Shown one piece after another: positions 1 to 64,000 of a DNA stretch of 64,000 nt. The position numbers were made by a program, and so were the translations under genes. The notes beneath the pieces were generated by a model. The model was not told where the DNA came from and did not search any database. It saw only the letters and a program-made list of their open reading frames with translations. Source of the DNA: Actinomycetes bacterium (GTDB taxonomy: Bacteria > Actinomycetota > Acidimicrobiia > Acidimicrobiales > RAAP-2); the NCBI GenBank assembly GCA_021779855.1, contig JAJXZW010000001.1, positions 62,001-126,000 on the forward strand, read 5' to 3'. Numbering within the stretch: position 1 is the stretch's first letter; each line of letters begins with the position of its first letter.

Positions 1-2
1 CC

Positions 3-875
3 CTGGTCCACCTCGGCGTGGCCCGAGACGACGCTGAGGTCGAGGTGGTGGAGGAGCCCCGCAGTGGCCTGTTCGGACGGGTCCGAGGGGAGTACCGCGT
101 CCGGGCGCGGGTCCGACCGGCCAAGCCCCGGCCCAAGCGCGGGCGTCGGCCGGCCGAGGCCGGGGGCCGGGGGCGCACCTCGTCCAACGGGGAAGAGCGC
201 GGCTCCCGGGTCGCCGATGAGGGCAACGACCGCAACCGGCGCAGTCGGGGCCGCTCCGGTGGCCCGGCCCGGTCAGAGTCCCCAGTGGGTCGGGCGGGGA
301 CCGACACCGCGCCCTCTCCTCGTCCGGAGAGGCGCGAGCGCCCGCCAAGGGCGCCCAAGACCGAGACGACCGATGAGAAGAAGGAGAACACCATGACGGA
401 GGGCATTTCGCTCGCCGAGCAGGGGGAGTTGGCGAGGGAGTTCCTCGTCGGCCTCCTCGGGGTGATGGGAATCCAGGCGGAGGTGAGTGTCCGAGAGATC
501 GACGGGGACACCGTGGAGTTGGCGGTTGACGCCGATCCCCCCACGGAGCTCGGGATCCTGGTCGGCCCCCGTGGCACGACGCTGCAGGCGCTCCAGGAGG
601 TCACGAGGACGGTGGTCCAGGCCAAGAGCGAGGGCCGTACGGACCGGATCCTCGTCGATGTGGCCCGATACCGGGAGCGTCGCGTCGCGGCTCTGGGTCG
701 CTTCGCGCGTCAGGTGGCCGATGAGGTCGTCGAGACGGGCGAGGAGCGTGCCCTTGAGCCGATGTCGCCCGCCGATCGCAAGGCGGTCCACGACTCGCTG
801 GGCGACGATGAGCGCGTCACGACCCGCTCGGAGGGCGAGGAGCCCCGGCGATTCGTGGTGATTTCTCCCGCCTAG
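3..875 (+). CDS. jag: Jag/KhpB-type RNA-binding protein (5' partial)
   Basis: The frame is open to the left edge, so the true start lies outside the window. The visible protein begins inside a Jag_N-type domain (LGVARDDAEVEVVEEP, then GLFG), continues through about 85 residues of Arg/Gly/Pro-rich low-complexity linker, and ends in a KH domain with a GPRG loop and an R3H domain (RKAVH in the last 35 residues). Proteins of this family bind RNA and are tied to cell-wall synthesis and division; the usual neighbours are rpmH-rnpA-yidC upstream and rsmG-parA-parB downstream, and the downstream half is present here. An ATG at 393 with a perfect Shine-Dalgarno could start a KH-R3H-only form of 160 residues, close to the size of actinobacterial Jag proteins that lack Jag_N. 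The family call is firm; which form is made is open. Confidence 0.9.
   Translation: MVHLGVARDDAEVEVVEEPRSGLFGRVRGEYRVRARVRPAKPRPKRGRRPAEAGGRGRTSSNGEERGSRVADEGNDRNRRSRGRSGGPARSESPVGRAGTDTAPSPRPERRERPPRAPKTETTDEKKENTMTEGISLAEQGELAREFLVGLLGVMGIQAEVSVREIDGDTVELAVDADPPTELGILVGPRGTTLQALQEVTRTVVQAKSEGRTDRILVDVARYRERRVAALGRFARQVADEVVETGEERALEPMSPADRKAVHDSLGDDERVTTRSEGEEPRRFVVISPA
381..395 (+). promoter_or_regulatory. internal ribosome binding site and ATG inside jag
   Basis: AAGGAG is followed by a six-base spacer and an in-frame ATG, exactly at the boundary between the low-complexity linker and the KH-R3H part. This is one of the best ribosome binding sites in the window, although it lies inside an open frame. 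It could produce a short Jag isoform. Confidence 0.55.
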
Positions 876-882
876 TCGTCCC

Positions 883-1506
883 GTGCCTAGAGACTGGCTG
901 CCCCGCGCCCTCGAGGAGTCGAGGGCGCGGGGTTTTTTGAGCCCCCAGGACCTCAGGGAGCAGATCGCCCACGCTCGGGGATTCCTCCTGATCTGGGAGT
1001 CCCTTCGGGGGTCTCCCCCCCGAAGACTGCTCGATATGGGTTCGGGCGGAGGGCTTCCCGGCCTGGTACTCGCCGATCACTGGCGATGCGACACGGTCCT
1101 TCTCGACTCCAGGGAGAGGCGAGGATCATTCCTGCGTGAGGTCGCCGAGTGGCCCGCGGCCCCACCCGGCCTCTCGGTGGTCGTCGCCCGAGCGGAGGAC
1201 GCGGCCCGCACGTCGGCCCTGGAGGGCTCATTCGACCTGGTGACGGCGAGGTCCTTCGCTCCCCCGGCGGTGACCGCGGAGTGTGCCGTTCGCTTCATGA
1301 TGGTCGGCGGTCTGGCGATCGTCTCCGATCCCCCCGGCGGAGGCGACCCGGGGCGCTGGCCCGAGGTTGGGCTAGCTCGACTCGGATTGCGCGGCTTCGC
1401 AGAGGCCGCGGGGGGATTCGCGTATCGCGTCCTCGAGAAGGTGGGGGTGACCGAGGCGGCCTTTCCACGCCCGTCGGGTGTCCCCGGACGACGACCACTC
1501 TGGTGA
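883..1506 (+). CDS. rsmG: 16S rRNA (guanine-N7) methyltransferase RsmG/GidB
   Basis: RsmG methylates a guanine of 16S rRNA using S-adenosylmethionine. The protein has 207 residues, normal for the family. The SAM-binding loop reads LLDMGSGGGLPG at about residue 50, and the C-terminus (FPRPSGVPGRRPLW) matches the family ending. The GTG start is preferred because the stretch EESRARGFLSPQDL before the SAM loop looks like real N-terminal sequence; a TTG at 937 is the alternative and would leave an unusually short N-terminus. It follows jag by seven bases and precedes parA, the standard order. An intrinsic terminator hairpin lies inside codons 7 to 19. The stop codon directly abuts the first parS site. 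Confidence 0.92.
   Translation: MPRDWLPRALEESRARGFLSPQDLREQIAHARGFLLIWESLRGSPPRRLLDMGSGGGLPGLVLADHWRCDTVLLDSRERRGSFLREVAEWPAAPPGLSVVVARAEDAARTSALEGSFDLVTARSFAPPAVTAECAVRFMMVGGLAIVSDPPGGGDPGRWPEVGLARLGLRGFAEAAGGFAYRVLEKVGVTEAAFPRPSGVPGRRPLW
901..938 (+). terminator. strong intrinsic terminator embedded in the 5' end of rsmG
   Basis: A perfect 14-bp stem (901-914 with 919-932), a GGAG loop and a run of six T (933-938) form a textbook rho-independent terminator. It lies 25 bases after the jag stop, so it most simply ends the jag operon, but it is also coding sequence for rsmG. A reverse reading has no matching T run, so it acts on the plus strand. Confidence 0.85.
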
Positions 1507-1522
1507 TGTTTCACGTGAAACA
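1507..1522. promoter_or_regulatory. parS: parS centromere site 1
   Basis: TGTTTCACGTGAAACA, a perfect 16-bp palindrome identical to the bacterial parS consensus bound by ParB. It begins at the base after the rsmG stop codon. Confidence 0.95.
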
Positions 1523-1597
1523 CTCCCCCGCCGGCACCGTTCGACGGAGTCCGCCGGCTCGTTAAACTCAACGAAATACCGGGCTCGAGTCATAATT

Positions 1598-1613
1598 TGT
1601 TTCACGTGAAACA
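1598..1613. promoter_or_regulatory. parS: parS centromere site 2
   Basis: A second perfect TGTTTCACGTGAAACA palindrome, 91 bases after the first, in the rsmG-parA intergenic region. Confidence 0.95.
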
Positions 1614-1637
1614 TCGTGAGCTGCCGCGAGGCGGTGA

Positions 1638-1653
1638 TGTTTCACGTGAAACA
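1638..1653. promoter_or_regulatory. parS: parS centromere site 3
   Basis: A third perfect copy, 40 bases after site 2 and about 85 bases before the preferred parA start. Its position suggests ParB loading here could also affect parAB transcription. Confidence 0.95.
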
Positions 1654-1739
1654 TCGGTACTTGACGGTGTGCGCAAAAGGGAGTTGAATGGCTCTGTCTC
1701 GACGCTGTGTCGGTTCATCTCACCCCTGGGAAGAGGCTC

Positions 1740-2513
1740 ATGGCTGACGCCACCACGATGAGGATCTACGCCGTCGCCAACCAGAAGGGTGGGGTGGGGA
1801 AGACGACCACGACGATATCCCTAGGCGCGGCACTGGCCGAGAAGGGGATGCGGGTCCTGGTGGTGGACCTCGATCCCCAGGGGAACGCCACGACGGGTCT
1901 CGGGGTGGATGGACGGCGCTTTGAGCGTTCCGTGTACGACGTCCTCTTGAATGACGTCCCCATGGTCGACATCGTGGAGCCGACGGGCTACAACAACCTC
2001 TTCGTGGCGCCGGCCACCCTCGACCTGGCCGGCGTGGAGCAAGAGCTCTCGTCGATAATCTCCCGGGAGATGCGCCTCAAGCGGGCCCTCGGGTCCGTCG
2101 AGGGGGATTTCGACTACATCTTCATCGACTGCCCGCCCTCGCTCGGGCTCATCACGATCAACGCCTTCGCCGCGGCGACCGACATCATCGTGCCGGTCCA
2201 GACCGAGTTCTACGCCCTGGAGGGGCTCACCCAGCTCCAGCGCATCGTGAACCTGGTGCGCGACAACCTCAACCCCACGCTGCGGATCTCCAAGGTGGTC
2301 CTCACCATGTACGACTCGCGCAACACCCTCTCGGGTGACGTCGCTCGCGAGGTTCGTCGCTACTTCGAAGAGGAGCTCTGCCACACGGTGATCCCCCGCA
2401 CCGTCCGACTGGCCGAGGCTCCCTCGTTCGGCCAACCCATCACCGTCTTCGACCCCTCGTCCAAGGGTGCCAAGGCGTACCGCCTGCTAGCAGAGGAGAT
2501 CTTGAATGGCTAG
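1740..2513 (+). CDS. parA: chromosome partitioning ATPase ParA (Soj family)
   Basis: ParA is the Walker-type ATPase that moves ParB-parS complexes during chromosome segregation. The deviant Walker A motif KGGVGKTTT follows VANQ near the N-terminus, VVDLDPQGNATTGLG is the A' region, and FIDCPPSLGLITINA is Walker B. The chosen ATG gives 257 residues and has GGGAAGAGG just upstream; a GTG at 1707 would add eleven residues and an ATG at 1758 would remove six. It overlaps parB by eight bases, implying coupled translation. Three parS sites lie directly upstream. Confidence 0.95.
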   Translation: MADATTMRIYAVANQKGGVGKTTTTISLGAALAEKGMRVLVVDLDPQGNATTGLGVDGRRFERSVYDVLLNDVPMVDIVEPTGYNNLFVAPATLDLAGVEQELSSIISREMRLKRALGSVEGDFDYIFIDCPPSLGLITINAFAAATDIIVPVQTEFYALEGLTQLQRIVNLVRDNLNPTLRISKVVLTMYDSRNTLSGDVAREVRRYFEEELCHTVIPRTVRLAEAPSFGQPITVFDPSSKGAKAYRLLAEEILNG

Positions 2514-3429
2514 GAAACCCGGACTCGGCAAGGGACTCGGCGCCCTTATCCCCGAGGGACCCTCGGACGAGGCGGAGCCGGTGACCGTGGAGGAGGCCGT
2601 GGGCCCGTTGCGGATGGTCGCGGTCGGGTCCATCCGCCCGAACCCGTTCCAGCCGCGGAAGGCCTTCGACGACGAGAGCCTCGCCACACTCGCGGCCTCC
2701 ATCGCGGAGCTCGGCGTCCTCCAGCCCATCATCGTGCGCCCCGTCGAGGGTGAGGATGGCCACTACGAGCTGATCGCGGGGGAGCGGCGCTGGCGGGCCG
2801 CGGCCCTGGCCAAGCTCGAGGTCGTGCCGGTGCTCCTTCAAGACGACGTCAACGACCGGCTGTCGCTCGAGCAGGCGGTCGTCGAGAACCTCCACCGCGT
2901 GGACCTCCACCCCCTGGAGGAGGCCGCCGCGTACCAGCAGCTCGTGGACGAGTTCAGCCTGACCCACGATCAAGTGGCTCAGCGCGTGGGCAAGAGCCGC
3001 GCGTATGTTACGAACACATTACGACTCCTCCAGCTGGGCGAGGTGGCCCAGAGCGCGCTGGCGAACTCCCAGATCACGGCGGGTCACGCGCGGGCCCTGC
3101 TCGGGGTGAGCGACCCCAACGCCCAGGCGACCCTCGTCGCCCGGGTGATCAAGAACGAGCTCTCGGTCCGAGCGACCGAGGAGGCGGTCAAGCTCTTCTT
3201 GGAGCCCCGGCCTCTCGCGCCCACGGGCACGGCGCGCGAGCACGAGGGGTCACCCCGTCTGCGCCCCGTGCCCGACGCCAGCGTGGCCGAGCTCGAGCAC
3301 CTGCTCGAGAACTACCTCGACACCCGGGTCCACGTCGACCTGAAGGGCCGCAACGGCCGGATAATCATCGACTTCGCGGACCTCGACGACCTGGAACGGC
3401 TCTACATCGTCATATCGAAGCCCCGGTGA
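2506..3429 (+). CDS. parB: chromosome partitioning protein ParB (Spo0J family)
   Basis: ParB is the parS-binding CTP-dependent clamp. This 307-residue protein has the opening RKPGLGKGLGALIP, the ParB N-terminal domain (IRPNPFQPRKAFDD, then the GERRWRAA motif), a central helix-turn-helix (THDQVAQRVGKSRAYVTNTLRLL) and a C-terminal dimerisation segment. The start overlaps the parA stop by eight bases. Three perfect parS sites within 2 kb are its expected targets. Confidence 0.96.
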   Translation: MARKPGLGKGLGALIPEGPSDEAEPVTVEEAVGPLRMVAVGSIRPNPFQPRKAFDDESLATLAASIAELGVLQPIIVRPVEGEDGHYELIAGERRWRAAALAKLEVVPVLLQDDVNDRLSLEQAVVENLHRVDLHPLEEAAAYQQLVDEFSLTHDQVAQRVGKSRAYVTNTLRLLQLGEVAQSALANSQITAGHARALLGVSDPNAQATLVARVIKNELSVRATEEAVKLFLEPRPLAPTGTAREHEGSPRLRPVPDASVAELEHLLENYLDTRVHVDLKGRNGRIIIDFADLDDLERLYIVISKPR

Positions 3430-3532
3430 CCTTCAACTCTCACGTTAACCCTCACGTTGAGGTTTTCCCCAACTTGTGGATGAAGTTGTGGGTTATCGCC
3501 CGCAATCGCCGGGAATCAGGGCCCGCTAAGGG
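3430..3532. other. parB/cwlM convergent intergenic region with DnaA-box-like repeats
   Basis: No gene is visible. The region holds two direct repeats of the form CTCACGTT and, further on, AACTTGTGG and AAGTTGTGG 12 bases apart. These include TGTGGATGA and TGTGGGTTA, which approach the DnaA-box complement TGTGGATAA with one or two mismatches. The local sequence is less GC-rich than its surroundings. No strong terminator hairpin with a T run was found although two operons converge here. Confidence 0.35.
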
Positions 3533-4465
3533 CTAGGGGGCCGCCGGGGGACCGGCCGAGGTGCCCTCGCTGTGGAAAAGGTGGGTGGCCACCGTGCGCA
3601 GCGCCGTGACGACTCGGTGAACGATCGCGGCGTCGATCGCGCCGTGCTCGACGTGCAGGGTCGTCATGCGCGTTCCCGCGAGAATCGGTAGCGCGACGCC
3701 CGTCACCTCGATCCTCGGGCCGCCGTCGATGGTCGACAGGGCGCTGGCCAGGGAGGACGCCACCGTCTCACCGGCTCGGCTGTGGGAGGTGAGCCCGGCC
3801 CAGTAGTGGAGCCGCACGCCCGGGACCCCGGGGCTGGGCTCGATCGAGAGCACGAGGGCCACGTCGAGGTCGTTGGCCGCCTCGGCGGCGGCCTCGGCGC
3901 GCAGCCCGAGGCGGGTGTGCACGCCCGTCGTGCCCGCCCAGGAGTCGGCGAGGGCTTCGGCGAGGGGCCCGACCCCGCAGACCAGGACCGACACCTGGTG
4001 GGGGACGGCGAGTCCGGCGCGGGCCCACGCCTCGGTGACCAGGCTGCGGGCGGGACCGGGGGGGCGCAGGCGCACCAGCTCGTGGTAGGTGGCGAGGGTC
4101 AGGACCCCCGTGGGCTCGAGACCGCAGTTGCGCTGGAACTCCGAGAGGGCCTCGTGCGCGAGGGGCCCGAAGATGCCGTCGACGCGACCGGGGTTGAAGC
4201 CGAGCTGGGCCAGGGCCACCTGGAGGGCCGCGACGTCGTCCCCGCGCTGGTGGGGCCGGGCCAGGTAGAGGAGGCGCTCGCCCAGGCGCCACTGCGCCTC
4301 GGCGAGACGGGCCGCGGTCGGTGCGTCGACGACGCCGGTGAGCGCGAGTCCGCGGGAGCGCTGGAACGCCTCGACCAGGGCGACCGTCTGGTCGTCGTAG
4401 CGGTCCGGGGATCCCTCGGTGCGCACGAGCCCCAGGACGCCGAGGCGCCGGTGCAGCTCGGCCAC
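3533..4465 (-). CDS. cwlM: CwlM-like peptidoglycan-binding protein with degenerate amidase domain
   Basis: Two consecutive peptidoglycan-binding (PGBD1) repeats are visible, the second reading GDDVAALQVALAQLGFNPG with FGPLAHEALSEFQ. The following 150 residues align in order with an N-acetylmuramoyl-L-alanine amidase_3 domain, but the zinc motifs are gone: the usual DPGHGG position reads LVCGVGP and the SLHAN position reads LSIEPS. In Mycobacterium the neighbour of trxC is CwlM, an amidase homologue that acts as a regulator of MurA rather than as a hydrolase. The gene follows trxA closely. The start is uncertain: GTG at 4465 is the first standard codon, but a CTG at 4507 overlapping the trxA stop would add 14 residues that fit the domain. 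Confidence 0.72.
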   Translation of the reverse strand: MAELHRRLGVLGLVRTEGSPDRYDDQTVALVEAFQRSRGLALTGVVDAPTAARLAEAQWRLGERLLYLARPHQRGDDVAALQVALAQLGFNPGRVDGIFGPLAHEALSEFQRNCGLEPTGVLTLATYHELVRLRPPGPARSLVTEAWARAGLAVPHQVSVLVCGVGPLAEALADSWAGTTGVHTRLGLRAEAAAEAANDLDVALVLSIEPSPGVPGVRLHYWAGLTSHSRAGETVASSLASALSTIDGGPRIEVTGVALPILAGTRMTTLHVEHGAIDAAIVHRVVTALRTVATHLFHSEGTSAGPPAAP

Positions 4466-4503
4466 GGTCTCACCCGTGGCCCCGGGGCTCAGGTCGGGCC
4501 CGC

Positions 4504-4839
4504 TCAGGCCGCGGCGAGGATCGAGGTGATCTCCTGGAGCAGTGCGCCCTTGGGTCGCGCGCCCACCAGGCGGCCGACGACCTGGCCGCCCTTGAAGACC
4601 AGCAGGGTGGGGATGCTCATCACCGAGAACTTGGTGGCCGTCTGGACGTTCTGGTCCACGTCGAGCTTGCCGACCGAGAAGGCGTCGGCGTGCTCGACGG
4701 CGAGCTCTTCGAGGATGGGGGCGATCAACTTGCACGGGCCGCACCACTCCGCCCAGAAGTCGACCAGCATCGGCTTGTCCGAGCCGCCGACGACCTCGTC
4801 GAAGGTGGCGTCGGTCAGGGTGGTGATCGTTCCGCTCAT
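4504..4839 (-). CDS. trxA: thioredoxin
   Basis: A 111-residue thioredoxin with the canonical active site WAEWCGPCK and the cis-proline segment [12 protein letters not shown]. It reduces protein disulfides in the cytoplasm using electrons from the reductase encoded just upstream. A good Shine-Dalgarno (AGGAGGTTGCC on the coding strand) precedes the ATG. The trxB-trxA-cwlM order matches the actinobacterial envelope cluster. Confidence 0.96.
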
Positions 4840-4892
4840 GGCAACCTCCTGGACGCCACGACGGCGTCGGTGGCCAGACTAGCGACCGGGGC

Positions 4893-5846
4893 CTACAGCC
4901 CCTGCGCCTCGAGCCACCGCTCGGCGTCGATGGCGGCGACGCACCCCGAGCCCGCCGAGGTGACCGCCTGGCGGTAGACGTGGTCCTGCACGTCGCCGGC
5001 GGCGAAGAGGCCCTCGACGCTCGTGTACGAGCCCGGGCCGGTGCGCACGTAGTCGCCGTCGGCCAACTCGACCGATCCCTCGACCAGGGTCACGTTGGGC
5101 ACGTGGCCGATGGCGACGAAGACCCCGGTCACCTCGAGGCGCCCGGGTTCGCCGGTCACGGTGTCGGCCACGGCGAGGCCCTCGACCCGCTCCTCCCCGA
5201 GCACCTCGGTCACCACGGTGTTCCACCGGAAGCGGATCTTCTCGTGGTCGAACGCCCGCTGCTGCATGATCTTGCTGGCGCGCAGTTCGTGGCGCCGGTG
5301 CACGACGGTGACCGAGCTGGCGAAGCGGGTGAGGAAGAGCGCCTCCTCCAGGGCCGAGTCGCCCCCGCCCACGACCGCGATGTCCTGGCCGCGGAAGAAG
5401 AAGCCGTCGCAGGTGGCGCAGGTGGAGAGCCCGTGGCTCAAGAGTCGGTCCTCGCCGGGCACGTCGAGCATCAGCGAGCGCGCGCCGGTCGCGAGGATGA
5501 CGGCGTCGGCCGAGACGCCGGGTGCCTCGCCGTCACCGCTCAACCAGGCCCGGAAGGGGCGCTCGGCGACGTCGAGGCGCTGGACCCGGCTCACCTGGAG
5601 CTCGGCGCCGAAGCGCAGGGCCTGCTCGCGCATGCGGGCCATGAGCTCGGGACCGGAGACCGCCTCGGGGAAGCCGGGGAAGTTCTCGATGTCGGTCGTG
5701 AGCATGAGTTGGCCCCCGGGCTGGTCCGAGGTCGAGGACGGCTCGCCCTCGATCACCAGGGGGGAGAGCTGGGCCCGGGCGGCGTAGACGGCGGCGGTGA
5801 GACCGGCGGGGCCGGACCCGATGATCAGGACTCGCGCGTGGCGCAC
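4893..5846 (-). CDS. trxB: thioredoxin-disulfide reductase
   Basis: A 317-residue FAD/NADPH flavoprotein. The FAD-binding motif [18 protein letters not shown] is at the N-terminus, the redox-active CATC sits in the centre, the NADPH motif [12 protein letters not shown] follows, and [15 protein letters not shown] near the C-terminus is the second FAD signature. It regenerates reduced TrxA. The GTG start is chosen because it has GAGGAAGAA six bases upstream and shares one base with the stop of the preceding membrane-protein gene; longer in-frame extensions upstream have no family similarity. Confidence 0.95.
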
Positions 5847-6163
5847 TACTTCTTCCTCACTCCTACGGGACGACGCCGACGCCAGATCACCAGTCCCGTG
5901 GCCAGCGACAGCGCGCCCACCGCGGCGTAGCTCAGCCAGTCGCGGCCCGCGAACGCGTAGACGTCGAGCAGGCGCATCAGGCCGACCACCACGACCACGA
6001 CGAGCACGACCGCGGCTAGGGCGACGACGATCCCGTAGGCGACGGCCCGTCCGGCCAGGATGATCGGGCGCAGGACCTTGTCGTGGACGAGGTCGAGGCC
6101 GTGGTCCAGGGCGCCGAGCGCCCGGTCGACGAGGTCGGGCTCGCTCACGGGGACGTCGTCCAC
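5846..6163 (-). CDS. small two-helix membrane protein
   Basis: A 105-residue protein of unknown function. A short N-terminal part (about 40 residues) is followed by a long Val/Ala/Leu-rich helix, a short polar turn ([10 protein letters not shown]) and a second hydrophobic helix ending in a basic tail RRRRP with RKK at the end. It shares one base with the trxB start and so is almost certainly co-transcribed with trxB-trxA-cwlM. In Mycobacterium sigM and its anti-sigma factor occupy the equivalent place; this protein is not recognisably either. Confidence 0.7.
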
Positions 6164-6180
6164 GTCCCGACCCTAGTGGG

Positions 6181-7026
6181 TCAGGCCCGCAGCCACGTGA
6201 GGCCGATGATCCCGGGCCCGGCGTGGGTCCCCACGACCGGCCCGATACCGGCCTCGAGCATGGGGTGGGCGACCGCGATGTCGGCGACGAGCGCGCGCAT
6301 CGCCGCCACGTCGGCCTCGGTGCACCCGCCCTGGATGAGGGCGAGGCGCGCGAGGGGGGCCTCGGCGCGCGCCCGCTCGGCGCAGGCCGCCAGGGCCTTC
6401 GCGCGGGTGCGGGCCCGCCCGGCCTCGGCGACGACGCCGTTGCGCAGGGTGATGAGCGGCTTGATCGACAGGACCTGGCCGATGAGGGCCCGGGCCCCGC
6501 CGATGCGCCCACCGCGGATGAGGTGGTCGAGGGTCGCGAGGGCGGCTACGACCCCGGCCCGGGTCATGGCGTCGTGGGCCACGCCCACCAGCTCGTCGAG
6601 ACCGGCGCCGGCGCGGGCCCGCTCGGCGACCTCGATCGCGATGAGGCCCTGGCCCATGGCGACGTTGAGGGTGTCGACGACGCGCACCTCGATCTCGCCG
6701 GCCTCGGCCTCGGCCGCGATCGTCGCCGAGCCGTGGGTGGCCGACAGGGCCGAGGAGATGGTCAGCACGACGACGCCGTCGTGGCCCGCCTCGCGGGCCC
6801 GCCGGTACGCGTCCTGGAAGCGGCCGGGGGACGGGGCCGCCGTCTCGGGGAGGGCGGGCGAGTTCCGGCACCTGGCCCAGAACTCCTCGGGGGAGAGGTC
6901 CTCGCGATCGATGAACTCCTCGTCGCCGAAGCGGATCGTGAGCGGCACGATCTCGATCCCGTACTCGCGCGCCAGGCCCTCGGGCAGGTCGCTCGCGCTG
7001 TCGGTCACCACCTTGACGTTGGCCAT
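6181..7026 (-). CDS. DegV family fatty-acid-binding protein
   Basis: A 281-residue DegV protein. The family opening [12 protein letters not shown] is clear, followed by [18 protein letters not shown] and the fatty-acid pocket signatures [13 protein letters not shown] and [11 protein letters not shown]. DegV proteins bind a fatty acid between two domains; related FakB proteins present fatty acids to a kinase, but no FakA kinase gene is nearby, so the cellular role here is open. The ATG overlaps the end of murJ by 22 bases. Confidence 0.88.
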
Positions 7027-8651
7027 GTCCCCTTCTCCGGTCGCTCCAGCCTGGCACGCGGGCGGGTCGCCCGCCGGGCCCGCCGGGCCCCCACCGAGGC
7101 GACGAGCAGGTAGCCGAGCGCACCGGCGACCCCGGCCGCGCCGAAGCGGGCCACCAGTCGCAGACCGTGGTCCCAGGTCGGCGCGGCGTAGACGACCGCC
7201 ATCACGAGGGCGGCCGCGAGGGTCGCCACCAGGCTGCGGCGCACGTGGACGCCCCCCACGGCGGCGACGATGTCGACCCGGTGCAGCGCGAGCGTGCCGA
7301 GGGCGGCGAGGGCCGCCACCGTGTAGCCGATCGAGACGGCCGCGCACAGACCGGCCAGCGAGTGGCGGCCGATCGCCACGCTGAGGGCGATCGCCACGCC
7401 GTTGTCGAGGACGTAGAGCAGGAAGACCTCGCGGGCCCGCTGCATCGCCTGCAGCCCGCGCACGCTCAACTGGAAGACGCAGAACCCGGGGAGGCCAGCC
7501 GCCAGCACCGCGATAGCCGTGCCCGCGAGGAGGGGCTGGCGCGCGTTGGCGTGGTTCAGCAGGATGGCCGCGAACGGCTGGGACAGGACGATGAGGGCGG
7601 CGGTCGCCGGCAGGATGATGACGAGGGACTGTCGCAGCCCGAAGCGCAGCCGCTCGGCGAGGGCCTCGGGCCGGCCCGCCGTCGCGAGGCCCGCCAGCTG
7701 GGGGACGAGCGAGCTCATCACCGAGACGACCACCACGGCGTAGGGCATCATCATGAACGACCAGCCGTAGGTGTAGGCGCTGACCGGCCCGTCGCCGCCG
7801 ATCCCGAAGGCGAGGGCCAGCACCACGTAGAGGGACGCCTGGTTGGCCGCGACGAGCCCCAGGGTCCAGCCGCCCAGCCGGGCCACGGTGCGCACCGCCG
7901 GGTCGCGCAGGTTGAGCCGGAGGCGGATCCGCCACAGGTCGCTGCGCGCGAGGGAGGGCAGGAGGAGGAGGAACTGGAGGGCGACCCCGGCCGTGGTGAG
8001 CGCCCCCAGCCACGCGAGGTCCGGCGAGGTGGCGAGTCCCTCGAGGATTGGGGTCGGGTCGACGAGGTGGAACCAGACCAGCGCCCCGATGGCCAGGACG
8101 TTGTTCGCGATCGGAACCCACGCGGCGACCGAGAAGCGGTGGCGCACGTTGAGCAGGCTCGTCGCCAGACCGATGAGCCCGTAGAAGAAGATCTGGGGGA
8201 CGAACCAGCGCAGCAGGGTGGTGGCGAGGGTCCGCTGCGCCTGGACGACCGCGGCCGTGGCCGCCGCTGGCGCCGAGCTCGAGCTTCGCGAGACGAAGGT
8301 GAAGCCCTGGACGATCCACGGGGCGAAGACCCAGGCCAGGACCGAGGCCGCCACGAGGACGATCGCCGCCAGGCTCACCACCGAGGAGATGGAGCGCCAC
8401 GCGCGGCGCTCCCCCTCGAGAGCCAGGGACTCGACGAAGACCGGGATGAAGGTCGCCATGGCGACGCCCCCGAGCACGACGTCGAAGAGCATGTTGGGCA
8501 CCGTGTTGGCGAGGTTGAAGGCGTCGGCGATCGGGGTGAAGCCGAGTACCCAGGCGAGGACGAAGACGCGCACCAGGCCGGTGAGGCGCGAGACGAGCGT
8601 CCCGGCCGCCATCGAGGCGACCCGGGTGGAGTGCCGGGAGTCGACGTTCAT
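7005..8651 (-). CDS. murJ: lipid II flippase MurJ (MviN family)
   Basis: A 548-residue polytopic membrane protein. The N-terminus (AAGTLVSRLTGLVRVFVLAW, then DAFNLANTVPNMLFD) carries the MurJ signature, and about 14 hydrophobic segments follow. MurJ flips lipid II across the cytoplasmic membrane for peptidoglycan synthesis. The ATG overlaps the stop of the upstream DUF6049 gene as ATGA, indicating translational coupling, as in the mycobacterial Rv3909-Rv3910 pair. The C-terminal 25 residues are strongly basic. The mycobacterial homologue has a long cytoplasmic pseudokinase tail that is absent here. Confidence 0.94.
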   Translation of the reverse strand: MNVDSRHSTRVASMAAGTLVSRLTGLVRVFVLAWVLGFTPIADAFNLANTVPNMLFDVVLGGVAMATFIPVFVESLALEGERRAWRSISSVVSLAAIVLVAASVLAWVFAPWIVQGFTFVSRSSSSAPAAATAAVVQAQRTLATTLLRWFVPQIFFYGLIGLATSLLNVRHRFSVAAWVPIANNVLAIGALVWFHLVDPTPILEGLATSPDLAWLGALTTAGVALQFLLLLPSLARSDLWRIRLRLNLRDPAVRTVARLGGWTLGLVAANQASLYVVLALAFGIGGDGPVSAYTYGWSFMMMPYAVVVVSVMSSLVPQLAGLATAGRPEALAERLRFGLRQSLVIILPATAALIVLSQPFAAILLNHANARQPLLAGTAIAVLAAGLPGFCVFQLSVRGLQAMQRAREVFLLYVLDNGVAIALSVAIGRHSLAGLCAAVSIGYTVAALAALGTLALHRVDIVAAVGGVHVRRSLVATLAAALVMAVVYAAPTWDHGLRLVARFGAAGVAGALGYLLVASVGARRARRATRPRARLERPEKGTWPTSRW

Positions 8652-10615
8652 CGCGCGTGCCGGCCGGCCGTGCGCCGGCGTGTGGTGCGTCGCCACCACC
8701 ACGCCAACACGAGTAGAGAGAGGGCCGTGAGCAGGTAGCCGACGATGGAGGTCCCGGCGATGCGGACCTGGACGGCGCTGCGGGCGAGCTCCAGCTGCCC
8801 GTTGGGGGTGGTGAGGGTGACCTCGAGGGTCACCGAGCTCGCCGTGGCCCGGGCCGTCGGCACGTCGACCGAGACGGTCGGCGCGTTGAGGTTCACGGCG
8901 ACGGCGGTGCCCTTGGGGAAGGCCAGGCCCTCGGCCGAGACGTGCACTACGGCCGCGAGGTCGTAGCCGGCGCTCGAGTGGATGGTCACCGGCAGCGCGG
9001 TGCCCGGCCCGGCGAGGGTGATGGTGCTGGCGTCGATGGTGACGAGACCCAGCTGGGCGTCGAGCGCGGCCTGGGCGCGGGCGATCGCCGCTTGGCGCCC
9101 CCCCGGGGGGCCGACCTGTTCCGCGCTGGCCACCGCGACCCGCAGCGCGGTCGCCACCGGGCCGTTGCGCACCGCCTGGGCGAAGGAGTTGACCTCCCCG
9201 ATGACGGTGAGGAGCGAGGCGACGTTGCGACTCGACCAGGTCGAGGCCGGGACCGGCTTCAGGGCGCGGGTCGCGGGCGCGCCGTCGGTGCCCACCAGGC
9301 GGGCGTCGAAGAGGGGGGTCAGGGTCGTGGTGCGCACGAAGGGGTCGTGGCCGAGCCCGGCCGTGAGATCGTTGATCAGGGTCGGCGAGGTCGTCGAGAG
9401 CGGGGCGGCGAGCACGACGGCCCGCGGGGCCGGCGCGTTGGGGGCCTCGTAGTGCAAGAAGTCGAGGGTCCCGAGCACCTGGGCAGTGCGCAGGCCGGCC
9501 GAGCGGGCGTCGCCCTCGAGCAGCGCCGAGAGGGGGCCGTCGGTGGCGAGGGCGAGCACCCCCGGGACGCCGGTGGCCCGGAACGGGGTGCCCCAGGTCA
9601 GGGTCGACGACGGGGCGGCGGCCAGGGAGCCCTCGGCGAGCACCACCCGGGTCTCGCCGGCGCGCACCAGGGCCGCGAGCCCGGTGGGCGCGACCGGTCC
9701 CGAGAGCAGGACCGGCCCGTCGACGTACCGGCCGGTGAGGGTGCGCAGGAGGCCCGACGACAGGTTGACCTGCTGGAGGACCTGGGTGTCGAGGCGGTGG
9801 GTGGCCAGCCCCGCGAAGTCGGTCTCGGCCGGCGGGGCGTCGATGGCGCGGTGCTCCCCGCTCGCGAGCGCCCGGGTGAGGGCGGCGGCCACGTCGGTCG
9901 GCCCCGGAGCCGAGCGGTCCTTGCCCAGGATGACCGGGCCGAGCGCGCCGTAGTCGGCGCCGAGGGTGAGCGGGGTGGTGGCGGCGCGCGCGATCGCGCG
10001 CAGGGCGTCGGCGGTGCGCAGCGGGTGGACCAGGTCGGCGCGCGTCAGGGTCTCGATGAGGGCGACCGACAGGGGCGTTAGGGCGCCTCGGCCCCGGACC
10101 GTGACGAGGGACCACCAGACCGTGCGGGTGCCGCCCTGGTCGAGGAGGAGGCGCAGGGGGTAGACCCCGTCGCAGTGGCCCGGGGCGCAGGCCAGGCGCA
10201 GGCGGGGCCGAGCCCCGTCACAGGTCGGCACGGCCGCGCGGCGGGTCGTCGTGACGGTGATCGCGAGGGTCGCCGCGCCGTGGCGCGCACAGCGCAGCGG
10301 GATCGCCGGAGTCGAGGCGATCGCGGTCACGCCGGGGGAGTGGCCGGCGACCACGCCCTCGAGCGCCCCGCGCGTTATGAGCAGTGGGAAGAGGGTCGCG
10401 CGCAGGGTCGCCGACCGGGCCGCGGCCACGGTGAGCCCGAGGGTGGCGGCACCGGAGGCGCCGAGGGTGACGACCTCCTGCTGGTGCACTAGGACGGGCG
10501 TCGGGGACGGCGCCGCCCCGGCTATCGCCCCGTGGCCGAGGGGCGTGCCGAGGGCCACCACGACGGCCCCGGCGATCGCCCGCCACCAGGTCCGAGGTCG
10601 GTGGGCCATGCCCAA
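8648..10615 (-). CDS. DUF6049-type membrane-anchored extracytoplasmic protein
   Basis: A 655-residue protein with an N-terminal signal segment (after MAHRPRTWWR), a long extracytoplasmic part with a cysteine pair near residues 140-150, and one C-terminal transmembrane helix (GYLLTALSLLVLAWWW) followed by a basic tail. It resembles the actinobacterial family typified by Rv3909, which sits directly upstream of murJ, as here. The role is unknown; linkage suggests a function in peptidoglycan or lipid II transport. Two start codons (10615 and 10609) are possible. The stop overlaps murJ as ATGA. Confidence 0.75.
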   Translation of the reverse strand: MGMAHRPRTWWRAIAGAVVVALGTPLGHGAIAGAAPSPTPVLVHQQEVVTLGASGAATLGLTVAAARSATLRATLFPLLITRGALEGVVAGHSPGVTAIASTPAIPLRCARHGAATLAITVTTTRRAAVPTCDGARPRLRLACAPGHCDGVYPLRLLLDQGGTRTVWWSLVTVRGRGALTPLSVALIETLTRADLVHPLRTADALRAIARAATTPLTLGADYGALGPVILGKDRSAPGPTDVAAALTRALASGEHRAIDAPPAETDFAGLATHRLDTQVLQQVNLSSGLLRTLTGRYVDGPVLLSGPVAPTGLAALVRAGETRVVLAEGSLAAAPSSTLTWGTPFRATGVPGVLALATDGPLSALLEGDARSAGLRTAQVLGTLDFLHYEAPNAPAPRAVVLAAPLSTTSPTLINDLTAGLGHDPFVRTTTLTPLFDARLVGTDGAPATRALKPVPASTWSSRNVASLLTVIGEVNSFAQAVRNGPVATALRVAVASAEQVGPPGGRQAAIARAQAALDAQLGLVTIDASTITLAGPGTALPVTIHSSAGYDLAAVVHVSAEGLAFPKGTAVAVNLNAPTVSVDVPTARATASSVTLEVTLTTPNGQLELARSAVQVRIAGTSIVGYLLTALSLLVLAWWWRRTTRRRTAGRHAR

Positions 10616-10667
10616 CCAGGCTACCGTCGCGGGTGCGTCGCGCCCGGCGTCGTAACCTCGATAGACC

Positions 10668-12086
10668 GTGATCCCACTCGCTGACGCCGACGCCCGACTC
10701 TCGGAGCTGGCCGACCTCGCCCGACCGCTGGCGGTCGCCTTCGACCAGGCCGGCTTCTCCCTCTACGCCGTGGGGGGCGCGGTGCGCGACGCGCTGCTCG
10801 GAGCGACGCGCGAGGGGGACCGCGAGATCGACTTCACGACCAACGCCCGGCCCGACGACGTCGAGCGCATCATGCGACCGCTGTGCACGTCGGTCTGGGA
10901 GCAGGGTCGGGCCTTCGGGACCCTAGGGGGCATCCTGGCCTCGAACGGGGTGGCCTGCGAGGTGACGACCTTCCGCTCCGAGTCCTACGTCGACCACTCC
11001 CGCAAGCCGGCCGTCGAGTGGGGCGACTCGCTCGAGACCGACCTGTCGCGCCGCGACTTCACCATCAACGCGCTGGCCCTCGACGTGGTGGCGCTGGCCA
11101 AGGGGACGACCGGGGTCCGGACCCTCTTCGACTACTTCGGCGGCTTCCAGGACCTCGCCGACGGCGTGGTGCGCACCCCCATCGACCCCGAGACGCTCTT
11201 CCGCGACGACCCCCTGCGGATGCTGCGGGCCGCGCGCTTCGCCGCGCGCTTCACCTTCGCCATCGACCCGGCCGTGGAGGCCGCGGCCCGCGCGATGGCC
11301 GAGCAGATCGACAAGGTCTCGGCCGAGCGCGTGCGCGGCGAGCTCGACCTGCTGCTCAAGACCGAGCGGCCCTCGATCGGCCTCGACTTCATCGTGCGCA
11401 CCGGGCTCGCCGCGCGGTTCTTGCCCGAGCTGCCGGCCCTCGAGCTCGAGCAGGACCCGGTGCACCGCCACAAGGACGTGCTGCGCCACACCTACGCGGT
11501 GGTCGACAAGGCCTCGCCGCGGCTCGTGCTGCGCCTGGCCGCCCTCTTCCACGACGTGGGCAAGCCGGCGACCCGGTCCATCACCGACGAGGGGGTGACC
11601 TTCCGGTTCCACGACGTCGTCGGGGCCAAGATGACCCGCAAGCGGCTCACGGCCCTGAGGTACCCCCAGGACGTCATCGAGCGGGTCGCCACCCTGGTGG
11701 AGCTGCACATGCGCTTCCACACCTACAAGCTGGGCTGGAGCGACAGGGCGGTGCGCCGCTACGTGCGCGACGCCGGCGACCTGCTCGAGGACCTGAACGA
11801 GCTGACCCGCTGCGACTGCACCACCCGCAACGCGCGCAAGGCCGCCGAACTCGCCCGGCGGATGGACGAGCTCGAGGAGCGGATCGCCGAGCTGCGCGCC
11901 GAGGAGGACCTCTCGGCCCTGCGCCCGGCGATCGACGGGGTGCGCGTGATGGAGGTGCTCGGCATCGCGCCCGGCCCCGACGTGGGGCGGGCCCTGGACT
12001 TCCTCATGGAGATCCGCCTCGACGAGGGCGAGGTCGACCCGGCCGAGGCCGAGGCGCGCCTGCGCGCCTGGTGGGCGGCGCGCTAG
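10668..12086 (+). CDS. cca: CCA tRNA nucleotidyltransferase
   Basis: A 472-residue enzyme that adds or repairs the 3'-CCA end of tRNA. The nucleotidyltransferase motif GGAVRDALLGA precedes the metal-binding acidic residues in REIDFTTNARPDD, and DLSRRDFTINALA and DDPLRMLRAARFAARF are family signatures. A C-terminal HD domain is present (LFHDVGKPATR). It is divergent from the murJ operon, as pcnA is in Mycobacterium. A -10-like TAACCT ends ten bases before the GTG, so the mRNA may be nearly leaderless. The gene converges on the next one with a four-base stop overlap. Confidence 0.94.
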   Translation: MIPLADADARLSELADLARPLAVAFDQAGFSLYAVGGAVRDALLGATREGDREIDFTTNARPDDVERIMRPLCTSVWEQGRAFGTLGGILASNGVACEVTTFRSESYVDHSRKPAVEWGDSLETDLSRRDFTINALALDVVALAKGTTGVRTLFDYFGGFQDLADGVVRTPIDPETLFRDDPLRMLRAARFAARFTFAIDPAVEAAARAMAEQIDKVSAERVRGELDLLLKTERPSIGLDFIVRTGLAARFLPELPALELEQDPVHRHKDVLRHTYAVVDKASPRLVLRLAALFHDVGKPATRSITDEGVTFRFHDVVGAKMTRKRLTALRYPQDVIERVATLVELHMRFHTYKLGWSDRAVRRYVRDAGDLLEDLNELTRCDCTTRNARKAAELARRMDELEERIAELRAEEDLSALRPAIDGVRVMEVLGIAPGPDVGRALDFLMEIRLDEGEVDPAEAEARLRAWWAAR

Positions 12087-12538
12087 CGGCGCGCCCGACG
12101 GTCGTAGAGGAGCTGGGCACCGAAGAAGAGCAGGGCGAGTCCGACCGCCCGCGGGTGGTAGGTGTAGGTCGCGTCGAGGCCGACGACGACCGCCACCACG
12201 CCGAGGACGAGCCCCTCGAGGCGCACGGCGCGCCGCAGGGGGCGCCGCGGCGCCGCGGCGCCGCTCGCGAGGCGCTCGGCGAGCACGCGGCGCAGCCGCC
12301 ACAGGGTGCTCGCGGTGGCGAGGAGGAGCCCCCCCTCCACGACGAGCAGGACCCAGCAGGCGAACCCGGCCCACCGGTGGGCGCCCTCGACCAGGCCGAT
12401 CACGGCGGCGACCGCCGAGGCGGCCTGCAGGACCCAGGACGGCCCGCGGCGGCGCAGCCACTCCCGCGTACCCACCTCGGAGCGGGGCGCGCCGGCGAAG
12501 GTCACCCCCCCAGTGTGGCGGGCCGGGACGCGCGACAC
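12083..12538 (-). CDS. hypothetical four-helix membrane protein
   Basis: A 151-residue protein of unknown function with about four hydrophobic segments, arranged as two pairs separated by a basic stretch (RRPLRRAVR) and ending in RRARR. The GTG start is the longest; a GTG eleven codons later is also possible. It shares the CTAG of its stop with cca on the other strand. It marks the junction between the jag-cca and ino1-dnaB blocks. Confidence 0.6.
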   Translation of the reverse strand: MSRVPARHTGGVTFAGAPRSEVGTREWLRRRGPSWVLQAASAVAAVIGLVEGAHRWAGFACWVLLVVEGGLLLATASTLWRLRRVLAERLASGAAAPRRPLRRAVRLEGLVLGVVAVVVGLDATYTYHPRAVGLALLFFGAQLLYDRRARR

Positions 12539-12574
12539 GGGTACCGGGGCATCGCCACCACGGTCCCCGGGCGG

Positions 12575-13672
12575 CTAGGCCGGCCAGACCTCGTTCACGA
12601 GGGTGCCCTCGGCGAAGGCCTCCACCAGGTCGTGGGCCTCGTCGTCGTGGTACTGGACGGGCGGCGACTTCATGAAGTAGGCCGACGGCCCGAGCAGGGG
12701 CCCCCCGATGCCGCGGTCGAGCGCCAGCTTCGCGCAGCGCACCGCGTCGATGATGACCCCGGCCGAGTTCGGCGAGTCCCAGACCTCGAGCTTGAGCTCG
12801 ACGTTCAGGGGGGCGTCGCCGAAGTTGCGGCCCTCGAGGCGGATGTAGGCCCACTTTCGGTCCAGCAGCCACGGGACGTGGTCGCTCGGGCCGATGTGGA
12901 CGTTGTCGGCCGCGATGTCGTTGAGCTCCAGCTGGCTGGTGACGGCCTGGGTCTTGGAGACCTTCTTCGACTCCAGGCGCTCGCGGTCGAGCATGTTCTT
13001 GAAGTCCATGTTCCCGCCGACGTTGAGCTGGTAGGTGCGGTCGAGGGTGAGGCCGCGGTCCTCGAACAGCCGGCTGAGCACGCGGTGGACGATGGTGGCG
13101 CCGACCTGGCTCTTGATGTCGTCGCCGACGATCGGCACGCCCGCGTCGGCGAACTTCTTCGCCCAGACCGGGTCCGAGGCGATGAAGACCGGGATGGCGT
13201 TGACGAAGGCCACGCCCGTGTCGAGCGCGGCCTGGGCGTAGAAGCGCTGGGCCTCCTCGGAGCCGACCGGCAGGTAGGAGACGAGCACGTCGGCTCGGGC
13301 GTCGCGCAGCGCCTGGGCCACGTCGACGGCCTCGGCCGGTGACTCCTCGATGGCCGCGCGGTAGTACGTGTTGAGCCCGTCGAGGGTCGGGCCGCGCAGG
13401 ACCGTCACCCCGAGCGAGGGCACCTCGGCGAACTTGAGGGTGTTGTTCTGGCCGGCGTCGATCGCCTTGCCCAGGTCGTTGCCGACCTTGGTGGCGTCGA
13501 CGTCGAAGGCGGCGACGAACTCCAGGTCCGCGACGTGGTAGCCGCCCAGGTCGACGTGCATGAGTCCGGGCACGTGGTCGCCGGGCTTGGCGTCCCTGTA
13601 GTACGTCACGCCCTGGACGAGCGAACTGGCGCAGTTGCCCACGCCCGCGATGGCCACGCGGATCTTGCCCAT
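12575..13672 (-). CDS. ino1: myo-inositol-1-phosphate synthase
   Basis: A 365-residue enzyme that converts glucose 6-phosphate to inositol 1-phosphate with NAD, feeding phosphatidylinositol and mycothiol-type products in actinobacteria. The Rossmann motif [16 protein letters not shown] is at the N-terminus, and the family segments [25 protein letters not shown] and the K-rich [11 protein letters not shown] are present. The ATG at 13672 has GGAAGGGGAG upstream; an in-frame extension further upstream lacks family similarity. The padR-ino1 arrangement matches Mycobacterium (Rv0047c-Rv0046c). Confidence 0.94.
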
Positions 13673-13688
13673 GGCTCCCCTTCCTTTC

Positions 13689-14300
13689 CTACTTCGCCTC
13701 TCGGGCGAACGTCTCTGAGTCACTGCGCTCGATGGACAACAGGTCGTCGATCCACTCGAGGTCCAACTCGACACCGTGCGCGGCGTGGCTCATCACCGAG
13801 CGCGCGTAGGCGTCGAGGTCGGGGTTGTCGGCGTCCTGGCGCACCTCGGCCAGGCGCTCGAGCAGGTCCTGGCGCCGCCGCTCGAGGAGGCGCACGCGCA
13901 GGGCCGGCGTGAGGTAGCGGGCGAGGGCCACGCGCAGCGAGAAGGTGCGGCCGTCGTCGACCGTGGTGGGATCGGCGAGCAGCACCCCGAACTCCTGGCG
14001 GCCCCGCTCGGTGATGCGGTACACCTTGCGGCCTCGCCGGCCGAGGCCGGCCGAGCCGCGCAAGGTGCGCAACGACGCGCGCTCGCCGGAGAGCGAGCCG
14101 GTGGAGATCGCCACCGCGCGCGGCGCGGCCGGGGCGACCGCCTCGACCAGGCCGTGGCGCTCGAGCCGGGCCAGGGCCGGGTAGATGGACCCGAACGACA
14201 CGTTCGCCGAGACCCCGAGACGCTCACGCAACTGGGAGCGGATCTCGTAGCCGTGGTGATCGCGGTCCATCAGGAGGCCGAGGATGGCGACGTCCAACAT
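13689..14300 (-). CDS. PadR family transcriptional regulator
   Basis: A 203-residue PadR regulator. The winged-helix opening [19 protein letters not shown] and the recognition part [20 protein letters not shown] are unmistakable, and a C-terminal helical dimerisation part follows (PADR_C-like, [14 protein letters not shown]). It is co-directional with ino1 and ends 16 bases before it, so it probably controls itself and ino1. A 12-bp AT-rich palindrome 20 bases upstream of its start is a likely operator. Confidence 0.9.
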
Positions 14301-14319
14301 CGCGATGCATCATATCACT

Positions 14320-14331
14320 TCGATATATCGA
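14320..14331. promoter_or_regulatory. candidate PadR operator palindrome
   Basis: TCGATATATCGA is a perfect 12-bp palindrome in an AT-rich island within GC-rich DNA. It sits between the divergent padR and DUF5318 genes, next to a shorter palindrome GATGCATC at 14304-14311. PadR regulators commonly bind AT-rich inverted repeats near their own promoters; binding here is inference. Confidence 0.5.
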
Positions 14332-14389
14332 CGGACACATCTCCTCCGGCGCGGCAGCGCCCCGGAGCCGTTCGTCGCACCCCCGGGGG

Positions 14390-14395
14390 TAGTGT
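14390..14395 (+). promoter_or_regulatory. -10-like element of a probable leaderless transcript
   Basis: TAGTGT ends eight bases before the ATG of the DUF5318 gene, and no Shine-Dalgarno is present. This spacing would place the transcription start at or within a base or two of the ATG. No clear -35 was seen. Confidence 0.35.
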
Positions 14396-14403
14396 CACCG
14401 CTA

Positions 14404-14829
14404 ATGGATCAGCGCCTGGCCGCCACCTCGAACGTCGGGGCCGTGGTCGAGTTCGGCCTGGTTCGTCGGACCCTGCTCGCACGACTCGCGGCCGGCCAGA
14501 TCGGCGTCGAGGACGTCTGCGACGCCCACCCCGAGCTCGTGCGCGCGGCGCGCAACGTGGGCCGTCGTTCGGGGGAGCGGTGCCCGGTCTGCGGGGACGC
14601 CGAGCTGGTCGAGGTGACCTACGTCTTCGGCGCGCGCCTGCCGGCCGGCGGCACCTGCCCGACGACCCGAGTCGAGCTCGCCAAGCTCGAGCGCCGCGCC
14701 GAGCCGGTGACGTGCTACGCGGTGGAGGTCTGCGTGGCCTGCTCGTTCCACCACCTCGCGCGAAAGTGGCACGCCGGAGGGCGCACCGCCCGCCGGGGGG
14801 TGCCGATCGCCTCGAGGGCCGGGCGATGA
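14404..14829 (+). CDS. DUF5318 zinc-ribbon-like protein
   Basis: A 141-residue protein matching the actinobacterial DUF5318 type (Rv0049 in M. tuberculosis, also next to padR-ino1). Two CxxC pairs, CPVCGD near residue 60 and CVAC near residue 115, followed by HH, look like a metal-binding site. No biochemical function is known to me. The ATG chosen has a -10-like element at leaderless distance; in-frame extension to 14284 would cross the padR operator region and is rejected. The stop overlaps panB as ATGA. Confidence 0.75.
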   Translation: MDQRLAATSNVGAVVEFGLVRRTLLARLAAGQIGVEDVCDAHPELVRAARNVGRRSGERCPVCGDAELVEVTYVFGARLPAGGTCPTTRVELAKLERRAEPVTCYAVEVCVACSFHHLARKWHAGGRTARRGVPIASRAGR

Positions 14830-15644
14830 GGCTCAGCGCCCCGGCCATCCGGGCCCGCAAGCGTCGTCGGGGCGCCGAGCCCCTGGTCATGGTGACCGCC
14901 TACGACGAGCCCGGCGCCCGTCTGGCCTCGGCCGCCGGGGTCGACATCATCCTGGTGGGCGACTCACTGGCCAACGTCGTGCTGGGCCACGCGGACACCC
15001 TGCACGTCACGATCGAGGCGATGTGCCACCACGTGGCCGCGGTCGCCGCCGCCTCGCCCGACGCCCACGTGGTGGCCGACCTGCCCTGGCTCAGCTACCA
15101 CACCGGCGCCCACGAGGCGGTGGCCAACGCGGGTCGGCTCATCCGCGCCGGGGCGGACTCGGTCAAGCTCGAGGGCGGTCGGGTCCGTCGCGAGGTCGTA
15201 CGGGCCATCCTCGACGCCGAGATCCCGGTGATGGGCCACCTCGGCCTGACCCCCCAGAGCGTCATGGCCTTCGGGGGCTTCAGGGTCCAGGCCAAGACCC
15301 GCGAGGCGGCCGAGCAGCTCAGCCTCGACGCCAAGGTGCTCCAGGACGAGGGCGTCTACGCGATCGTCGTCGAGGGCGTCCCCAGCCTGGTCGGGACCCG
15401 GGTGACCGAGGACCTCGACATCCCCACGATCGGGATCGGGGCCGGCCCCGACACCGACGGCCAGGTCCTGGTCTTCCACGACCTGCTCGGGCTCACCCAC
15501 GGTCGCCCGGCGAAGTTCGTGCGCCGCTACGCCGACGCGGGGTCCCTCATCACCGAGGCCATCGCCCGCTACGCCGCCGACGTGCGCGCCGGCGCCTTCC
15601 CCGGCCCCGACGAGGCCTACGAGACCCCCGAGGAGCTGCGCTAG
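14826..15644 (+). CDS. panB: 3-methyl-2-oxobutanoate hydroxymethyltransferase
   Basis: A 272-residue PanB, the first committed enzyme of pantothenate synthesis, which transfers a hydroxymethyl group from methylene-tetrahydrofolate to ketoisovalerate. The motifs MVTAYDEPGARLA, IILVGDSLANVVLGH, VVADLPWLSY, VKLEGG, MGHLGLTPQSV and TIGIGAGPDTDGQVLVFHDLLG are all present. It starts on the ATGA overlap with the DUF5318 gene, so translation is coupled. No other pantothenate gene is in the window. Confidence 0.96.
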   Translation: MRLSAPAIRARKRRRGAEPLVMVTAYDEPGARLASAAGVDIILVGDSLANVVLGHADTLHVTIEAMCHHVAAVAAASPDAHVVADLPWLSYHTGAHEAVANAGRLIRAGADSVKLEGGRVRREVVRAILDAEIPVMGHLGLTPQSVMAFGGFRVQAKTREAAEQLSLDAKVLQDEGVYAIVVEGVPSLVGTRVTEDLDIPTIGIGAGPDTDGQVLVFHDLLGLTHGRPAKFVRRYADAGSLITEAIARYAADVRAGAFPGPDEAYETPEELR

Positions 15645-15671
15645 TCCGGCTCCGGGGCTGCGCGGGGCCCT

Positions 15672-15680
15672 TGCTAGACT
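15672..15680 (+). promoter_or_regulatory. extended -10 promoter of the rpsF operon
   Basis: TGCTAGACT contains an extended -10 (TG, one base, TAGACT) between panB and rpsF. A start about seven bases downstream would leave a leader of roughly 80 bases, which contains the S6:S18-like hairpin. Confidence 0.4.
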
Positions 15681-15699
15681 CGTTCTCTCGCCTCGGCGA

Positions 15700-15740
15700 G
15701 CACAGTGAGACCCCTGCCCCCGTTCCGCGGGGCCCGGTGC
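15700..15740 (+). ncRNA. candidate S6:S18 ribosomal leader hairpin
   Basis: Upstream of rpsF an inner stem (15716-15720 with 15729-15733) and an outer stem (15700-15703 with 15737-15740) flank an asymmetric internal loop whose 3' side is exactly CCG. The known S6:S18 leader motif mimics the 16S rRNA binding site and has a conserved CCG in such a bulge, giving feedback control of rpsF operons that carry both S6 and S18 genes, as this one does. The stems are short, so this needs covariation support. Confidence 0.42.
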
Positions 15741-15768
15741 GCCGGTCCAGAGGGAAAGGAACAGCCAT

Positions 15769-16092
15769 ATGGCCCTACGGCCCTACGAGACGATGATCGT
15801 GTTCGACACGACTATCGACGCCCAGTCGATCCAGCAGGCGCTCGACCGCGCCCTGGAGACGATCCGCAGCCACGGCGGCAGCCCCGGCGCCATCGACCGT
15901 TGGGGGAAGCGTCCCCTGGCCTACGAGATCAACAAGCGCAAGGAGGGCTACTACGTGGTGGTCGAGTTCGCGGGGGAGTCGTCGACCGTCGACGAGCTGG
16001 ACCGCATCCTGACCCTGTCGGACGAGGTCCTGCGCTTCAAGATCCTGCGTCGGCACGACCGCGCCCGGACCCGCGTCGCGGCCGAGGCCTAG
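15769..16092 (+). CDS. rpsF: 30S ribosomal protein S6
   Basis: A 107-residue S6 with [11 protein letters not shown] at the N-terminus and the typical segment [34 protein letters not shown] provides a good ribosome binding site. S6 binds S18 in the 30S platform; the S18 gene is two genes downstream. It is first in the rpsF-ssb-rpsR-rplI operon. Confidence 0.97.
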
Positions 16093-16116
16093 GGTCGGCG
16101 CAGCCAAGGAGAGACC

Positions 16117-16566
16117 ATGCCCGACAACTCGATCACCGTGGTGGGCAACATCACCCGGGACCCCGAACTGAAGTTCCTCAACAGCGGCCAGGCGGCGGTG
16201 CGCCTGTCGGTGGCGGTGAACCGTCGCTGGCAGAACCGCCAGACCCAGGAGTGGGAGGAGCGCGTCTCCTACTTCGAGGTCGCCGGCTACGGCGCCATGG
16301 CCGAGAACGCGGCGAACTCGCTGACCAAGGGCACCCGCGTCATCGTCACCGGCCGGCTCGAGCAGCGCAGCTGGGAGACCGAGAGCGGCGAGAAGCGCTC
16401 GATCGTCGAGATCAACGCCGACGAGATCGCCCCCTCGCTGCGCTTCGCCACCGCGGTCGTGACCAAGATCCCCCGCGGCGAGGGCGGCGGCTACTCGGCG
16501 CCCGAGCGCTCCACCCCGCGGCCCAACGGGCCCACGACCTACAACTTCGACGAGGAGCCCTTCTAA
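16117..16566 (+). CDS. ssb: single-stranded DNA-binding protein
   Basis: A 149-residue SSB with an OB fold ([56 protein letters not shown]) and a flexible tail ending in NFDEEPF, which matches the acidic protein-interaction tip. It protects single-stranded DNA and recruits replication and repair proteins. AAGGAGAG precedes the ATG, and its TAA shares one base with the rpsR ATG. Confidence 0.96.
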
Positions 16567-17012
16567 TGCCCCGGATCAACAACCCCAAGCCCCCCAAGCG
16601 CGCGCCCAAGGTGGACACGCGCCGCGGGGTGAAGAAGAAGCCCTGCGCCTTCTGCCAGCACGGCGTCGACCGCGTCGACTACAAGGACCTGGCCCAGCTG
16701 CGCAAGTACATCTCGGACCGGGGCAAGATCCGTGGACGCAAGGTGTCGGGCAACTGCCAGCAGCACCAGCGCGACGTCTCCGAGGCGATCAAGACGGCCC
16801 GCGAGCTCGCCCTGCTGCCCTACACCCAGCGCACGGTGACCGAGCGCCGTGGTCGCGGCGGCGGCCGGGGCGGGCGCCCGCCGCGCGGGGAGTCCGCCGA
16901 GGCGACCGAGTCCGCGTCGGTGCCGTCGGCCGAGCTCATGGAGGACGCCTCGGTCGCCGAGGCGGTCCTCGAGTCGGTGGCCGAGGCCGCGGACGACGGG
17001 GGTGAGCGATGA
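16566..17012 (+). CDS. rpsR: 30S ribosomal protein S18 with long C-terminal extension
   Basis: The first 80 or so residues are a complete zinc-type S18: [10 protein letters not shown], then [18 protein letters not shown] and the second Cys/His group in [10 protein letters not shown], ending ALLPYTQR. Normal bacterial S18 stops about there. This protein has 148 residues because the frame continues through an Arg/Gly block ([15 protein letters not shown]) and an acidic, Ala/Ser/Glu-rich tail. The tail has no recognised domain. The gene overlaps ssb by one base and rplI as ATGA, so the length is fixed by the operon and is not a missed stop in an intergenic gap. Confidence 0.93.
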
Positions 17013-17455
17013 GGGTCCTGCTGCGCACCGACGTGGCCGGACTGGGGCGTCGCGGCGACATCGTCGCGGTGCGGCCCGGCTACGCCCGCAACTTCCTGCT
17101 GCCCTCGGGGGCGGCCCTCGTGGCGAGCGACGCGACCGAGGCCCAGGCCACGGCCATGCGCAAGGCTCGCGACCTGCTCGACGCGAAGAGCCGGGACGCG
17201 GCCCTGACCCAGAAGGCGACGATCGAGGCGGCCACCCTCACCCTCGAGGCCCGGGCCGCCCAGAACGGCCGGTTGTTCGGGTCGGTGACCGAGGGCGACG
17301 TCGCCGACGCGTTGCGCCGGGCGACCGGGGTGGCCCTCGACCGCCACCAGATCCGCATGGGCGAGCACCTGAAGGAGGTCGGCCCGGCCACCGTTGAGGC
17401 CTTCCTCTTCGACGGGGTGGTCGCCACCGTCTCGGTGGAGGTCGTCGCGAAGTAG
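17009..17455 (+). CDS. rplI: 50S ribosomal protein L9
   Basis: A 148-residue L9 of normal length. The N-terminal rRNA-binding domain reads [30 protein letters not shown] with P and G residues of the L9 signature, followed by the long connecting helix and the C-terminal domain ([17 protein letters not shown]). It starts on the rpsR stop (ATGA). A strong hairpin follows 15 bases after the stop. Confidence 0.97.
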
Positions 17456-17470
17456 CGCGACCCAGCCGAC

Positions 17471-17502
17471 GCGAGCGCCGGGGCTAGGCCCCGGCGGCTC
17501 GC
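17471..17502 (+). terminator. hairpin after rplI
   Basis: An eight-bp perfect GC stem (17477-17484 with 17488-17495, loop TAG) extends by six more pairs (17471-17476 with 17497-17502) across a single bulged G. No T run follows, so it is probably a T-less terminator or an mRNA-end stabiliser separating the ribosomal operon from dnaB. Confidence 0.6.
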
Positions 17503-17603
17503 GTCACAGGGCCGGTCCACAATCGTCGCGTGGCCGTCCACAGGAAAAGCGCAGCCTCTGCGTCTTGTGCTGCACATGGCCCCTCGGCGACCGTTGGAGA
17601 CCT

Positions 17604-18965
17604 ATGACCCAGACCGACACCCCGCGGACCACGTCGCCGGGCGGGCGGGTCCCGCCGCACGCGCTCGAGGCCGAGGAGTCGCTCATCGGCGCGATGCTGC
17701 TGTCGCCCGAGGCCGTCTCGGTGGCCTACGAGACCGTCACCGCCGAGGACTTCTACCGTCCCCTGCACGGCCAGATCTTCTCGGCCGTCGTGGCGCTCGC
17801 CCACGCCGGCGAACCCGTCGACTACGTGACGGTCCAGGCCAAGCTCCACGAGCACGGGGCGGTCGGGGTGGAGCTCGCGCTGTTGAGCTCGCTGCAGATG
17901 AACACGCCCTCGGTGGCGAACGCCCAGCACTACGCCGAGCTGGTGCGCGAGAAGTCCCAGCAGCGCAAGCTCATCGCCGCCGCGGGCGAGATCATGGACG
18001 ACGCCTACCAGGCGACCGACGACGTGGTGGGGCTCATCGACGAGGCCGAGCGAAAGATCAACGCGATCGGCGACGAGCGCAAGATCGACTCGGTCTCGCC
18101 GCTCCAGCGCCTGCTGCTCGCCGAGGCCGACATCCTCGAGCAGCGCGGCGAGACCCGGGGCCAGCTGAACGGGCTGTCCACGGGGTACCACGCCCTCGAC
18201 GCCGTCCTCCAGGGCCTCCAGCCGAGCTCGATGACGATCGTCGGGGCCCGCCCGGCCACCGGGAAGACGGCCTTCGCGCTGGGGATACTCATCCACGTCG
18301 GGGCCGTCGTCGGCCGGCCGGCGCTCTTCTTCTCGCTCGAGATGAGCCGCCAGGAGCTGGCCGAGCGCATCCTCGCGTCGACCGCGCGCATCGACTCGTC
18401 TAAGCTGCGCACGGGCGACCTCTCCGAGGCGGACTGGAACCGGGCCCACGAGGCCTTCAGCTTCCTCCAGTCGGCCAAGGTCTTCATCGACGACAACCCG
18501 AGCCTCACCGTGATGGACGTGCGCGCCCGGGCGCGGCGCATCAAGCAGCAGAACGGTGACCTCGGGATCGTCATCATCGACTACCTGCAGCTGATGAGCA
18601 GCCGTGGCCGGGCCGAGAACCGCCAGGTCGAGGTGGCCGAGATGAGCCGGTCGCTCAAGATCCTCGCCCGCGAGCTCGAGTGCCCGGTGGTGGCCCTCAG
18701 CCAGCTGAGCCGCAAGCTCGAAGAGCGCGCCGACAAGCGCCCGATGATGTCGGACCTGCGCGAGTCGGGCTCGCTCGAGCAGGACGCCGACGTGGTCCTG
18801 TTCCTCTTCCGTCCCGAGATCTACGGCGACGTCCCCAACGACCAGAAGGCCGACGCCGAGGTCATCGTCGGCAAGAACCGCAACGGCCCGACCCGCACCG
18901 CCCACCTGACCTGGCGCGGGGAGTTCGCCCGCTTCGACAACGTGGCCGACCTCACGGCCATTTAG
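17604..18965 (+). CDS. dnaB: replicative DNA helicase DnaB
   Basis: A 453-residue hexameric helicase. The N-terminal domain starts VPPHALEAEESLIGAML, the Walker A motif is GARPATGKTAF, Walker B is IVIIDYLQLM, and SRKLEERADKRPMMSDLRESGSLEQDAD is split over the conserved C-terminal motifs with the arginine finger region. No intein interrupts any of these, unlike several actinobacterial dnaB genes. The ATG at 17604 has only GGAGACC upstream; an in-frame extension into rplI lacks homology. Confidence 0.95.
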   Translation: MTQTDTPRTTSPGGRVPPHALEAEESLIGAMLLSPEAVSVAYETVTAEDFYRPLHGQIFSAVVALAHAGEPVDYVTVQAKLHEHGAVGVELALLSSLQMNTPSVANAQHYAELVREKSQQRKLIAAAGEIMDDAYQATDDVVGLIDEAERKINAIGDERKIDSVSPLQRLLLAEADILEQRGETRGQLNGLSTGYHALDAVLQGLQPSSMTIVGARPATGKTAFALGILIHVGAVVGRPALFFSLEMSRQELAERILASTARIDSSKLRTGDLSEADWNRAHEAFSFLQSAKVFIDDNPSLTVMDVRARARRIKQQNGDLGIVIIDYLQLMSSRGRAENRQVEVAEMSRSLKILARELECPVVALSQLSRKLEERADKRPMMSDLRESGSLEQDADVVLFLFRPEIYGDVPNDQKADAEVIVGKNRNGPTRTAHLTWRGEFARFDNVADLTAI

Positions 18966-19068
18966 GGAGACCCCGGGAGTTGTCCCCGCGTTGGGGCGGC
19001 GCAGGCCCCGTTGTGGGGCCCAGTACATACAGTTCACTCCCGTCGGCCTTGGACCGAGGGAGAGGGTC

Positions 19069-19485
19069 ATGGATGAGCATGCGGGTGCCCGACGCTCGCG
19101 ACCTCCGCGCGTCCTCGTCCTCGCGGTGGCGGCGGGTCTCGTCGCCGTCGCGGCCGGCGTCGCCGTCGTCGTGTCCGGGGCCGGCGGGACCGGCGCCTGC
19201 GCCCCCGCGGGCGCGCGCCTGGGCGCCGCCGGCGGCTGCCTGCACTCGGCCCTGACCCTCCTCGTGGGCCTCGCGCTCGTGGTCGCCGGGCTGGTGCTGA
19301 TCGTGCTCGGCGGCGCCCGTGGCCGGCGCGCGACGCGCCTCGAGCGGCGCGGGGAGTACCGATCGGTCCCGCGCTCGTGGGCGCCCACCACCTACGTCGT
19401 GCGCTCCGCGGGGGCCGACCACCGGGCGGGGGCCGACCACCGGGCGGGGGCCGACCACCGGACGGGGGGCTCCTCGCTCAGTTGA
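19069..19485 (+). CDS. hypothetical two-helix membrane protein with repeat tail
   Basis: A 138-residue protein of unknown function. A short basic N-terminus (RRSRPPR) precedes a first transmembrane helix, then a short loop with a Cys pair (GACAPAGARLGAAGGC), a second helix (LLVGLALVVAGLVLIVLGG) and a cytoplasmic tail. The tail ends in three copies of GADHRA-like units coded by an 18-bp tandem repeat. GAGGGAGAGGG precedes the ATG. It converges on marP with an eight-base overlap. Confidence 0.65.
   Translation: MDEHAGARRSRPPRVLVLAVAAGLVAVAAGVAVVVSGAGGTGACAPAGARLGAAGGCLHSALTLLVGLALVVAGLVLIVLGGARGRRATRLERRGEYRSVPRSWAPTTYVVRSAGADHRAGADHRAGADHRTGGSSLS
19408..19461 (+). repeat. three tandem copies of an 18-bp in-frame repeat
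   Basis: The unit GCGGGGGCCGACCACCGG occurs three times without mismatch and lies in frame at the 3' end of the membrane-protein gene, giving repeated GADHR(A). Perfect identity suggests recent slippage expansion. Confidence 0.9.
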
Positions 19486-20626
19486 GGCACGCGCCGGTCG
19501 GGACCGGCCGGGCGCCCACGTGGGCGAGCAGGGGCGCGAGGACCGAGACCGGGATGGCGTAGCCGGTGGCGGGCTGGCTCGCCGACAGGGACTCGACGAC
19601 CGCCGCCGCCCGCCCGCCCGCGAGCACCGGGCTGCCGGAGTTGCCCGGCTCCACGCGCGCCTCGAGGACGTAGAAGGTCCGGGTCCCCAGGTGGCCGCCG
19701 TAGATGTCGCGGCTCAGCGCGGTGGTCGGGCCCTCCATGTAGGCCGGGGTGAGGGTGCGCGCGGCGTCGAGCGGGAAGCCGACGACGTCGAGGCGCTGGC
19801 CGCGGGACGGGGTCGCGCGCGAGAGCGCCAGGGGCGCGCCGGCGCGGGCCACGCGCAGCAGGGCGAGGTCGTCGCTGGCGTCGTAGGCGACGACCGTGGC
19901 CGGGGCGCCGCCGGCGGTGACGTGGCGGTGGCCGGCCACGACGTGGGCGTTGGTCACGGCGATCGTCGGACGCACGTAGAACGCGGTGCCCTCCGACGCG
20001 TTCGCGCAACCCCCCGTCGCGAGGACCTTCACCACGCCCGGCGGGCCACCGACGGGGCTGCGCGAGGCCGGCAGGCGGGTGAGCGCCACCGGCGGCGTGA
20101 GCGTCGGGGCGATGACCTCGGCGAAGATCGCCGGGAGGTCGGCCTGGCGCAGCAGGGTCTGGACCCGCTGCTCGACCGCGGGCAGGGGCGGCATGACGCG
20201 GTCGATCGCCCGCAGGATCGCCGAGCCCTGGACCTGGGCGGCGACCGAGCCCCAGGTCGTGGAGGCGAGCAGCCCGGCGACCAGCCAGCAGCCGACGAGG
20301 GCCGAGGCGGCCCCGACCAGCACCCCGCCGACCCGGTCGACGACGCCCAGGTGGATCGTGTGCAGGGCCCGGGAGAAGAACCCGCCGAGGACTCGGCCGG
20401 CGATCCCGCACAGCACCGTCCCGACCCCGACGATGACGAGCGCCACCACCGGGCGGGCGACCCCGTGGGTGATCCGGCTCGAGAGGGAGGGGGCGAGCGC
20501 CGCCATCGCGAAGAAGCCGATGGCCAGTCCGGCCACGTGGAGCACCCGGGTGATGGCGCCGTCGGCCCAGCCGGTTATCGCGGCCAGGATCACCAGCACG
20601 GCGATGATCAGGTCGAACCAGTTCAC
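19478..20626 (-). CDS. MarP-like CvpA-domain membrane serine protease
   Basis: A 382-residue protein with an N-terminal CvpA-type domain of about four transmembrane helices (WFDLIIAVLVILAAITGW, then VGGVLVGAASALVGCWLVAG), followed by a trypsin-like protease domain. The catalytic triad is readable: His in TNAHVVAG, Asp in DLALLRV, Ser in EPGNSGSPV. Two cysteines, in GGCAN and the C-terminal TGACLN, could make a stabilising disulfide. This is the layout of M. tuberculosis MarP (Rv3671c), a periplasmic protease needed for acid resistance by processing a cell-wall hydrolase. The GTG start is immediately before the first helix. Confidence 0.88.
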   Translation of the reverse strand: MNWFDLIIAVLVILAAITGWADGAITRVLHVAGLAIGFFAMAALAPSLSSRITHGVARPVVALVIVGVGTVLCGIAGRVLGGFFSRALHTIHLGVVDRVGGVLVGAASALVGCWLVAGLLASTTWGSVAAQVQGSAILRAIDRVMPPLPAVEQRVQTLLRQADLPAIFAEVIAPTLTPPVALTRLPASRSPVGGPPGVVKVLATGGCANASEGTAFYVRPTIAVTNAHVVAGHRHVTAGGAPATVVAYDASDDLALLRVARAGAPLALSRATPSRGQRLDVVGFPLDAARTLTPAYMEGPTTALSRDIYGGHLGTRTFYVLEARVEPGNSGSPVLAGGRAAAVVESLSASQPATGYAIPVSVLAPLLAHVGARPVPTGACLN

Positions 20627-20678
20627 GGCCGCAGCGTAAACCAGCGAGTGGCGCGGCGCTCGCGGTGGTCGGGCCGGT

Positions 20679-21455
20679 CTACTTGGGCTGCATGCGGATG
20701 CCGGCGTCGAGGCGGATCGACTCGGCGTTCATGTAGCTGTTGGCGAGCAGCTCCACGGCCAGGCTGGCGAACTCGTCGCTGTGGCCGAGCCGCTTGGGGA
20801 AGAGCACGCCCGTGCCCAGGCGGGCCTTGAACTCCTCGCTGGCCGGTCCCGAGCCGTAGATCGGGGTGTCGATCAGTCCGGGCAGGATCGTGTTGACCCG
20901 GATCCCCACGACGGCGAGGTCGCGCGCGAGAGGCAGGGTGAGTCCGACGACCCCACCCTTGGAGGAGGAGTAGGCGACCTGGCCGATCTGACCGTCCTCG
21001 GCCGCGACCGACGCGGTGTTGACGATGGCGCCGCGCGCGCCGTCGGCGTCGGGCTCGTTGTGGCTCATCGCCGTCGCCGCGAGCCGGCAGACGTTGAAGG
21101 TGCCCACGAGGTTGATCTCGATGACCTTGCGGTAGAGGTCGAGGTCGTGGGCCGAGGCGTACTCGCCGTCCTTGCCGATCGTGCGCGTCGCCCAGCCGAT
21201 CCCGGCGCAGTTCACGACCGAGCGCAGCGGGCCACGGGCCCGCGCGGCCTCGATCGCCGCGATGACCTGGTCGGTGTCGGTGACGTCGCAGCGGGCGAAG
21301 GCGCCGCCGATCTCGGCCGCCAGCGCCCCGCCGGCCGCGTCGTTGAGGTCGGCCACCACGACGGCGACCCCGCGGGCCGCGAGCGCGCGCGCGGTGGCCT
21401 CACCGAGTCCCGACGCGCCGCCGGTGACGATGGCCGAGGTGTTCGAGAGTTCCAT
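20679..21455 (-). CDS. short-chain dehydrogenase/reductase (3-hydroxyacyl-CoA dehydrogenase type)
   Basis: A 258-residue SDR. The cofactor motif [16 protein letters not shown], the NAG-like [10 protein letters not shown] and the catalytic YSSSK after a conserved serine (VNTASVAA) are present. The sequence near the C-terminus, [17 protein letters not shown] in mostly conserved form, and [15 protein letters not shown] are typical of type-II 3-hydroxyacyl-CoA dehydrogenases (HSD10-like). It probably oxidises 3-hydroxyacyl-CoA with NAD, but substrate cannot be fixed from motifs. It is monocistronic; AGGACC precedes the ATG. Confidence 0.85.
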
Positions 21456-21590
21456 GGTCCTCCAGTCCGCCCCGGGAGGGGCCGCTAGAGAGTCAAGCAG
21501 ACCCGACGGGGGGCCGAGATCGCTCGGCCCACCGCGCGTCATCGCCCGCCCGCCGTCGGCTCGCCCCACGGGACCGGTCGGCTCGCCCCC

Positions 21591-21596
21591 TAGCGT
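21591..21596 (+). promoter_or_regulatory. -10-like element just before rlmN
   Basis: TAGCGT ends six bases before the GTG start of rlmN and no Shine-Dalgarno intervenes, so the transcript is probably leaderless. No clear -35 was seen. Confidence 0.33.
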
Positions 21597-21602
21597 GGGA
21601 CG

Positions 21603-22637
21603 GTGACCTCGCTCTACGGACTGACCCGCGACGAGCTCGCCGAGGCGCTCGCCGGCGAGCCCCCCTACCGGGCGGACCAGCTGTGGCGGGGCCTCTGGGC
21701 CGAGGGCCGTCCCCTCGGTGAGGTGACGACGGTGCCGCGGGCCCTGCGGGAGCGCCTGGCCGCCGCGCATCCCCCCGCGCTGACCCCGGTCGAGGAGGTC
21801 GTGAGCGACCGGGGCGGCACGCGCAAGTGGCTCTTCGCCCTGGCTGACGGCGCGACGATCGAGACCGTCCTCATGCACTACGACGACCGGGTGACCGTGT
21901 GCGTCTCCTCCCAGGCCGGCTGCGCGATGGGCTGCACGTTCTGCGCGACCGGTCAGGCCGGCTTCACCCGGCAGCTCACCCTGGGTGAGGTGCTCGAGCA
22001 GGTCGTCGTGGCCCGGCGCGAGGCCCGTCCGGCGCGCCTGTCCAACGTCGTCCTCATGGGGATGGGCGAGCCCCTCGCCAACTACGCGGTGACCGTCGGC
22101 GCGCTGCGGCGCCTCGCGGGCGACGTCGGCCTCTCGGCCCGGCACCTCACCGTCTCGACCGTCGGGGTGGCACCGGCCATGGAGCGCCTCGCCGCCGAGG
22201 GTCTCCCGGTGACCCTGGCCCTCTCGCTGCACGCGGCGAACGACGCCACCCGCGACGAACTGGTGCCGCTCAACCGTCGCTACCCGCTCGAGCGGCTCTT
22301 CGCCGCGGCCACCACGTGGGTCGAGCGCACGCGGCGCCGCCTCAGCCTGGAGTGGGCGCTCATCGACGGGGTCAACGACACCGACGCCGCGCTGGCCGAA
22401 CTGGTGGACTTCGCCGCGCCGCTCGCGGCGCACGTGAACCTCATTCCGCTGAACCCCACGCCGGGCTTCCTCGTGCGGGGCTCTCGGCCCGAGCGCGTGG
22501 CGGCCTTCCGCGACGGTCTCCTCGCGCGCGGGGTGAACGCCACGGTGCGCAACACGCGGGGCCGCTCCATCACGGCCGCGTGCGGGCAGCTGGCCCAGGT
22601 GAGCCGGGGCCGGCGCGTGGCCCTGCGCCGCCGTTAG
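21603..22637 (+). CDS. rlmN: 23S rRNA (adenine-C2) methyltransferase RlmN
   Basis: A 344-residue radical SAM enzyme that methylates A2503 of 23S rRNA and A37 of some tRNAs. The N-terminal helical domain contains PYRADQLWRGLWAEG, the radical SAM cluster motif is CAMGCTFC, and GMGEPLANY and the methyl-carrying cysteine region (VRNTRGRSITAACGQL) are present. Length and order are normal. It overlaps the convergent MFS gene by three bases of stop codon. Confidence 0.95.
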   Translation: MTSLYGLTRDELAEALAGEPPYRADQLWRGLWAEGRPLGEVTTVPRALRERLAAAHPPALTPVEEVVSDRGGTRKWLFALADGATIETVLMHYDDRVTVCVSSQAGCAMGCTFCATGQAGFTRQLTLGEVLEQVVVARREARPARLSNVVLMGMGEPLANYAVTVGALRRLAGDVGLSARHLTVSTVGVAPAMERLAAEGLPVTLALSLHAANDATRDELVPLNRRYPLERLFAAATTWVERTRRRLSLEWALIDGVNDTDAALAELVDFAAPLAAHVNLIPLNPTPGFLVRGSRPERVAAFRDGLLARGVNATVRNTRGRSITAACGQLAQVSRGRRVALRRR

Positions 22638-23866
22638 GGGTCGACGAGGGTCGTCTCGCGCCAGAAGTGGGGTCGCCAGCGCAACAGCGCGAGCACCCCG
22701 ACGACGCAGAGCAGGCCGCCCGAGACGATCGAGAACTCGGTGGAGCTGAGCGAGGCCACCGTGCCCGACTCGAGGTCGCCCAGGCGGGGCCCGCCGGTCA
22801 CGACGGCCATCTGGATCGACGAGACGCGGCTGCGGAAGTCGTCGGTGATCGAGGTCTGCAGGATCGTGTTGCGCAGCACCGTCGAGATGACATCCATCGC
22901 TCCGGCGACCGCGAGGCAGATCACGCCCACGAGGACCACGTGCACCACCCCGAAGAGGGCCATCGCCGCCCCCCAGGCCAGCACTACGAGGGTCACCAGC
23001 CGGCCGCGGCGCCGGACCTTGGCCATCCAGCCGGTGAAGACCGCCATCACCAGGGCGCCGGCGCCCGGGGAGGCGTAGAGGAGGCCGAGGGTCTCGGCCC
23101 CCCCGTGGTAGAGGTGGGTGGTGACGGCGGGGAAGAGCGCCCGCGGCAGGCCGAAGACCATCGCGTTCAGGTCCACCAGGTAGACGGCCTGGACGAGCGG
23201 GTGCGCTCGCACGTAGCGGAATCCCTGGCCGATCGCGGGAATCGTGCGCAGGCCCTCGTGGGCGCCCTGGGGCGGCATCGGGTGCATCAGCCACGTCGCC
23301 ACCACCAGCGCGAAGAAGGTGGCGGCGTCGATCAGGTAGCACCACGCGAGCCCGGTCGTCGCGACGAGGACGCCGGCGAGGCCGGGCCCGACGACCGTCG
23401 CGCCGTTGATGATGACCTGGTTGAGGCTGAAGGCGGCCACCAGCTCGTCGGGCGCGACGAGCGACGGGATGACCGCGGTGCGCAGCGGACCCGACAGGCC
23501 GGCCAGGCCGGCCGCGAGCGCCGGCATCACGACGACGACCCAGAACGCGGGGTGGTTCCCGAGCGTGTTGAGCCCGAGGGCGAGGCTGGTGAGCCCGAGC
23601 AGCCCGGACGCGCCCACGAGCAGCGCGCGCCGGTCGAGGCGGTCGCCCAGGGCCCCGCCCCACAGGGATCCGGCGATGAGGAAGGGGAGCTGGATGAAGC
23701 TGACCAGCCCCACCCACAGGCTCGAGCCGGTGATGCGGTACACCTGGTAGGCGATGGCGACGACGGTGAGGTTACTGCCAAGTAGCGAGACGAGCTGGCC
23801 GAGGAAGAGCAGCCGGAAGTCCCGGCTCGTGCGCAGTGGCCGCACGTCGACGAGGAGGCGAGCCAC
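22634..23866 (-). CDS. MFS transporter (EntS-like exporter type)
   Basis: A 410-residue major facilitator protein with about 12 hydrophobic segments. It opens with LRTSRDFRLLFLGQLVSLLGSN, and GGALGDRLDRRALLV is the loop 2-3 signature of the family. The type is usually labelled enterobactin/macrolide exporter-like; the substrate is unknown. The GTG at 23866 is chosen because the longer frame would run into the divergent E1alpha gene and adds residues with no transporter similarity. Confidence 0.82.
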   Translation of the reverse strand: MARLLVDVRPLRTSRDFRLLFLGQLVSLLGSNLTVVAIAYQVYRITGSSLWVGLVSFIQLPFLIAGSLWGGALGDRLDRRALLVGASGLLGLTSLALGLNTLGNHPAFWVVVVMPALAAGLAGLSGPLRTAVIPSLVAPDELVAAFSLNQVIINGATVVGPGLAGVLVATTGLAWCYLIDAATFFALVVATWLMHPMPPQGAHEGLRTIPAIGQGFRYVRAHPLVQAVYLVDLNAMVFGLPRALFPAVTTHLYHGGAETLGLLYASPGAGALVMAVFTGWMAKVRRRGRLVTLVVLAWGAAMALFGVVHVVLVGVICLAVAGAMDVISTVLRNTILQTSITDDFRSRVSSIQMAVVTGGPRLGDLESGTVASLSSTEFSIVSGGLLCVVGVLALLRWRPHFWRETTLVDP

Positions 23867-23951
23867 GCCGACACTGTACGAGCCCGCGCCGGAAGAGCCC
23901 GAGGGGAGCGCGAGTAAGGTGACCCGGGGCAGCGTTGACCAAGGAGGGTCG

Positions 23952-25019
23952 ATGATCGGCGAGGAGTTGGTCCAGTTGCTGACGCCCGAAGGCGAGCGCG
24001 TCAGCCATCCCGAGTACGAGTCGTCGCTCACCAACGACCAGATCGTCTCGTACTACCGCGACATGGTGATCGTGCGGCGCCTCTGCACGGAGTCGACCTC
24101 TCTCCAGCGCCAGGGCCAGCTCGCGCTGTGGGCCCCCATCCAGGGCCAGGAGGCCGCCCAGATCGGCGCCGGCCGGGCGCTCCAGCCGATGGACTTCACG
24201 TTCCCGACGTACCGCGAGCACGGCATCGCGTGGTGCCGGGGCGTGCCGCCCGCGGACATGCTGCGTCTCTTCCGGGCGACCTCCAACGGGGGGTGGGACC
24301 CCCAGAAGTACCGGCACTCGGTGCCGACGGTCGTGCTGGGCAACCAGGCCCTGCACGCGGTCGGCTACGCCATGGGCGTCCAGCGCGACGGCGCCGAGGA
24401 GGCCGTGATGGCCTTCTTCGGCGACGGCGCCTCCTCCCAGGGCGACGTGCTGGAGTCGTTCGTGTGGGCGTCGAGCTACAACGCGCCGATCGTGCTGTTC
24501 TGTCAGAACAACCAGTGGGGGATCTCGACGCCGATGTCGGTCCAGTCCAAGATCCCCCTCTACCACCGCGCCCACGGCTTCGGCTTCCCCGGCGTGCGGG
24601 TCGACGGCAACGACCTGCTCGCGGTGTACGAGGTGACCAAGCGGGCCCTCGACAACGCGCGCGAGGGCGGGGGCCCGACGCTCGTCGAGGCCTACACCTA
24701 CCGACTCGGCGCCCACACGACCTCCGACGACCCGACGCGCTACCGCATCGACGCCGAGGTCGAGGTCTGGCGCCATCGCGACCCCATCGAGCGGGTGAAG
24801 GCGCTGCTCGTGCGCGAGGGCACCGTCAAGGCGAGCTACTTCGACGAGGTGGCCGAGGAGGCCGAGGGGATCGCCCTCCAGCTGCGCGAGGACGTCCTCG
24901 CCATGGGCAAGCCCGACCCGATCACGATCTTCGACCACGTCTACGCCGACGAGCACCCCCTCATCGACGAGGGTCGGCGCGAGATGGTCGAGCTGGGCGT
25001 AGCGGGAGGCGGTCACTGA
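23952..25019 (+). CDS. 2-oxoacid dehydrogenase E1 component, alpha subunit
   Basis: A 355-residue thiamine-diphosphate-dependent subunit. The ThDP motif is visible as FFGDGASSQGDVLES ending at the QNNQWGIS segment, and the phosphorylation-loop-like RLGAHTTSDDPTRYR identifies the pyruvate/branched-chain E1alpha family. It decarboxylates a 2-oxoacid and passes the acyl group to E2. A perfect AAGGAGGG precedes the ATG. It shares one base with the E1beta gene. Whether the substrate is pyruvate or a branched-chain oxoacid is not decidable here; the separate alpha/beta subunits lean to the latter. Confidence 0.92.
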   Translation: MIGEELVQLLTPEGERVSHPEYESSLTNDQIVSYYRDMVIVRRLCTESTSLQRQGQLALWAPIQGQEAAQIGAGRALQPMDFTFPTYREHGIAWCRGVPPADMLRLFRATSNGGWDPQKYRHSVPTVVLGNQALHAVGYAMGVQRDGAEEAVMAFFGDGASSQGDVLESFVWASSYNAPIVLFCQNNQWGISTPMSVQSKIPLYHRAHGFGFPGVRVDGNDLLAVYEVTKRALDNAREGGGPTLVEAYTYRLGAHTTSDDPTRYRIDAEVEVWRHRDPIERVKALLVREGTVKASYFDEVAEEAEGIALQLREDVLAMGKPDPITIFDHVYADEHPLIDEGRREMVELGVAGGGH

Positions 25020-26005
25020 TGGCGACGACCACGATGACCATGGCCAAGGCCCTCAACGAGGGCCTGCGCCGGGCCATGGAGGCGAACAAGAAGGTCCTCG
25101 TGATGGGCGAGGACGTCGGCAAGCTCGGCGGGGTCTTCCGCATCACCGACGGGCTGCAGAAGGACTTCGGCGAGGACCGGGTCATCGACTCCCCGCTGGC
25201 GGAGTCGGCGATCGTGGGCACCGCCGTGGGCCTCTCGATCCGGGGCTACCGGCCGGTGTGCGAGATCCAGTTCGACGGCTTCGTCTACCCGGCCTTCGAC
25301 CAGATCGTCTCCCAGGTCGCCAAGCTCCACAAGCGCAGCGACGGCGTGTACACGATGAGCCTGGTGATCCGCCTGCCCTTCCAGGGCGGGATCGGGGCGA
25401 TCGAGCACCACTCCGAGAGCCCCGAGGCGTACTTCGCCCACACCGCGGGGCTGCGCGTGGTGAGCTGCGCGACCCCCGAGGACGCCTACTGGATGATCCA
25501 GCAGTCGATCGCCCACGACGACCCCATCATCTTCTGCGAGCCCAAGTGCCGCTACTGGGAGAAGGGCGAGGTGGACACCGAGCGGGCGCCCCGCGGGCTG
25601 TTCGAGGCCGTCGTGCGCCGACCGGGCGCCGACGTGACGGTCGTGGGCTACGGGGCCAGCGTGCGCACGATGCTGCGCGCCGCCGAGGCCGCCGAGGCCG
25701 AGGGGATATCGCTCGAGGTGATCGACGCGCGCTCGATCGCCCCGCTCGACCTCGACACGATGGCCGCCTCCCTCGAGCGCACCGGTCGGCTGGTCGTCGT
25801 CCACGAGGCGCCCCACACCGCGTCGATCGGCTCGGAGATCGTCTCGGCGCTCACCGAGCGGTGCTTCTACTCGCTGCGCGCGCCGGGCCTGCAGGTGTCG
25901 GGCTACCACACGCCGTACCCGCCCTCGCGCCTCGAGGAGGACTACCGGCCGAGTGTGGACCGTATCCTCGACGCGGTGGACCGGGTGATGGGGTTCGAGT
26001 CGTGA
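25019..26005 (+). CDS. 2-oxoacid dehydrogenase E1 component, beta subunit
   Basis: A 328-residue transketolase-type beta subunit. Signatures are LVMGEDVGKLGGVFR, RVIDSPLAESAIVGTAVG, EIQFDGFVYPAFDQI and, in the C-terminal domain, RLVVVHEAPHTASIGSEI. With the alpha subunit it forms the heterotetrameric E1. The ATG uses the last base of the E1alpha stop (TGATG), and the gene overlaps the E2 gene as GTGA, so the three are one translationally coupled operon. Confidence 0.93.
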   Translation: MATTTMTMAKALNEGLRRAMEANKKVLVMGEDVGKLGGVFRITDGLQKDFGEDRVIDSPLAESAIVGTAVGLSIRGYRPVCEIQFDGFVYPAFDQIVSQVAKLHKRSDGVYTMSLVIRLPFQGGIGAIEHHSESPEAYFAHTAGLRVVSCATPEDAYWMIQQSIAHDDPIIFCEPKCRYWEKGEVDTERAPRGLFEAVVRRPGADVTVVGYGASVRTMLRAAEAAEAEGISLEVIDARSIAPLDLDTMAASLERTGRLVVVHEAPHTASIGSEIVSALTERCFYSLRAPGLQVSGYHTPYPPSRLEEDYRPSVDRILDAVDRVMGFES

Positions 26006-27363
26006 GCCGCGAGGTCTTCCTCCTGCCCGACGTCGGCGAGGGCCTCGTCGAGGCCGAGATCGTGAGCTGGAAGGTGGCCGTGGGCGACGCGGTCGTCCTG
26101 AACCAGCCGCTGGTCGACGTCGAGACCGCCAAGGCGACGGTCGAGCTGCCGAGCCCCTTCGCCGGGACCGTCGTCGAGCTGCACCACGCGGTGGGCGACG
26201 TCGTCGAGGTCCACCAGCCGCTCGTCTCCATCGAGACCGACGCGTCGGCCCCCGCTCCGGCCCCGGCCGCGACGCCCGCCGAGGCGTCCCCGGCCGTCGA
26301 GCCCATCGAGCAGACCCGCGAGGCCGTCCTCGTGGGCTACGGGGTCGGCGACGAGGGCGCCGCCACCCGCACGCGCCGCCGGCGCGGGGCCCCGGCCCCC
26401 GTCGCTCCGGCCCCGGTGGCCCGCGAGGCCGCCCCCGCGCTCGCTCCGCGCTCGACGCCGCCGGTGCGCCTCTACGCCAAGCAGCACGGGATCGACCTCG
26501 CCGGCGTGCGCGGTACCGGTCGTGACGGCCTGATCACTCGGGCGGACGTCGAGGCGTTGCTCGTGGGCGCCCCGACGCCCGCCCCGTCACGCCCGCCCGT
26601 CACGGGACCGGCGACGCCGACCCGCTTCGTCGGCCACGACCTCGCCCCGTGGGCGAGCGGGCCCGAGGTGGAGCGGATCCCCGTGCGCGGGGTGCTGCGC
26701 TCGATGGCCGAGGCGATGACCCAGAGCGCCTTCAGCGCCCCACACGCGGCCGTCTGGGTGCGCGTCGACGCGACGCGCACGATGGAGTTGCTCGCCTCGT
26801 TGAAGGAGCGGCCGGCGCTCGCCGGCGTGCGCCTCTCGCCGCTCGCGATCGTGGCGATGGCCGTGTGCGACGCGGCCCGGCACTTCCCGGGCGTCAACTC
26901 GAGCTTCGACGCCGACCAGAGCGAGGTCGTGGTGCGCCGGGTCGTCAACCTGGGCATCGCGGCCGACACCCCGCGGGGCCTCATCGTGCCCAACGTGAAG
27001 GGCGCCGATCGGCTCGACCTCGTCGGCATGGCCCGGGCGCTCAACGCCCTCGTCGACACGGCCCGCGCCGGGACGACGGCGCCCAACGACATGCTGGGTA
27101 CCACGATCACCATCACCAACGTCGGCCCGTTCAACGTGGACGCCGCGGTGCCGATCCTGCCCCCGGGCACGGGGGCGATCGTCGCGGTGGGCCGCGTCGC
27201 GCCCGCGCCGTGGGTGCTCGACGGCGCGGTCGTGGTCCGTCAGGTCACCGAGCTCGCGATGTCCTTCGACCACCGCCAGGTCGACGGCGCGCTCGCGAGC
27301 CGCGTGCTGCGCCACATCGCCGACTACCTGGAGGATCCGGGTCCGCGACTCATCGCGGGTTGA
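26002..27363 (+). CDS. 2-oxoacid dehydrogenase E2 (dihydrolipoamide acyltransferase)
   Basis: A 453-residue E2. A single lipoyl domain carries the lipoylated lysine in DVETAKATVELPSP, an Ala/Pro-rich linker follows, then a peripheral subunit-binding domain (VRLYAKQHGIDLAGVRGTGRDG) and the catalytic acyltransferase domain ending in the active-site motif FDHRQVDGA. It accepts the acyl group from E1 on lipoate and transfers it to CoA. No E3 (dihydrolipoamide dehydrogenase) gene is in the operon. Its stop is directly adjacent to the convergent bcp stop (TGATCA). Confidence 0.93.
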   Translation: MSREVFLLPDVGEGLVEAEIVSWKVAVGDAVVLNQPLVDVETAKATVELPSPFAGTVVELHHAVGDVVEVHQPLVSIETDASAPAPAPAATPAEASPAVEPIEQTREAVLVGYGVGDEGAATRTRRRRGAPAPVAPAPVAREAAPALAPRSTPPVRLYAKQHGIDLAGVRGTGRDGLITRADVEALLVGAPTPAPSRPPVTGPATPTRFVGHDLAPWASGPEVERIPVRGVLRSMAEAMTQSAFSAPHAAVWVRVDATRTMELLASLKERPALAGVRLSPLAIVAMAVCDAARHFPGVNSSFDADQSEVVVRRVVNLGIAADTPRGLIVPNVKGADRLDLVGMARALNALVDTARAGTTAPNDMLGTTITITNVGPFNVDAAVPILPPGTGAIVAVGRVAPAPWVLDGAVVVRQVTELAMSFDHRQVDGALASRVLRHIADYLEDPGPRLIAG

Positions 27364-27819
27364 TCAGGCGGCGCGCTGGCGCAGCGCCTCGAGCGCGCGG
27401 TCCGCGTGGGCGCTCATCGAGACCTCGCTCGCCACGACGGCGAGGATGCGCCGGTCGGGGCCGATGACGAACGTCGTGCGCTTGACCCGCAGGAATCCGA
27501 GCGAGCGCTTGACGCCGTAGAGCTCGGCGACGTGCCCGTCGGGGTCGCTCAAGAGGGGGTAGCCCAGGTGGTGGCGGCGGTCGAAGTCGCCCTGCTTGTC
27601 GACCTCGTCCATGGAGATCCCCACGATGCGCGCGCCGAGGGCGGCGAACTCGCTCGCGAGGTCGCGGAAGTGGCACGACTCGCGGGTGCAGCCCGGGGTG
27701 AGCGCCGCCGGGTAGAAGAAGAGGACGAGGGGTCCCTCCGCGAGGAGGCCATCCAGGGTCCTCGTCTCGCCGTCCTGGTCGACGAGGGAGAAGTCCGGGG
27801 CCGGCTCGTCCACGCGCAC
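27364..27819 (-). CDS. bcp: thiol peroxidase, PrxQ/Bcp type
   Basis: A 151-residue peroxiredoxin that reduces hydroperoxides with thioredoxin. The sequence PLVLFFYPAALTPGCTRESC holds the peroxidatic cysteine and, five residues on, the resolving cysteine of the PrxQ class. VKRSLGFLRVKRTTFVIGPDR is the typical C-terminal strand. The GTG start could alternatively be two codons downstream. Confidence 0.94.
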   Translation of the reverse strand: MRVDEPAPDFSLVDQDGETRTLDGLLAEGPLVLFFYPAALTPGCTRESCHFRDLASEFAALGARIVGISMDEVDKQGDFDRRHHLGYPLLSDPDGHVAELYGVKRSLGFLRVKRTTFVIGPDRRILAVVASEVSMSAHADRALEALRQRAA

Positions 27820-27828
27820 GACGCGAGT

Positions 27829-28524
27829 CTACGGGTCGAGCCGGAATCCGACACCGCGCACCGTGACCAGGTGGCGGGGGTGGGCGGGGTCGTCCTCGAC
27901 CTTCTGGCGCAGCCGCTTCACGTGGGTGTCGAGGGTCCGGGTGTCGGCGAGGTCGAGCCCCCACCACAGGGCGTCGAGGCACGCCTCGCGGGTCACCACC
28001 TGGCCCAGGCGCGAGGCCAGCAGCGCCAGGAGGTCGAACTCCTTGCGCGAGAGGTCGACCTCGGTCCCACGGCGCGCGACGGTGCGCCGGGCCAGGTCGA
28101 TGCGCAGGTCCCCGAAGGCGATCACCTCGTGGTCGTCCTCGGTGACCGGACGGCGCAGGACCGCGCGGATGCGTGCGACCAGCTCGCGCAGCCGGAAGGG
28201 CTTGGTGACGTAGTCGGCCGCCCCGATCTCGAGGCCGACCACGACGTCGACCTCGCTCGAGCGGGCCGTCACCATCACGACCGGCAGCCGGGTGGTGTCG
28301 TAGAGCTCGCGGCAGAAGTCGAGGCCCGACCCGTCGGGCAGCATCACGTCGAGCAGCACGAGGTCGGGCTTGCGCACGGTGAGCTGCTGGCGGGCCTCGG
28401 CGATCGTGCGCGCACCCACGACCACGAACCCCTCGACGCCGAGCCCGATGTCGAGGGCGTCGCGGTAGCTCTCCTCGTCCTCCACGATGAGGATCACCGG
28501 GCGCACGCGCGTCTCGACGCTCAT
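27829..28524 (-). CDS. OmpR-family response regulator (orphan)
   Basis: A 231-residue two-domain regulator. The receiver has the acidic pair VEDEE, the phosphorylatable Asp in LVLLDVMLPDGSG, Thr in MVTARS and Lys in VTKPFR. The C-terminal winged helix ends RGVGFRLDP. It resembles RegX3/PhoP-type regulators. No histidine kinase gene is adjacent; the only kinase in the window is 28 kb away. Confidence 0.93.
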   Translation of the reverse strand: MSVETRVRPVILIVEDEESYRDALDIGLGVEGFVVVGARTIAEARQQLTVRKPDLVLLDVMLPDGSGLDFCRELYDTTRLPVVMVTARSSEVDVVVGLEIGAADYVTKPFRLRELVARIRAVLRRPVTEDDHEVIAFGDLRIDLARRTVARRGTEVDLSRKEFDLLALLASRLGQVVTREACLDALWWGLDLADTRTLDTHVKRLRQKVEDDPAHPRHLVTVRGVGFRLDP

Positions 28525-28688
28525 CGGGGCCGTCGCGACGCGAGGGCGCGGGGGGCGGCACGGTCGACCTCGACCGGGGGACGCGGGGGTCGACGCCGTG
28601 CCACGAGGGCCACGGTACGGAGCACGGGTTACGCGCCGGTGAAGCCGGGGGGACCCCGAGATGGAGGGGAAATGAAATGTGCCCGGGG
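28525..28688. other. intergenic region without a recognisable gene
   Basis: This 164-base gap lies upstream of the response regulator and downstream of the repeat-protein gene. I see no good ORF with a ribosome binding site. A short AT-richer patch (28664-28680) follows the repeat-protein stop on the minus strand; no hairpin with a T run was found. Confidence 0.4.
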
Positions 28689-30125
28689 CTAGGCGCTGAG
28701 GGTGAAGCCCTGGTAGGTGGCGCCGCGCTGGTAGCTGCCCACGCCGGCGCAGGCCCCGGCGCCGGCGCAGGCGATCGCGTAGAGGCCCCCGTCGACTCCG
28801 ACCGTGGCCGCCCCGTCGGGCAGGGCCACCGTCGAGCCCCGCCAGGTGCCGCCGGCCAGGGCGAGCACGAGGGCCTGGTAGTGGCCGGCGCGGTCGAGGT
28901 AGGCGCCGCCAGCCCGGCAGGCCCCGGCCGCCGGGCAGGTCACCGCGACGGCACCCCCGTTGGGTCCGGCCGAGCGCGACCCGGGCGGGAGGGGCATCCG
29001 GGTCGCGCGGTGCCACGCGCCGTGGGACTCGGTGGCGAGGAATCCCTGGTACAGGCCGTTGGCCGCCACGTACTGCCCTCCGGTCGCGCACGTGCCGGGA
29101 CCCGAGCAGCTGATCCCCTGGTAGCCGTAGAGCAAGACCTTGGGGTCCGTCCGGGCCCCGGCCGGCAGCACGAGCGCGGTCGCCTGGGGCCAGACCGGCG
29201 ACGAGGAGGAGACGACCAGGGGCACGACCGCCCCGGTGCGGCTGATGTAGGTGCCCACCGCGGTGCACTCGGGCTCGGCGACGCAGGTCACCTCGGCGAG
29301 GGTCGTCCCGGCGTAGGTGCTCGCGTCGGCGGGGGGCGCGACGACGCTCGAGGTGAGCGATCCCGCGTCGATCGAGACGGCCAGGCCCTGGGTCACGTCG
29401 TTCGCGTCGATGTACGAGCCCACCGCGACGCAGTGGGTCGCGCTGGCGCAGGCCGCCTGGTTGAGCCCGGCGAAGGGGTCGAGGTTGGCCGGGGTGGGCA
29501 GGGCCACCGCCTGGGCCGGTCCCCAGCGGCCCCCGGCCTCGAGGGCGACGAAGGCCCGGGTGCGCGGGATGCGCGAGTCGTCGAGGTAGGTGCCCACCGC
29601 GACGCACGAGCCCGGTGCGCCGCAGGCCACCGAGCGCACGGCGGCGACCTGCCCGGGCCCGAGGGCGTTCGACGGCAGGCCGAGCGTCAGGGCGCGGGGC
29701 CAGGCGTCCCCCGCCTGGTTCGCGACGAAGCCCTGGACGTCGCCCGCGGCGTCGGTGTACGAGCCCCCTGCGACGCAGCGGCCCGGCGCGGGACAGGCCA
29801 GCGAGGCCACCGTCGTGCCGGGGTTGGCGCCCGCGTCGGCCGGGGCCCGCAGGACGCTCGGCGCGACCCAGCGGCCGGCGCGCTCGTTCAGGACGACCCC
29901 GTAGACGGCCCGCCCGGCCCCGGTGTAGGAGCCCGCGGCCTCGCAGACCCCCGGTGCGGGGCACGCGAGCGTGGTGAGGAGGCCGCTCGCGACGCCGCTG
30001 CCCCCCGCGGGGAGGGCGGCCCGATGGGCCGTGACGCGCGCCGGGGCCGCCCCGGCGGCGCTCGTGAGCGCCGCGACGAGGACCAGCGCCACCAGCGCGC
30101 ACGAGGCCCGGCGCAGCGTTCTCAT
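28689..30125 (-). CDS. secreted eight-repeat cysteine-pair protein
   Basis: A 478-residue protein with a clear signal peptide (RRASCALVALVLVAALTSAAGA). The mature part consists of eight repeats of about 50-60 residues, each carrying C-x5/6-C-x4-G-x-Y, for example ACPAPGRCVAGGSYTD, ACASATHCVAVGSYID and TCPAAGACRAGGAYLD. The even spacing and one cysteine pair per repeat suggest a disulfide-stabilised beta-propeller or solenoid outside the cell. I know no assigned function. GGAGGAGGG lies before the ATG; a -10-like TATACT on the coding strand is at 30166-30171. Confidence 0.8.
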   Translation of the reverse strand: MRTLRRASCALVALVLVAALTSAAGAAPARVTAHRAALPAGGSGVASGLLTTLACPAPGVCEAAGSYTGAGRAVYGVVLNERAGRWVAPSVLRAPADAGANPGTTVASLACPAPGRCVAGGSYTDAAGDVQGFVANQAGDAWPRALTLGLPSNALGPGQVAAVRSVACGAPGSCVAVGTYLDDSRIPRTRAFVALEAGGRWGPAQAVALPTPANLDPFAGLNQAACASATHCVAVGSYIDANDVTQGLAVSIDAGSLTSSVVAPPADASTYAGTTLAEVTCVAEPECTAVGTYISRTGAVVPLVVSSSSPVWPQATALVLPAGARTDPKVLLYGYQGISCSGPGTCATGGQYVAANGLYQGFLATESHGAWHRATRMPLPPGSRSAGPNGGAVAVTCPAAGACRAGGAYLDRAGHYQALVLALAGGTWRGSTVALPDGAATVGVDGGLYAIACAGAGACAGVGSYQRGATYQGFTLSA

Positions 30126-30195
30126 CGGCCCTCCTCCGAGCTCGACGGCGCGGGCTCGGACCCTCAGTATAAGAACGGTCCTGATGATGGCGGTT

Positions 30196-30573
30196 CTAGG
30201 GCAGGTCGACGACGCGACACGGGATGGGTGCGTCCTCGTCGATCCAGTAGCTGGCGCAGATCCGGTGGTAGCCGTCGGCGACGATGAGGGGGTAGTCGGC
30301 CGACGCCCGCCCGCGCACGAGCAGCACCGGCGAGAGCTTCTTGCCGTCGCGCACCTTGGCGAAGTCCTTCGCCACGTGGGCGTCGGTGCGCTCGAGGAGG
30401 GGGAGTTGGCTCGCGCGCAGCAGGTCCTTGGCCAGGTAGACCGACGTCGGCGCCCCGCGCAACGCGCTCGCCAGGGCGACGGCCGACGGCGCGTCGAGCA
30501 CGAGGCTGAGGTAGCTCTCGGCGGCGGGGTAGTCGTGCTCCTCGGGTGTGTCCTGCCAGTGCTCGCTCGCCAC
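30196..30573 (-). CDS. small ParB/sulfiredoxin-fold domain protein
   Basis: A 125-residue protein whose C-terminal half reads VARDGKK-like DGKKLSPVLLVRGRA followed by YPLIVADGYHRICASYWID, with the DGYHR motif of the ParB N-terminal/sulfiredoxin-like fold. No DNA-binding helix-turn-helix is present, so it is not a second partition protein. Members of this fold include nucleotide-dependent switches and small nucleases; the exact role is unknown. GAGGAGG precedes the GTG. Confidence 0.6.
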   Translation of the reverse strand: MASEHWQDTPEEHDYPAAESYLSLVLDAPSAVALASALRGAPTSVYLAKDLLRASQLPLLERTDAHVAKDFAKVRDGKKLSPVLLVRGRASADYPLIVADGYHRICASYWIDEDAPIPCRVVDLP

Positions 30574-30595
30574 GGGGCCTCCTCGGGGTGAGAGC

Positions 30596-30916
30596 CTAGG
30601 CGGACTGCTTGAGCAGCTCTCGCCGCTCTACGTACTCACCGGCGTCGATCTCGCCACGGGCGAAGCGCTCGTCGAGGATCCTCAAGGCTCCGTCGAGTGC
30701 GGGCGACTCGGCGCTCGGGCCGCGCGCCGGTCGCCGCACGCCACCCGGTCGGCCCGGACCGACCAGGACGCCGACAGCCACGACGGCGAGGGCGACCAGC
30801 AGGGCGATGACGAGCAGGGCGACGAGCCCTCCGACCAGTGGGTGGCCCGTGAGGGAGCCCGGGCCGTAGACGAGGTGGCCCCGGGGGCCGGGTCCGACGC
30901 GGATGAAGGGAGGCAT
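30596..30916 (-). CDS. membrane-anchored SHOCT-domain protein
   Basis: A 106-residue protein with a Gly-rich N-terminus, one long transmembrane helix (about 23 residues, GLVALLVIALLVALAVVAVG) and a C-terminal SHOCT domain (LRILDERFARGEIDAGEYVERRELL). SHOCT domains are short oligomerisation modules, often at protein C-termini. GAAAGGAC is upstream of the ATG. It ends 22 bases before the ParB-fold gene and may be in its operon. Confidence 0.75.
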   Translation of the reverse strand: MPPFIRVGPGPRGHLVYGPGSLTGHPLVGGLVALLVIALLVALAVVAVGVLVGPGRPGGVRRPARGPSAESPALDGALRILDERFARGEIDAGEYVERRELLKQSA

Positions 30917-31126
30917 GGCGTCCTTTCTGTTCTCACCAAGTACTAAGACTTCGCGGCGGGCGGCGCAAGCCGTCGAGCCCGCATTCTCCACGGTTCCGGG
31001 GCTGCTCGACGACCCCGTGGGGAGGCCGCCCGTTCCCGCCGTGACCAGGGGGTCCCCTAGAATGGGCGAGTCCCGCGGGCGTCGCGTCCGCCGGGGGCGT
31101 GAGATCGCCCCCAACGGAGGAGTGTC

Positions 31127-32047
31127 GTGAAGTACGTCGTGCGCGCCGTCGTGGCTCTGGTGGTTCTGGCCGGGGTCTACCTGGCCGGGCGCCAGAACTC
31201 GGGTGCCGACTCGACGACGACCAGCTCGACCACCGCCCCGTCGGCGAGCTCGGTGTCGGCCTTCTACCTCGACGTGGGGGCGTCGGCCTCGCTCGGCTTC
31301 CAGCCGACGGGCGTCCCCCGCCACAACGGCGCGCGCACCAACACCGGGTACGCGAACGACCTCGTCTTCCGCGAGGCGTTGAGGGGCGTCACCCTCGCTC
31401 TCGACCAGATCGGCTGCCCGGGCGAGACGGTCGAGTCCATGCTCTCCACCACGACCGCCGACCACTGCTACCAGCTGCCGATGACCCAGCTGCGCCGCGC
31501 CCAGCAGATCCTCCAGGCGGACAAGGCCCAGGCGGGCCTCGTGACGATCGACCTCGGCTTCAACGACATGAGGGTGTGCCTCGATCACATCCCCGCGAGC
31601 CCGACGTGCGTCGCCGGCGCCCTCGCCCACGTGGCGGCCGACCTCCCGGTCATCGTGCGGGACCTCAAGTCTGCGGCCGGGCGGAACGTCCGCTTCGTGG
31701 GCCTGCTCTACAACGACCCGTACCTCGGCTACTTCCTCGACGGGCCCGGCGGCCCGGCCGCCGCCGCCTACACCCTGGACGCGATGAACCGGCTGAACGC
31801 CGTCATGGCCCACGTCTATGACGCCGAGGGCGTGGCGGTCGCGAACGTGCCGGCCCTCTTCTCGACCGACGTCTCCACGCGCGTGGCCGTCGACAACGTG
31901 GGCGTGGTCCCCGAGAACGTCGCCGCGGCGTGCGCCTACACCTGGTTCTGCTACAAGACGCCCTTCGGTCCCGACGACCACCCCAACGACGCGGGCTACT
32001 CGCTCATCGCGGAGGCGATCGCGAACGCGCTGCCCGCGCTCTGGTAG
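31127..32047 (+). CDS. secreted SGNH/GDSL-type hydrolase
   Basis: A 306-residue protein with an N-terminal signal anchor (YVVRAVVALVVLAGVYLAG), a Thr/Ser-rich linker and an SGNH fold. Block I reads YLDVGASASLGF with the nucleophile serine in place of GDS, block III is likely IDLGFNDM, and the catalytic Asp-His pair is in DDHPNDAGYS near the C-terminus. It is probably an esterase or lipase acting outside the membrane. GGAGGAG precedes the GTG, and a -10-like TAGAAT is at 31058-31063. It directly precedes the carrier-protein cluster in the same direction. Confidence 0.78.
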   Translation: MKYVVRAVVALVVLAGVYLAGRQNSGADSTTTSSTTAPSASSVSAFYLDVGASASLGFQPTGVPRHNGARTNTGYANDLVFREALRGVTLALDQIGCPGETVESMLSTTTADHCYQLPMTQLRRAQQILQADKAQAGLVTIDLGFNDMRVCLDHIPASPTCVAGALAHVAADLPVIVRDLKSAAGRNVRFVGLLYNDPYLGYFLDGPGGPAAAAYTLDAMNRLNAVMAHVYDAEGVAVANVPALFSTDVSTRVAVDNVGVVPENVAAACAYTWFCYKTPFGPDDHPNDAGYSLIAEAIANALPALW

Positions 32048-32062
32048 GCGGGCCGGCCCGGG

Positions 32063-32455
32063 GTGGACGCGGGCTCCCGCCCGGCCCTCGGGATCGGCGT
32101 CGACGTGATCTCGGTGGAAGAGGTCCGTCACTCCCTCGCCCGATTCGGCCATCGGTACCTCGACCGGATCGTCGGCGAGGCGCCGGAGTCAGCGCCCGAC
32201 CCCCGCGTGCTCGCCGGGCGCTTCGCCGTCAAAGAGGCGGTGGCCAAGGCTCTCGACGTGGGTGACGCACCCCTCCCGTGGTCGGCGATCGAGGTCGAGG
32301 CCTATCCGTCGGGCCGCGCACGTGTCCGCCTCAACGGCCCCGCCGCGAGACTGGCCGACGAACGCGGGCTCGAGGGTATCGAGGCTGGCGTGCGCGTGGA
32401 CTCGCGGGAGGCGCGCGCGATTGCCGTGGCCCGGTACGCGCCCCGGGTACCGTGA
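32063..32455 (+). CDS. acpS: AcpS-type 4'-phosphopantetheinyl transferase
   Basis: A 130-residue protein with the AcpS motifs ALGIGVDVISVEEV (metal and substrate binding) and LAGRFAVKEAVAKAL. The enzyme transfers phosphopantetheine from CoA to the serine of a carrier protein. It sits 15 bases after the SGNH gene and five bases before the carrier protein gene, so this carrier protein is the obvious substrate, although it may also serve fatty acid synthase. The N-terminal and C-terminal parts are somewhat divergent from housekeeping AcpS. Confidence 0.85.
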   Translation: MDAGSRPALGIGVDVISVEEVRHSLARFGHRYLDRIVGEAPESAPDPRVLAGRFAVKEAVAKALDVGDAPLPWSAIEVEAYPSGRARVRLNGPAARLADERGLEGIEAGVRVDSREARAIAVARYAPRVP

Positions 32456-32460
32456 AGGGG

Positions 32461-32718
32461 ATGGACGCCGACGCCACCATCCGCCGCGTCCTCGAGGAAC
32501 ACGGCCGCCTGAGCACCCCGGCGACGGCGCTCGCCACCGACGACGACCTCTACCAGAGGGGCCTGTCCTCGCACGCGAGCGTGAACGTGATGCTCGCCCT
32601 CGAGGAGGCGTTCGGGGTCGAGTTCCCCGACGAGCTCCTTAGGAAGTCGACCTTCCAGTCGATCGGGTCGATCCGTGGCGCCCTCGCGGGCCTCGGGAAT
32701 GCCGTCCCGCCCGCGTGA
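32461..32718 (+). CDS. stand-alone acyl/aminoacyl carrier protein
   Basis: An 85-residue carrier protein. LYQRGLSSHASVNVMLALEEAF aligned by its ALEE helix to E. coli ACP (given here as GLSSHAS and LALEEAFGVEFPDELL) puts the phosphopantetheine serine at residue 37 (GLS-S-HAS) rather than in a DSL motif. The GLxSH form is typical of carrier proteins that partner amino acid:carrier-protein ligases. The flanking genes are a phosphopantetheinyl transferase and such a ligase, so it most likely carries an aminoacyl thioester. Confidence 0.85.
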   Translation: MDADATIRRVLEEHGRLSTPATALATDDDLYQRGLSSHASVNVMLALEEAFGVEFPDELLRKSTFQSIGSIRGALAGLGNAVPPA

Positions 32719-32727
32719 GGGTCCGCG

Positions 32728-33642
32728 GTGGGTGAGTCGTCGTCTCACGAGTCGTTCCGCACCACGCTCCTCGACCGGCGCATCCTGACCGCCACCGATG
32801 TCCCGGGCCTCTACCAACGCTCGGAGGGCTTCGAGGCGGTCGTGAGGGGACTCAGCGGGGCGCTCGCCGCCACGGTGCCCGAGGGGCCGGTCGAGACCCG
32901 CTACCTGGCACCGGTCATGCCCCGCGACGTGCTCGAGGACTCGGACTACGTCACGTCCTTCCCGAACCTGATGGGGGTGGTCTCGAGCTTCCTCGGCGGC
33001 GAGGGCGACCTGAGCGAACTGCGCCGGCGGGTCGGGTCAGGCGAGGACTGGGGGGCGCTCGTCGACCCGACGGAGGTCGCACTGTGCTCGGCGGCCTGCC
33101 ACCAGCTGTACCCGACCCTGGCCGGATCGACCGTGCCCGACGAGGGGTTCGACCTCCAGGTGGAGGCCTACTGCTTCCGCCACGAGCCGAGTGAGGATCC
33201 CGCGCGCATGCAGTCGTTCCGGATGCGCGAGGTCGTGCGCCTCGGCTCGCCTGAGAGGGCGCTCGCCCATCGCGACCAGGGCGTCGAGCGGGTACGGGCG
33301 GTGCTGGCCGAGCTCGGCCTCGAGGCCGACGTGGTCGAGGCGAACGACCCGTTCTTCGGTCGCGGCGGACGGATGCTCGCTGCGGACCAGCGTGAGCGCG
33401 CCCTCAAGTTCGAGCTGGTCGCGCCGATCTCCTCGGCTGCGCCGGGCGCGGTGGCGTCGGCGAACTACCACGAGGACCACTTCGGACGTCGCTTCGAGAT
33501 TCGGCGTGCTGACGGGTCGCCGGCGCACTCGGCGTGTGTGGGCGTGGGCCTGGAGCGGGTGGCCCTCGCGCTCTACTGGGCGCACGGGCTCGAGCCACTC
33601 GACTGGCCCCGGTCGGTGCGGTCCCGACTGGGTCTCGCGTGA
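32728..33642 (+). CDS. amino acid--[carrier protein] ligase (class II aaRS-like)
   Basis: A 304-residue protein like the catalytic core of archaeal-type seryl-tRNA synthetase, without a tRNA-binding domain. Motif 2 is PARMQSFRMREVVRLG, motif 3 is ACVGVGLERVALAL, and C124, E168 and C270 are placed to bind the catalytic zinc. FFGRGGRMLAADQRERALKFEL is the family segment before motif 3. Described relatives from Bradyrhizobium and Agrobacterium activate glycine or alanine and load it onto a small carrier protein encoded nearby, exactly the neighbour seen here. The gene lies ten bases after the carrier protein and overlaps the next gene as GTGA. The amino acid used here cannot be read from motifs. 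Confidence 0.88.
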   Translation: MGESSSHESFRTTLLDRRILTATDVPGLYQRSEGFEAVVRGLSGALAATVPEGPVETRYLAPVMPRDVLEDSDYVTSFPNLMGVVSSFLGGEGDLSELRRRVGSGEDWGALVDPTEVALCSAACHQLYPTLAGSTVPDEGFDLQVEAYCFRHEPSEDPARMQSFRMREVVRLGSPERALAHRDQGVERVRAVLAELGLEADVVEANDPFFGRGGRMLAADQRERALKFELVAPISSAAPGAVASANYHEDHFGRRFEIRRADGSPAHSACVGVGLERVALALYWAHGLEPLDWPRSVRSRLGLA

Positions 33643-35366
33643 GCCCTTCGACGGCACCTCCGCCCCCGGGGGCCGAGGGGGAGGACCCACAGTGGTTCGG
33701 TCCCCCCGGTGCGGCGCTCTACGGGGTCGTGACGCTGCCCGAGCGCTCCCGCGGCGTCGTCGTCATCGCCCCACCCTTCGGGCGGGAGTCTCGGGCCTCG
33801 CGTTTCGCCCTGCGACGACTCGCGGCCGACCTCGCGGCCGCGGGCTTCGGCTCGGTGCGCTACGACCATCCGGGAACCGGGGACTCCTCGGGGTCGCTGG
33901 ACGACCCCGAGGTCGGTCGCGCGTGGGTCGGGGCCGTCGGCGCGGCCGTCACCTTCGCCCGTGACCTTGGGGCGGGGCCGGTCGCTGCGGTGGGGATGCG
34001 GATGGGGGCCACGGTCCTCGGCGTCGCCGCGGCCGAGTCGGACCTCGGGCTCGACGCGCTGATCCTGTGGGATCCGTGCGCCTCGGGACGCCGGTTCCTC
34101 CGTGAGGTGGGGGCACTCGAGGCCCTCCGGCGCGAGGGCGCCGGGCCGAGGGGCGACGGGTCGGTCGAGTCGACGGACTTCCTCCTCGACGTCGCGGCGG
34201 TCCGCTCGCTCGGAGGACTCGACCTCGCTCGCGCGGTGGGGCGCCGCCTGGCGGCTCGCGTCCTGGTCCTCGTGCGCGAGGATCGGACACCGGCGCCGGA
34301 GGTCACTCGTCTCGCGGAGTCCGAGGGGGCCGAGCTACGGGCCGTGCCGGGCCAGGGACCCCTCCTCGACGTGGAGCCGCTGGCCGCGCGGCTGCCGCTG
34401 GCCGCGCTGGCGACGAGCGTCGAGTGGCTGACCGAGGGGCGCCCGACGGTGTCCGAGGTCTCCCGCCCGCAACGGCGACTCAGTCATCTCGTCGCCGACG
34501 GGGAGGTCCGGGAGTCGGTGGTGCGGGTCGGGCGGCGAGGCCTGGTCGCGATCGTCGACGAGCCGGCGCGGCAGCCGGTCCGTGGACCCCTCGTCCTCTT
34601 TCTCAACACCGCCAACGGCGACCACTCCGGTCCGGCGCGGCTCTGGGTGACGCTGTCGCGCGCCTGGGCGGCCCGTGGGCTGCGCTGCGCGCGCTTCGAC
34701 CTCTCGGGCGTCGGCGACAGCCCCCGGGTCTACGGCGACAGGCTCCACGTCTTCTACGAGCCCGAATGGATCGACGACGTGACGGACGCGGTGTCGGCAA
34801 TCTCCGCCCTCGACCCCTCCGAGGTCGTCTACGTCGGCCTGTGCTCTGGGGTCCCGCTCGCCCTCGACGCGGCGCGACGCCTCGGCGCGCGCGAGGTGGT
34901 GGCCGTGAACCCGCCGGTGGGCACCGACGCCGCTGTCGCCATCATGCGGCTCGGGCTCTCGAGGTGGCCCGCGTGCCGGGGGCTCTCTCGCGCCTGGGCA
35001 CGGTTCGCCTACCGCGCCCGATGGAAGAACGCCCTCGTGTTCAACGCGGCGCGTCGGCTTCTCCCGATGCTCGGGCCCGATGTCATGGCCGAGGTGGCAC
35101 GGCGCGGGGTGGCCCTCACGGTCTACGCCTCGCGCGAGGACCTCGAGACGCCGAGTCGGCTGCCGCTGCTGCGCTCCGTCGACCGCCATCGCATCGCCGC
35201 GCCGCGGGGGTACGCCGTGGAGCTCGTCGAGGACCTCGACCACTCGATGCATACCGAAGCGGCCCGCCGCGCGGTCGTCGCGAGGCTCGAGTCACGGCTC
35301 GCCGACGCGTGGATTGACAAGCGGGCTGAGGCCCTCGGACCAGGGGGACACCATGACGACGAGTGA
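33639..35366 (+). CDS. tandem alpha/beta-hydrolase protein with a Cys nucleophile elbow
   Basis: A 575-residue protein made of two alpha/beta-hydrolase domains. Domain 1 (about residues 30-260) has IAPPFGRESRASRFALRRLA and RYDHPGTGDSSG, but its nucleophile elbow reads G-M-R-M-G (119-123), so the catalytic residue is missing. Domain 2 (about 300-560) has RFDLSGVGDSP, an elbow G-L-C-S-G (400-404) with cysteine 402 as nucleophile, and a candidate catalytic His in EDLDHSMH. Such hydrolases occur with carrier proteins in exosortase-A-type gene sets, where their role is not settled. A thioesterase or acyltransferase acting on the loaded carrier protein is the natural guess. It overlaps its neighbours on both sides. 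Confidence 0.75.
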   Translation: MSPSTAPPPPGAEGEDPQWFGPPGAALYGVVTLPERSRGVVVIAPPFGRESRASRFALRRLAADLAAAGFGSVRYDHPGTGDSSGSLDDPEVGRAWVGAVGAAVTFARDLGAGPVAAVGMRMGATVLGVAAAESDLGLDALILWDPCASGRRFLREVGALEALRREGAGPRGDGSVESTDFLLDVAAVRSLGGLDLARAVGRRLAARVLVLVREDRTPAPEVTRLAESEGAELRAVPGQGPLLDVEPLAARLPLAALATSVEWLTEGRPTVSEVSRPQRRLSHLVADGEVRESVVRVGRRGLVAIVDEPARQPVRGPLVLFLNTANGDHSGPARLWVTLSRAWAARGLRCARFDLSGVGDSPRVYGDRLHVFYEPEWIDDVTDAVSAISALDPSEVVYVGLCSGVPLALDAARRLGAREVVAVNPPVGTDAAVAIMRLGLSRWPACRGLSRAWARFAYRARWKNALVFNAARRLLPMLGPDVMAEVARRGVALTVYASREDLETPSRLPLLRSVDRHRIAAPRGYAVELVEDLDHSMHTEAARRAVVARLESRLADAWIDKRAEALGPGGHHDDE

Positions 35367-36534
35367 CGACGGGGTGGTGGCCCCGTCCCTGGTCGAAGGG
35401 GAGTGGGCGCGGGTCGGCTGGGAAGTCGGCCGGGACGTCGCTGCTCCCGTCGCCGACGAGGTGGACCGGGACGCACGGGTCCCTCGCGAGGCCATCGAGG
35501 CGATGCGCCAGCGCGGCCTCCTCTCGATGCTGCTCCCGCGCGACGCCGGTGGGGGCGAGGCGGGCGTCGCCGAGGCGGCCCAGGTGGCCCGCGTGCTCGC
35601 GGGCCACTGCGCCTCGAGCGCGCTGGTCTTCGCGATGCACAGCATCGAGGCCTACAACCTCCGGCGGCACGGCACGTCGTCGCCGCTGCGCGACCTGGCT
35701 CGCGAGGCCGCGGCCGACGGCCTGCTCATCGCCAACGCCAACAGCGAGGTCGGCGTCGGCGGCGACGTGTCCCGGAGCATCGCGGCGGTCGACACCACCA
35801 CGACGTCGTGGACGCTCGACAAGGCCTGTCTGGCCATCAGCTACGCGGAGGCCAGCGACCTGATCTTCGCCTCGGCCCGACGCGACGAAGACGCCGCCGA
35901 GACCGACCAGGTCTTCGTCGCGCTGCGCCGAGGCGACTGCCGACTCGAGACCCAGAGCGGGTGGGACACGCTGGGGCTGCGCGGCACGTGCAGCCAGGGC
36001 TACCGGCTGAGCGGTCCGGTCGCGCGCGGGTCGGTCTTCCCGGTGCCCTTCGCCACCATCGCCAACGACGGGGGTGGCCAGGTCCGTCAGCTCCTCTTGA
36101 GCGCCGTCTGGGTGGGGCTGGCCGACGCCGCACTCGCCCGGGCTCACGCCTTCGTCCAGGCCGCGGCGCGCAAGGCCGTCGGCACCGTCCCGCCGGGCGC
36201 GCTGCGCGTGGCGGAGATCGCCGAGCGGGTCCAAGGTGCCCGGGCGCTGCTGGTCGCGGCGGCGGAGCGCTTCGCCTCGCTCGAGGCGGCCGGCCAGCTC
36301 GAGAACCTCCCCTTCCAGATGTCGCTGCGCACCCTGAAGGTGGCCACGTCGAGCGCGGCGGTCGAGGCCGCGACGCGCGCCCTCGAGGTCTGCGGGATCG
36401 TGGGCTTCAAGCGCGACTCGCCCTTCTCGATGGATCGCATCGTCCGGGACGCCCACGGGGGGCTGGTGATGGTGAGCAACGACCGGTACCTCCAGGACAA
36501 CGCGCGCACCCTCCTGGTCGCCAAGCACCTCTGA
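35353..36534 (+). CDS. acyl-CoA-dehydrogenase-like flavoprotein
   Basis: A 393-residue acyl-CoA dehydrogenase family protein: the helical N-terminal domain (VPREAIEAMRQRGLLSMLLP), a central beta domain and the C-terminal four-helix FAD domain (RVAEIAERVQGARALLVAAAE, then ALEVCGIVGFKRDSPFSM). Members acting on carrier-protein-bound aminoacyl groups are known in natural-product pathways, for example the prolyl-carrier oxidases. Here the context of a loaded carrier protein makes an alpha,beta-oxidation or hydroxylation of the tethered residue plausible. It overlaps the hydrolase gene by 14 bases and ends one base before the ATP-grasp gene. Confidence 0.82.
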   Translation: MTTSDDGVVAPSLVEGEWARVGWEVGRDVAAPVADEVDRDARVPREAIEAMRQRGLLSMLLPRDAGGGEAGVAEAAQVARVLAGHCASSALVFAMHSIEAYNLRRHGTSSPLRDLAREAAADGLLIANANSEVGVGGDVSRSIAAVDTTTTSWTLDKACLAISYAEASDLIFASARRDEDAAETDQVFVALRRGDCRLETQSGWDTLGLRGTCSQGYRLSGPVARGSVFPVPFATIANDGGGQVRQLLLSAVWVGLADAALARAHAFVQAAARKAVGTVPPGALRVAEIAERVQGARALLVAAAERFASLEAAGQLENLPFQMSLRTLKVATSSAAVEAATRALEVCGIVGFKRDSPFSMDRIVRDAHGGLVMVSNDRYLQDNARTLLVAKHL

Positions 36535-36535
36535 G

Positions 36536-37786
36536 ATGGCGGCCGTCGAACCCCGACTCGCCTACGTGTACCACCCGCGGTCCTTCCCGACGCTCAGTCT
36601 CGTCGCGGCGGCGCGGGGCCTGTGCCGACTCGTCTGGGTCATCGACTCCACGGACCCGGAGGCGGCGTCGATGGCCCGGCTGCTGGGGCGCACCGGCGAG
36701 GTCGTCGATCTCGCCGGAGCCGCCGACGACGAGGCCGCCGAGCGCGTCATGACGGCGTCGCCCGACGGCATCGTGACCCTGGCCGACGAGCACCTCGCCC
36801 TCACGGCCGCGCTGGCCGAGCGTCTGGGCCTCGGGTTCCACTCGGCCGAGGTCGCCGAGCGACTCACCGACAAGGCGCTCCAGCGCGCCGCCCTCTCAGC
36901 GGCCGGTCTCCCGGCGCCGCGCCTGTGGGTGCTCGACGGGCCCGACGACCTCGACGCCCTCGCCGGCGACGGCCCCTACCCGGCGGTCGTCAAGCCCCGT
37001 CGGGGCCAGGGGAGCCGGGACACCGTGCCGGTCGGCTCGGCCGACGAGGCGAGGGAGTTCCTCGCCGAGCGCTGGACCGAGACACCCCGGCGGCCGTTCG
37101 TCCTCGAGGAGTACATCCCCGACGGACCACCGGGCGTCGCCGGGGCGGGCTTCGCCGACTACGTCTCGGTCGAGGCGTACGTCGAAAGAGGAGTGTTCGT
37201 CCCGCTCGCCACCAACGGTCGCACGCCCCCGGCCAATCCCTTCCGCGAGACGGGATTCTTCATCCCGAGCGCGCTCGAACCGGCCCTCGAAGACGAGGTG
37301 GTCGCGATGGCCGAGGCGTCGGCGCGCGCGCTGGGCGTCGAGCGAGGGTGCCTGCACGTCGAGGTGAAGTTGGCCCCTACCGGCCCGGTGGTGATCGAGG
37401 TGAACGGGCGCGTCGGCGGTGGCGTGCCCGAGATGCTCGCCGACGTAGCGGGTGTCGACCTCCTCGCGGTCGCGATGCGACTGGCACTGGGCCTCGACCC
37501 CGGAGTGGGACGGATGCCCGCGACGACCGGCGTCGCCTTCGTGCTCTACCTCCAGGCGCCGTCGGGGATGAGCCGGGTCGAGTCGGTGGAGGGTCTCGAG
37601 GCGATTCGCGCGCTGGAGGGGGTGGCCGAGGTCGAACTTCGCCGCGGGCCGGGCCAGGCCGTCGACTGGCGCGAGGGCAACCACGGTCACGTGGCCTCGG
37701 TGCGCGGCACGGCGAGGGGTGACGACCACCTGCGCGAGCTGCTCGGTAGCATCGAGACCCTGTTCCGCGTCGTGGGAAGTAGATGA
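36536..37786 (+). CDS. ATP-grasp carboxylate-amine ligase
   Basis: A 416-residue ATP-grasp enzyme of the carbamoyl-phosphate/biotin-carboxylase-like type. The N-terminal domain is followed by LTDKALQRAALSAAGLPAPRL, the ATP lysine segment YPAVVKPRRGQGSRD, the hinge FVLEEYIPD and the metal-binding part LHVEVKLAPTG with VIEVNGRVGGG. Such enzymes form peptide or amide bonds through an acyl phosphate; dipeptide ligases of natural-product clusters belong here. It is coupled to the next gene by ATGA. Likely role: condensing the product of the carrier-protein pathway with an amine. Confidence 0.85.
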   Translation: MAAVEPRLAYVYHPRSFPTLSLVAAARGLCRLVWVIDSTDPEAASMARLLGRTGEVVDLAGAADDEAAERVMTASPDGIVTLADEHLALTAALAERLGLGFHSAEVAERLTDKALQRAALSAAGLPAPRLWVLDGPDDLDALAGDGPYPAVVKPRRGQGSRDTVPVGSADEAREFLAERWTETPRRPFVLEEYIPDGPPGVAGAGFADYVSVEAYVERGVFVPLATNGRTPPANPFRETGFFIPSALEPALEDEVVAMAEASARALGVERGCLHVEVKLAPTGPVVIEVNGRVGGGVPEMLADVAGVDLLAVAMRLALGLDPGVGRMPATTGVAFVLYLQAPSGMSRVESVEGLEAIRALEGVAEVELRRGPGQAVDWREGNHGHVASVRGTARGDDHLRELLGSIETLFRVVGSR

Positions 37787-38706
37787 GCCTCCGGAGGCTC
37801 CGGTGGGCGCAGGCCGGCGCCGTGGCCCTGCTCGCGCTCGGCGGCTGGGCCCTCCTCGCGGCGCCGTCGTCGGCGTCGTCGAGCCTAACCCTGCCCTTCA
37901 ACGGCCACGGGCGACACACGCTGGTGGGCCCCGGCGTCTACGACGTGACGATCCAGTTCCCCCACCGGGACCGCACGTTGATCCTCGACGTCCCGTCGGG
38001 CTCGGACCCGAGGACCCGGGCGCTGGTGCTCGTCTACCACGGGGCCCTGGAGACCGCCGCGGGCACGATCGTCGCGACGGACTTCGAGCAGGCGGCGGCG
38101 CGCGCGGGCTACGTGGTGGCGTTCCTGCAGGGCTACGCCGACACCTGGAACGAGGGCGCCGGCCATACCCCCGCCGAGCAGGCGGGCATCGACGACGTGG
38201 CCTTCACCCGTGCGGCCATCGCGCAGCTGTCACGCGTGGTCGCCTTCGACCACTCTCGGGTCGTCGCGTCGGGCTTCTCCAACGGGGCGCTCATGGTTCA
38301 GGACCTCGGGTGTCGACTCTCGGCGATGATCGTGGCGATCGTGCCGGTCGAGGGCGAGATCCCGACCTCGGTCGCCTCGACGTGCCACCCGTCTCGCCCG
38401 GTCACGCTCTACGAGGTCCACGCGACCGGTGACCCGGCCATCCCCTACGGCGGGGGCCCCTTCGCCGGGGTCGGCGGGGGCACCACCGTCGACTCCGCGA
38501 CGGCGACCGCCGCCCTCTGGGCGAGCCTGGACGGGTGCGCCGCGACGCCGTCGCAGACGACCACGCCCTCCCGGGCCCTCACCGCGTACGCCGGCTGCCG
38601 TGCGGGCCGCAGGGTGACCCTGGAGTCAGTGGCGGGCGCGACGCACGAGTGGGCGCCCGACATCGGCGAGATCGTCGCACGCGTCATCGCCACGTTGTCG
38701 GGCTGA
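37783..38706 (+). CDS. secreted esterase, PHB-depolymerase/LpqC type
   Basis: A 307-residue protein with an N-terminal signal (AGAVALLALGGWALLAAPSSA). The mature domain reads LVLVYHGALETAAG (oxyanion region), nucleophile elbow GFSNGALM, and near the end GATHEWAPD with the catalytic His. The family (Esterase_PHB, also feruloyl esterases) hydrolyses polymer or aryl esters outside the cell. ATGA overlap with the ATP-grasp gene puts it in the carrier-protein operon, so it may modify or release the pathway product after export. Confidence 0.8.
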   Translation: MSLRRLRWAQAGAVALLALGGWALLAAPSSASSSLTLPFNGHGRHTLVGPGVYDVTIQFPHRDRTLILDVPSGSDPRTRALVLVYHGALETAAGTIVATDFEQAAARAGYVVAFLQGYADTWNEGAGHTPAEQAGIDDVAFTRAAIAQLSRVVAFDHSRVVASGFSNGALMVQDLGCRLSAMIVAIVPVEGEIPTSVASTCHPSRPVTLYEVHATGDPAIPYGGGPFAGVGGGTTVDSATATAALWASLDGCAATPSQTTTPSRALTAYAGCRAGRRVTLESVAGATHEWAPDIGEIVARVIATLSG

Positions 38707-38753
38707 CCGGTTCGGTCGTCCCTCCACACCTTGCGCACCGCGCTGTGGACTGG

Positions 38754-39047
38754 TCAGTCGACGTACTCCCAGTGGCCCCTCGGGCCCCCGCGCGCGTGGC
38801 GCCGGTGACCGTCCTCCTCCTCCTCGCGCCAGGCGCGGCGTCCGCCGTGGTACGCGGACTCGGGGTGACGGCGATGAGCGCAGCCCCCTGGGCAGCCGTG
38901 TCCGTGCGGGTGCCGCGCGGCGCGCGCCAGCGCGCCCAAGACGACGAGCGCGCCCGCGGCGCGCGCGATGTCGCCCACCGTCTCGGCGCAGCGCCGCCCT
39001 CGCTCGAGCGGCCCGGGTGCGTCGTCCCATCTGTCGTGTCGGTGCAT
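38754..39047 (-). CDS. small His-rich protein
   Basis: A 97-residue protein with no recognised homology. A consensus ribosome binding site (GGAGGAGG) ends six bases before its ATG, which supports it as a real gene. It has one short hydrophobic stretch (DIARAAGALVVLGALARAA) and a C-terminal half very rich in His, Arg, Gly and Glu (HPHGHGCPGGCAHRRH, then EEEEDGHRRH) with a CxxxC pair, suggesting metal binding. It lies 62 bases downstream of the GGDEF-EAL gene on the same strand and converges on the esterase. Confidence 0.55.
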   Translation of the reverse strand: MHRHDRWDDAPGPLERGRRCAETVGDIARAAGALVVLGALARAARHPHGHGCPGGCAHRRHPESAYHGGRRAWREEEEDGHRRHARGGPRGHWEYVD

Positions 39048-39109
39048 GGTGACCTCCTCCACACCCTGTACTAGGGGCGGGCGCGCCGGGCGGCTAGGCG
39101 CAAAGGTCC

Positions 39110-41308
39110 CTAGTCGGCGACGTGGCGCTCGCTCATCCGGCCCCGCCGCCGGCGGCTGTGGTCGATCGGGGGGCTCTCGCCGAGCCTCGCGATCAGGTCC
39201 CCCACCTCGTCGAGCCGTACCGCCGGCGACCAGAGGAAGCCCTGGCCGTAGCGGCAGTTCACGCCCCGGAGCCGGTTGTACTGCGCCGGGGTCTCGATTC
39301 CCTCGGCGATCATCATCACGCCCAGCTTGCGCCCGAGCAGGAGGATGAGCTCCAAGATGGCGTCGCTCTGGGGGCTCGGGGTCGCCGGCCGGACGAAGGA
39401 CTGGTCGATCTTGATGGCCCGCGGGCGCAGCTGCACGAGGTACGAGAGCGAGGAGAAGCCGGTGCCGAAGTCGTCGAGGGCGATGCCCACCCCGAGATTG
39501 GCGAGCTCCGAGATGATCTCGAGGGACTCGGTGATGTCCTCGAGGGCCACGCTCTCGGTGATCTCGAGGAGCAGTCGGTGGGGGGCGACGTCGTGGTCGC
39601 CCAGGGCGCGGGCCACCACCCGGGGCAGGTCGCGATCGTGGAACTGGCGGGCCGAGAGGTTCACCGTCACGTACGGCGGGTAGCCGTCGGTGCGCGGGAG
39701 CCGCGTCATCGCCTCGGCCGCGGCGCGCAGCGCGAACGCGCCGAGGTCGTAGATCAGGTTCGACTGCTCGGCGAGGGGGATGAACACGTCGGGTGGCACC
39801 GCGCCGCGCTCGGGGTGGCGCCAGCGCATCAGCGACTCGTAACCGACGACCTCGCCGTTGGCCAGGTCGACGATCGGCTGGAACGCCATGGACAGCTCGT
39901 CGCGCTCGAGGGCGCGGCTGAGGTCCTGGGCGAGGGTGAAGCGGCTCACCGCCTCTTGGTGCATGGACGGGGTGAAGACGACGGCCCGCCCGCGACCCTG
40001 GCGCTTGGCCTCGTAGAGCGCGATGTCCGCGCGCTGGACGAGCGTGGAGGCGTCGTCGACGGACGGGTCCAGGGTGGCCACCCCGATGCTGGCGCGCTGG
40101 ACGAATGTGGTGCCCCGCAAGTTGAACGGAGTGGCCATCTCCGCGAGTATGCGCTCGGCGACGGCGCGCGCGTCCTTCAGCTGGGCCATCTCCTCGACCA
40201 GGACGAGGAACTCGTCTCCGCCGAAGCGGCAGAGGGTGTCGGTCTCGCGCGCCACGCGACGCAGGCGGGCGGCGATGGCTACGAGTAGCTCGTCGCCGAT
40301 CACGTGCCCGTAGGTGTCGTTGACGCCCTTGAAATCGTCGAGGTCTATCAGCAGCACCGCCGCGAGGGTGCCGGAGCGCTGGGCGCGCTGGTGGGCGTGG
40401 ACGAGCCGGTCCTCGAAGAGCGTGCGGTTGGCGAGCCCGGTCAGGGGGTCGTGGAGGGCGCGCGAGGACAGTTCCGCGGTCAGCTTGCGCTCCTCGGTGA
40501 TGTCCCGCTCGGAGAAGACGAAGTACTGCGGCTGGCCGTCGGGATCGAGGGCCATCGCCCGCGAGACCTCGACGACGATGACCCGGCCGTCCTTGCGGCG
40601 GTAGCGCTTGACGTAGCGGATGCGCGAGCGGCTCGTCGAGATGGCCTCGTGGTGGGTGGCCTCGGTGATGCCGACATCCTCGTCGAGCGTGAAGGGCTTC
40701 GAGTCGTGACCGAGGAGCTCTTCGCGCGAGTAGCCCACCATCTCGCACATCGCGTCGTTTACGTCGATGATCCGGTCCTCGAGGTCGGTGAACGTCATGG
40801 CCGCCATATTCTCGGCGAAGGCCACGCGGAACCGCTCGGCCAGCGAGGCCAGCTCGCGCTGATCGAGGTTGCGCCGGGTCACGTCCTGGCCGTTGATGAC
40901 GATCCCCCGGATGGCCGGGTTGTCGAAGGAGTTGGTGGCCACGATCTCCAGGTCGCGCCGCTCGCCGGCGGGGGTGTAGGCCTGTACCGTCTCGCGGATC
41001 GTCCCGCCGGGCGAGGTGAACAGCTCGAGGAACCGGGGGGCGATTCGTTCGCGGTCCTCGGGGCTCAGCAGGGCGACGGCGTTGAGGCCTACGCCCTCTT
41101 CGGCCGTCACGCCGAAGGTCCGCTGGGCGACCGGGTTGGCGTAGACGACGAAGCCCCCGTGGTTGAGGACCACGATGACGTCGGCGGAGTTGTGGCCGAC
41201 GGCCTCGAGGGCGGCGAAGCGCTCCTCGAGCGCCGGGCGCCGGTCGTCCCTCGCCCCCGGCTCGGGACGCCGGGGGGCGCCGGCGGCAGTGTCCTCGTCT
41301 GTGCCCAT
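39110..41308 (-). CDS. PAS-PAS-GGDEF-EAL cyclic-di-GMP turnover protein
   Basis: A 732-residue cytoplasmic protein. Two PAS domains (about residues 35-150 and 170-290) are followed by a GGDEF domain with an intact active site (RFGGDEFLVLVEE) and an EAL domain whose signature reads YESLMRW, with NLSARQF, LEITES, DDFGTGFSSLSYL, KIDQSFV and AEGIET all present. It could therefore both make and degrade c-di-GMP, with PAS sensing deciding the balance. No transmembrane segment is seen. The ATG at 41308 is taken because the preceding in-frame extension is low-complexity. A three-stem structured element lies 126 bases upstream. Confidence 0.92.
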   Translation of the reverse strand: MGTDEDTAAGAPRRPEPGARDDRRPALEERFAALEAVGHNSADVIVVLNHGGFVVYANPVAQRTFGVTAEEGVGLNAVALLSPEDRERIAPRFLELFTSPGGTIRETVQAYTPAGERRDLEIVATNSFDNPAIRGIVINGQDVTRRNLDQRELASLAERFRVAFAENMAAMTFTDLEDRIIDVNDAMCEMVGYSREELLGHDSKPFTLDEDVGITEATHHEAISTSRSRIRYVKRYRRKDGRVIVVEVSRAMALDPDGQPQYFVFSERDITEERKLTAELSSRALHDPLTGLANRTLFEDRLVHAHQRAQRSGTLAAVLLIDLDDFKGVNDTYGHVIGDELLVAIAARLRRVARETDTLCRFGGDEFLVLVEEMAQLKDARAVAERILAEMATPFNLRGTTFVQRASIGVATLDPSVDDASTLVQRADIALYEAKRQGRGRAVVFTPSMHQEAVSRFTLAQDLSRALERDELSMAFQPIVDLANGEVVGYESLMRWRHPERGAVPPDVFIPLAEQSNLIYDLGAFALRAAAEAMTRLPRTDGYPPYVTVNLSARQFHDRDLPRVVARALGDHDVAPHRLLLEITESVALEDITESLEIISELANLGVGIALDDFGTGFSSLSYLVQLRPRAIKIDQSFVRPATPSPQSDAILELILLLGRKLGVMMIAEGIETPAQYNRLRGVNCRYGQGFLWSPAVRLDEVGDLIARLGESPPIDHSRRRRGRMSERHVAD

Positions 41309-41556
41309 CCGCCTTCCGACGCGTCGAGAGCTCAAAGAGAGTGTACGGGGCGGAGCGCTAGAGAACGGGAGCGGACCGCCCTCGACCCGGTCGTGGTCGG
41401 GACGTGGCCCGTCCCGCAAGGGCATATAGGGACGGACCACCTCAGCTGAGACTGAGGCCACTTCGACGGAGTCGAAGGGTGGTCCATTCTCTCGCGGCGG
41501 GCGCCCCGAAATACCTGGTTGTGACGACTTTTGGACGACATTGGGGCGGCGTTGGG
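41309..41556. other. intergenic region upstream of the GGDEF-EAL gene
   Basis: No gene is visible in these 248 bases. The region contains the three-stem element at 41434-41485 and, next to it on the GGDEF-EAL side, competing GTCCC/GGGAC complementary segments (41398-41434). Confidence 0.6.
41434..41485 (-). ncRNA. candidate three-way-junction RNA element
   Basis: Three perfect stems nest in 52 bases: P1 41434-41440 with 41479-41485 (7 bp), P2 41441-41445 with 41452-41456 (5 bp) and P3 41461-41467 with 41471-41477 (7 bp). On the minus strand it lies in the leader of the GGDEF-EAL gene and is followed by alternative GTCCC/GGGAC pairings. It does not match the c-di-GMP riboswitch consensus that I know, and could also be the end of the upstream GH16 transcript. 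Confidence 0.45.
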
Positions 41557-42462
41557 CTACGGCCCGGGCACGTACTCGGCCACCCAGTCGACCTCCATCT
41601 GCTCGGGGGCCGTCGGGCACTGGCGGTGCAGGGAGCACATCGCGCGCTGCTCGAAGTCGAGGGTCATGCGCACGCGGGGGATGGCCGCGGGGTCGCTGAC
41701 CCGTCCGAAGACCCTCCCGTCGACCACGAAGAGAATCTCGGAGGGGGTCCAGACCACCCCCCAGGTGTGCCAGGCCGTCATGTCGACGCGCACGCCCGAT
41801 CGCAGGACGGTGTTGTGGGCCCCGAAGTGGACCGAGGTCGTCGTCGAGGTGGCCGAACCGCCGGTCTCGTTGAAGTCGATCTCCGGCGGCCACCGGTTGG
41901 TGAGGGGCCACAGGAGCTGGACCTCGTTGGGGCCGGGGCCGCTCTGACGCGAGCGGACGAAGTACGCGCCGTAGACCCGTGCCCGTCCGCACTGGCAGAT
42001 CCCCCCGGTCACCCAGCGGTCGTGGTAGGCGGGGTTGCGGTAGGTGAGCAGCTCGAGCACCCCGGCGGTGACCCGGGTGTGCGAGACGCCGAAGTGACCG
42101 CCGGGGTCCCCGCCCGGGATGCCGGTGAAGACGTCCCAGCCGGGCGGGATCGAGGCGCCGGAGAAGTCCGTCACGTAGGCGAGCCGGTACCCCGGGAGCG
42201 CTCCGGGCCCGGGGGGCGCCAATGCCGAGGGCTCGCTCGGGTCCGGGGTACCCACCGGGTAGGGGCCGGGGGACGCGGCGCGCGGGGCCTCACGGCGCCG
42301 GGCTCCCGCCGAGGCGGGAGCGGAGGCGCCGAGGGCCGCCAGGGCCAGCGCGAGCACGAGGGCGAGGCGCCCCGTCCAGCGGGTGCCTCGGACCGGCTCG
42401 GCCCGGCGGCCCGCGTCGTGGGCGGGGAGACGAGGGCGAGTCCCGAGGGGGGCGGTCGGCAC
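41557..42462 (-). CDS. secreted GH16-type glycan hydrolase paralogue A
   Basis: A 301-residue exported protein. An N-terminal signal segment (GRLALVLALALAALGASAPASA) leads to the motif YPVGTPDPSEPSALAPPG, then a GH16-like beta-sandwich with the catalytic signature PEIDFNE. CQCG and the later C-x6-C in AMCSLHRQCP are shared with the paralogues and probably form disulfides. GH16 enzymes cleave beta-glucans or galactans by retention. The GTG at 42462 lies seven bases after the stop of paralogue B with GAGGA as ribosome binding site, so both are in one operon; longer in-frame starts overlap paralogue B. Confidence 0.85.
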   Translation of the reverse strand: MPTAPLGTRPRLPAHDAGRRAEPVRGTRWTGRLALVLALALAALGASAPASAGARRREAPRAASPGPYPVGTPDPSEPSALAPPGPGALPGYRLAYVTDFSGASIPPGWDVFTGIPGGDPGGHFGVSHTRVTAGVLELLTYRNPAYHDRWVTGGICQCGRARVYGAYFVRSRQSGPGPNEVQLLWPLTNRWPPEIDFNETGGSATSTTTSVHFGAHNTVLRSGVRVDMTAWHTWGVVWTPSEILFVVDGRVFGRVSDPAAIPRVRMTLDFEQRAMCSLHRQCPTAPEQMEVDWVAEYVPGP

Positions 42463-42469
42463 GGGGTCC

Positions 42470-43603
42470 TCAGCCGACGGTGAGGGAGACCACGCGCGCG
42501 CTGAGGCCGCGTGCGGCGCTGGAGGCCGGTTCGGGCAGGGCGGCGACGAGGACCGAGCGGTCCCCGAGGGCGGCGAGCCGCGCGAGGAGGTAGGCCCGGG
42601 CGCTCTGCGCGCGCCGGCGCCCCAGGGTGGACCCTCCCGGCCCGGGGTCGCCGGAGCCGACCACCGAGACAACGGGGTCGCGGTGGCGGGCGATGGCTAG
42701 CGCCGCGGCGTCGAGCGCCCGACGCACCGGTGCGTCGATGGCGGCCGAGCCGGCCGCGAACGGGCCGATCGTCGCCACCCGGGGCGTGTAGGCGTAGTAG
42801 GCGACCCAGTCGACGAGCGTCGACTGGTCACTGGTGGGACAGGCGTAGCCCTGGGAGCACCAGGTCTGCTGCTGGATGTGCAGGGTCAGCGGCACGTGGG
42901 GGACCTCGCCCGGGGCGTTCACGACGCCCCAGGGACGGCCGTCGAGGGTGTAGACGACCGAGGTCGGGGTCCAGACGACTCCCCAGGTGTGCCACTGGGT
43001 CAGGTCGACGGCGCGGCGCACCTGGGTCTGGAGGTCCTGGCTGGCCCAGTGCAGCGTCGCGAAGCTGAAGGTGGTCGAGCCGTTGGTCTCGTTGAAGTCG
43101 ATCTCGGGTGGCCAGCCCGAGGTGGGCCAGAGGAGCTCGACCACGGTCGGGCCGGGCCCGGTCTCGCGCGAGCGGACGAAGAAGGCGCCGTAGGTGTGCG
43201 GGTCGGCGCAGTCGCAGGCCCCGCCGGTCACCCACTGGTCGGCGTAGGCGGGGTCGCGCCAGGCGTTGAGCGAGAGGACTCCGCCACCGACGGTGACGTG
43301 GGTCGGCGACCACTGCGAGCCGGGGTCCCCCGCGGCCGGGTCGGCGAAGGTGCCCCAGTTGCCGGGGAGGGAGGTGCCGGTGAAGTCGGTGACCGAGCGC
43401 TGGGTGAACCCCGGCAGGGCGCTCGGCCCCGGCGGGGCCATCCCCGAGGGCTCGGCGGCGTCTGCCACGCCGACCGGGAAGGGGGCGCCGACGACCATGG
43501 GGCGGGGCCTCGCCGGGGACGACGCGCCGGCCGGTGCGGCGAGAGCCAGGGGGGCGAGGAGGGCCAGGGCCAGGGCGCAGAGGCTGAGACGACGGCGCTC
43601 CAC
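42470..43603 (-). CDS. secreted GH16-type protein B with C-terminal OmpA-like domain
   Basis: A 377-residue protein with a signal peptide (LSLCALALALLAPLALAAPAGA), a GH16 domain (PFPVGVADAAEPSGMAPPG, catalytic PEIDFNE, WCSQGYACP disulfide pair) and about 110 further residues. The extension (TIGPFAAGSAAIDAPVRRAL, then VVGSGDPGP and LGRRRAQSARAYL) looks like an OmpA/MotB-type peptidoglycan-binding fold. This would anchor the enzyme to the cell wall. None of the other paralogues here has it. Confidence 0.82.
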   Translation of the reverse strand: MERRRLSLCALALALLAPLALAAPAGASSPARPRPMVVGAPFPVGVADAAEPSGMAPPGPSALPGFTQRSVTDFTGTSLPGNWGTFADPAAGDPGSQWSPTHVTVGGGVLSLNAWRDPAYADQWVTGGACDCADPHTYGAFFVRSRETGPGPTVVELLWPTSGWPPEIDFNETNGSTTFSFATLHWASQDLQTQVRRAVDLTQWHTWGVVWTPTSVVYTLDGRPWGVVNAPGEVPHVPLTLHIQQQTWCSQGYACPTSDQSTLVDWVAYYAYTPRVATIGPFAAGSAAIDAPVRRALDAAALAIARHRDPVVSVVGSGDPGPGGSTLGRRRAQSARAYLLARLAALGDRSVLVAALPEPASSAARGLSARVVSLTVG

Positions 43604-43620
43604 CCGAGCGAGCCTAAAAC

Positions 43621-44454
43621 CTATGGGGAGTACAGATCCTTAGGGAACGGTCGGAACTCCACGCCGAGCGCCGCTACCAGGTCCGATCCCGGCACGCTCG
43701 GGGCTGGGCGCACCAGCCCGAGGAGCGAGTCGGGCCGCACGGGCAGGGGCAGTCGAACGGCGTGGGCGAGGGCGAGGGCTCCGCCCAGCGCCGGCCAGGG
43801 CACCGGCACGCGCACCGCGCGTCGCCCCGGCGGGGCCAGCGCGGACATCAGCTCGTCGAAGGGCACGGCGACGGGGTGCGCGAGTCCGTAGATGCCCGGG
43901 CGCGGCGCGGGGCCGGTCGCCAGCGCGCGGAGTGCGTCCACGACGTCGTCCACGTGGGCCGTGTACTGCCGGGCCCCGGGCACCGACACCCGAAGGGGCC
44001 ACCGCGCGAGCCGCCGGAGTGTCCCGACCATCCCCCCGACGCCCGGTCCGTAGACGAGGCCCGGCCTCGCGACGAGGCCTCCAGCCTCGAGGACCGTGCG
44101 CTCGACCGCGAGCTTGGTCAGGCCGTAGACCTGCCGGGTCCCGTGGTGGGCCGACATCGACGAGACGAAGACGAGGCGACCGACGCCGGCCTCGGTGGCC
44201 GCGCCGATCAGTCCGCGCGAGCCCTCGACGTTGACGGCCCAGGCCGCCTCGGCGTCGGTCGTGCGCAGGTCCCACGCGGCGTGGACGAGGGTGTCGACCC
44301 CGGAGAGGGACGCCGGGTCGTGGGGGCCGGCGAGGGAGAACGGGTCCGGCCCGTCGCGGCGCAGCTCGACGACTCGGGTGCCCTCCGCGCGCAGCCGGGT
44401 GGCCAGCGCGCCACCGAGGAAGCCCCCGGCGCCGGTGATCGCGACCGTCGTCAC
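43621..44454 (-). CDS. NAD-dependent epimerase/dehydratase (extended SDR)
   Basis: A 277-residue extended SDR. AITGAGGFLGGALATRL is the NAD motif, VSSMSAHHG and YGLTKLAVE provide the Ser and YxxxK catalytic residues. It resembles nucleoside-diphosphate-sugar epimerases/dehydratases. It overlaps the GMC oxidoreductase as GTGA and precedes the GH16 pair, placing it in a surface-glycan context. Substrate unknown. Confidence 0.82.
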   Translation of the reverse strand: MTTVAITGAGGFLGGALATRLRAEGTRVVELRRDGPDPFSLAGPHDPASLSGVDTLVHAAWDLRTTDAEAAWAVNVEGSRGLIGAATEAGVGRLVFVSSMSAHHGTRQVYGLTKLAVERTVLEAGGLVARPGLVYGPGVGGMVGTLRRLARWPLRVSVPGARQYTAHVDDVVDALRALATGPAPRPGIYGLAHPVAVPFDELMSALAPPGRRAVRVPVPWPALGGALALAHAVRLPLPVRPDSLLGLVRPAPSVPGSDLVAALGVEFRPFPKDLYSP

Positions 44455-46034
44455 GCCGGGGCGAGCGCAGTGGCGATGCGGTGCGCGTTGGCCATGATCG
44501 TAAGGGTGAAGGTCGTCGCCGACACGGTGGGGAAGACGGCGGCGTCGATCAGGTGGACGTGCCGCCAGGGCGCCACGCGCCCGAGCGGGTCGCTGTCGAG
44601 TCCGGGACGGGGGTCGGCGCGGTGGGGGAAGCTGCCGCCGATGTGGTAGCTCTTGGTCACCGGCGAGAGCGACACCATCGGCGTTATCGGCGTGACGCCG
44701 AGGTGGCGGGCGGCGCGCACGAGCCGGCCCGAGACCTCCCGCAGGTGGGCCCGCGCGACGTCCTCGCGCCCGGGCCGGGCGACGACGGCGACGCGCGGCG
44801 GCTCGTCCTCACGGGTGCCCGGGGTGACGGTCACGCTGAAGCCGGGCGACCACCACGAGGGGAGGTAGCCGAGTCCCACCGTGAGTCGCCGGAGCACGGC
44901 GCGGCCCACGGGGGCGAAGGCACCGTGACGCAGGGGGGCCGGCAGCGCCGTGTCCAGGGCGCGGCTGTAGGGGTAGCCGTGGATCTGGACGAGATCGTGG
45001 CCCGACTCGTCGAAGGGGAGCACCAGGTTGAACTGGTTCAACGTGAAGGAGTGCTCCTCGCGCGCCTCGTGAGTCGCGCGCAGCGACGCGAAGGGCACGG
45101 CGAACTGGGCCGACTCGGCGAACTCGATCGGCCGGCCCCACTGGCCGAGCGAGCGCGCCACGAGTGCGGTGGACCCGACCGCCCCGCAGGCCACCAGCAC
45201 CGCGTCGGCCTCGACGACCCGCCGCTCGCCGGTCGCGAGATCCCTCGTCACGACGAAGGGCGCCCCGTCGCTCTCGCCGAGCTCGAGGGCGAGCTGTCCC
45301 GGGGTGTAGTCGATCGCGCCTCGGGCGCGCAGCTCGTCGAAGGTGTGCGAGGCCGAGTAGACGAGCCCGTAGGGGCACCCGGTCATGCAGAGCCCGCACG
45401 ACACGCACGCCGACGCCCGCAGGGCGAGGCGGGCTCGTCCGGCGATCACGCCGGATCGGCGCACGGCCACTCGGCGGGACTGGTAGCGCTCGAGGACGCG
45501 GCGGGCGTTGCCGGCGAGTGGGGGGAGGGGGTCGGGATGGCCCAGGAGGGGGAAGTACTCGGCCAGGTCGTCGGACTCGCCGGCGTAGGGGATGGCGCCC
45601 AGGACGGCGCGGTAGTGCGGCTCGAGGGTGTCGCGACCGAAGGGCCATTCCGAGAAGCTGGCGGCGGAGTAGGGCGTCATCTGGGCGCCCCAGGCGTTGG
45701 AGAACCCGCCGTAGGCGCCCGAGACGACGTGAACGTCGTCGCTCATCCCGGTTCGCTGGCCGAAGTCACGGAAGGGGAAGTCCGAGCCGAGGGTGCGCTT
45801 CTCCGGGAGCCGGAGCCCCGGTCGGGGGACGGCCACGGCAGCCACGCGCTCCCGGTCGCGGGGGTCCCAGGTGCTCGGCGGGCCCGCCGCGAGTCGGCGC
45901 CTCGCCTGCTCCAGGTCGTCCTCGAGCCGACCTCCGACGTCGAGGACGCGCACCGTCACGTCGGGCCGGTCGACCAGGGCCAGGGCCGCGCCCGCCGCGG
46001 CCGGGCCGGCGCCGACGATCACGACCTCCATCAT
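44451..46034 (-). CDS. GMC-type oxidoreductase with ferredoxin-like Cys cluster
   Basis: A 527-residue flavoprotein. The FAD motif VVIVGAGPAAAGAALAL is at the start, and the C-terminal GMC domain ends with SYHIGGSFPHR and HLIDAAVFPTVSATTFTLTI in order, containing the conserved His and the last FAD contact. Between them, ACVSCGLCMTGCPYGL gives C-x2-C-x2-C-x3-C-P, a classical [4Fe-4S] ligand set not found in ordinary choline or glucose oxidases. Oxidation of a sugar or lipid alcohol with electrons passed to an iron-sulfur centre is likely. Tandem ATGs at 46034 and 46031; the first overlaps the upstream glycosyltransferase stop. Confidence 0.83.
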   Translation of the reverse strand: MMEVVIVGAGPAAAGAALALVDRPDVTVRVLDVGGRLEDDLEQARRRLAAGPPSTWDPRDRERVAAVAVPRPGLRLPEKRTLGSDFPFRDFGQRTGMSDDVHVVSGAYGGFSNAWGAQMTPYSAASFSEWPFGRDTLEPHYRAVLGAIPYAGESDDLAEYFPLLGHPDPLPPLAGNARRVLERYQSRRVAVRRSGVIAGRARLALRASACVSCGLCMTGCPYGLVYSASHTFDELRARGAIDYTPGQLALELGESDGAPFVVTRDLATGERRVVEADAVLVACGAVGSTALVARSLGQWGRPIEFAESAQFAVPFASLRATHEAREEHSFTLNQFNLVLPFDESGHDLVQIHGYPYSRALDTALPAPLRHGAFAPVGRAVLRRLTVGLGYLPSWWSPGFSVTVTPGTREDEPPRVAVVARPGREDVARAHLREVSGRLVRAARHLGVTPITPMVSLSPVTKSYHIGGSFPHRADPRPGLDSDPLGRVAPWRHVHLIDAAVFPTVSATTFTLTIMANAHRIATALAPA

Positions 46035-46966
46035 CGACCCAGTCGGCCGACGAGGGTCCCGGCGGCCCCGAGGGCCAGCGCGCAGACGAGGGCCCCGTAT
46101 CGCACCGGGGCGTAGAGGTCGCCGCGCGCCAGCGCGCGCGCCTCCTCGAGGAGGCCGCGGGTGAGCCCGCGCACCCCGAAGGCGACCTCGGCGTTGAGGT
46201 TCGACGCGCCCCCCATCGTCCGGAAGGCCTGCGCCTTGCCCCGGTTGACGTAGAAGCATCGTCGCCAGAAGTAGTCCCAGGTCAGTCGGGACGCCGGCAC
46301 GTAGTGGACCACCACGGCGGCGGGGTCGAAGACGACGCTGCGCCGGCCGTGGGCGTGGGCGGCCCGGTGGCTCAGGTCCATGTCGTCGTGGTTGTCGGAG
46401 TGGAAGCCGCCCCACGAGAGCAGGACGGCGCGTCGGATCGACATGTTGGCGCCGATGAGGTGGCGGGCCGGAGCCCTGGTGGTGGGCAGGCCCCGGTAGG
46501 CGCAGCCGAACACCCAGTTGCACTCGTAGGGTATCCATCGGGGTCGGTCCACCTCGTAGCGCGGGATCGGCGCGCCGCCGACGGCGACCACACCGGGGTC
46601 GGCGTAGTCCGTGACGAGGCGCTCGAGCCAGTCGGGGGCCGCCGCCGCGTCGTCGTCGAGGAAGGCCAGCACGTCGCCCGAGGCGAGCTCGGCGGCCGTC
46701 GTGCGCGCTCCCCCGAGGTGCGAGTCGAAGCGGTTCTCGACGACGTGGACCTCGACGGCCCGATCGGCGAGGAGTTCGGGCACCTCGCGGACGGCGCGCT
46801 CGAAGAGCTCGCGATTGTGATCGACGACGAGGAATAGCTCGACGGGCTGGTGGGTCTGCGCGCCGACCGAGCGTACGGCATCACGGATCTGGTCCCAGCG
46901 GTCCATCGTGTAGGCGCACACGACGACGCTCACGCTGAGCCCGGGGGGTGCTGAGGGCGCGGTCAC
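46031..46966 (-). CDS. family 2 glycosyltransferase
   Basis: A 311-residue GT-A enzyme. LSVSVVVCAYTMDRWDQI is the N-terminal nucleotide-binding strand, FLDDDAAAAPDWLERL holds the DxD motif, and SDNHDDMDLSHRAAHAHGR the acceptor-side ED-like motif. One hydrophobic C-terminal helix (YGALVCALALGAAGTLVG) may attach it to the membrane. The GTG at 46966 is chosen because a longer start would overlap the divergent GH16 gene. It is first in the operon with the GMC protein, the SDR and GH16 A/B. Confidence 0.85.
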   Translation of the reverse strand: MTAPSAPPGLSVSVVVCAYTMDRWDQIRDAVRSVGAQTHQPVELFLVVDHNRELFERAVREVPELLADRAVEVHVVENRFDSHLGGARTTAAELASGDVLAFLDDDAAAAPDWLERLVTDYADPGVVAVGGAPIPRYEVDRPRWIPYECNWVFGCAYRGLPTTRAPARHLIGANMSIRRAVLLSWGGFHSDNHDDMDLSHRAAHAHGRRSVVFDPAAVVVHYVPASRLTWDYFWRRCFYVNRGKAQAFRTMGGASNLNAEVAFGVRGLTRGLLEEARALARGDLYAPVRYGALVCALALGAAGTLVGRLGR

Positions 46967-47023
46967 GGATCCATCCTGCCGCGACGCGCGTCCGACCGAC
47001 CGGGCGTCGCTCGGCGTCCCCGG

Positions 47024-47029
47024 TAGACT
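47024..47029 (+). promoter_or_regulatory. -10-like element of a probable leaderless GH16 transcript
   Basis: TAGACT, identical to the -10 of the rpsF operon, ends eight bases before the ATG of GH16 paralogue C and there is no ribosome binding site between. The transcript would start at or next to the ATG. Confidence 0.38.
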
Positions 47030-47037
47030 GCGCGACG

Positions 47038-47928
47038 ATGTCGGGCGCACCGGACACCGGCCCGACGAGCGCGGCTCACCCCCGTCACCGCCCGTCGAGC
47101 CATCTCATCGGCGCCCTCACCGTCGTCGTCGTCGCGGCCGTCGTCGCGGCCGTCGTCTACTTCGTCTACGCCTACGAGCACAAGACCGTGATCCGCGCCA
47201 TAGCCCCGGGCGTGCGCACGCCCTATCCCGTCGGGGTCATCGACACGAAGGCCCTCTCGGGCGTGGACCCGCCGGGTGCCCACGCCCTCGCGGGCTACCG
47301 ACAGGTCTACGTGACCGACTTCCCCGGCCGGTCGCTGCCTACGGGCTGGGCGGTCTTCACCGGCCCCCAGCCCGGCTCGCCGGGGGGTCACTTCGGGGCC
47401 GCCCACGTGGTCGTGAAGGACGGGCGGCTCCTCCTCAGCACCTGGCGGGACCCCCAGTTCAAGGACGCCTGGGTGACCGGGGGGCTCTGCCAGTGCGGGC
47501 GGCCGATGACCTACGGCGCCTTCTTCGTCCGGAGTCGGGTCACGGCGGCCGGCCCGAACGAGGTCGAACTGCTCTGGCCGGCGTCGAACCACTGGCCACC
47601 CGAGATCGACTTCAACGAGACGGGCGGACGCACCAACGGCACGTCCTCGACGGTCCACTGGGGTCCCATCAACCAGATCGACCAGCGCTTCGTGACGATC
47701 GACATGACCAAGTGGCACACCTGGGGTGTGGTCTGGACGCGGTCGTCGATCGTCTACACGGTGGACGGGCAGGTCTGGGGGACGATCGCCTCGCCCAGCG
47801 AGGTCGCCTCGGTACCCATGACCCTCGACTTCGAGCAGCGGACCCTGTGCGCCTTCCACCGCCAGTGCCCGACGCACCCGGTGACCATGGAGGTGGCCTG
47901 GGTCGCTGAGTACGCCCGGAATCACTAG
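47038..47928 (+). CDS. membrane-anchored GH16-type protein C
   Basis: A 296-residue paralogue of the GH16 proteins. A cytoplasmic N-terminus of about 25 residues is followed by one transmembrane helix (IGALTVVVVAAVVAAVVYFV) acting as a signal anchor without a cleavage site. The family opening PYPVGVIDTKALSGVDPPG, LCQCG, the catalytic PEIDFNE and LCAFHRQCP are conserved. It is divergent from the glycosyltransferase operon and probably translated from a leaderless mRNA. The stop shares CTAG with the next gene on the other strand. Confidence 0.84.
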   Translation: MSGAPDTGPTSAAHPRHRPSSHLIGALTVVVVAAVVAAVVYFVYAYEHKTVIRAIAPGVRTPYPVGVIDTKALSGVDPPGAHALAGYRQVYVTDFPGRSLPTGWAVFTGPQPGSPGGHFGAAHVVVKDGRLLLSTWRDPQFKDAWVTGGLCQCGRPMTYGAFFVRSRVTAAGPNEVELLWPASNHWPPEIDFNETGGRTNGTSSTVHWGPINQIDQRFVTIDMTKWHTWGVVWTRSSIVYTVDGQVWGTIASPSEVASVPMTLDFEQRTLCAFHRQCPTHPVTMEVAWVAEYARNH

Positions 47929-49865
47929 GACTTCTCCAGGACGCTCGCCGTGGACCACTCGGCCACGAGGCGGAACCCGTGCGCGAGCAGCGCCGCACGG
48001 ACGTGGCTCATCCAATCTCGGGGATAGCTGTCGACCTCGACCCCGTAGTTCGATTGGGACCGGCCGAGGATCACCCAGGTGAGGTTGTTGTGCTCCAGGT
48101 TCTTGACGATGCGCGACACCGGGGTGGGCGACGTCGCGGATCCGGCGACGTACTCGTTGATCGTGCCCACGGCCCGCTGGCCGATCGGCATGAAGTAGTT
48201 GGCCAGGCCGATCCTCTGCCCCGGCTGGACGTGGTCGTAGACGTAGTTCACGGCCGCCACCTCCCCGGGGGTGAACGACTCGTAGGCGTCGTTCCCGCCA
48301 CGTACGAGCGTCGTCACCATCGCGACGGCGCCCACGACGACCGCCACGGCGACCCGGGAGCTCGTCGGCCCCCATCGCGCGAGTGCCTCACGCACGGCGC
48401 GCGCCGTGCGAGCCTCGCGCGGGTCGCGCGCGCCGCCGAGCCCCAGGCGTCCCGGCAAGGGTCGAGCGAGCGAGCCGACCGTGGCGCGGAGCGAGTCGGC
48501 GACGCTAGGGATCTCCCCGGCCCGCCCGGGCACGAGGGCCGAGGCCGCGAGGAGCCCTACGAAGGGCAGTCCGAACAGCACGACGCGCATCAGGCCCTCG
48601 CCGCCGTAGGCCTGGGCGGCGAGCAGGGCGAAGGGCGCGACGACCAGCGCCTCGATGGTTCGCGAATCGGCCCGCCGGCGCACGGCGCCGACGGCGGCCA
48701 ACAGGTAGACGACGGCCGTCAGCCCGATGCGGGACTCGACGACGGCGAGGTGGGTCGCGCGACCGGTGACCCGGCTCGTCACGTTCGAGCTCAGCTTCGA
48801 GCCGAACTGGCCCACCGATCCGAAGATCGCCCCGAGGTGGCCGACCCAGTAGTTGCTGGCACCGAGGCTCAGCCAACCGATGGCGAGCGCGACGAGCAGG
48901 ACCCACATCTCGGGCCGACCGAATCGGCGCGTCACGACCAGCGCCGGCAGGGCGACGGCCAAGGCGTAGGGCGTGAGCTGGTGGCTCATGGAGGAGGCGA
49001 GGAAGATGAGACCCATGAGAACGAGGAGCGTCGTGGTCACGAGCGGGCCCTGGGTCGGGGTGGCGTCGCGGCCGAGGAGGCGGTCCCCCGTCAACGCCCG
49101 TCGGGTGCGCGTCAGGCGTTGGCGCCACGATCCCTCCACGAAGCCCGAGGGCCCGAGGGGGACCGGGCGCCAGAGGTAGAGGGCGAGGGCCACCACGACG
49201 AGGAAGAGGAGGTAGTTGAGGGCTTGGGGAGAGAAGTAGTCCTGGAGGATCCAGTTGGTGCAGTAGTAGAGGGCGATGCCCAGCCAGCCCGCGCGCTCGC
49301 CGACGCCGCTGTAGCGCGCGATGACGAGGAGGGGGGCGAGATAGGCGAGCTCGATCGCGAGAGGGAACCAGTGGGCGAAGGCGATCGCCGAGTGGACGCC
49401 GGCGAACGACACGAGGGCGGCGGTCATGGAGAACCCCCCCGGCCACGAGAACCGGGCGTCGTAGCCCTCCAGGGGCTGGCCGTGGGCCAGGATGTACTGG
49501 ATGAAGCCGGCGTGGATCCACGAGTCGGTGAGGACCGCCGTGGGCTCGACCGCCGACGCCGTGCCGTAGATGTAGATCGCGAGCACGACCAGCAGGCCGA
49601 GCAGCGCCCAGGCGCGTAGGCGGCGGGCGCTGAGCTCGACGGTGAAGGCCGCGACGACGAGGAGGAGCCCGACGAAGTAGGTCCATCCGAGGACCGAGAT
49701 CAGGCCGTAGCCGTTCATGGCGTTCGAGTCGGCGCGGGTCACCGTTATCAGCCACAGGGCGAGTCCGAGGAGTCCGAGTGCGGGTCCCACCGCAGAGCGC
49801 GTGGCGATCCGGCGTCGCGTGGCGAGCGCCGCGGGGGCCGCCGAGAACGTGGTCGCCAGGGCCAT
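47925..49865 (-). CDS. large polytopic membrane protein, GT-C-like
   Basis: A 646-residue integral membrane protein with a dozen or more hydrophobic segments and a C-terminal soluble part (about 110 residues, from RGGNDAYESFTPGEV). The first extracytoplasmic region contains TDSWIHAGFIQYIL and YDARFSWPGGFSM, a position where GT-C glycosyltransferases carry their acidic catalytic residue. I do not recognise a named family. The ATG at 49865 follows the small upstream gene by two bases. Role in glycan assembly is inferred from context only. Confidence 0.7.
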   Translation of the reverse strand: MALATTFSAAPAALATRRRIATRSAVGPALGLLGLALWLITVTRADSNAMNGYGLISVLGWTYFVGLLLVVAAFTVELSARRLRAWALLGLLVVLAIYIYGTASAVEPTAVLTDSWIHAGFIQYILAHGQPLEGYDARFSWPGGFSMTAALVSFAGVHSAIAFAHWFPLAIELAYLAPLLVIARYSGVGERAGWLGIALYYCTNWILQDYFSPQALNYLLFLVVVALALYLWRPVPLGPSGFVEGSWRQRLTRTRRALTGDRLLGRDATPTQGPLVTTTLLVLMGLIFLASSMSHQLTPYALAVALPALVVTRRFGRPEMWVLLVALAIGWLSLGASNYWVGHLGAIFGSVGQFGSKLSSNVTSRVTGRATHLAVVESRIGLTAVVYLLAAVGAVRRRADSRTIEALVVAPFALLAAQAYGGEGLMRVVLFGLPFVGLLAASALVPGRAGEIPSVADSLRATVGSLARPLPGRLGLGGARDPREARTARAVREALARWGPTSSRVAVAVVVGAVAMVTTLVRGGNDAYESFTPGEVAAVNYVYDHVQPGQRIGLANYFMPIGQRAVGTINEYVAGSATSPTPVSRIVKNLEHNNLTWVILGRSQSNYGVEVDSYPRDWMSHVRAALLAHGFRLVAEWSTASVLEKS

Positions 49866-49867
49866 GG

Positions 49868-50086
49868 TCAGCCGATGATCCTGAACCGGACGATGACCAT
49901 GGCGCCGTAGAGGAGGACCGAGGCGACGATCGAGCCGTCGAGGAGGCGGGCCACCAGTCGTGACAGGGCGATCTGCCACACCCCGCAGGCGACGCGGGCG
50001 CCGAGCAGGACGACGACGGCGAGCAGCAGCACCAGGGTCACCGGGGCGCTGACCGCCGCCGCGTCGGCCACGAGGAGGGGTGTCAC
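49868..50086 (-). CDS. small two-helix membrane protein
   Basis: A 72-residue protein almost entirely hydrophobic: one helix (VTLVLLLAVVVLLGARVACG), a short basic turn and a second helix (IVASVLLYGAMVIVRF). The GTG overlaps the stop of the 382-residue gene as GTGA and the stop is two bases from the next ATG, so it is part of a coupled operon. Function unknown. Confidence 0.62.
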   Translation of the reverse strand: MTPLLVADAAAVSAPVTLVLLLAVVVLLGARVACGVWQIALSRLVARLLDGSIVASVLLYGAMVIVRFRIIG

Positions 50087-51231
50087 GGCCGGGCGCCTCG
50101 GGTCGGGAGGACGAGGGCCTGTCCGAGGAGCGACGGCAGGCACAGGACCCCCAGGACGATCTCGAAGCCGGCCAGGTGCCACAGGTGGGCGGTCATGAGG
50201 ATCTGGGCGCCGAGCATGATCACGGTCAGGCTCATGGCGAGGGAGAGGCCTACCTCGAGGGCGACGCTGCGCAGGCGGAGCCAGCCCACGATGGCCCACC
50301 CGGGCGCCGCGAGTCCGAAGACCAGTCCTACGGCGAAGCGCAGTGCGTCGTGCAGCGCGAGGAGCGTGAGCGCGAGCGCCGCGAGATCGAAGGCGACGAG
50401 CGCGAGGGAGGCGGCGCGCCGCCCCCGGACGCGTCGGTCGGCGACGGGGGTCGCGGGGACGGCGACGGGGAGCGGGCGCTCGTCCTGCGGTCGACGGACG
50501 GGCGTCGTCGCCTCGAGGACCTCGAGGGCGGTGAGCAGCGTCGCGGGGGGCTCCTCGAGGGCGGGGGGCCGGCCGACGAAGTCGTCGGGGACCTCGAACT
50601 CCTCGAGCAGCGACGCGCGAGCGGGCTCGGGGGGCTCCACCCCCTCGCCCCGCTCCTCGACGAGGAAGTCGACGAGCTCGACCCAGGCATCCTCCGGCGC
50701 CGTGACCTCGACGTCGCCCCCGTCGGGGGCCAGGGTCTCGCTCCGGTCGGCGGGGGCAACCTCGTCGAGACGGGTCCGTTCGTCGAGGTCCCCGGTCCGG
50801 GCGGGCCACGTCTCGGCGTCGTGCGGGGCGATCTCCTCGTGAAGGAGGTCGGCCGCGACGATGCCCACGACGTCCTCGACGACGACCTCGCTCGGGCTGA
50901 GGTCGCCGATGGTGCCGGCCACCGCCGCGGCGCAGCGCTCGACGACCAGGCGGCGATCGGCGTCGGGGATGACCGGGGGGTCGCAGTGCAGGCCCGGGCG
51001 ACTGCTCAGGCGCGCCGCCATGAAGGGGGAGATCGGGCGGGCGTCGAGACGGAAGACCTGGGGTCCTCCGGGGCCCTCGAGGACGATGACGGCGTCGCGT
51101 AGGCGGTGGCGCAGGGCCAGGCGGGCGAGCGCCTCGTAGACGTAGGCGATGCCGGCCCGGCTGGCGGCGAGCTCGTCGAGCTCGTCGGCGAAGGTCGTCG
51201 CCGGGGGAACGGGGGTGCGGTCGGAGCTCAT
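50083..51231 (-). CDS. hypothetical protein with C-terminal membrane domain
   Basis: A 382-residue protein of unknown function. The first 120 residues form a possible globular domain (FADELDELAASRAGIAYVYE, then FRLDARPISPFMAARL), residues 120-260 are an acidic Glu/Asp/Pro-rich linker, and the last 120 contain about four transmembrane helices (GLVFGLAAPGWAIVGWLRLR), faintly like DUF1616. It starts on an ATGA overlap with a 26-codon ORF and ends on a GTGA overlap with the 72-residue gene. Confidence 0.65.
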   Translation of the reverse strand: MSSDRTPVPPATTFADELDELAASRAGIAYVYEALARLALRHRLRDAVIVLEGPGGPQVFRLDARPISPFMAARLSSRPGLHCDPPVIPDADRRLVVERCAAAVAGTIGDLSPSEVVVEDVVGIVAADLLHEEIAPHDAETWPARTGDLDERTRLDEVAPADRSETLAPDGGDVEVTAPEDAWVELVDFLVEERGEGVEPPEPARASLLEEFEVPDDFVGRPPALEEPPATLLTALEVLEATTPVRRPQDERPLPVAVPATPVADRRVRGRRAASLALVAFDLAALALTLLALHDALRFAVGLVFGLAAPGWAIVGWLRLRSVALEVGLSLAMSLTVIMLGAQILMTAHLWHLAGFEIVLGVLCLPSLLGQALVLPTRGARP

Positions 51232-51308
51232 GGGTGCGGGTGTGCTCGGTCTCGGGCGGTCCCCACGGGCACGACCCGACGCTCGGAGGCGCCCGCCGGG
51301 GTGTCCAT
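51228..51308 (-). CDS. 26-codon ORF coupled to the 382-residue membrane protein
   Basis: ATG with GAGGGG eight bases upstream opens a 26-residue ORF (MDTPAGASERR at the start, AHPHP at the end) whose TGA overlaps the next ATG as ATGA. The product looks unstructured. It may be a small translated leader that couples ribosomes into the downstream gene rather than a functional protein. Confidence 0.4.
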   Translation of the reverse strand: MDTPAGASERRVVPVGTARDRAHPHP

Positions 51309-51457
51309 GCTACCCCTCGGGATCGAGATACCTGATGGCGGGGTAGATGCCCAGAGGGGGGCGACAGGGCTCGTCCCCGGCGCGCGCACCGCGGGAGCCG
51401 GATCCGGCGGGTCGATGCGCTGGGGTAGGGCGCGCCTCGCCGACCCGAGGCCCTCGA

Positions 51458-52594
51458 TCATCGTCGCAAGAAGGCCGGCAGGGCCGTTCGGGCGCTCGTC
51501 GCCGGGGCCGCCCGGAGGAGTCGTAGGGCCAGGCCGTCCCACGCCTCGGGGGCGGGGAAGCGCAGGGTGGAGAGGCGGAGCGCGTGGTTGAAGGCGACGT
51601 GGACCGAGGCCGGACGGCCCAGGTCCGCGACGAGGCCGCCGACGTAGCCGCGGCTGATCGACGGGACTCCGGTGGAGATCATCGCGACGGTGGCGATCCC
51701 GTGCTCCATCGCGGTGTCGAGGGTCCGTGAGGTGTCCGAGGGCTCGGCCACGCCCGCGGCCGAGGATGAGGCGACGACGTCGTCGAGGTCGCGCGAGGAC
51801 ATCTCCTCGTCGATCAGCACCACGCGCTCGGCGTGGAAGCTGGCGGCGACCATGTCGTCGACGACGGAGTCGCGGTGGCGCATGACGACGCGCAGCCCGT
51901 AGTCGTCGACCCACGCCTCGGGAACGGCGTCGAAGGCCGCGAGCACCGTGGCCAGGGCGGCCACGTTGTCGCGCGGCAAGAAGGCGGTGATGCCACGATC
52001 GGGACCGGTGTCGGAGCGGCCGGCGAGGGTGAGGGCGTGGTCGACCTCGATGTGGGGTCCACGGGCCCCGAAGTAGGAGCGCAACGTGGTCGCGTCCTCG
52101 GGGCGGCCGACCATGATGCGATCGGCGAGACCGAAGTAGGCGCAGGTCGCGACGAGCTCGGCCGAGCGCAGACCCGGGAGGCCCGCGCAGAGGACGGTCG
52201 TGGGCACCTGCGCCCGGTGGGCCGCGTGGAGCGCCTCGTCGATCCACGCGCTGTCCAGGCCGGGCCAGGCGTAGGCGATGAGCGCGTCGGCGTCCTCGCT
52301 GATCCACGCGTGGAGGGCGCGCGCCCGCTCCCGGCGCCCGTGGGGGGACCGCAGCGTCACGACGTGGTCCTGGGAGTCGTCGCGCTGGACGGAGGCGAGA
52401 GACGGGGCGCGGTGCAGCCCGGCGATCTCCTTCTCGGCGACGTCGACCTCGACGCGGGTGACGTCAACTCGACGCGCGAGCGAGCGGACGACCTCGGTCA
52501 CGACGATCCCAGGGATGGTCGTCGCGAGGCCGGGCCCGGCGACGATCACGTGCGGGCGGGTCCTGGTGAGCCGGTTCGCGAGGTCAGCGCACAT
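51458..52594 (-). CDS. putative GT-B-type glycosyltransferase
   Basis: A 378-residue protein. The N-terminal half starts with HVIVAGPGLATTIPGIVVTEVV, a nucleotide-sugar-transferase-like first strand and helix; the middle has LCAGLPGLRSAELVAT and a donor-domain-like strand GITAFLPRDNVAAL; the C-terminal part has the alternation VVLIDEEMSSRDLDDVVASS, and GIATVAMISTGVPSI in the place of the GT-B acidic motif. The family is not certain. It overlaps the preceding glycosyltransferase gene by 11 bases, so it belongs to the same operon. Confidence 0.5.
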   Translation of the reverse strand: MCADLANRLTRTRPHVIVAGPGLATTIPGIVVTEVVRSLARRVDVTRVEVDVAEKEIAGLHRAPSLASVQRDDSQDHVVTLRSPHGRRERARALHAWISEDADALIAYAWPGLDSAWIDEALHAAHRAQVPTTVLCAGLPGLRSAELVATCAYFGLADRIMVGRPEDATTLRSYFGARGPHIEVDHALTLAGRSDTGPDRGITAFLPRDNVAALATVLAAFDAVPEAWVDDYGLRVVMRHRDSVVDDMVAASFHAERVVLIDEEMSSRDLDDVVASSSAAGVAEPSDTSRTLDTAMEHGIATVAMISTGVPSISRGYVGGLVADLGRPASVHVAFNHALRLSTLRFPAPEAWDGLALRLLRAAPATSARTALPAFLRR

Positions 52595-53372
52595 CGGGCC
52601 TCCGATACGTCCGGAATCGCTCCCGCACGATCGTGCGGAAGATCCGCATGCCGTCGCGCAGCGCGTGCAGCCGGCTCGTGCCGTGGATGCGACGGGTCTC
52701 GAAGCACGGCACCTCTGCGATCGCCATCCGGGAGCGGCGGGCCCGGATGCCTACCAGGGTCTCGACCTCGAAGCCGTCGGAGTCGATGTTCAGCCACGCG
52801 AGCCGGTCCGCACGCACCGCGAAGTAGCCGTAGGTGGCGTCGGTGTAACGGGCACCGAAGAGGACGCGGAGGAGGAAGCAGATACCGGCGTCGCCGAAGC
52901 GTCGGAAGGGGGTGATGTCGGCCGAGCCGGCGCCTTCGGCGAACCGGCTTCCCTTGGCGTAGTCGGCCCCGGCGGCGATCGCGTCGCGGAACGCGCCGAT
53001 CATGGCGCCGTCCATCGATCCGTCGGCGTCGATCGCGACGAGGACGTCGCCCTTGGCGGCCTCGAGCCCGGCCCGCAGCGCCGCCCCCTTGCCGGGCCGC
53101 GACTCGTGCACGACCCGTACGGCGGGCCAGAGGGTCCGGGCGATCCGCTCGGTGTCGTCCTGGGAACGACCGTCGACCAGGATGACCTCGTCCACCCAGC
53201 CCGGAATCGTGTTGAGGACGTAGGGCAGGTTGCCGGCCTCGTCGAGGGTCGGGATGACGACGGACACGGTGAGTGGCACGCCGTCGGCGTGGCGCGGGGG
53301 CCTAGGCGAGGTGTCGTCGGCCAAGGACCTTGGGTTGACGATCACTTCTCCGCCCTCTTCTGGCCCTTGCAT
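52584..53372 (-). CDS. family 2 glycosyltransferase, dolichol-phosphate-mannose-synthase-like
   Basis: A 262-residue GT2 enzyme. VSVVIPTLDEAGNLPYVL opens the catalytic domain, EVILVDGRSQDDT is the nucleotide-binding acidic motif, and AIDADGSMDGAMIG holds the DxD. RFGDAGICFLLRVLFG and DATYGYFAVRAD are typical of polyprenyl-phosphate glycosyltransferases. No C-terminal membrane helix is present. The ATG at 53372 is chosen because it overlaps the TGA of a well-initiated 40-codon ORF (TGATG); a GTG at 53345 preceded by GGGCGGAGAA is an alternative. Confidence 0.87.
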   Translation of the reverse strand: MQGPEEGGEVIVNPRSLADDTSPRPPRHADGVPLTVSVVIPTLDEAGNLPYVLNTIPGWVDEVILVDGRSQDDTERIARTLWPAVRVVHESRPGKGAALRAGLEAAKGDVLVAIDADGSMDGAMIGAFRDAIAAGADYAKGSRFAEGAGSADITPFRRFGDAGICFLLRVLFGARYTDATYGYFAVRADRLAWLNIDSDGFEVETLVGIRARRSRMAIAEVPCFETRRIHGTSRLHALRDGMRIFRTIVRERFRTYRRPDVR

Positions 53373-53494
53373 CACAAAGCCTCGCAGAGGCTAGGGACGA
53401 AGTCAACGGCGTGTGTCGTCACGAACGGCGATGACATCGATGTCATTCGCGTGTTCTCGTGCGTCGTGCGCTGCGCTTGCTGTGTTTCGGTCAT
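53372..53494 (-). CDS. 40-residue small protein upstream of a glycosyltransferase
   Basis: An ATG preceded by AGGGAGGG (six-base spacer) opens a 40-residue Thr/Ser-rich peptide (MTETQQAQRTTHENTR, then MTSMSSPFVTTHAV, ending DFVPSLCEAL). The TGA is fused to the ATG of the next gene. The strong ribosome binding site and the stop/start coupling support translation. I do not recognise it; it could be a regulatory leader peptide or a small precursor peptide. Confidence 0.55.
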   Translation of the reverse strand: MTETQQAQRTTHENTRMTSMSSPFVTTHAVDFVPSLCEAL

Positions 53495-53565
53495 CGACAC
53501 CCTCCCTTGCTCGGGTTCGAAGAGGTGACTTCGGTCATCGGGACTTACGCCCCGTCCACGCGTTC

Positions 53566-54735
53566 TCAGGCGTTGGGGGAGTACTCGGCCACCCAGTCGA
53601 TCTGCATCGACTGCGGCGCGCTCGGACAGGCCCAGCCCGAGCTGCACCAGGTCTGCTGCTGGAGGTCGAGCGTCATCGGGATGCTCGGGATGGTGGAAGG
53701 GTCGGTGACACGGCCCCACACGCGCCCGTCGACGGTGTACGTGATCGAGGTGGGCGTCCAGATGACCCCCCAGGTGTGCCACTGGGTCAGGTCGATCGAC
53801 ACGTGGGACTGGACCTGGCTCCGTGCGCCACCCGAGAAGGCCCAGAGGTCGGTGGCGGTCGAGGTCGCCGAGGAGCCGTTGGACTCGTTGAAGTCGATCT
53901 CGGGGGGCCAGGTGTTGGTGGCCGGCCACAGGAGGGCGACCTCCGTGGGGCCGGCGCCGGTGACCCGGCTGCGGACGAAGAACGCGCCGTAGGTGTGCGG
54001 GAGACCGCACTGGCACAGGCCACCCGTCACCCACTCGTTGTTGTAGGCGGGGTCCTGGTACGTGTTGAGCGAGAGCAGGCCGTTCGAGACGCTCACGTGC
54101 GCCGAGCCGAACTGGCCGCCGGGGTCACCGCCCGGCGTGCCGCTGTAGGCGTACCAGCCCGAGGGCAGCGACGAGCCGGTGAAGTCCGAGACGTAGGACT
54201 GCGTGTAGCCGGCGAGCGCGCTGGCGCTCGGCGGGGCGTACCCCGAGGGCTCACTGGCGTCGAGCACGCCCACGGGGATCGCACTCGCGGCGGTCGTCGT
54301 GGTAGTGGGCGCGGCCGTCGTGGTCGTGGTCGTGGTCGGCGGTGCGGAGGTCGTCGTCGGTCCGTCGGCCGCCGGGTGCGACACCGGGCTCCCGTGGGCG
54401 GAGGTGGTCGTGGACGGGGCGGAGGGCGCGTGGGCTCTCGTCGACGCCGCAGCCGTCGTCGGCCCGCCGGAGAGGTCGGACGGGGGGGTGCCCGGGGGCA
54501 TCGCCGTGGTGACGGGCCGGTGGTCGCGGAGGGACGCGACGGTGACCCGGGGACTGACCGACTCGACCGAGTGGGCGGTTGTCGGTCCGCCGACCACGAG
54601 GGACGAGGGTGAGGCCGACGCGTCGATGTTGATCATGGCCACCAAGACGGCGCTCGACGCCACGAGCGTCGCCAGTTTGGTCACCCGGTGGGAGGTCCGG
54701 CCTCGGAGGAACTTCGCGTACGTGCCCTTGCTCAT
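53566..54735 (-). CDS. secreted GH16-type protein D with Thr-rich linker
   Basis: A 389-residue paralogue. The N-terminus has a signal segment (LATLVASSAVLVAMINIDASA) after a basic start, followed by about 100 residues of Pro/Ser/Thr-rich sequence containing TTTTTTTAAPTTTTTAA, a likely wall-spanning and possibly glycosylated linker. The GH16 domain begins IPVGVLDASEPSGYAPPSA and carries LCQCG, the catalytic PEIDFNE and WCSSGWACP. On the coding strand a possible -35 TTGGGG and -10 TTATGT, 17 bases apart, lie just upstream. It heads the operon with the 40-residue ORF and two glycosyltransferases. Confidence 0.86.
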   Translation of the reverse strand: MSKGTYAKFLRGRTSHRVTKLATLVASSAVLVAMINIDASASPSSLVVGGPTTAHSVESVSPRVTVASLRDHRPVTTAMPPGTPPSDLSGGPTTAAASTRAHAPSAPSTTTSAHGSPVSHPAADGPTTTSAPPTTTTTTTAAPTTTTTAASAIPVGVLDASEPSGYAPPSASALAGYTQSYVSDFTGSSLPSGWYAYSGTPGGDPGGQFGSAHVSVSNGLLSLNTYQDPAYNNEWVTGGLCQCGLPHTYGAFFVRSRVTGAGPTEVALLWPATNTWPPEIDFNESNGSSATSTATDLWAFSGGARSQVQSHVSIDLTQWHTWGVIWTPTSITYTVDGRVWGRVTDPSTIPSIPMTLDLQQQTWCSSGWACPSAPQSMQIDWVAEYSPNA

Positions 54736-54872
54736 GCCGACACGTTCTCGGGCTCACATAAAGCACCCGCCTACCGATCCCCAACGGACGGCCAACTCTG
54801 GTGGGTCCCGCCGTCACCAGGGCGGAGGCGAAAAAAACTCTGGGACAACGGTGGGTCGAGGAGCTCCGGTTC
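54736..54872. other. galE/GH16-D intergenic region with an A/T tract
   Basis: No gene. A run of seven A on the plus strand (T on the coding strand of both flanking genes) lies at 54831-54837, and downstream of it a six-bp inverted repeat (CTGGTG/CACCAG). It could combine the galE terminator and the GH16-D promoter, but no convincing stem directly precedes the T run. Confidence 0.35.
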
Positions 54873-55829
54873 TCAGGCGACGTTCCGGCGGGCCTCGAAG
54901 GCGTCGGCGACGATGCCCTCGAGTGACGCGTGCTCGATCGTCCATCCGAGCATCGCGCGAGCGCGGTCGTTCGACGCGACGGCCTCGGCCGGATCCCCGG
55001 AGCGACGGGGCGCGACCCGCACGGCGAAGTCGACCCCGGTGACGGCGCGCACCGCGTCGATGACCTCGCGGTTGGAGTGGCCCACCCCGGACCCCAGGTT
55101 GAGGACGAGCTCTCGGTGGTCTGCCAGCGCCGCGATGGCCAACGAGTGCGCTCGGGCGAGGTCGGACACGTGGACGTAGTCACGCACGCACGTGCCGTCG
55201 TGGGTGGGGTAGTCGTCACCGTAGAGGTCCAGCCCGTCGCGTCGCCCCAGCGCGGCGTCGAGGGCCAGGGGGATCAGGTGGATTTCGGGTGCGTGGCGCT
55301 CCGGGTGGGCGGGCGTGGCCCCGGCGGCGTTGAAGTACCGTAACGACGCGGCGCGCAGCCGGCCCCGGTCGCACAGCCAGTGCAAGGCCCGCTCGATGGC
55401 GAGCTTCGACTCGCCGTAGGGACTCTCGGGGCTGACGGGCTGGTCCTCGTCGATGGGCATGGCCACCTGGTTCCCGTAGACGGCGGCGGAGGACGAGAAG
55501 ACCACCCGGGGGCAGCCGCCCTCGACGAGGGCCCGCAGGAGCTGGAGGGTCTGGGCGACGTTGACGTCGAAGAACACCTCGGGGCGCTCCATCGAGATCG
55601 CCGGCTCGATGCGACCGGCGAAGTGGACGCAGGCGTCGAAGGGCCCGAGGCCCTCGACGAGTGTCGCGTCGCCGCAGCGGCCCTCCACGAAGTGCGCGCG
55701 TGGGGGGACGTTGGCGCGCGCCCCCGAGCTGAGGTCGTCGAGGGCGACGACGTCGTGCCCCTCGTCGAGGAGGAGTTCGGCCGTTGTCGAGCCGATGAAC
55801 CCTGCGGCCCCGGTGACCAGGACCCTCAC
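54873..55829 (-). CDS. galE: UDP-glucose 4-epimerase
   Basis: A 318-residue extended SDR. VLVTGAAGFIGSTTAELLL is the NAD motif, SSSAAVYG supplies the catalytic serine, YGESKLAIE the Tyr and Lys, and LRYFNAAGA and CVRDYVHVSDLARAH are GalE signatures. It interconverts UDP-glucose and UDP-galactose, giving galactose donors for the neighbouring glycosyltransferases. It is read in the same direction as the GH16-D operon. Confidence 0.93.
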   Translation of the reverse strand: MRVLVTGAAGFIGSTTAELLLDEGHDVVALDDLSSGARANVPPRAHFVEGRCGDATLVEGLGPFDACVHFAGRIEPAISMERPEVFFDVNVAQTLQLLRALVEGGCPRVVFSSSAAVYGNQVAMPIDEDQPVSPESPYGESKLAIERALHWLCDRGRLRAASLRYFNAAGATPAHPERHAPEIHLIPLALDAALGRRDGLDLYGDDYPTHDGTCVRDYVHVSDLARAHSLAIAALADHRELVLNLGSGVGHSNREVIDAVRAVTGVDFAVRVAPRRSGDPAEAVASNDRARAMLGWTIEHASLEGIVADAFEARRNVA

Positions 55830-55996
55830 GAGCCCGCCCCCTTGCGTGGGTGGTGACCCGTCACGCGAGGCACCCTAACACCGCGGGATGGGCGCGTTCT
55901 CGGCCCCGGCGGGGCGTGTGGGGACGGTGGGGACCCGTTGGGGGACGACTGGTAGCGTCACCAACGTCGTTGAGGCGCCGACGGGATAGGAGACGC

Positions 55997-56794
55997 ATGT
56001 CGGGATCGAGCGACGCCCACCCGTTCACCGTCGACGCGGTGCGTCGCGCCCTGGAGGGCAACGAGCTCCTCCTCGTCTACCAGCCGATCTTCGATCTCCA
56101 GTCGAGTGCCTTCGTCGGGGTCGAGGCCCTGATCCGGTGGCGCCACCCCGAGCTCGGTCTGCTCGCGCCCGAGTCCTTCATCGACCTCCTGGAGGAGAGC
56201 GACCTCGTGGGCCCGGTCGCCCGGTGGACGATCGAGACGGCCTGCGCGCAGGGGGCGACCTGGCACGACGCCGGCTATCGGTTCCGGGTCTCGGTGAACG
56301 TCTCGGCCCGCCAGTGGGCGCTCGACAGCCTGGTCGCCGACGTGCGCGAGGCGCTCGCCCTGAGCCGCTTCGAGCCCTCTCTGCTCGTGCTCGAGCTCTC
56401 CCGGGAGACCGTGCACGACGACGCCGCCGCGGCGGAGCGACTCGGGGCCCTGGCCGCGCTCGGGGTGCACCGGGCGGTCGACGACTTCGTGCCCGGCCCC
56501 GGGGCGCTCGAGACCCTGGCGGCGCTGGGGGTGGACGTGGTGAAGATCGACCGGGTCTTCGTCGCCGAGAGCGCGGCCTCCGACGAGGCCGTCGTCGTCG
56601 CCCTGGTCGCCGAGGCCGAGGCCCGTGGCATCCAGGTGATCGCCGCGGGGATCGAGGACGCCGCCCAGCGCGAGCACCTGGCGAGCGAGCGGATCGCCTC
56701 CGGCCAGGGCTACCACCTGTCTCGTCCCTACGAGGCCGAGGAGATCGACCGGCTCCTCGAGGACTTCTCGATCTTCTCGGGAAAGCCCCTGTAG
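55997..56794 (+). CDS. stand-alone EAL-domain protein, probably catalytically impaired
   Basis: A 265-residue EAL protein with no other domain. FVGVEALIRWRHPELGLLAPESF keeps the EAL signature (shown as VEALIRW) and VSVNVSARQW and VKIDRVFV are present. However the LE(I/L)TE motif reads LELSRET, and the AEG motif reads AAGIED, so at least two glutamates that bind the catalytic metals are missing. It may bind c-di-GMP without cleaving it. TAGGAGA lies before the ATG. It ends four bases before the hybrid kinase, so the two are co-expressed. Confidence 0.82.
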   Translation: MSGSSDAHPFTVDAVRRALEGNELLLVYQPIFDLQSSAFVGVEALIRWRHPELGLLAPESFIDLLEESDLVGPVARWTIETACAQGATWHDAGYRFRVSVNVSARQWALDSLVADVREALALSRFEPSLLVLELSRETVHDDAAAAERLGALAALGVHRAVDDFVPGPGALETLAALGVDVVKIDRVFVAESAASDEAVVVALVAEAEARGIQVIAAGIEDAAQREHLASERIASGQGYHLSRPYEAEEIDRLLEDFSIFSGKPL

Positions 56795-56798
56795 GGTC

Positions 56799-59279
56799 GT
56801 GGCCCGGCGCGCTGCACCCGGAATCGACCCCGCGGCCCCCGTCGCGGTCGGCGGACGGGCGGGTGACCTGCGGGGTCGCTACGCCGAGTGGCGACGCCGT
56901 TTCCGTCTCGCCCCGAGCGGACCACTCGCCGGGGCCGAGCCCCTCTACGCCGCGCTCTCCCAACTCGCCGTCGGAGTGTTCGCCGACTGGGTCGTCGTCG
57001 ACCTGGTCGACGACGAGGGCGCGACGATTCGAGCCCACCTGGGACACGACGGGGCCGACGACGCAGCGGCCGCCCGCGCCCTTGGTCGAGCGGCCCCGGG
57101 TCTCGCCGGCGTGATCGACCGGGTCATCGCCAGTGGCGACACCGAGACTTGGCCCGAGGAGGGTGGCGAGCCGCGTGCGATCGTGGTCGGCCTACGGGTG
57201 AAGGACCGCGCCTACGGCTCGGTGAGCTTCGTCCTGGGGCCCGGTCGCCCCTCCTTCGACGGCGTGGACGTGACCGTCGCTGAGGAGGTGGCGTGGGGGG
57301 TCGGCGCGATGATCGAGCGGGCGGTTCTGCAGCTCGACAACCGACGGGCGCTGCGGGCCACCCAGCGCATGGCGCGCCAGCTCCACCAGCTCTTCGCCGC
57401 GACGGTCACCGTCTCGGGCATTCGCGAGGAGCGAGAGATCGCGCGCGCCGTCGCACAGAGCGCCCGGCGGATCTTCGACGCCGAGTCCGCCGTCGTCGTC
57501 CTCGAGCGTGAGGGGGTGACGGCCTCGGTCAACCGTGGGCAGGCGCGTGCGACGTTCGTCCCCGCGCTCGAGGCCCCGGTCCCCGACCCGGGCGACGCGG
57601 GGACGGTGGTGGCGGGTGAGTGGCTGAGCGCCGTGGTCGGGGAGCGTCCGGGTCTGCGTTACGGCCTGCTGGCCGTGCGACGGGGTGGTGGGGACTTCGC
57701 GACCGAGGACCGAGAGATCGCCACCCTGCTGGCGCAGGCGGCCGCCACGGCCCTCGGCACCACGGCGCTCTCGCGTGGGGTGGAGCGCAGCGAGGCGCGG
57801 CTGCGGACCCTGGTCGAGACGGCGCCCGTGGGCATCGTCGAGGTCGATGCCGGTGGTGTCGTCCGCTGGTGGAACCGGGCCGCCGAGCGGATCTTCGGCT
57901 GGCCGCCGGCCGAGGGCGGATCGGCGCCGTCGGTGCCGGCGGCCTTCGCCGGGGCCCTGGCCGAACTGGCCGCGGCGTCGAGGAGCGCCTCCGGCCCGGC
58001 CGCGCGGGACCTGGTCGACGTGACGGTGCGTGGCCGGAGCCGGGACCTCACGACGTCCGCGGCGCTCGTCGATCTGCCGGATGAGGACGGGCCCACCCTC
58101 ATGGTCCTCGTGGATGACGTGACCGATCATCGTCAGCTCAAGGCGGAGGTCGCCCACGCCCAGCAGATGGAGTTGCGCGGCCGCGTCGCGAGCACCGTCG
58201 CGCACGACTTCAACAACCTGCTCACCCTGATCTCGGGGTACGCCGAACTCCTGTCGCACGAGATGGTCGGGGACCGACTCCTCGAGATGGTCCACGACAT
58301 CCAGGCGACCACCTCGCGCGCCTCGATGCTCACGGCCCAGCTCCAGAGCATCGGGCGCACTCAGGCCCTCGAGCCGGCCGCGCTCGCGCCGGTCGACGTG
58401 GTGCGAGCGAACGCCGAGGTGCTCGAGCGCATCGTCGGCCACGACGTCGAGCTCGAGCTCGTGCTCGACGACGACGCGGGCGCCATCCTCGTGGACGCCG
58501 CGCAGTTCGAGCAGATGCTCTTGAACCTGGCCGTGAACGCCCGTGACGCGATGCCCGACGGCGGTCGCCTCCGCATCGCGGTCGAGCGCGTCGAGGTCGA
58601 CGAGGCGCGAGCCGGTGAGCTCGGGGTCGAGCCCGGTCCGTTCGTCTCGGTGACCGTGAGCGATACCGGTGTGGGGATGGATGAGGAGACCATGGCTCGC
58701 TGCTTCGACGCGTTCTTCACGACCAAGGGCCCCCTGAAGGGGACGGGACTGGGCTTGGCGTCAGCCCGACGGCTCGTTGAGGCGAGCGGTGGCTCGATCA
58801 CGGTGCGTGCCGTGGTCGGCGCCGGTGCCACCTTCGAGGCGTTCTTCCCGATCACGCGCGAGGCGGTCGTCGTCGAGCTCGCGAGCGCCACGCCACGGCG
58901 CGCCCGCGGATACGCCACGGTTCTCGTGGTCGAGGACGACGGCGGGCTCCGTCGTCTCATGGACCAGGTCCTCGCGAGGAACGGTTACACCGTCCTCGTC
59001 GCGGAGAGCGGCGAGGAGGCCCTCGAGAGGGCCGACGCCTACGAGGGACCGATCGATCTCCTGGTGAGCGACGTGGTCTTGGGTGGGATGTCGGGCCCCG
59101 AGGTAGCGACCCGTCTCCAGCGCCGTCGCCCGGGCACCATGGTCCTCCTCACGTCGGGCACGGCCGACCGGTCGGTGATCGACGGGCTCTCACCGGGCAC
59201 GGCGGCCTTCCTCGCCAAGCCGTTCCGCCCGAGCGCCCTGATCGACGGGGTCCACGAGCTCCTCGCCCGACGCGACTAG
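56799..59279 (+). CDS. hybrid sensor histidine kinase (GAF-GAF-PAS-HK-REC)
   Basis: An 826-residue soluble kinase. Two GAF-like regions (about residues 50-175 and 200-325) and a PAS domain (335-445, ETAPVGIVEVDAGGVVRWWN) precede the phosphoacceptor motif TVAHDFNNLLTLISGY with His469, an HATPase_c domain (NLAVNARDAMPDGG as N box, SDTGVGM, FFTTKGPLKGTGLGL) and a C-terminal receiver with its Asp in LLVSDVVLGGMSG. It follows the EAL gene by four bases. No DNA-binding output domain is present; output is probably through the EAL protein or the convergent regulator. Confidence 0.9.
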   Translation: MARRAAPGIDPAAPVAVGGRAGDLRGRYAEWRRRFRLAPSGPLAGAEPLYAALSQLAVGVFADWVVVDLVDDEGATIRAHLGHDGADDAAAARALGRAAPGLAGVIDRVIASGDTETWPEEGGEPRAIVVGLRVKDRAYGSVSFVLGPGRPSFDGVDVTVAEEVAWGVGAMIERAVLQLDNRRALRATQRMARQLHQLFAATVTVSGIREEREIARAVAQSARRIFDAESAVVVLEREGVTASVNRGQARATFVPALEAPVPDPGDAGTVVAGEWLSAVVGERPGLRYGLLAVRRGGGDFATEDREIATLLAQAAATALGTTALSRGVERSEARLRTLVETAPVGIVEVDAGGVVRWWNRAAERIFGWPPAEGGSAPSVPAAFAGALAELAAASRSASGPAARDLVDVTVRGRSRDLTTSAALVDLPDEDGPTLMVLVDDVTDHRQLKAEVAHAQQMELRGRVASTVAHDFNNLLTLISGYAELLSHEMVGDRLLEMVHDIQATTSRASMLTAQLQSIGRTQALEPAALAPVDVVRANAEVLERIVGHDVELELVLDDDAGAILVDAAQFEQMLLNLAVNARDAMPDGGRLRIAVERVEVDEARAGELGVEPGPFVSVTVSDTGVGMDEETMARCFDAFFTTKGPLKGTGLGLASARRLVEASGGSITVRAVVGAGATFEAFFPITREAVVVELASATPRRARGYATVLVVEDDGGLRRLMDQVLARNGYTVLVAESGEEALERADAYEGPIDLLVSDVVLGGMSGPEVATRLQRRRPGTMVLLTSGTADRSVIDGLSPGTAAFLAKPFRPSALIDGVHELLARRD

Positions 59280-59977
59280 CGCGCGGGCGCCTCGAATCGG
59301 TAACCGACGCCGCGGACGGTCGTGATCCACTGCGGCTTGTTCGGGTCGACCTCGAGCTTCACCCGGAGTCGACGCACGTGCTCGGTCACCGTCGCCTCGT
59401 TCTGCCACTCGGGAGATGACGCCCAGACGTGTTCGAGCAACTGGGCCCGGGAGTAGACCTGGCGGGGCGTCTTCGCCATGAAGGCGAGCAGGGCGAACTC
59501 GCGTGACGTGAGATCGATGAGGCGTCCGTTGAGTCGCACCTCGTGGGTGTTCTCGTTGATCTGAAGCTCGCCGAAGGCGATGGTGGGCGCCTCGATCCGG
59601 TGGTTCTGGGCGTTGACCCCGGCTCGGCGCAGCACCGATTCGATCCGCGCCGACATCTCCCCGAGGCTGAAGGGCTTGACGACGTAGTCGTCGGCCCCCA
59701 GCTTCAATCCGGCTATCCGCTCGGTCTCGAGGCCCCGTCCGGTGAGGAAGATCACCGGTACGTCGGAGAGGAGGCGGATCTCGCCGAGGAGCTCCCGGCC
59801 GTCCTCCTCGCCGAGGACGATGTCGAGGATCACGAGATCCGGCTCCTCGGCCGAGGCGAGCTGGAGGGCCCGGGCGCCGTCCTGGGCGACCGACACCTGG
59901 TAGCCCTCGCCGACGAGGTGGGTCTCGAGCATCTTGGTGATCGCGGGATCGTCGTCGATGACGAGGACCGAGGTCAC
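59276..59977 (-). CDS. OmpR-family response regulator
   Basis: A 233-residue regulator. The receiver has VIDDDP, the Asp in LVILDIVLGEEDG, Thr in FLTGRG and Lys in VVKPFS; the winged-helix domain ends RGVGYRFEAP. It converges on the hybrid kinase gene with a shared CTAG stop, so the two are neighbours but not an operon. Two GTG starts (59977, 59983) are equally possible. Confidence 0.91.
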   Translation of the reverse strand: MTSVLVIDDDPAITKMLETHLVGEGYQVSVAQDGARALQLASAEEPDLVILDIVLGEEDGRELLGEIRLLSDVPVIFLTGRGLETERIAGLKLGADDYVVKPFSLGEMSARIESVLRRAGVNAQNHRIEAPTIAFGELQINENTHEVRLNGRLIDLTSREFALLAFMAKTPRQVYSRAQLLEHVWASSPEWQNEATVTEHVRRLRVKLEVDPNKPQWITTVRGVGYRFEAPAR

Positions 59978-60133
59978 GGGCACCCCGTCGTGGCGGGCCG
60001 GGACCGCAGTGGGGTGCGCACGGGGCCATTGTACGAAACGTCCCCCCCGCGGGTGGGACCAATCGCTCTCCGAGCCCGAAGGAGGCCACCGGCGCGGCAC
60101 GGGGACGAGGGGTGCGACTGCCAGACTTGAGGG

Positions 60134-61723
60134 GTGACGGTCCTCGCCGCTGAAAGGGAGCCGACGACGTCGGCGAGGGCCGGGCGTCGCCCCTCGGACG
60201 AGGCCCTGATCCTGCTCGGGATCGGGCTGCTGGCCCTCGGGACCTACCTCTGGCAGCTCTCGGTGCCCGAGCAGCTCTCCTTCTACGACTCCGGGGTGTA
60301 CCTCGCCGCGGCGGTCCACCTGGTGTCGGGTGTCGTTCCCTACCGGGACTTCACCTTCGTCCAGCCCCCGGGACTGCTCTACCTGCTCACCCCCGTGGCC
60401 CTCCTGAGCCGTCTCGTGGGCACCCACGACGGCCTGACGGTCGGCCGCGCACTGGCCTCGGTCGTCACGGCCGCCAACTGCGTGATGACGGCGGCCCTGG
60501 TCCGGCGCCACGGTCGGGTGGCGATGGTGGTCGCGGGCGTGGGCGTCGCGGTGAGCCCGGTCGCCTTCCTCGTGAGTTCGGCGATCAAGCTCGACCCGTT
60601 CTCCCTCTTCTTCGTCCTTGCCGGAGCCCTGGTCGTCGTCGGGCGCGGCTCTACGGCCGCGCTCTCGCGTCGTGGGTCGGTCCTCGCCGGCGTGGCGTTC
60701 GGGGTGGCCGGCCTCGTTAAGTTGTGGGCCTTCTTCCCCTTCGTCGCGGTCGTCGCCCTCGTCGCCTGGCGGGTCCGGAGACGCGTCGCTGCCCTCGTCG
60801 CCGCGGCCGGGGCGACCTTCCTCGCCGGAGTGGCCCCATTCCTTCTCGCGGCGCCCCGCAGCTTCGTCGCCGAGGTCTTCGTCGAGCAGCTGGGTCGCAA
60901 GGCCAACGCGGCCGATAGCGGCTCGCTCCTCTGGCGGGTGAGGGCGCTGACGGGCTACCTCGACACCCTCGTCGCGCCCAGCGCGGCAGCCGCCCTCGTC
61001 GCCTTCGGCGTCCTCGCGGTCCTCGTCGTCCTGGCGTACCGGCGCTGGTCGAACGTCTCGGACGCCGATGCCCTCATCCTCTTCGGCGCTGTCGCGGTCG
61101 TCATCATGCTGCTCACGAGCCCGGAGACCTACAGCTACTACGACTACTACGCCCAGCCGTTCCTCGTCGGCCTGGCCGTCGTGGCGCTCTGGCGCGTCGG
61201 CGCTCGGGTGAGACGACGGGTACCCGTGCCACGCGTGGGCCGGGGGACGCGTCGGCTCGTCGTCGGCTCGGTCGTGGCGAGTCTCGCGCTGGCCGCGGGC
61301 GCCCTGGTCCTCTACACGACGAGCTTCTACTCGGCCTACGCCTACGTCTACGGGTACTACGGACGATGGATGGGTCTGGTCACGCGGGTCGTGCCCTCGG
61401 GGGCGTGTGTCGTCTACAACGAGGTGGCCTTCGGGGTGTACGCGAACCGCCTCATCAGCTCGGACCCGGCGTGCCCGACGGTGGTCGACGTGTACGGGGA
61501 GTGGATGGGCAACGGCTTCCAGCTCGTCGCGGCGCCGCGCTCGTTCAGCCGCGAGTGGCTCGGCTACTTCCAGCGCGCCCAGTACGTCGTCTTCACTCGC
61601 CACAAGCCCCCCGACATCCCGTGGGACCCTGGTCTCACGCGATGGTTCGACCGGCACTACCGGCTGGTGGCGAGCCAGCAGTTCGTGTTCGTCTTCAAGC
61701 ACGTCGGCACCGGAGGGAACTGA
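60134..61723 (+). CDS. GT-C-type membrane glycosyltransferase (PMT/ArnT-like)
   Basis: A 529-residue polytopic protein with about eleven hydrophobic segments. The first extracytoplasmic loop reads SFYDSGVYLAAAVHLVSGVVPYRDF and QPPGLLY, split here, and contains the acidic residue of GT39/GT83-type transferases that use polyprenyl-phosphate sugars. A C-terminal extracytoplasmic domain (about 130 residues) follows the last helix. CAGACT with an upstream TG ends six bases before the GTG, so the message may be leaderless. Substrate unknown. Confidence 0.75.
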   Translation: MTVLAAEREPTTSARAGRRPSDEALILLGIGLLALGTYLWQLSVPEQLSFYDSGVYLAAAVHLVSGVVPYRDFTFVQPPGLLYLLTPVALLSRLVGTHDGLTVGRALASVVTAANCVMTAALVRRHGRVAMVVAGVGVAVSPVAFLVSSAIKLDPFSLFFVLAGALVVVGRGSTAALSRRGSVLAGVAFGVAGLVKLWAFFPFVAVVALVAWRVRRRVAALVAAAGATFLAGVAPFLLAAPRSFVAEVFVEQLGRKANAADSGSLLWRVRALTGYLDTLVAPSAAAALVAFGVLAVLVVLAYRRWSNVSDADALILFGAVAVVIMLLTSPETYSYYDYYAQPFLVGLAVVALWRVGARVRRRVPVPRVGRGTRRLVVGSVVASLALAAGALVLYTTSFYSAYAYVYGYYGRWMGLVTRVVPSGACVVYNEVAFGVYANRLISSDPACPTVVDVYGEWMGNGFQLVAAPRSFSREWLGYFQRAQYVVFTRHKPPDIPWDPGLTRWFDRHYRLVASQQFVFVFKHVGTGGN

Positions 61724-62500
61724 GTGCTCGCGGCTCTCGTCGTCGGTTGCGGCCTCCTCGGCCTCGCTGTGGGCTCGTTCCTCAACGTGGTCATTTACAG
61801 GGTGCCCCGTGGCGAGTCCGTCGTGCGACCGGGCTCGCACTGCCCCACGTGCGCCGTGGCGATCGCCCCGCGCGACAACATCCCGGTCCTCTCGTGGATC
61901 GTCCTGCGGGGACGCTGTCGGCGTTGCGGTGCAGCGATCACCCCGCGCTACGTCCTCGTCGAGGCGCTGACCGGGATCCTGTTCGCCGGCACCGCGGCCC
62001 GCCTGGGTGCGACCTGGGCCCTGCCCGCGGTACTCGCGTCCGTGGCGACGCTCGCCGCCCTCGCCGCCATCGACCTCGAGAAGCTCATCTTGCCCAAGCG
62101 CGTCGTCTACCCGGGCCTGGCCCTCGTCGCGCTGCTCCTCGTCGGGGCCGCCCTCGCCGAGCGGTCGTGGACCCGTCTGGGCGTGGCGGTCGTGTGCGCC
62201 CTCGCCTGGTACGTGCTCTTCTTCCTCATCAACCTCGCGGCACCCCGTGCCCTCGGCTTCGGGGACGTGCGGCTGTCACTGCTGCTGGGGGTGACGCTGG
62301 GCTGGTTCGGCTGGCGCTACGCCGTCGTCGGGTTCTTCGCGGCCAACGTGGTCGGCCTCGTGGTGGGCGTCGCGCTCATCGCCGCGGGTCGGATGAGCCG
62401 ACGTCAGCCCATCCCCTACGGCGTCTTCCTCGCTATCGGGACGGTGGGCACGATCCTCGTCGGACCCGTGGCCGTGTCGTGGCTAGCGGGCATCCGGTGA
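61724..62500 (+). CDS. prepilin peptidase (type IV leader peptidase/methyltransferase)
   Basis: A 258-residue bifunctional PilD-type enzyme. The N-terminal part has SFLNVVIYRVPRGESVV, two CxxC pairs (CPTC and CRRC), DNIPVLSWIVLRGRCR and RYVLVEALTG. The aspartyl protease residues are in IDLEKLILP and GFGDVRLS, and about seven transmembrane segments are visible. It cleaves and N-methylates type IV pilin-like precursors, so the organism should make type IV pili or a related secretion machine, although no pilin gene is in the window. It starts immediately after the preceding stop and ends with GTGA. Confidence 0.94.
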   Translation: MLAALVVGCGLLGLAVGSFLNVVIYRVPRGESVVRPGSHCPTCAVAIAPRDNIPVLSWIVLRGRCRRCGAAITPRYVLVEALTGILFAGTAARLGATWALPAVLASVATLAALAAIDLEKLILPKRVVYPGLALVALLLVGAALAERSWTRLGVAVVCALAWYVLFFLINLAAPRALGFGDVRLSLLLGVTLGWFGWRYAVVGFFAANVVGLVVGVALIAAGRMSRRQPIPYGVFLAIGTVGTILVGPVAVSWLAGIR

Positions 62501-64000
62501 GCCTGCGCGGACTCGCGGGGCGCCTCGTCGAGACGCGCGACCTCGTGCCTCGACGACTGTGCGCGTGGCTCGACCACCCGGTCCGGCCCTTCGCCATCGT
62601 GATGGGCTGGATCGGCTCCACCATCCTCTTCCTGCTCGTCGCGACCGGCCTGGGTGGACCGACCGAGGGCGACTCCTCCGAGGTGGTCTACGGCACCTGG
62701 GCGATCGCCCACGGCCACCTGGGGTGCGTCTACCCCGTGATCGCCCCCCACCTCCCCCTCGGTCTCGCCAACCCCTTCGCCCTGGCTGCGCCGCTCTACC
62801 CGGTGCTCGCGGGCCTCGTGGCGGCCGCGTTGCGCATCGGCCACGCGGTCCCCTACCCGTCGGCCCACGCGCTCGGACCGGCCTGCGTGCACGGCTTCAC
62901 CCAGGCCTTCCACTGGTCGGCGTCCTCGGCCGCGATCATGCCCACGGTACGGCTGGGCTATCTCGCCTGGCTGGTCGTGCTCGCCGGGGCCAGCTACCTC
63001 GTGCGCGCGACCCCCCGGCGGGGGACGCGCTGGGAGGTGGCGATGATGTTCGTGCTCGCCGTGACGCCGCCGGTCGTCATGTGCATCACCTACTACTTCC
63101 ACCCTCAGGACCTGCTCGCGATGGGCCTGGTGCTCCTGGGGACAGGCGCCCTCCTCCGTGAGCGCACCGTGGCGTCGGGCGTATGGTTCGGGCTCGCGCT
63201 CACCGCTCAGCAGTTCGCGATCTTGGCGATCGTGGCCGTCGTGGCGGTGATGGCCCTGACTCGGTGGCGGAGCCTGGGGAGGCTTCTTGTCGGCGCCGCC
63301 GCCGCCGTCCTCGTGGTCGATGGGCCCTTCGTGGCGGTGAGCGGACTTCGTGCGGTGAAGACCGTCCTGCTCGGCTCGAGCCGGGTCGGGTCGGCCATCT
63401 CCGCTCACGGCGGCACGGTGGTCTTCGCACTCGGCTTGAGGGGGATCCCCGACTTCCTCGTGGCGCGGGTCGCCCCCATCGTGGCGGGGGCAATCGTGGC
63501 GTGGCTCGTGACGCGAGCGACGAGGGAACGGCCGCTTCGCCCCGACGTCGTCGTCGCGGTGGTCACGGCGGCGCTCCTCTGCCGGCTGGTCTTCGAGGTC
63601 AACATCTTCGGTTACTACTTCATGGCGAGCGCCATCGGACTCGTCCTGCTAGAGGTCGTCCGCGGGCAGTTCGGGCGTGACGTCCTGGCCCTCGCGGGTC
63701 TCTTCGTGGTGGGGATGAACCCCGAGCACATCGCCCTCATCTCGAACCTGACGACCTACGGGCTCTCCCTCTACTACGACCTGCCCATCGTGGTACTCGG
63801 GCTGGGCGTCCTCGTCTTCATCTACGAGACGGCCCGCCGCCGGTTCTCCCCCACGCTCGTCGTGTGGCTGGTGCTGGTGACCATGGCCGGCCAGACCCAC
63901 CTCTTCCATCGCTACGACCCCTTCTGGGCCTTTCCCGAGTGGGCCTGGCAGATCGTGCTCGTCGGGTACCTGGTGGTGATCGTGGCGCGGCGCCTGCGCG
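62497..64000 (+). CDS. polytopic membrane protein (3' partial)
   Basis: A GTG overlapping the prepilin-peptidase stop as GTGA opens a frame that stays open to the right edge, giving at least 501 residues. The protein has a basic start, a first helix (IVMGWIGSTILFLLVATGLG), a first outer loop containing EGDSSEVVYGTWAIAHGHL, and then at least nine further helices. The short acidic first loop recalls GT-C glycosyltransferases such as DUF2029 members. It is probably co-translated with pilD; the C-terminus is outside the window. Confidence 0.72.
   Translation, partial: MSLRGLAGRLVETRDLVPRRLCAWLDHPVRPFAIVMGWIGSTILFLLVATGLGGPTEGDSSEVVYGTWAIAHGHLGCVYPVIAPHLPLGLANPFALAAPLYPVLAGLVAAALRIGHAVPYPSAHALGPACVHGFTQAFHWSASSAAIMPTVRLGYLAWLVVLAGASYLVRATPRRGTRWEVAMMFVLAVTPPVVMCITYYFHPQDLLAMGLVLLGTGALLRERTVASGVWFGLALTAQQFAILAIVAVVAVMALTRWRSLGRLLVGAAAAVLVVDGPFVAVSGLRAVKTVLLGSSRVGSAISAHGGTVVFALGLRGIPDFLVARVAPIVAGAIVAWLVTRATRERPLRPDVVVAVVTAALLCRLVFEVNIFGYYFMASAIGLVLLEVVRGQFGRDVLALAGLFVVGMNPEHIALISNLTTYGLSLYYDLPIVVLGLGVLVFIYETARRRFSPTLVVWLVLVTMAGQTHLFHRYDPFWAFPEWAWQIVLVGYLVVIVARRLR

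Follow-up and report, generated by a model that had tools for sequence, protein, structure and literature searches.

Four GH16 paralogues with different delivery features in an apparent surface-glycan locus of a member of the Actinomycetota

The window analysed here (the whole 64,000-nucleotide stretch, positions 62,001 to 126,000 of contig JAJXZW010000001.1) contains four genes, termed A to D, whose products form one paralogous GH16 family and which sit inside an apparent surface-glycan locus. We consider it moderately probable that A–D process the product of their own locus, a surface or extracellular glycan, and do so at different places, with the glycosyltransferase GT2b and the membrane protein MEM684 supplying the chain. 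Since relatives keep separate lines with much the same delivery, the enzymes may differ in how far from the cell they trim the coat.

All four proteins match PF00722 above the cut-off of 22 bits (A, 32.6; B, 33.6; C, 38.3; D, 49.4 bits), and they are the only four matches to this family in their genome (2.06 Mb in 51 contigs, 97% complete). They share PVGxxD, PPEIDFNE and a C-x5-CP cysteine pair, together with a CxC motif that reads CQCG in A, C and D and CDCA in B; identity to D is 51% for C, 48% for A and 54% for B. The four GH16-type frames and most of these motifs had been recognised correctly in a preliminary description of this DNA, the exception being PVG-x-D, in which two residues, and not one, separate the glycine from the aspartate. 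EIDFNE, the EXDXXE form of the GH16 catalytic motif, is present in all four paralogues, and the catalytic E, D and E columns are invariant in all 117 aligned GH16 members. In the family profile it aligns with EIDIMS of ZgLamC (4crq), where the serine is the engineered E142S substitution, and the earlier placing of EIDFNE in a GH16 active site was borne out. Structure prediction, carried out for B as the sole paralogue modelled, agreed: the model (pLDDT 92.1) has the GH16 beta-jelly-roll fold. The best PDB matches are laminarinases (4crq, E 4.0e-17), and the fold of B, including the active-site strand, is like those of ZgLamC (Z 24.9, rmsd 2.1, 207 aligned) and Pyrococcus LamA (2vy0; Z 25.0, rmsd 2.4, 220 aligned), despite only 16–17% identity in those alignments. 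Matches to the NCBIfam models EglC, ExoK and BglS were all far below cut-off. Chance resemblance is ruled out by Pfam, fold and gene order, and a reading of the set as dead enzymes or lectins is not favoured, because the catalytic motif is invariant; A–D are most likely retaining, endo-acting GH16 enzymes.

The paralogues differ in how they appear to be delivered. A (41557..42462, minus strand; PF00722) consists of a signal peptide, with a hydrophobic run of 16 residues, and a GH16 domain, no other domains having been found; its start is most likely the GTG at 42462, 7 bases behind the stop of B, rather than the start of the longest open reading frame. B (42470..43603, minus strand) combines a signal peptide and GH16 domain with a degenerate OmpA-like C-terminal tail. 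This tail had been put forward as a wall-binding domain; in B itself it falls below the PF00691 gathering score (12.7 versus 27.2 bits), whereas the tails of seven of eight homologues tested exceed the cut-off. An Asp and an Arg of the OmpA-like domain bind peptidoglycan; the Arg is found in 24 of 24 tails and the Asp in 13 of 24, B included, and the two nearest relatives of B (L114_143 and L115_15) have a tail without the Asp. C (47038..47928, plus strand) carries an uninterrupted hydrophobic run of 24 residues before its GH16 domain, likely an uncleaved anchor, in keeping with the N-terminal helix first described; anchor and signal peptide are told apart here by run length. A per-genome rule for the same distinction, which classed the C of the window with the signal peptides, was abandoned in favour of run length. 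Run lengths overlapping the range of C occur in some rows of the long-tail class (up to 23) and of the C-extension class (up to 28). D (53566..54735, minus strand) has a signal peptide ending Ala-Ser-Ala, followed by a Thr/Pro/Ser/Ala-rich stretch of about 110 residues and a GH16 domain. Given this order D may be untethered, the Thr/Pro stretch forming a free N-terminal tail behind a possibly cleaved signal peptide. The proposal of different anchoring modes is retained as one of different delivery features, and the long Thr/Pro linker suggested for D may be no tether. Conservation of the D signal peptide was considered as a sign of special sorting and set aside, the excess being modest (the ratio of N-terminal to core identity is 0.48, compared with 0.32, 0.38 and 0.39 in the other classes).

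Each of the four lines has relatives in other genomes, and A–D are not a recent expansion, since a tree forcing them together was rejected (AU p 2.5e-65). The phylogeny indicates that the lines are old and separate; recent local duplication is ruled out, and the notion of a locally expanded family has been abandoned. Delivery labels, which rest on thresholds specific to this analysis, are clustered on the 117-row tree, with 13 changes against a shuffled mean of 44.7. The long-tail class requires seven changes, at least three of them forced by well-supported branches, and the C-extension class five, at least one so forced. As judged by these labels, delivery is conserved along the lines, though imperfectly.

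The set might consist mainly of transglycosylases that, like the Crh enzymes of fungi or the XET enzymes of plants, join or cross-link strands of the locus glycan or tie the glycan to the wall. Membrane-held, possibly wall-binding and free copies would suit joining at several depths. According to one report, the GH16 double-displacement mechanism lets sugars as well as water act as acceptors, and in five subfamilies transfer and hydrolysis are not separated by subfamily sequence (PMC6827312). However, none of the features examined favours transfer and the nearest solved folds are those of hydrolases, and we regard this explanation as unlikely. Its most ambitious form, in which four old GH16 transglycosylases at three depths (membrane, wall and matrix) join and re-tailor a GT-C-built glycan of lipid-linked sugars as a bacterial counterpart of Crh/XET, is a long shot; were it true that the set joins chains rather than cuts them, bacteria would have an analogue of the wall remodelling known from eukaryotes.

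The other genes of the locus, on the minus strand unless noted, include two family 2 glycosyltransferases matching PF00535, both with uncertain start codons. GT2a (46031..46969) has haloarchaeal AglG as its nearest NCBIfam model (167.3 bits, cut-off 440). The nearest model for GT2b (52584..53342), which is dolichol-phosphate-mannose-synthase-like, is haloarchaeal AglJ (111.4 bits, cut-off 325), and among PDB entries it is dolichol-phosphate mannose synthase that it matches best (5mlz, E 2.8e-15). MEM684 (47925..49868) has no sequence relative in the PDB at E up to 1; its model, with a pLDDT of only 74.5, resembles GT-C glycosyltransferases in fold, aligning with yeast oligosaccharyltransferase (Z 20.0, rmsd 6.3, 439 aligned), AftA (Z 15.8) and ArnT (Z 15.0) in VIA-align, and best with AftA in Foldseek (E 4.3e-06). 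The WWDxG motif is a mark of the oligosaccharyltransferases STT3, AglB and PglB; it is absent from all 22 MEM684 sequences, and MEM684 was on this ground rejected as an oligosaccharyltransferase. A 378-residue protein (GT378; 51458..52594) matched no Pfam family and had no credible match among PDB sequences, and its candidacy as a glycosyltransferase found no support in these searches. Thus, of the glycosyltransferases said to be interleaved with the paralogues, the two GT2 genes hold, MEM684 holds by fold only and GT378 does not. GalE, a UDP-glucose 4-epimerase (54873..55829; TIGR01179, 324.7 bits, cut-off 262.3), is likewise genuine, although it lies just beyond the range in which it had been described as interleaved, and the supposed GMC oxidoreductase (44451..46034) is here called a GMC-like flavoprotein; it has a cysteine motif of the CxxCxxxxxC type, and its Pfam matches are below the cut-offs. 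Further genes encode an SDR/NAD-dependent epimerase-dehydratase family protein (43621..44454; PF01370, 53.9 bits), a 72-residue product (49868..50086), for which 14 of the 63 sources compared have similar genes, and U382 (50083..51231), which has hydrophobic segments towards its C-terminus, matches neither Pfam nor NCBIfam models and has related places elsewhere. The locus is flanked by genes for a PAS-GGDEF-EAL (c-di-GMP) protein (39110..41308) and an EAL-domain protein (55997..56794, plus strand). Neither sigma-70-type promoters nor intrinsic terminators were found in 41000–56200, and the locus genes scanned gave no Wzx/Wzy/Wzz-type Pfam matches. A flippase-like gene, present in 26 of the 63 compared sources, is absent from this locus, which counts against the own-glycan reading, and has a relative 21 kb past the end of the window; its protein matched nothing in Pfam or in PDB sequence searches and was not assigned to a named transporter family, 'flippase-like' being a reading of the sequence alone.

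We infer that the locus makes a surface or extracellular glycan and that this glycan is the substrate of A–D. In the presumed order of steps, GalE would supply UDP-sugar, GT2b would charge polyprenyl phosphate with sugar, and MEM684, with GT2a and others, would build the lipid-linked sugar into a chain outside the membrane. The GH16 enzymes would then cut or rearrange that chain at different places, with C acting at the membrane, B perhaps close to the peptidoglycan via its OmpA-like tail, and A and probably D, the latter with its flexible Thr/Pro tail, after release into the matrix.

The neighbourhood of glycan genes could be incidental, and A–D ordinary secreted beta-glucanases digesting the glucans of other organisms for food. 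Laminarinases are the nearest folds, and the same genome has GH1 genes, matched in two frames, and GH3 genes, matched three times, that could finish the digestion. Of the 54 GH16 loci that span at least 8 kb, 21 have, within the available DNA, none of eight partner types, whereas 32 have at least two. As a control, the partner queries were run against the window: seven of the eight matched their own gene alone, as did that for GT2a. Against a nutritional role, 16 of the 19 long-tail members stand in the order GalE-D-GT2b with all three genes on one strand, and strong MEM684 matches (E 3.9e-79 or better) occur in 24 of 150 genomes of the family, all of them among the 30 with clear GH16 matches (Fisher 1.5e-22, with the genome of the window counted in both, relatedness ignored and the threshold set post hoc). 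Moreover, the core (GT2b, GT2a, a MEM684-like gene and two GH16 genes) recurs in both genomes examined from another family of the order, and the locus genes scanned gave no matches to sugar-uptake transporter families. Evidence against the own-glycan reading is that six of the 30 have no strong MEM684 match, that six genomes hold a weaker MEM684 relative without a GH16 match, and that four further genomes have GH16 without these partners in the stretches examined. We think the food explanation quite improbable. Weaker still, and in our view very doubtful, is an archaeal-type glycosylation of (S-layer-like) protein with GH16 enzymes editing or releasing the glycans, an idea suggested by the nearest models of GT2a and GT2b and by the top Z of MEM684 to oligosaccharyltransferase subunits, and opposed by the distance of the AglG and AglJ matches from their cut-offs, by the missing WWDxG and by the fact that, to our knowledge, GH16 enzymes are not usual in such loci.

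In the preferred reading, of processing of the locus's own glycan, the new aspect is that an old paralogue set, whose lines each have delivery features of their own, is tied to a GT2/GT-C-like locus. As a comparative system, the set lends itself to the question whether such enzymes are selected for position rather than specificity. The group is represented here mostly by metagenome assemblies. Among the literature matches listed, with most subscription journals outside the scope, we recognised no described locus as equivalent.

ExoK, whose gene lies in the exo cluster, belongs to GH16, and the NCBIfam ExoK model scores 34.5 bits with D and 24 bits with A, far below its cut-off of 350. Hydrolases are known from polysaccharide loci, often with an unclear role (PMC9894940). 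In Sinorhizobium, ExoK and ExsH are described as two secreted glycanases for one polymer, cutting the producer's own succinoglycan (PMC4916376), as proposed for A–D and the glycan of their locus; here, in contrast, the paralogues number four, differ in delivery and lie beside GT2/GT-C-like genes in a member of the Actinomycetota. Similarly, the EPS cluster for promonan in Sphingomonas contains a GH16 gene, prmQ, whose product has a predicted signal sequence; colonies become rugose when prmQ is deleted, and PrmQ is predicted by the authors to cut the polymer during secretion (PMC11340318). As described, that Wzx/Wzy-type cluster has one GH16 copy and no set of differently delivered paralogues, against four here. 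GimA and GimB of the actinomycete Actinoplanes missouriensis, paralogous secreted hydrolases that cut the organism's own matrix polysaccharide, offer a parallel in copy number and setting, carrier species usually having two to four copies and gimB adjoining the imp synthesis cluster; unlike A–D, they are reported to pair GH5 with a galactose-binding-like domain and to be made for spore release (PMC12691653, PMC13390465).

The four GH16 genes A (41557-42462, minus strand), B (42470-43603, minus), C (47038-47928, plus) and D (53566-54735, minus) are real frames, and each carries the shared PVGxxD, CQCG or CDCA, PPEIDFNE and C-x5-CP motifs. All four pass the Pfam model PF00722, which has no further place in their own genome (2.06 Mb, 51 contigs, 97% complete); A probably starts at 42462, with the stop of B 7 bases before. 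An AlphaFold2 model of B (pLDDT 92.1) bears out the GH16 assignment with a laminarinase-like fold, laminarinases being the best structural matches of its GH16 domain, and sequence-profile alignment places EIDFNE, an EXDXXE form as defined in the accessible part of PMC6827312, on the active-site strand of ZgLamC. Among 125 pooled frames (132 distinct, less seven with a core inside another) 120 have the motif pattern; in four of the others the matched stretch ends short of the motif, and L093 has E-D-E with a different preceding residue. With three motif-bearing frames left out as too short, 117 aligned rows remain, with no variation at the catalytic E, D and E or in the second Cys pair; CxC has both cysteines in 111 of them and neither in six. 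Since the CxC cysteines are kept or lost together and the second pair is invariant, the alignment suggests, without proof, two separate disulphides.

The GH16 set is old and orderly. The 117-row tree places A, B, C and D in separate clades, every one with rows of other genomes, and in a tree of 36 rows picked around the four lines the main split, two distant rows aside, is between A + C (99/92) and B + D (97/96). Forcing the four into one clade of the smaller tree costs 315.6 log-likelihood units (p-AU 2.5e-65); they are old separate lines and no recent local expansion. Three copies in relatives (G147:C3:78849-79712, G032:C13:4252-5148 and G126:C23:6880-7539) have a single internal stop, hinting at turnover of extra copies.

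A search of genome contigs with D gave 63 loci, with few exceptions from assemblies titled Acidimicrobiaceae, Acidimicrobiales or Actinomycetes/Actinobacteria. The JABBNY records L053, L055 and L060, titled Acidobacteria, are probably a mislabelled assembly; one of their contigs agrees in length (26502) with C300 of G120, a genome of the window's genus. Within the GTDB family (150 genomes, own genome counted) a four-row GH16 profile matched at least 32 at <=1e-10 and at least 30 at <=1e-58 (the weak pair being G079 and G042), with 1 to 7 matches per matching genome among the best 15 candidates each, broken genes counted repeatedly. A 70-row profile at 1e-15 matched at least nine of 298 genomes in the order (best seven candidates each) and at least five of 396 in the phylum (best five each), own genome counted in both; of the genomes matched here, G424, G577, G613, G705, G745 and G768 lie outside the neighbourhood comparison below.

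The delivery modes proposed earlier fared unevenly. The OmpA-like domain ascribed to B holds for most homologues tested, the tails of seven of eight (of 24 tree rows with a B-type C-terminal tail, B counted) passing the OmpA model, but B's own tail scores only 12.7 bits and the cut-off is reached nowhere in a search of its whole genome. In these 24 rows the Arg of an Asp and Arg pair that we take to be peptidoglycan-binding is present in all and the Asp in 13, B included. The hydrophobic run of C extends over 24 residues without a break; the median is 23 (18 to 29) in its 11-row clade versus 16 (14 to 18) in the nine-row clade of A, and so the uncleaved N-terminal anchor proposed for C is, judging by sequence, likely. 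The long Thr/Pro stretch proposed as a linker in D is present, as a Thr-, Pro-, Ser- and Ala-rich segment of about 110 residues behind a hydrophobic run of 15 with an Ala-Ser-Ala end (88 to 176 residues among 19 members with such a stretch), but it would be a free tail if the signal is cut.

The locus runs GalE (54873-55829), D, the glycosyltransferase GT2b (52584-53342), a 378-aa protein (51458-52594), U382 (50083-51231), the membrane protein MEM684 (47925-49868), C, GT2a (46031-46969), GMC-like, SDR, B and A. Several neighbours, among them the GT2 pairs and GMC-like/SDR, abut or share a few bases, operon-like, and C is transcribed opposite to its neighbours. The nearest genome, G104 (L114; L036 is the same contig), has the full order, and two more (L022, L001) show it over the extent of their stretches; GalE-D-GT2b on one strand recurs for 16 of the 19 long-tail members, the other three deviating on one or both sides. 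Among 54 GH16 loci that are 8 kb or longer, which are non-independent (several share a contig or genome) and are scored partly on common families (GalE, SDR, GT2), one or more of eight partner types occur in 33, two or more in 32, four or more in 25 and none in 21. Two GH16 genes also lie beside MEM684-, GT2a- and GT2b-like genes (28-50% identity) in each of G744 and G680, the two genomes fetched from another family of the order.

MEM684 at <=3.9e-79, a cut-off chosen after viewing the list, occurs in 24 of the 150 family genomes, all inside the 30 with strong GH16 (Fisher 1.5e-22, ignoring kinship). At 1e-10 it occurs in 33; of the nine weaker genomes G107 and G127 have GH16, G079 has weak GH16, and G010, G024, G038, G053, G059 and G085 have no GH16 match. 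Its model (pLDDT 74.5) resembles GT-C enzymes, with Z up to 20.0 to OST catalytic subunits (rmsd 6.3, 439 aligned), 15.8 to AftA and 15.0 to ArnT; AftA is also the best Foldseek match (4.3e-06). A Glu (20 of 22 sequences) and an Asp (19 of 22) lie in the probable first outer loop, and WWDxG is missing from all 22. The best solved relative of GT2b is dolichol-phosphate mannose synthase. A further GT-C-type protein, with GT87 above cut-off, lies a few kb off the locus (60134-61723).

The flanks hold a PAS-GGDEF-EAL protein (39110-41308) on one side and an EAL and a kinase-like protein (55997-59279) on the other; similar genes border the locus in L114 and several others, c-di-GMP-type genes lie near GalE in several relatives, and such flanks fit a matrix or capsule product. 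A secreted PHB-depolymerase-like esterase (37783-38706; sub-cut-off matches) is encoded near the GH16 genes, and likewise in the distant L052/L101 (equally long contigs, probably one) and L057. Another glycan block lies on the same contig, 19 kb beyond the end of the window (C51:145289-149401; L161:19289-20000, L162:161-3401). It comprises a GT2, a PIG-L-type deacetylase, a GNAT protein and a flippase-like membrane protein that shares 50% identity with L020:17461-18762, a member of a family found in 26 of 63 compared sources.

From the GT-C likeness of MEM684 and the relationship of GT2b we infer that the locus assembles a glycan from lipid-linked sugars and completes it outside the membrane, GalE providing UDP-sugar; A-D would act on the resulting glycan, by trimming or rearrangement. 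That the GH16 set processes the glycan of its own locus, as endo-acting enzymes, is the reading we favour by a modest degree. Alternatively, A-D may be secreted beta-glucanases that digest outside glucans for food, their vicinity to glycan genes being incidental. This seems improbable, although the fetched stretches of G337, G241, G079 and G187 hold GH16 without MEM684, GT2a or GT2b partners, which raises it and slightly lowers the favoured one. For processing of the locus's own glycan there are precedents, as far as the accessible parts of the sources describe them: PrmQ (PMC11340318), a GH16 enzyme predicted to cleave the polymer of its own cluster, ExoK and ExsH (PMC4916376), which cleave an exopolysaccharide of the bacterium that makes them, and GimA/GimB (PMC12691653, PMC13390465), which do so with a matrix polysaccharide.
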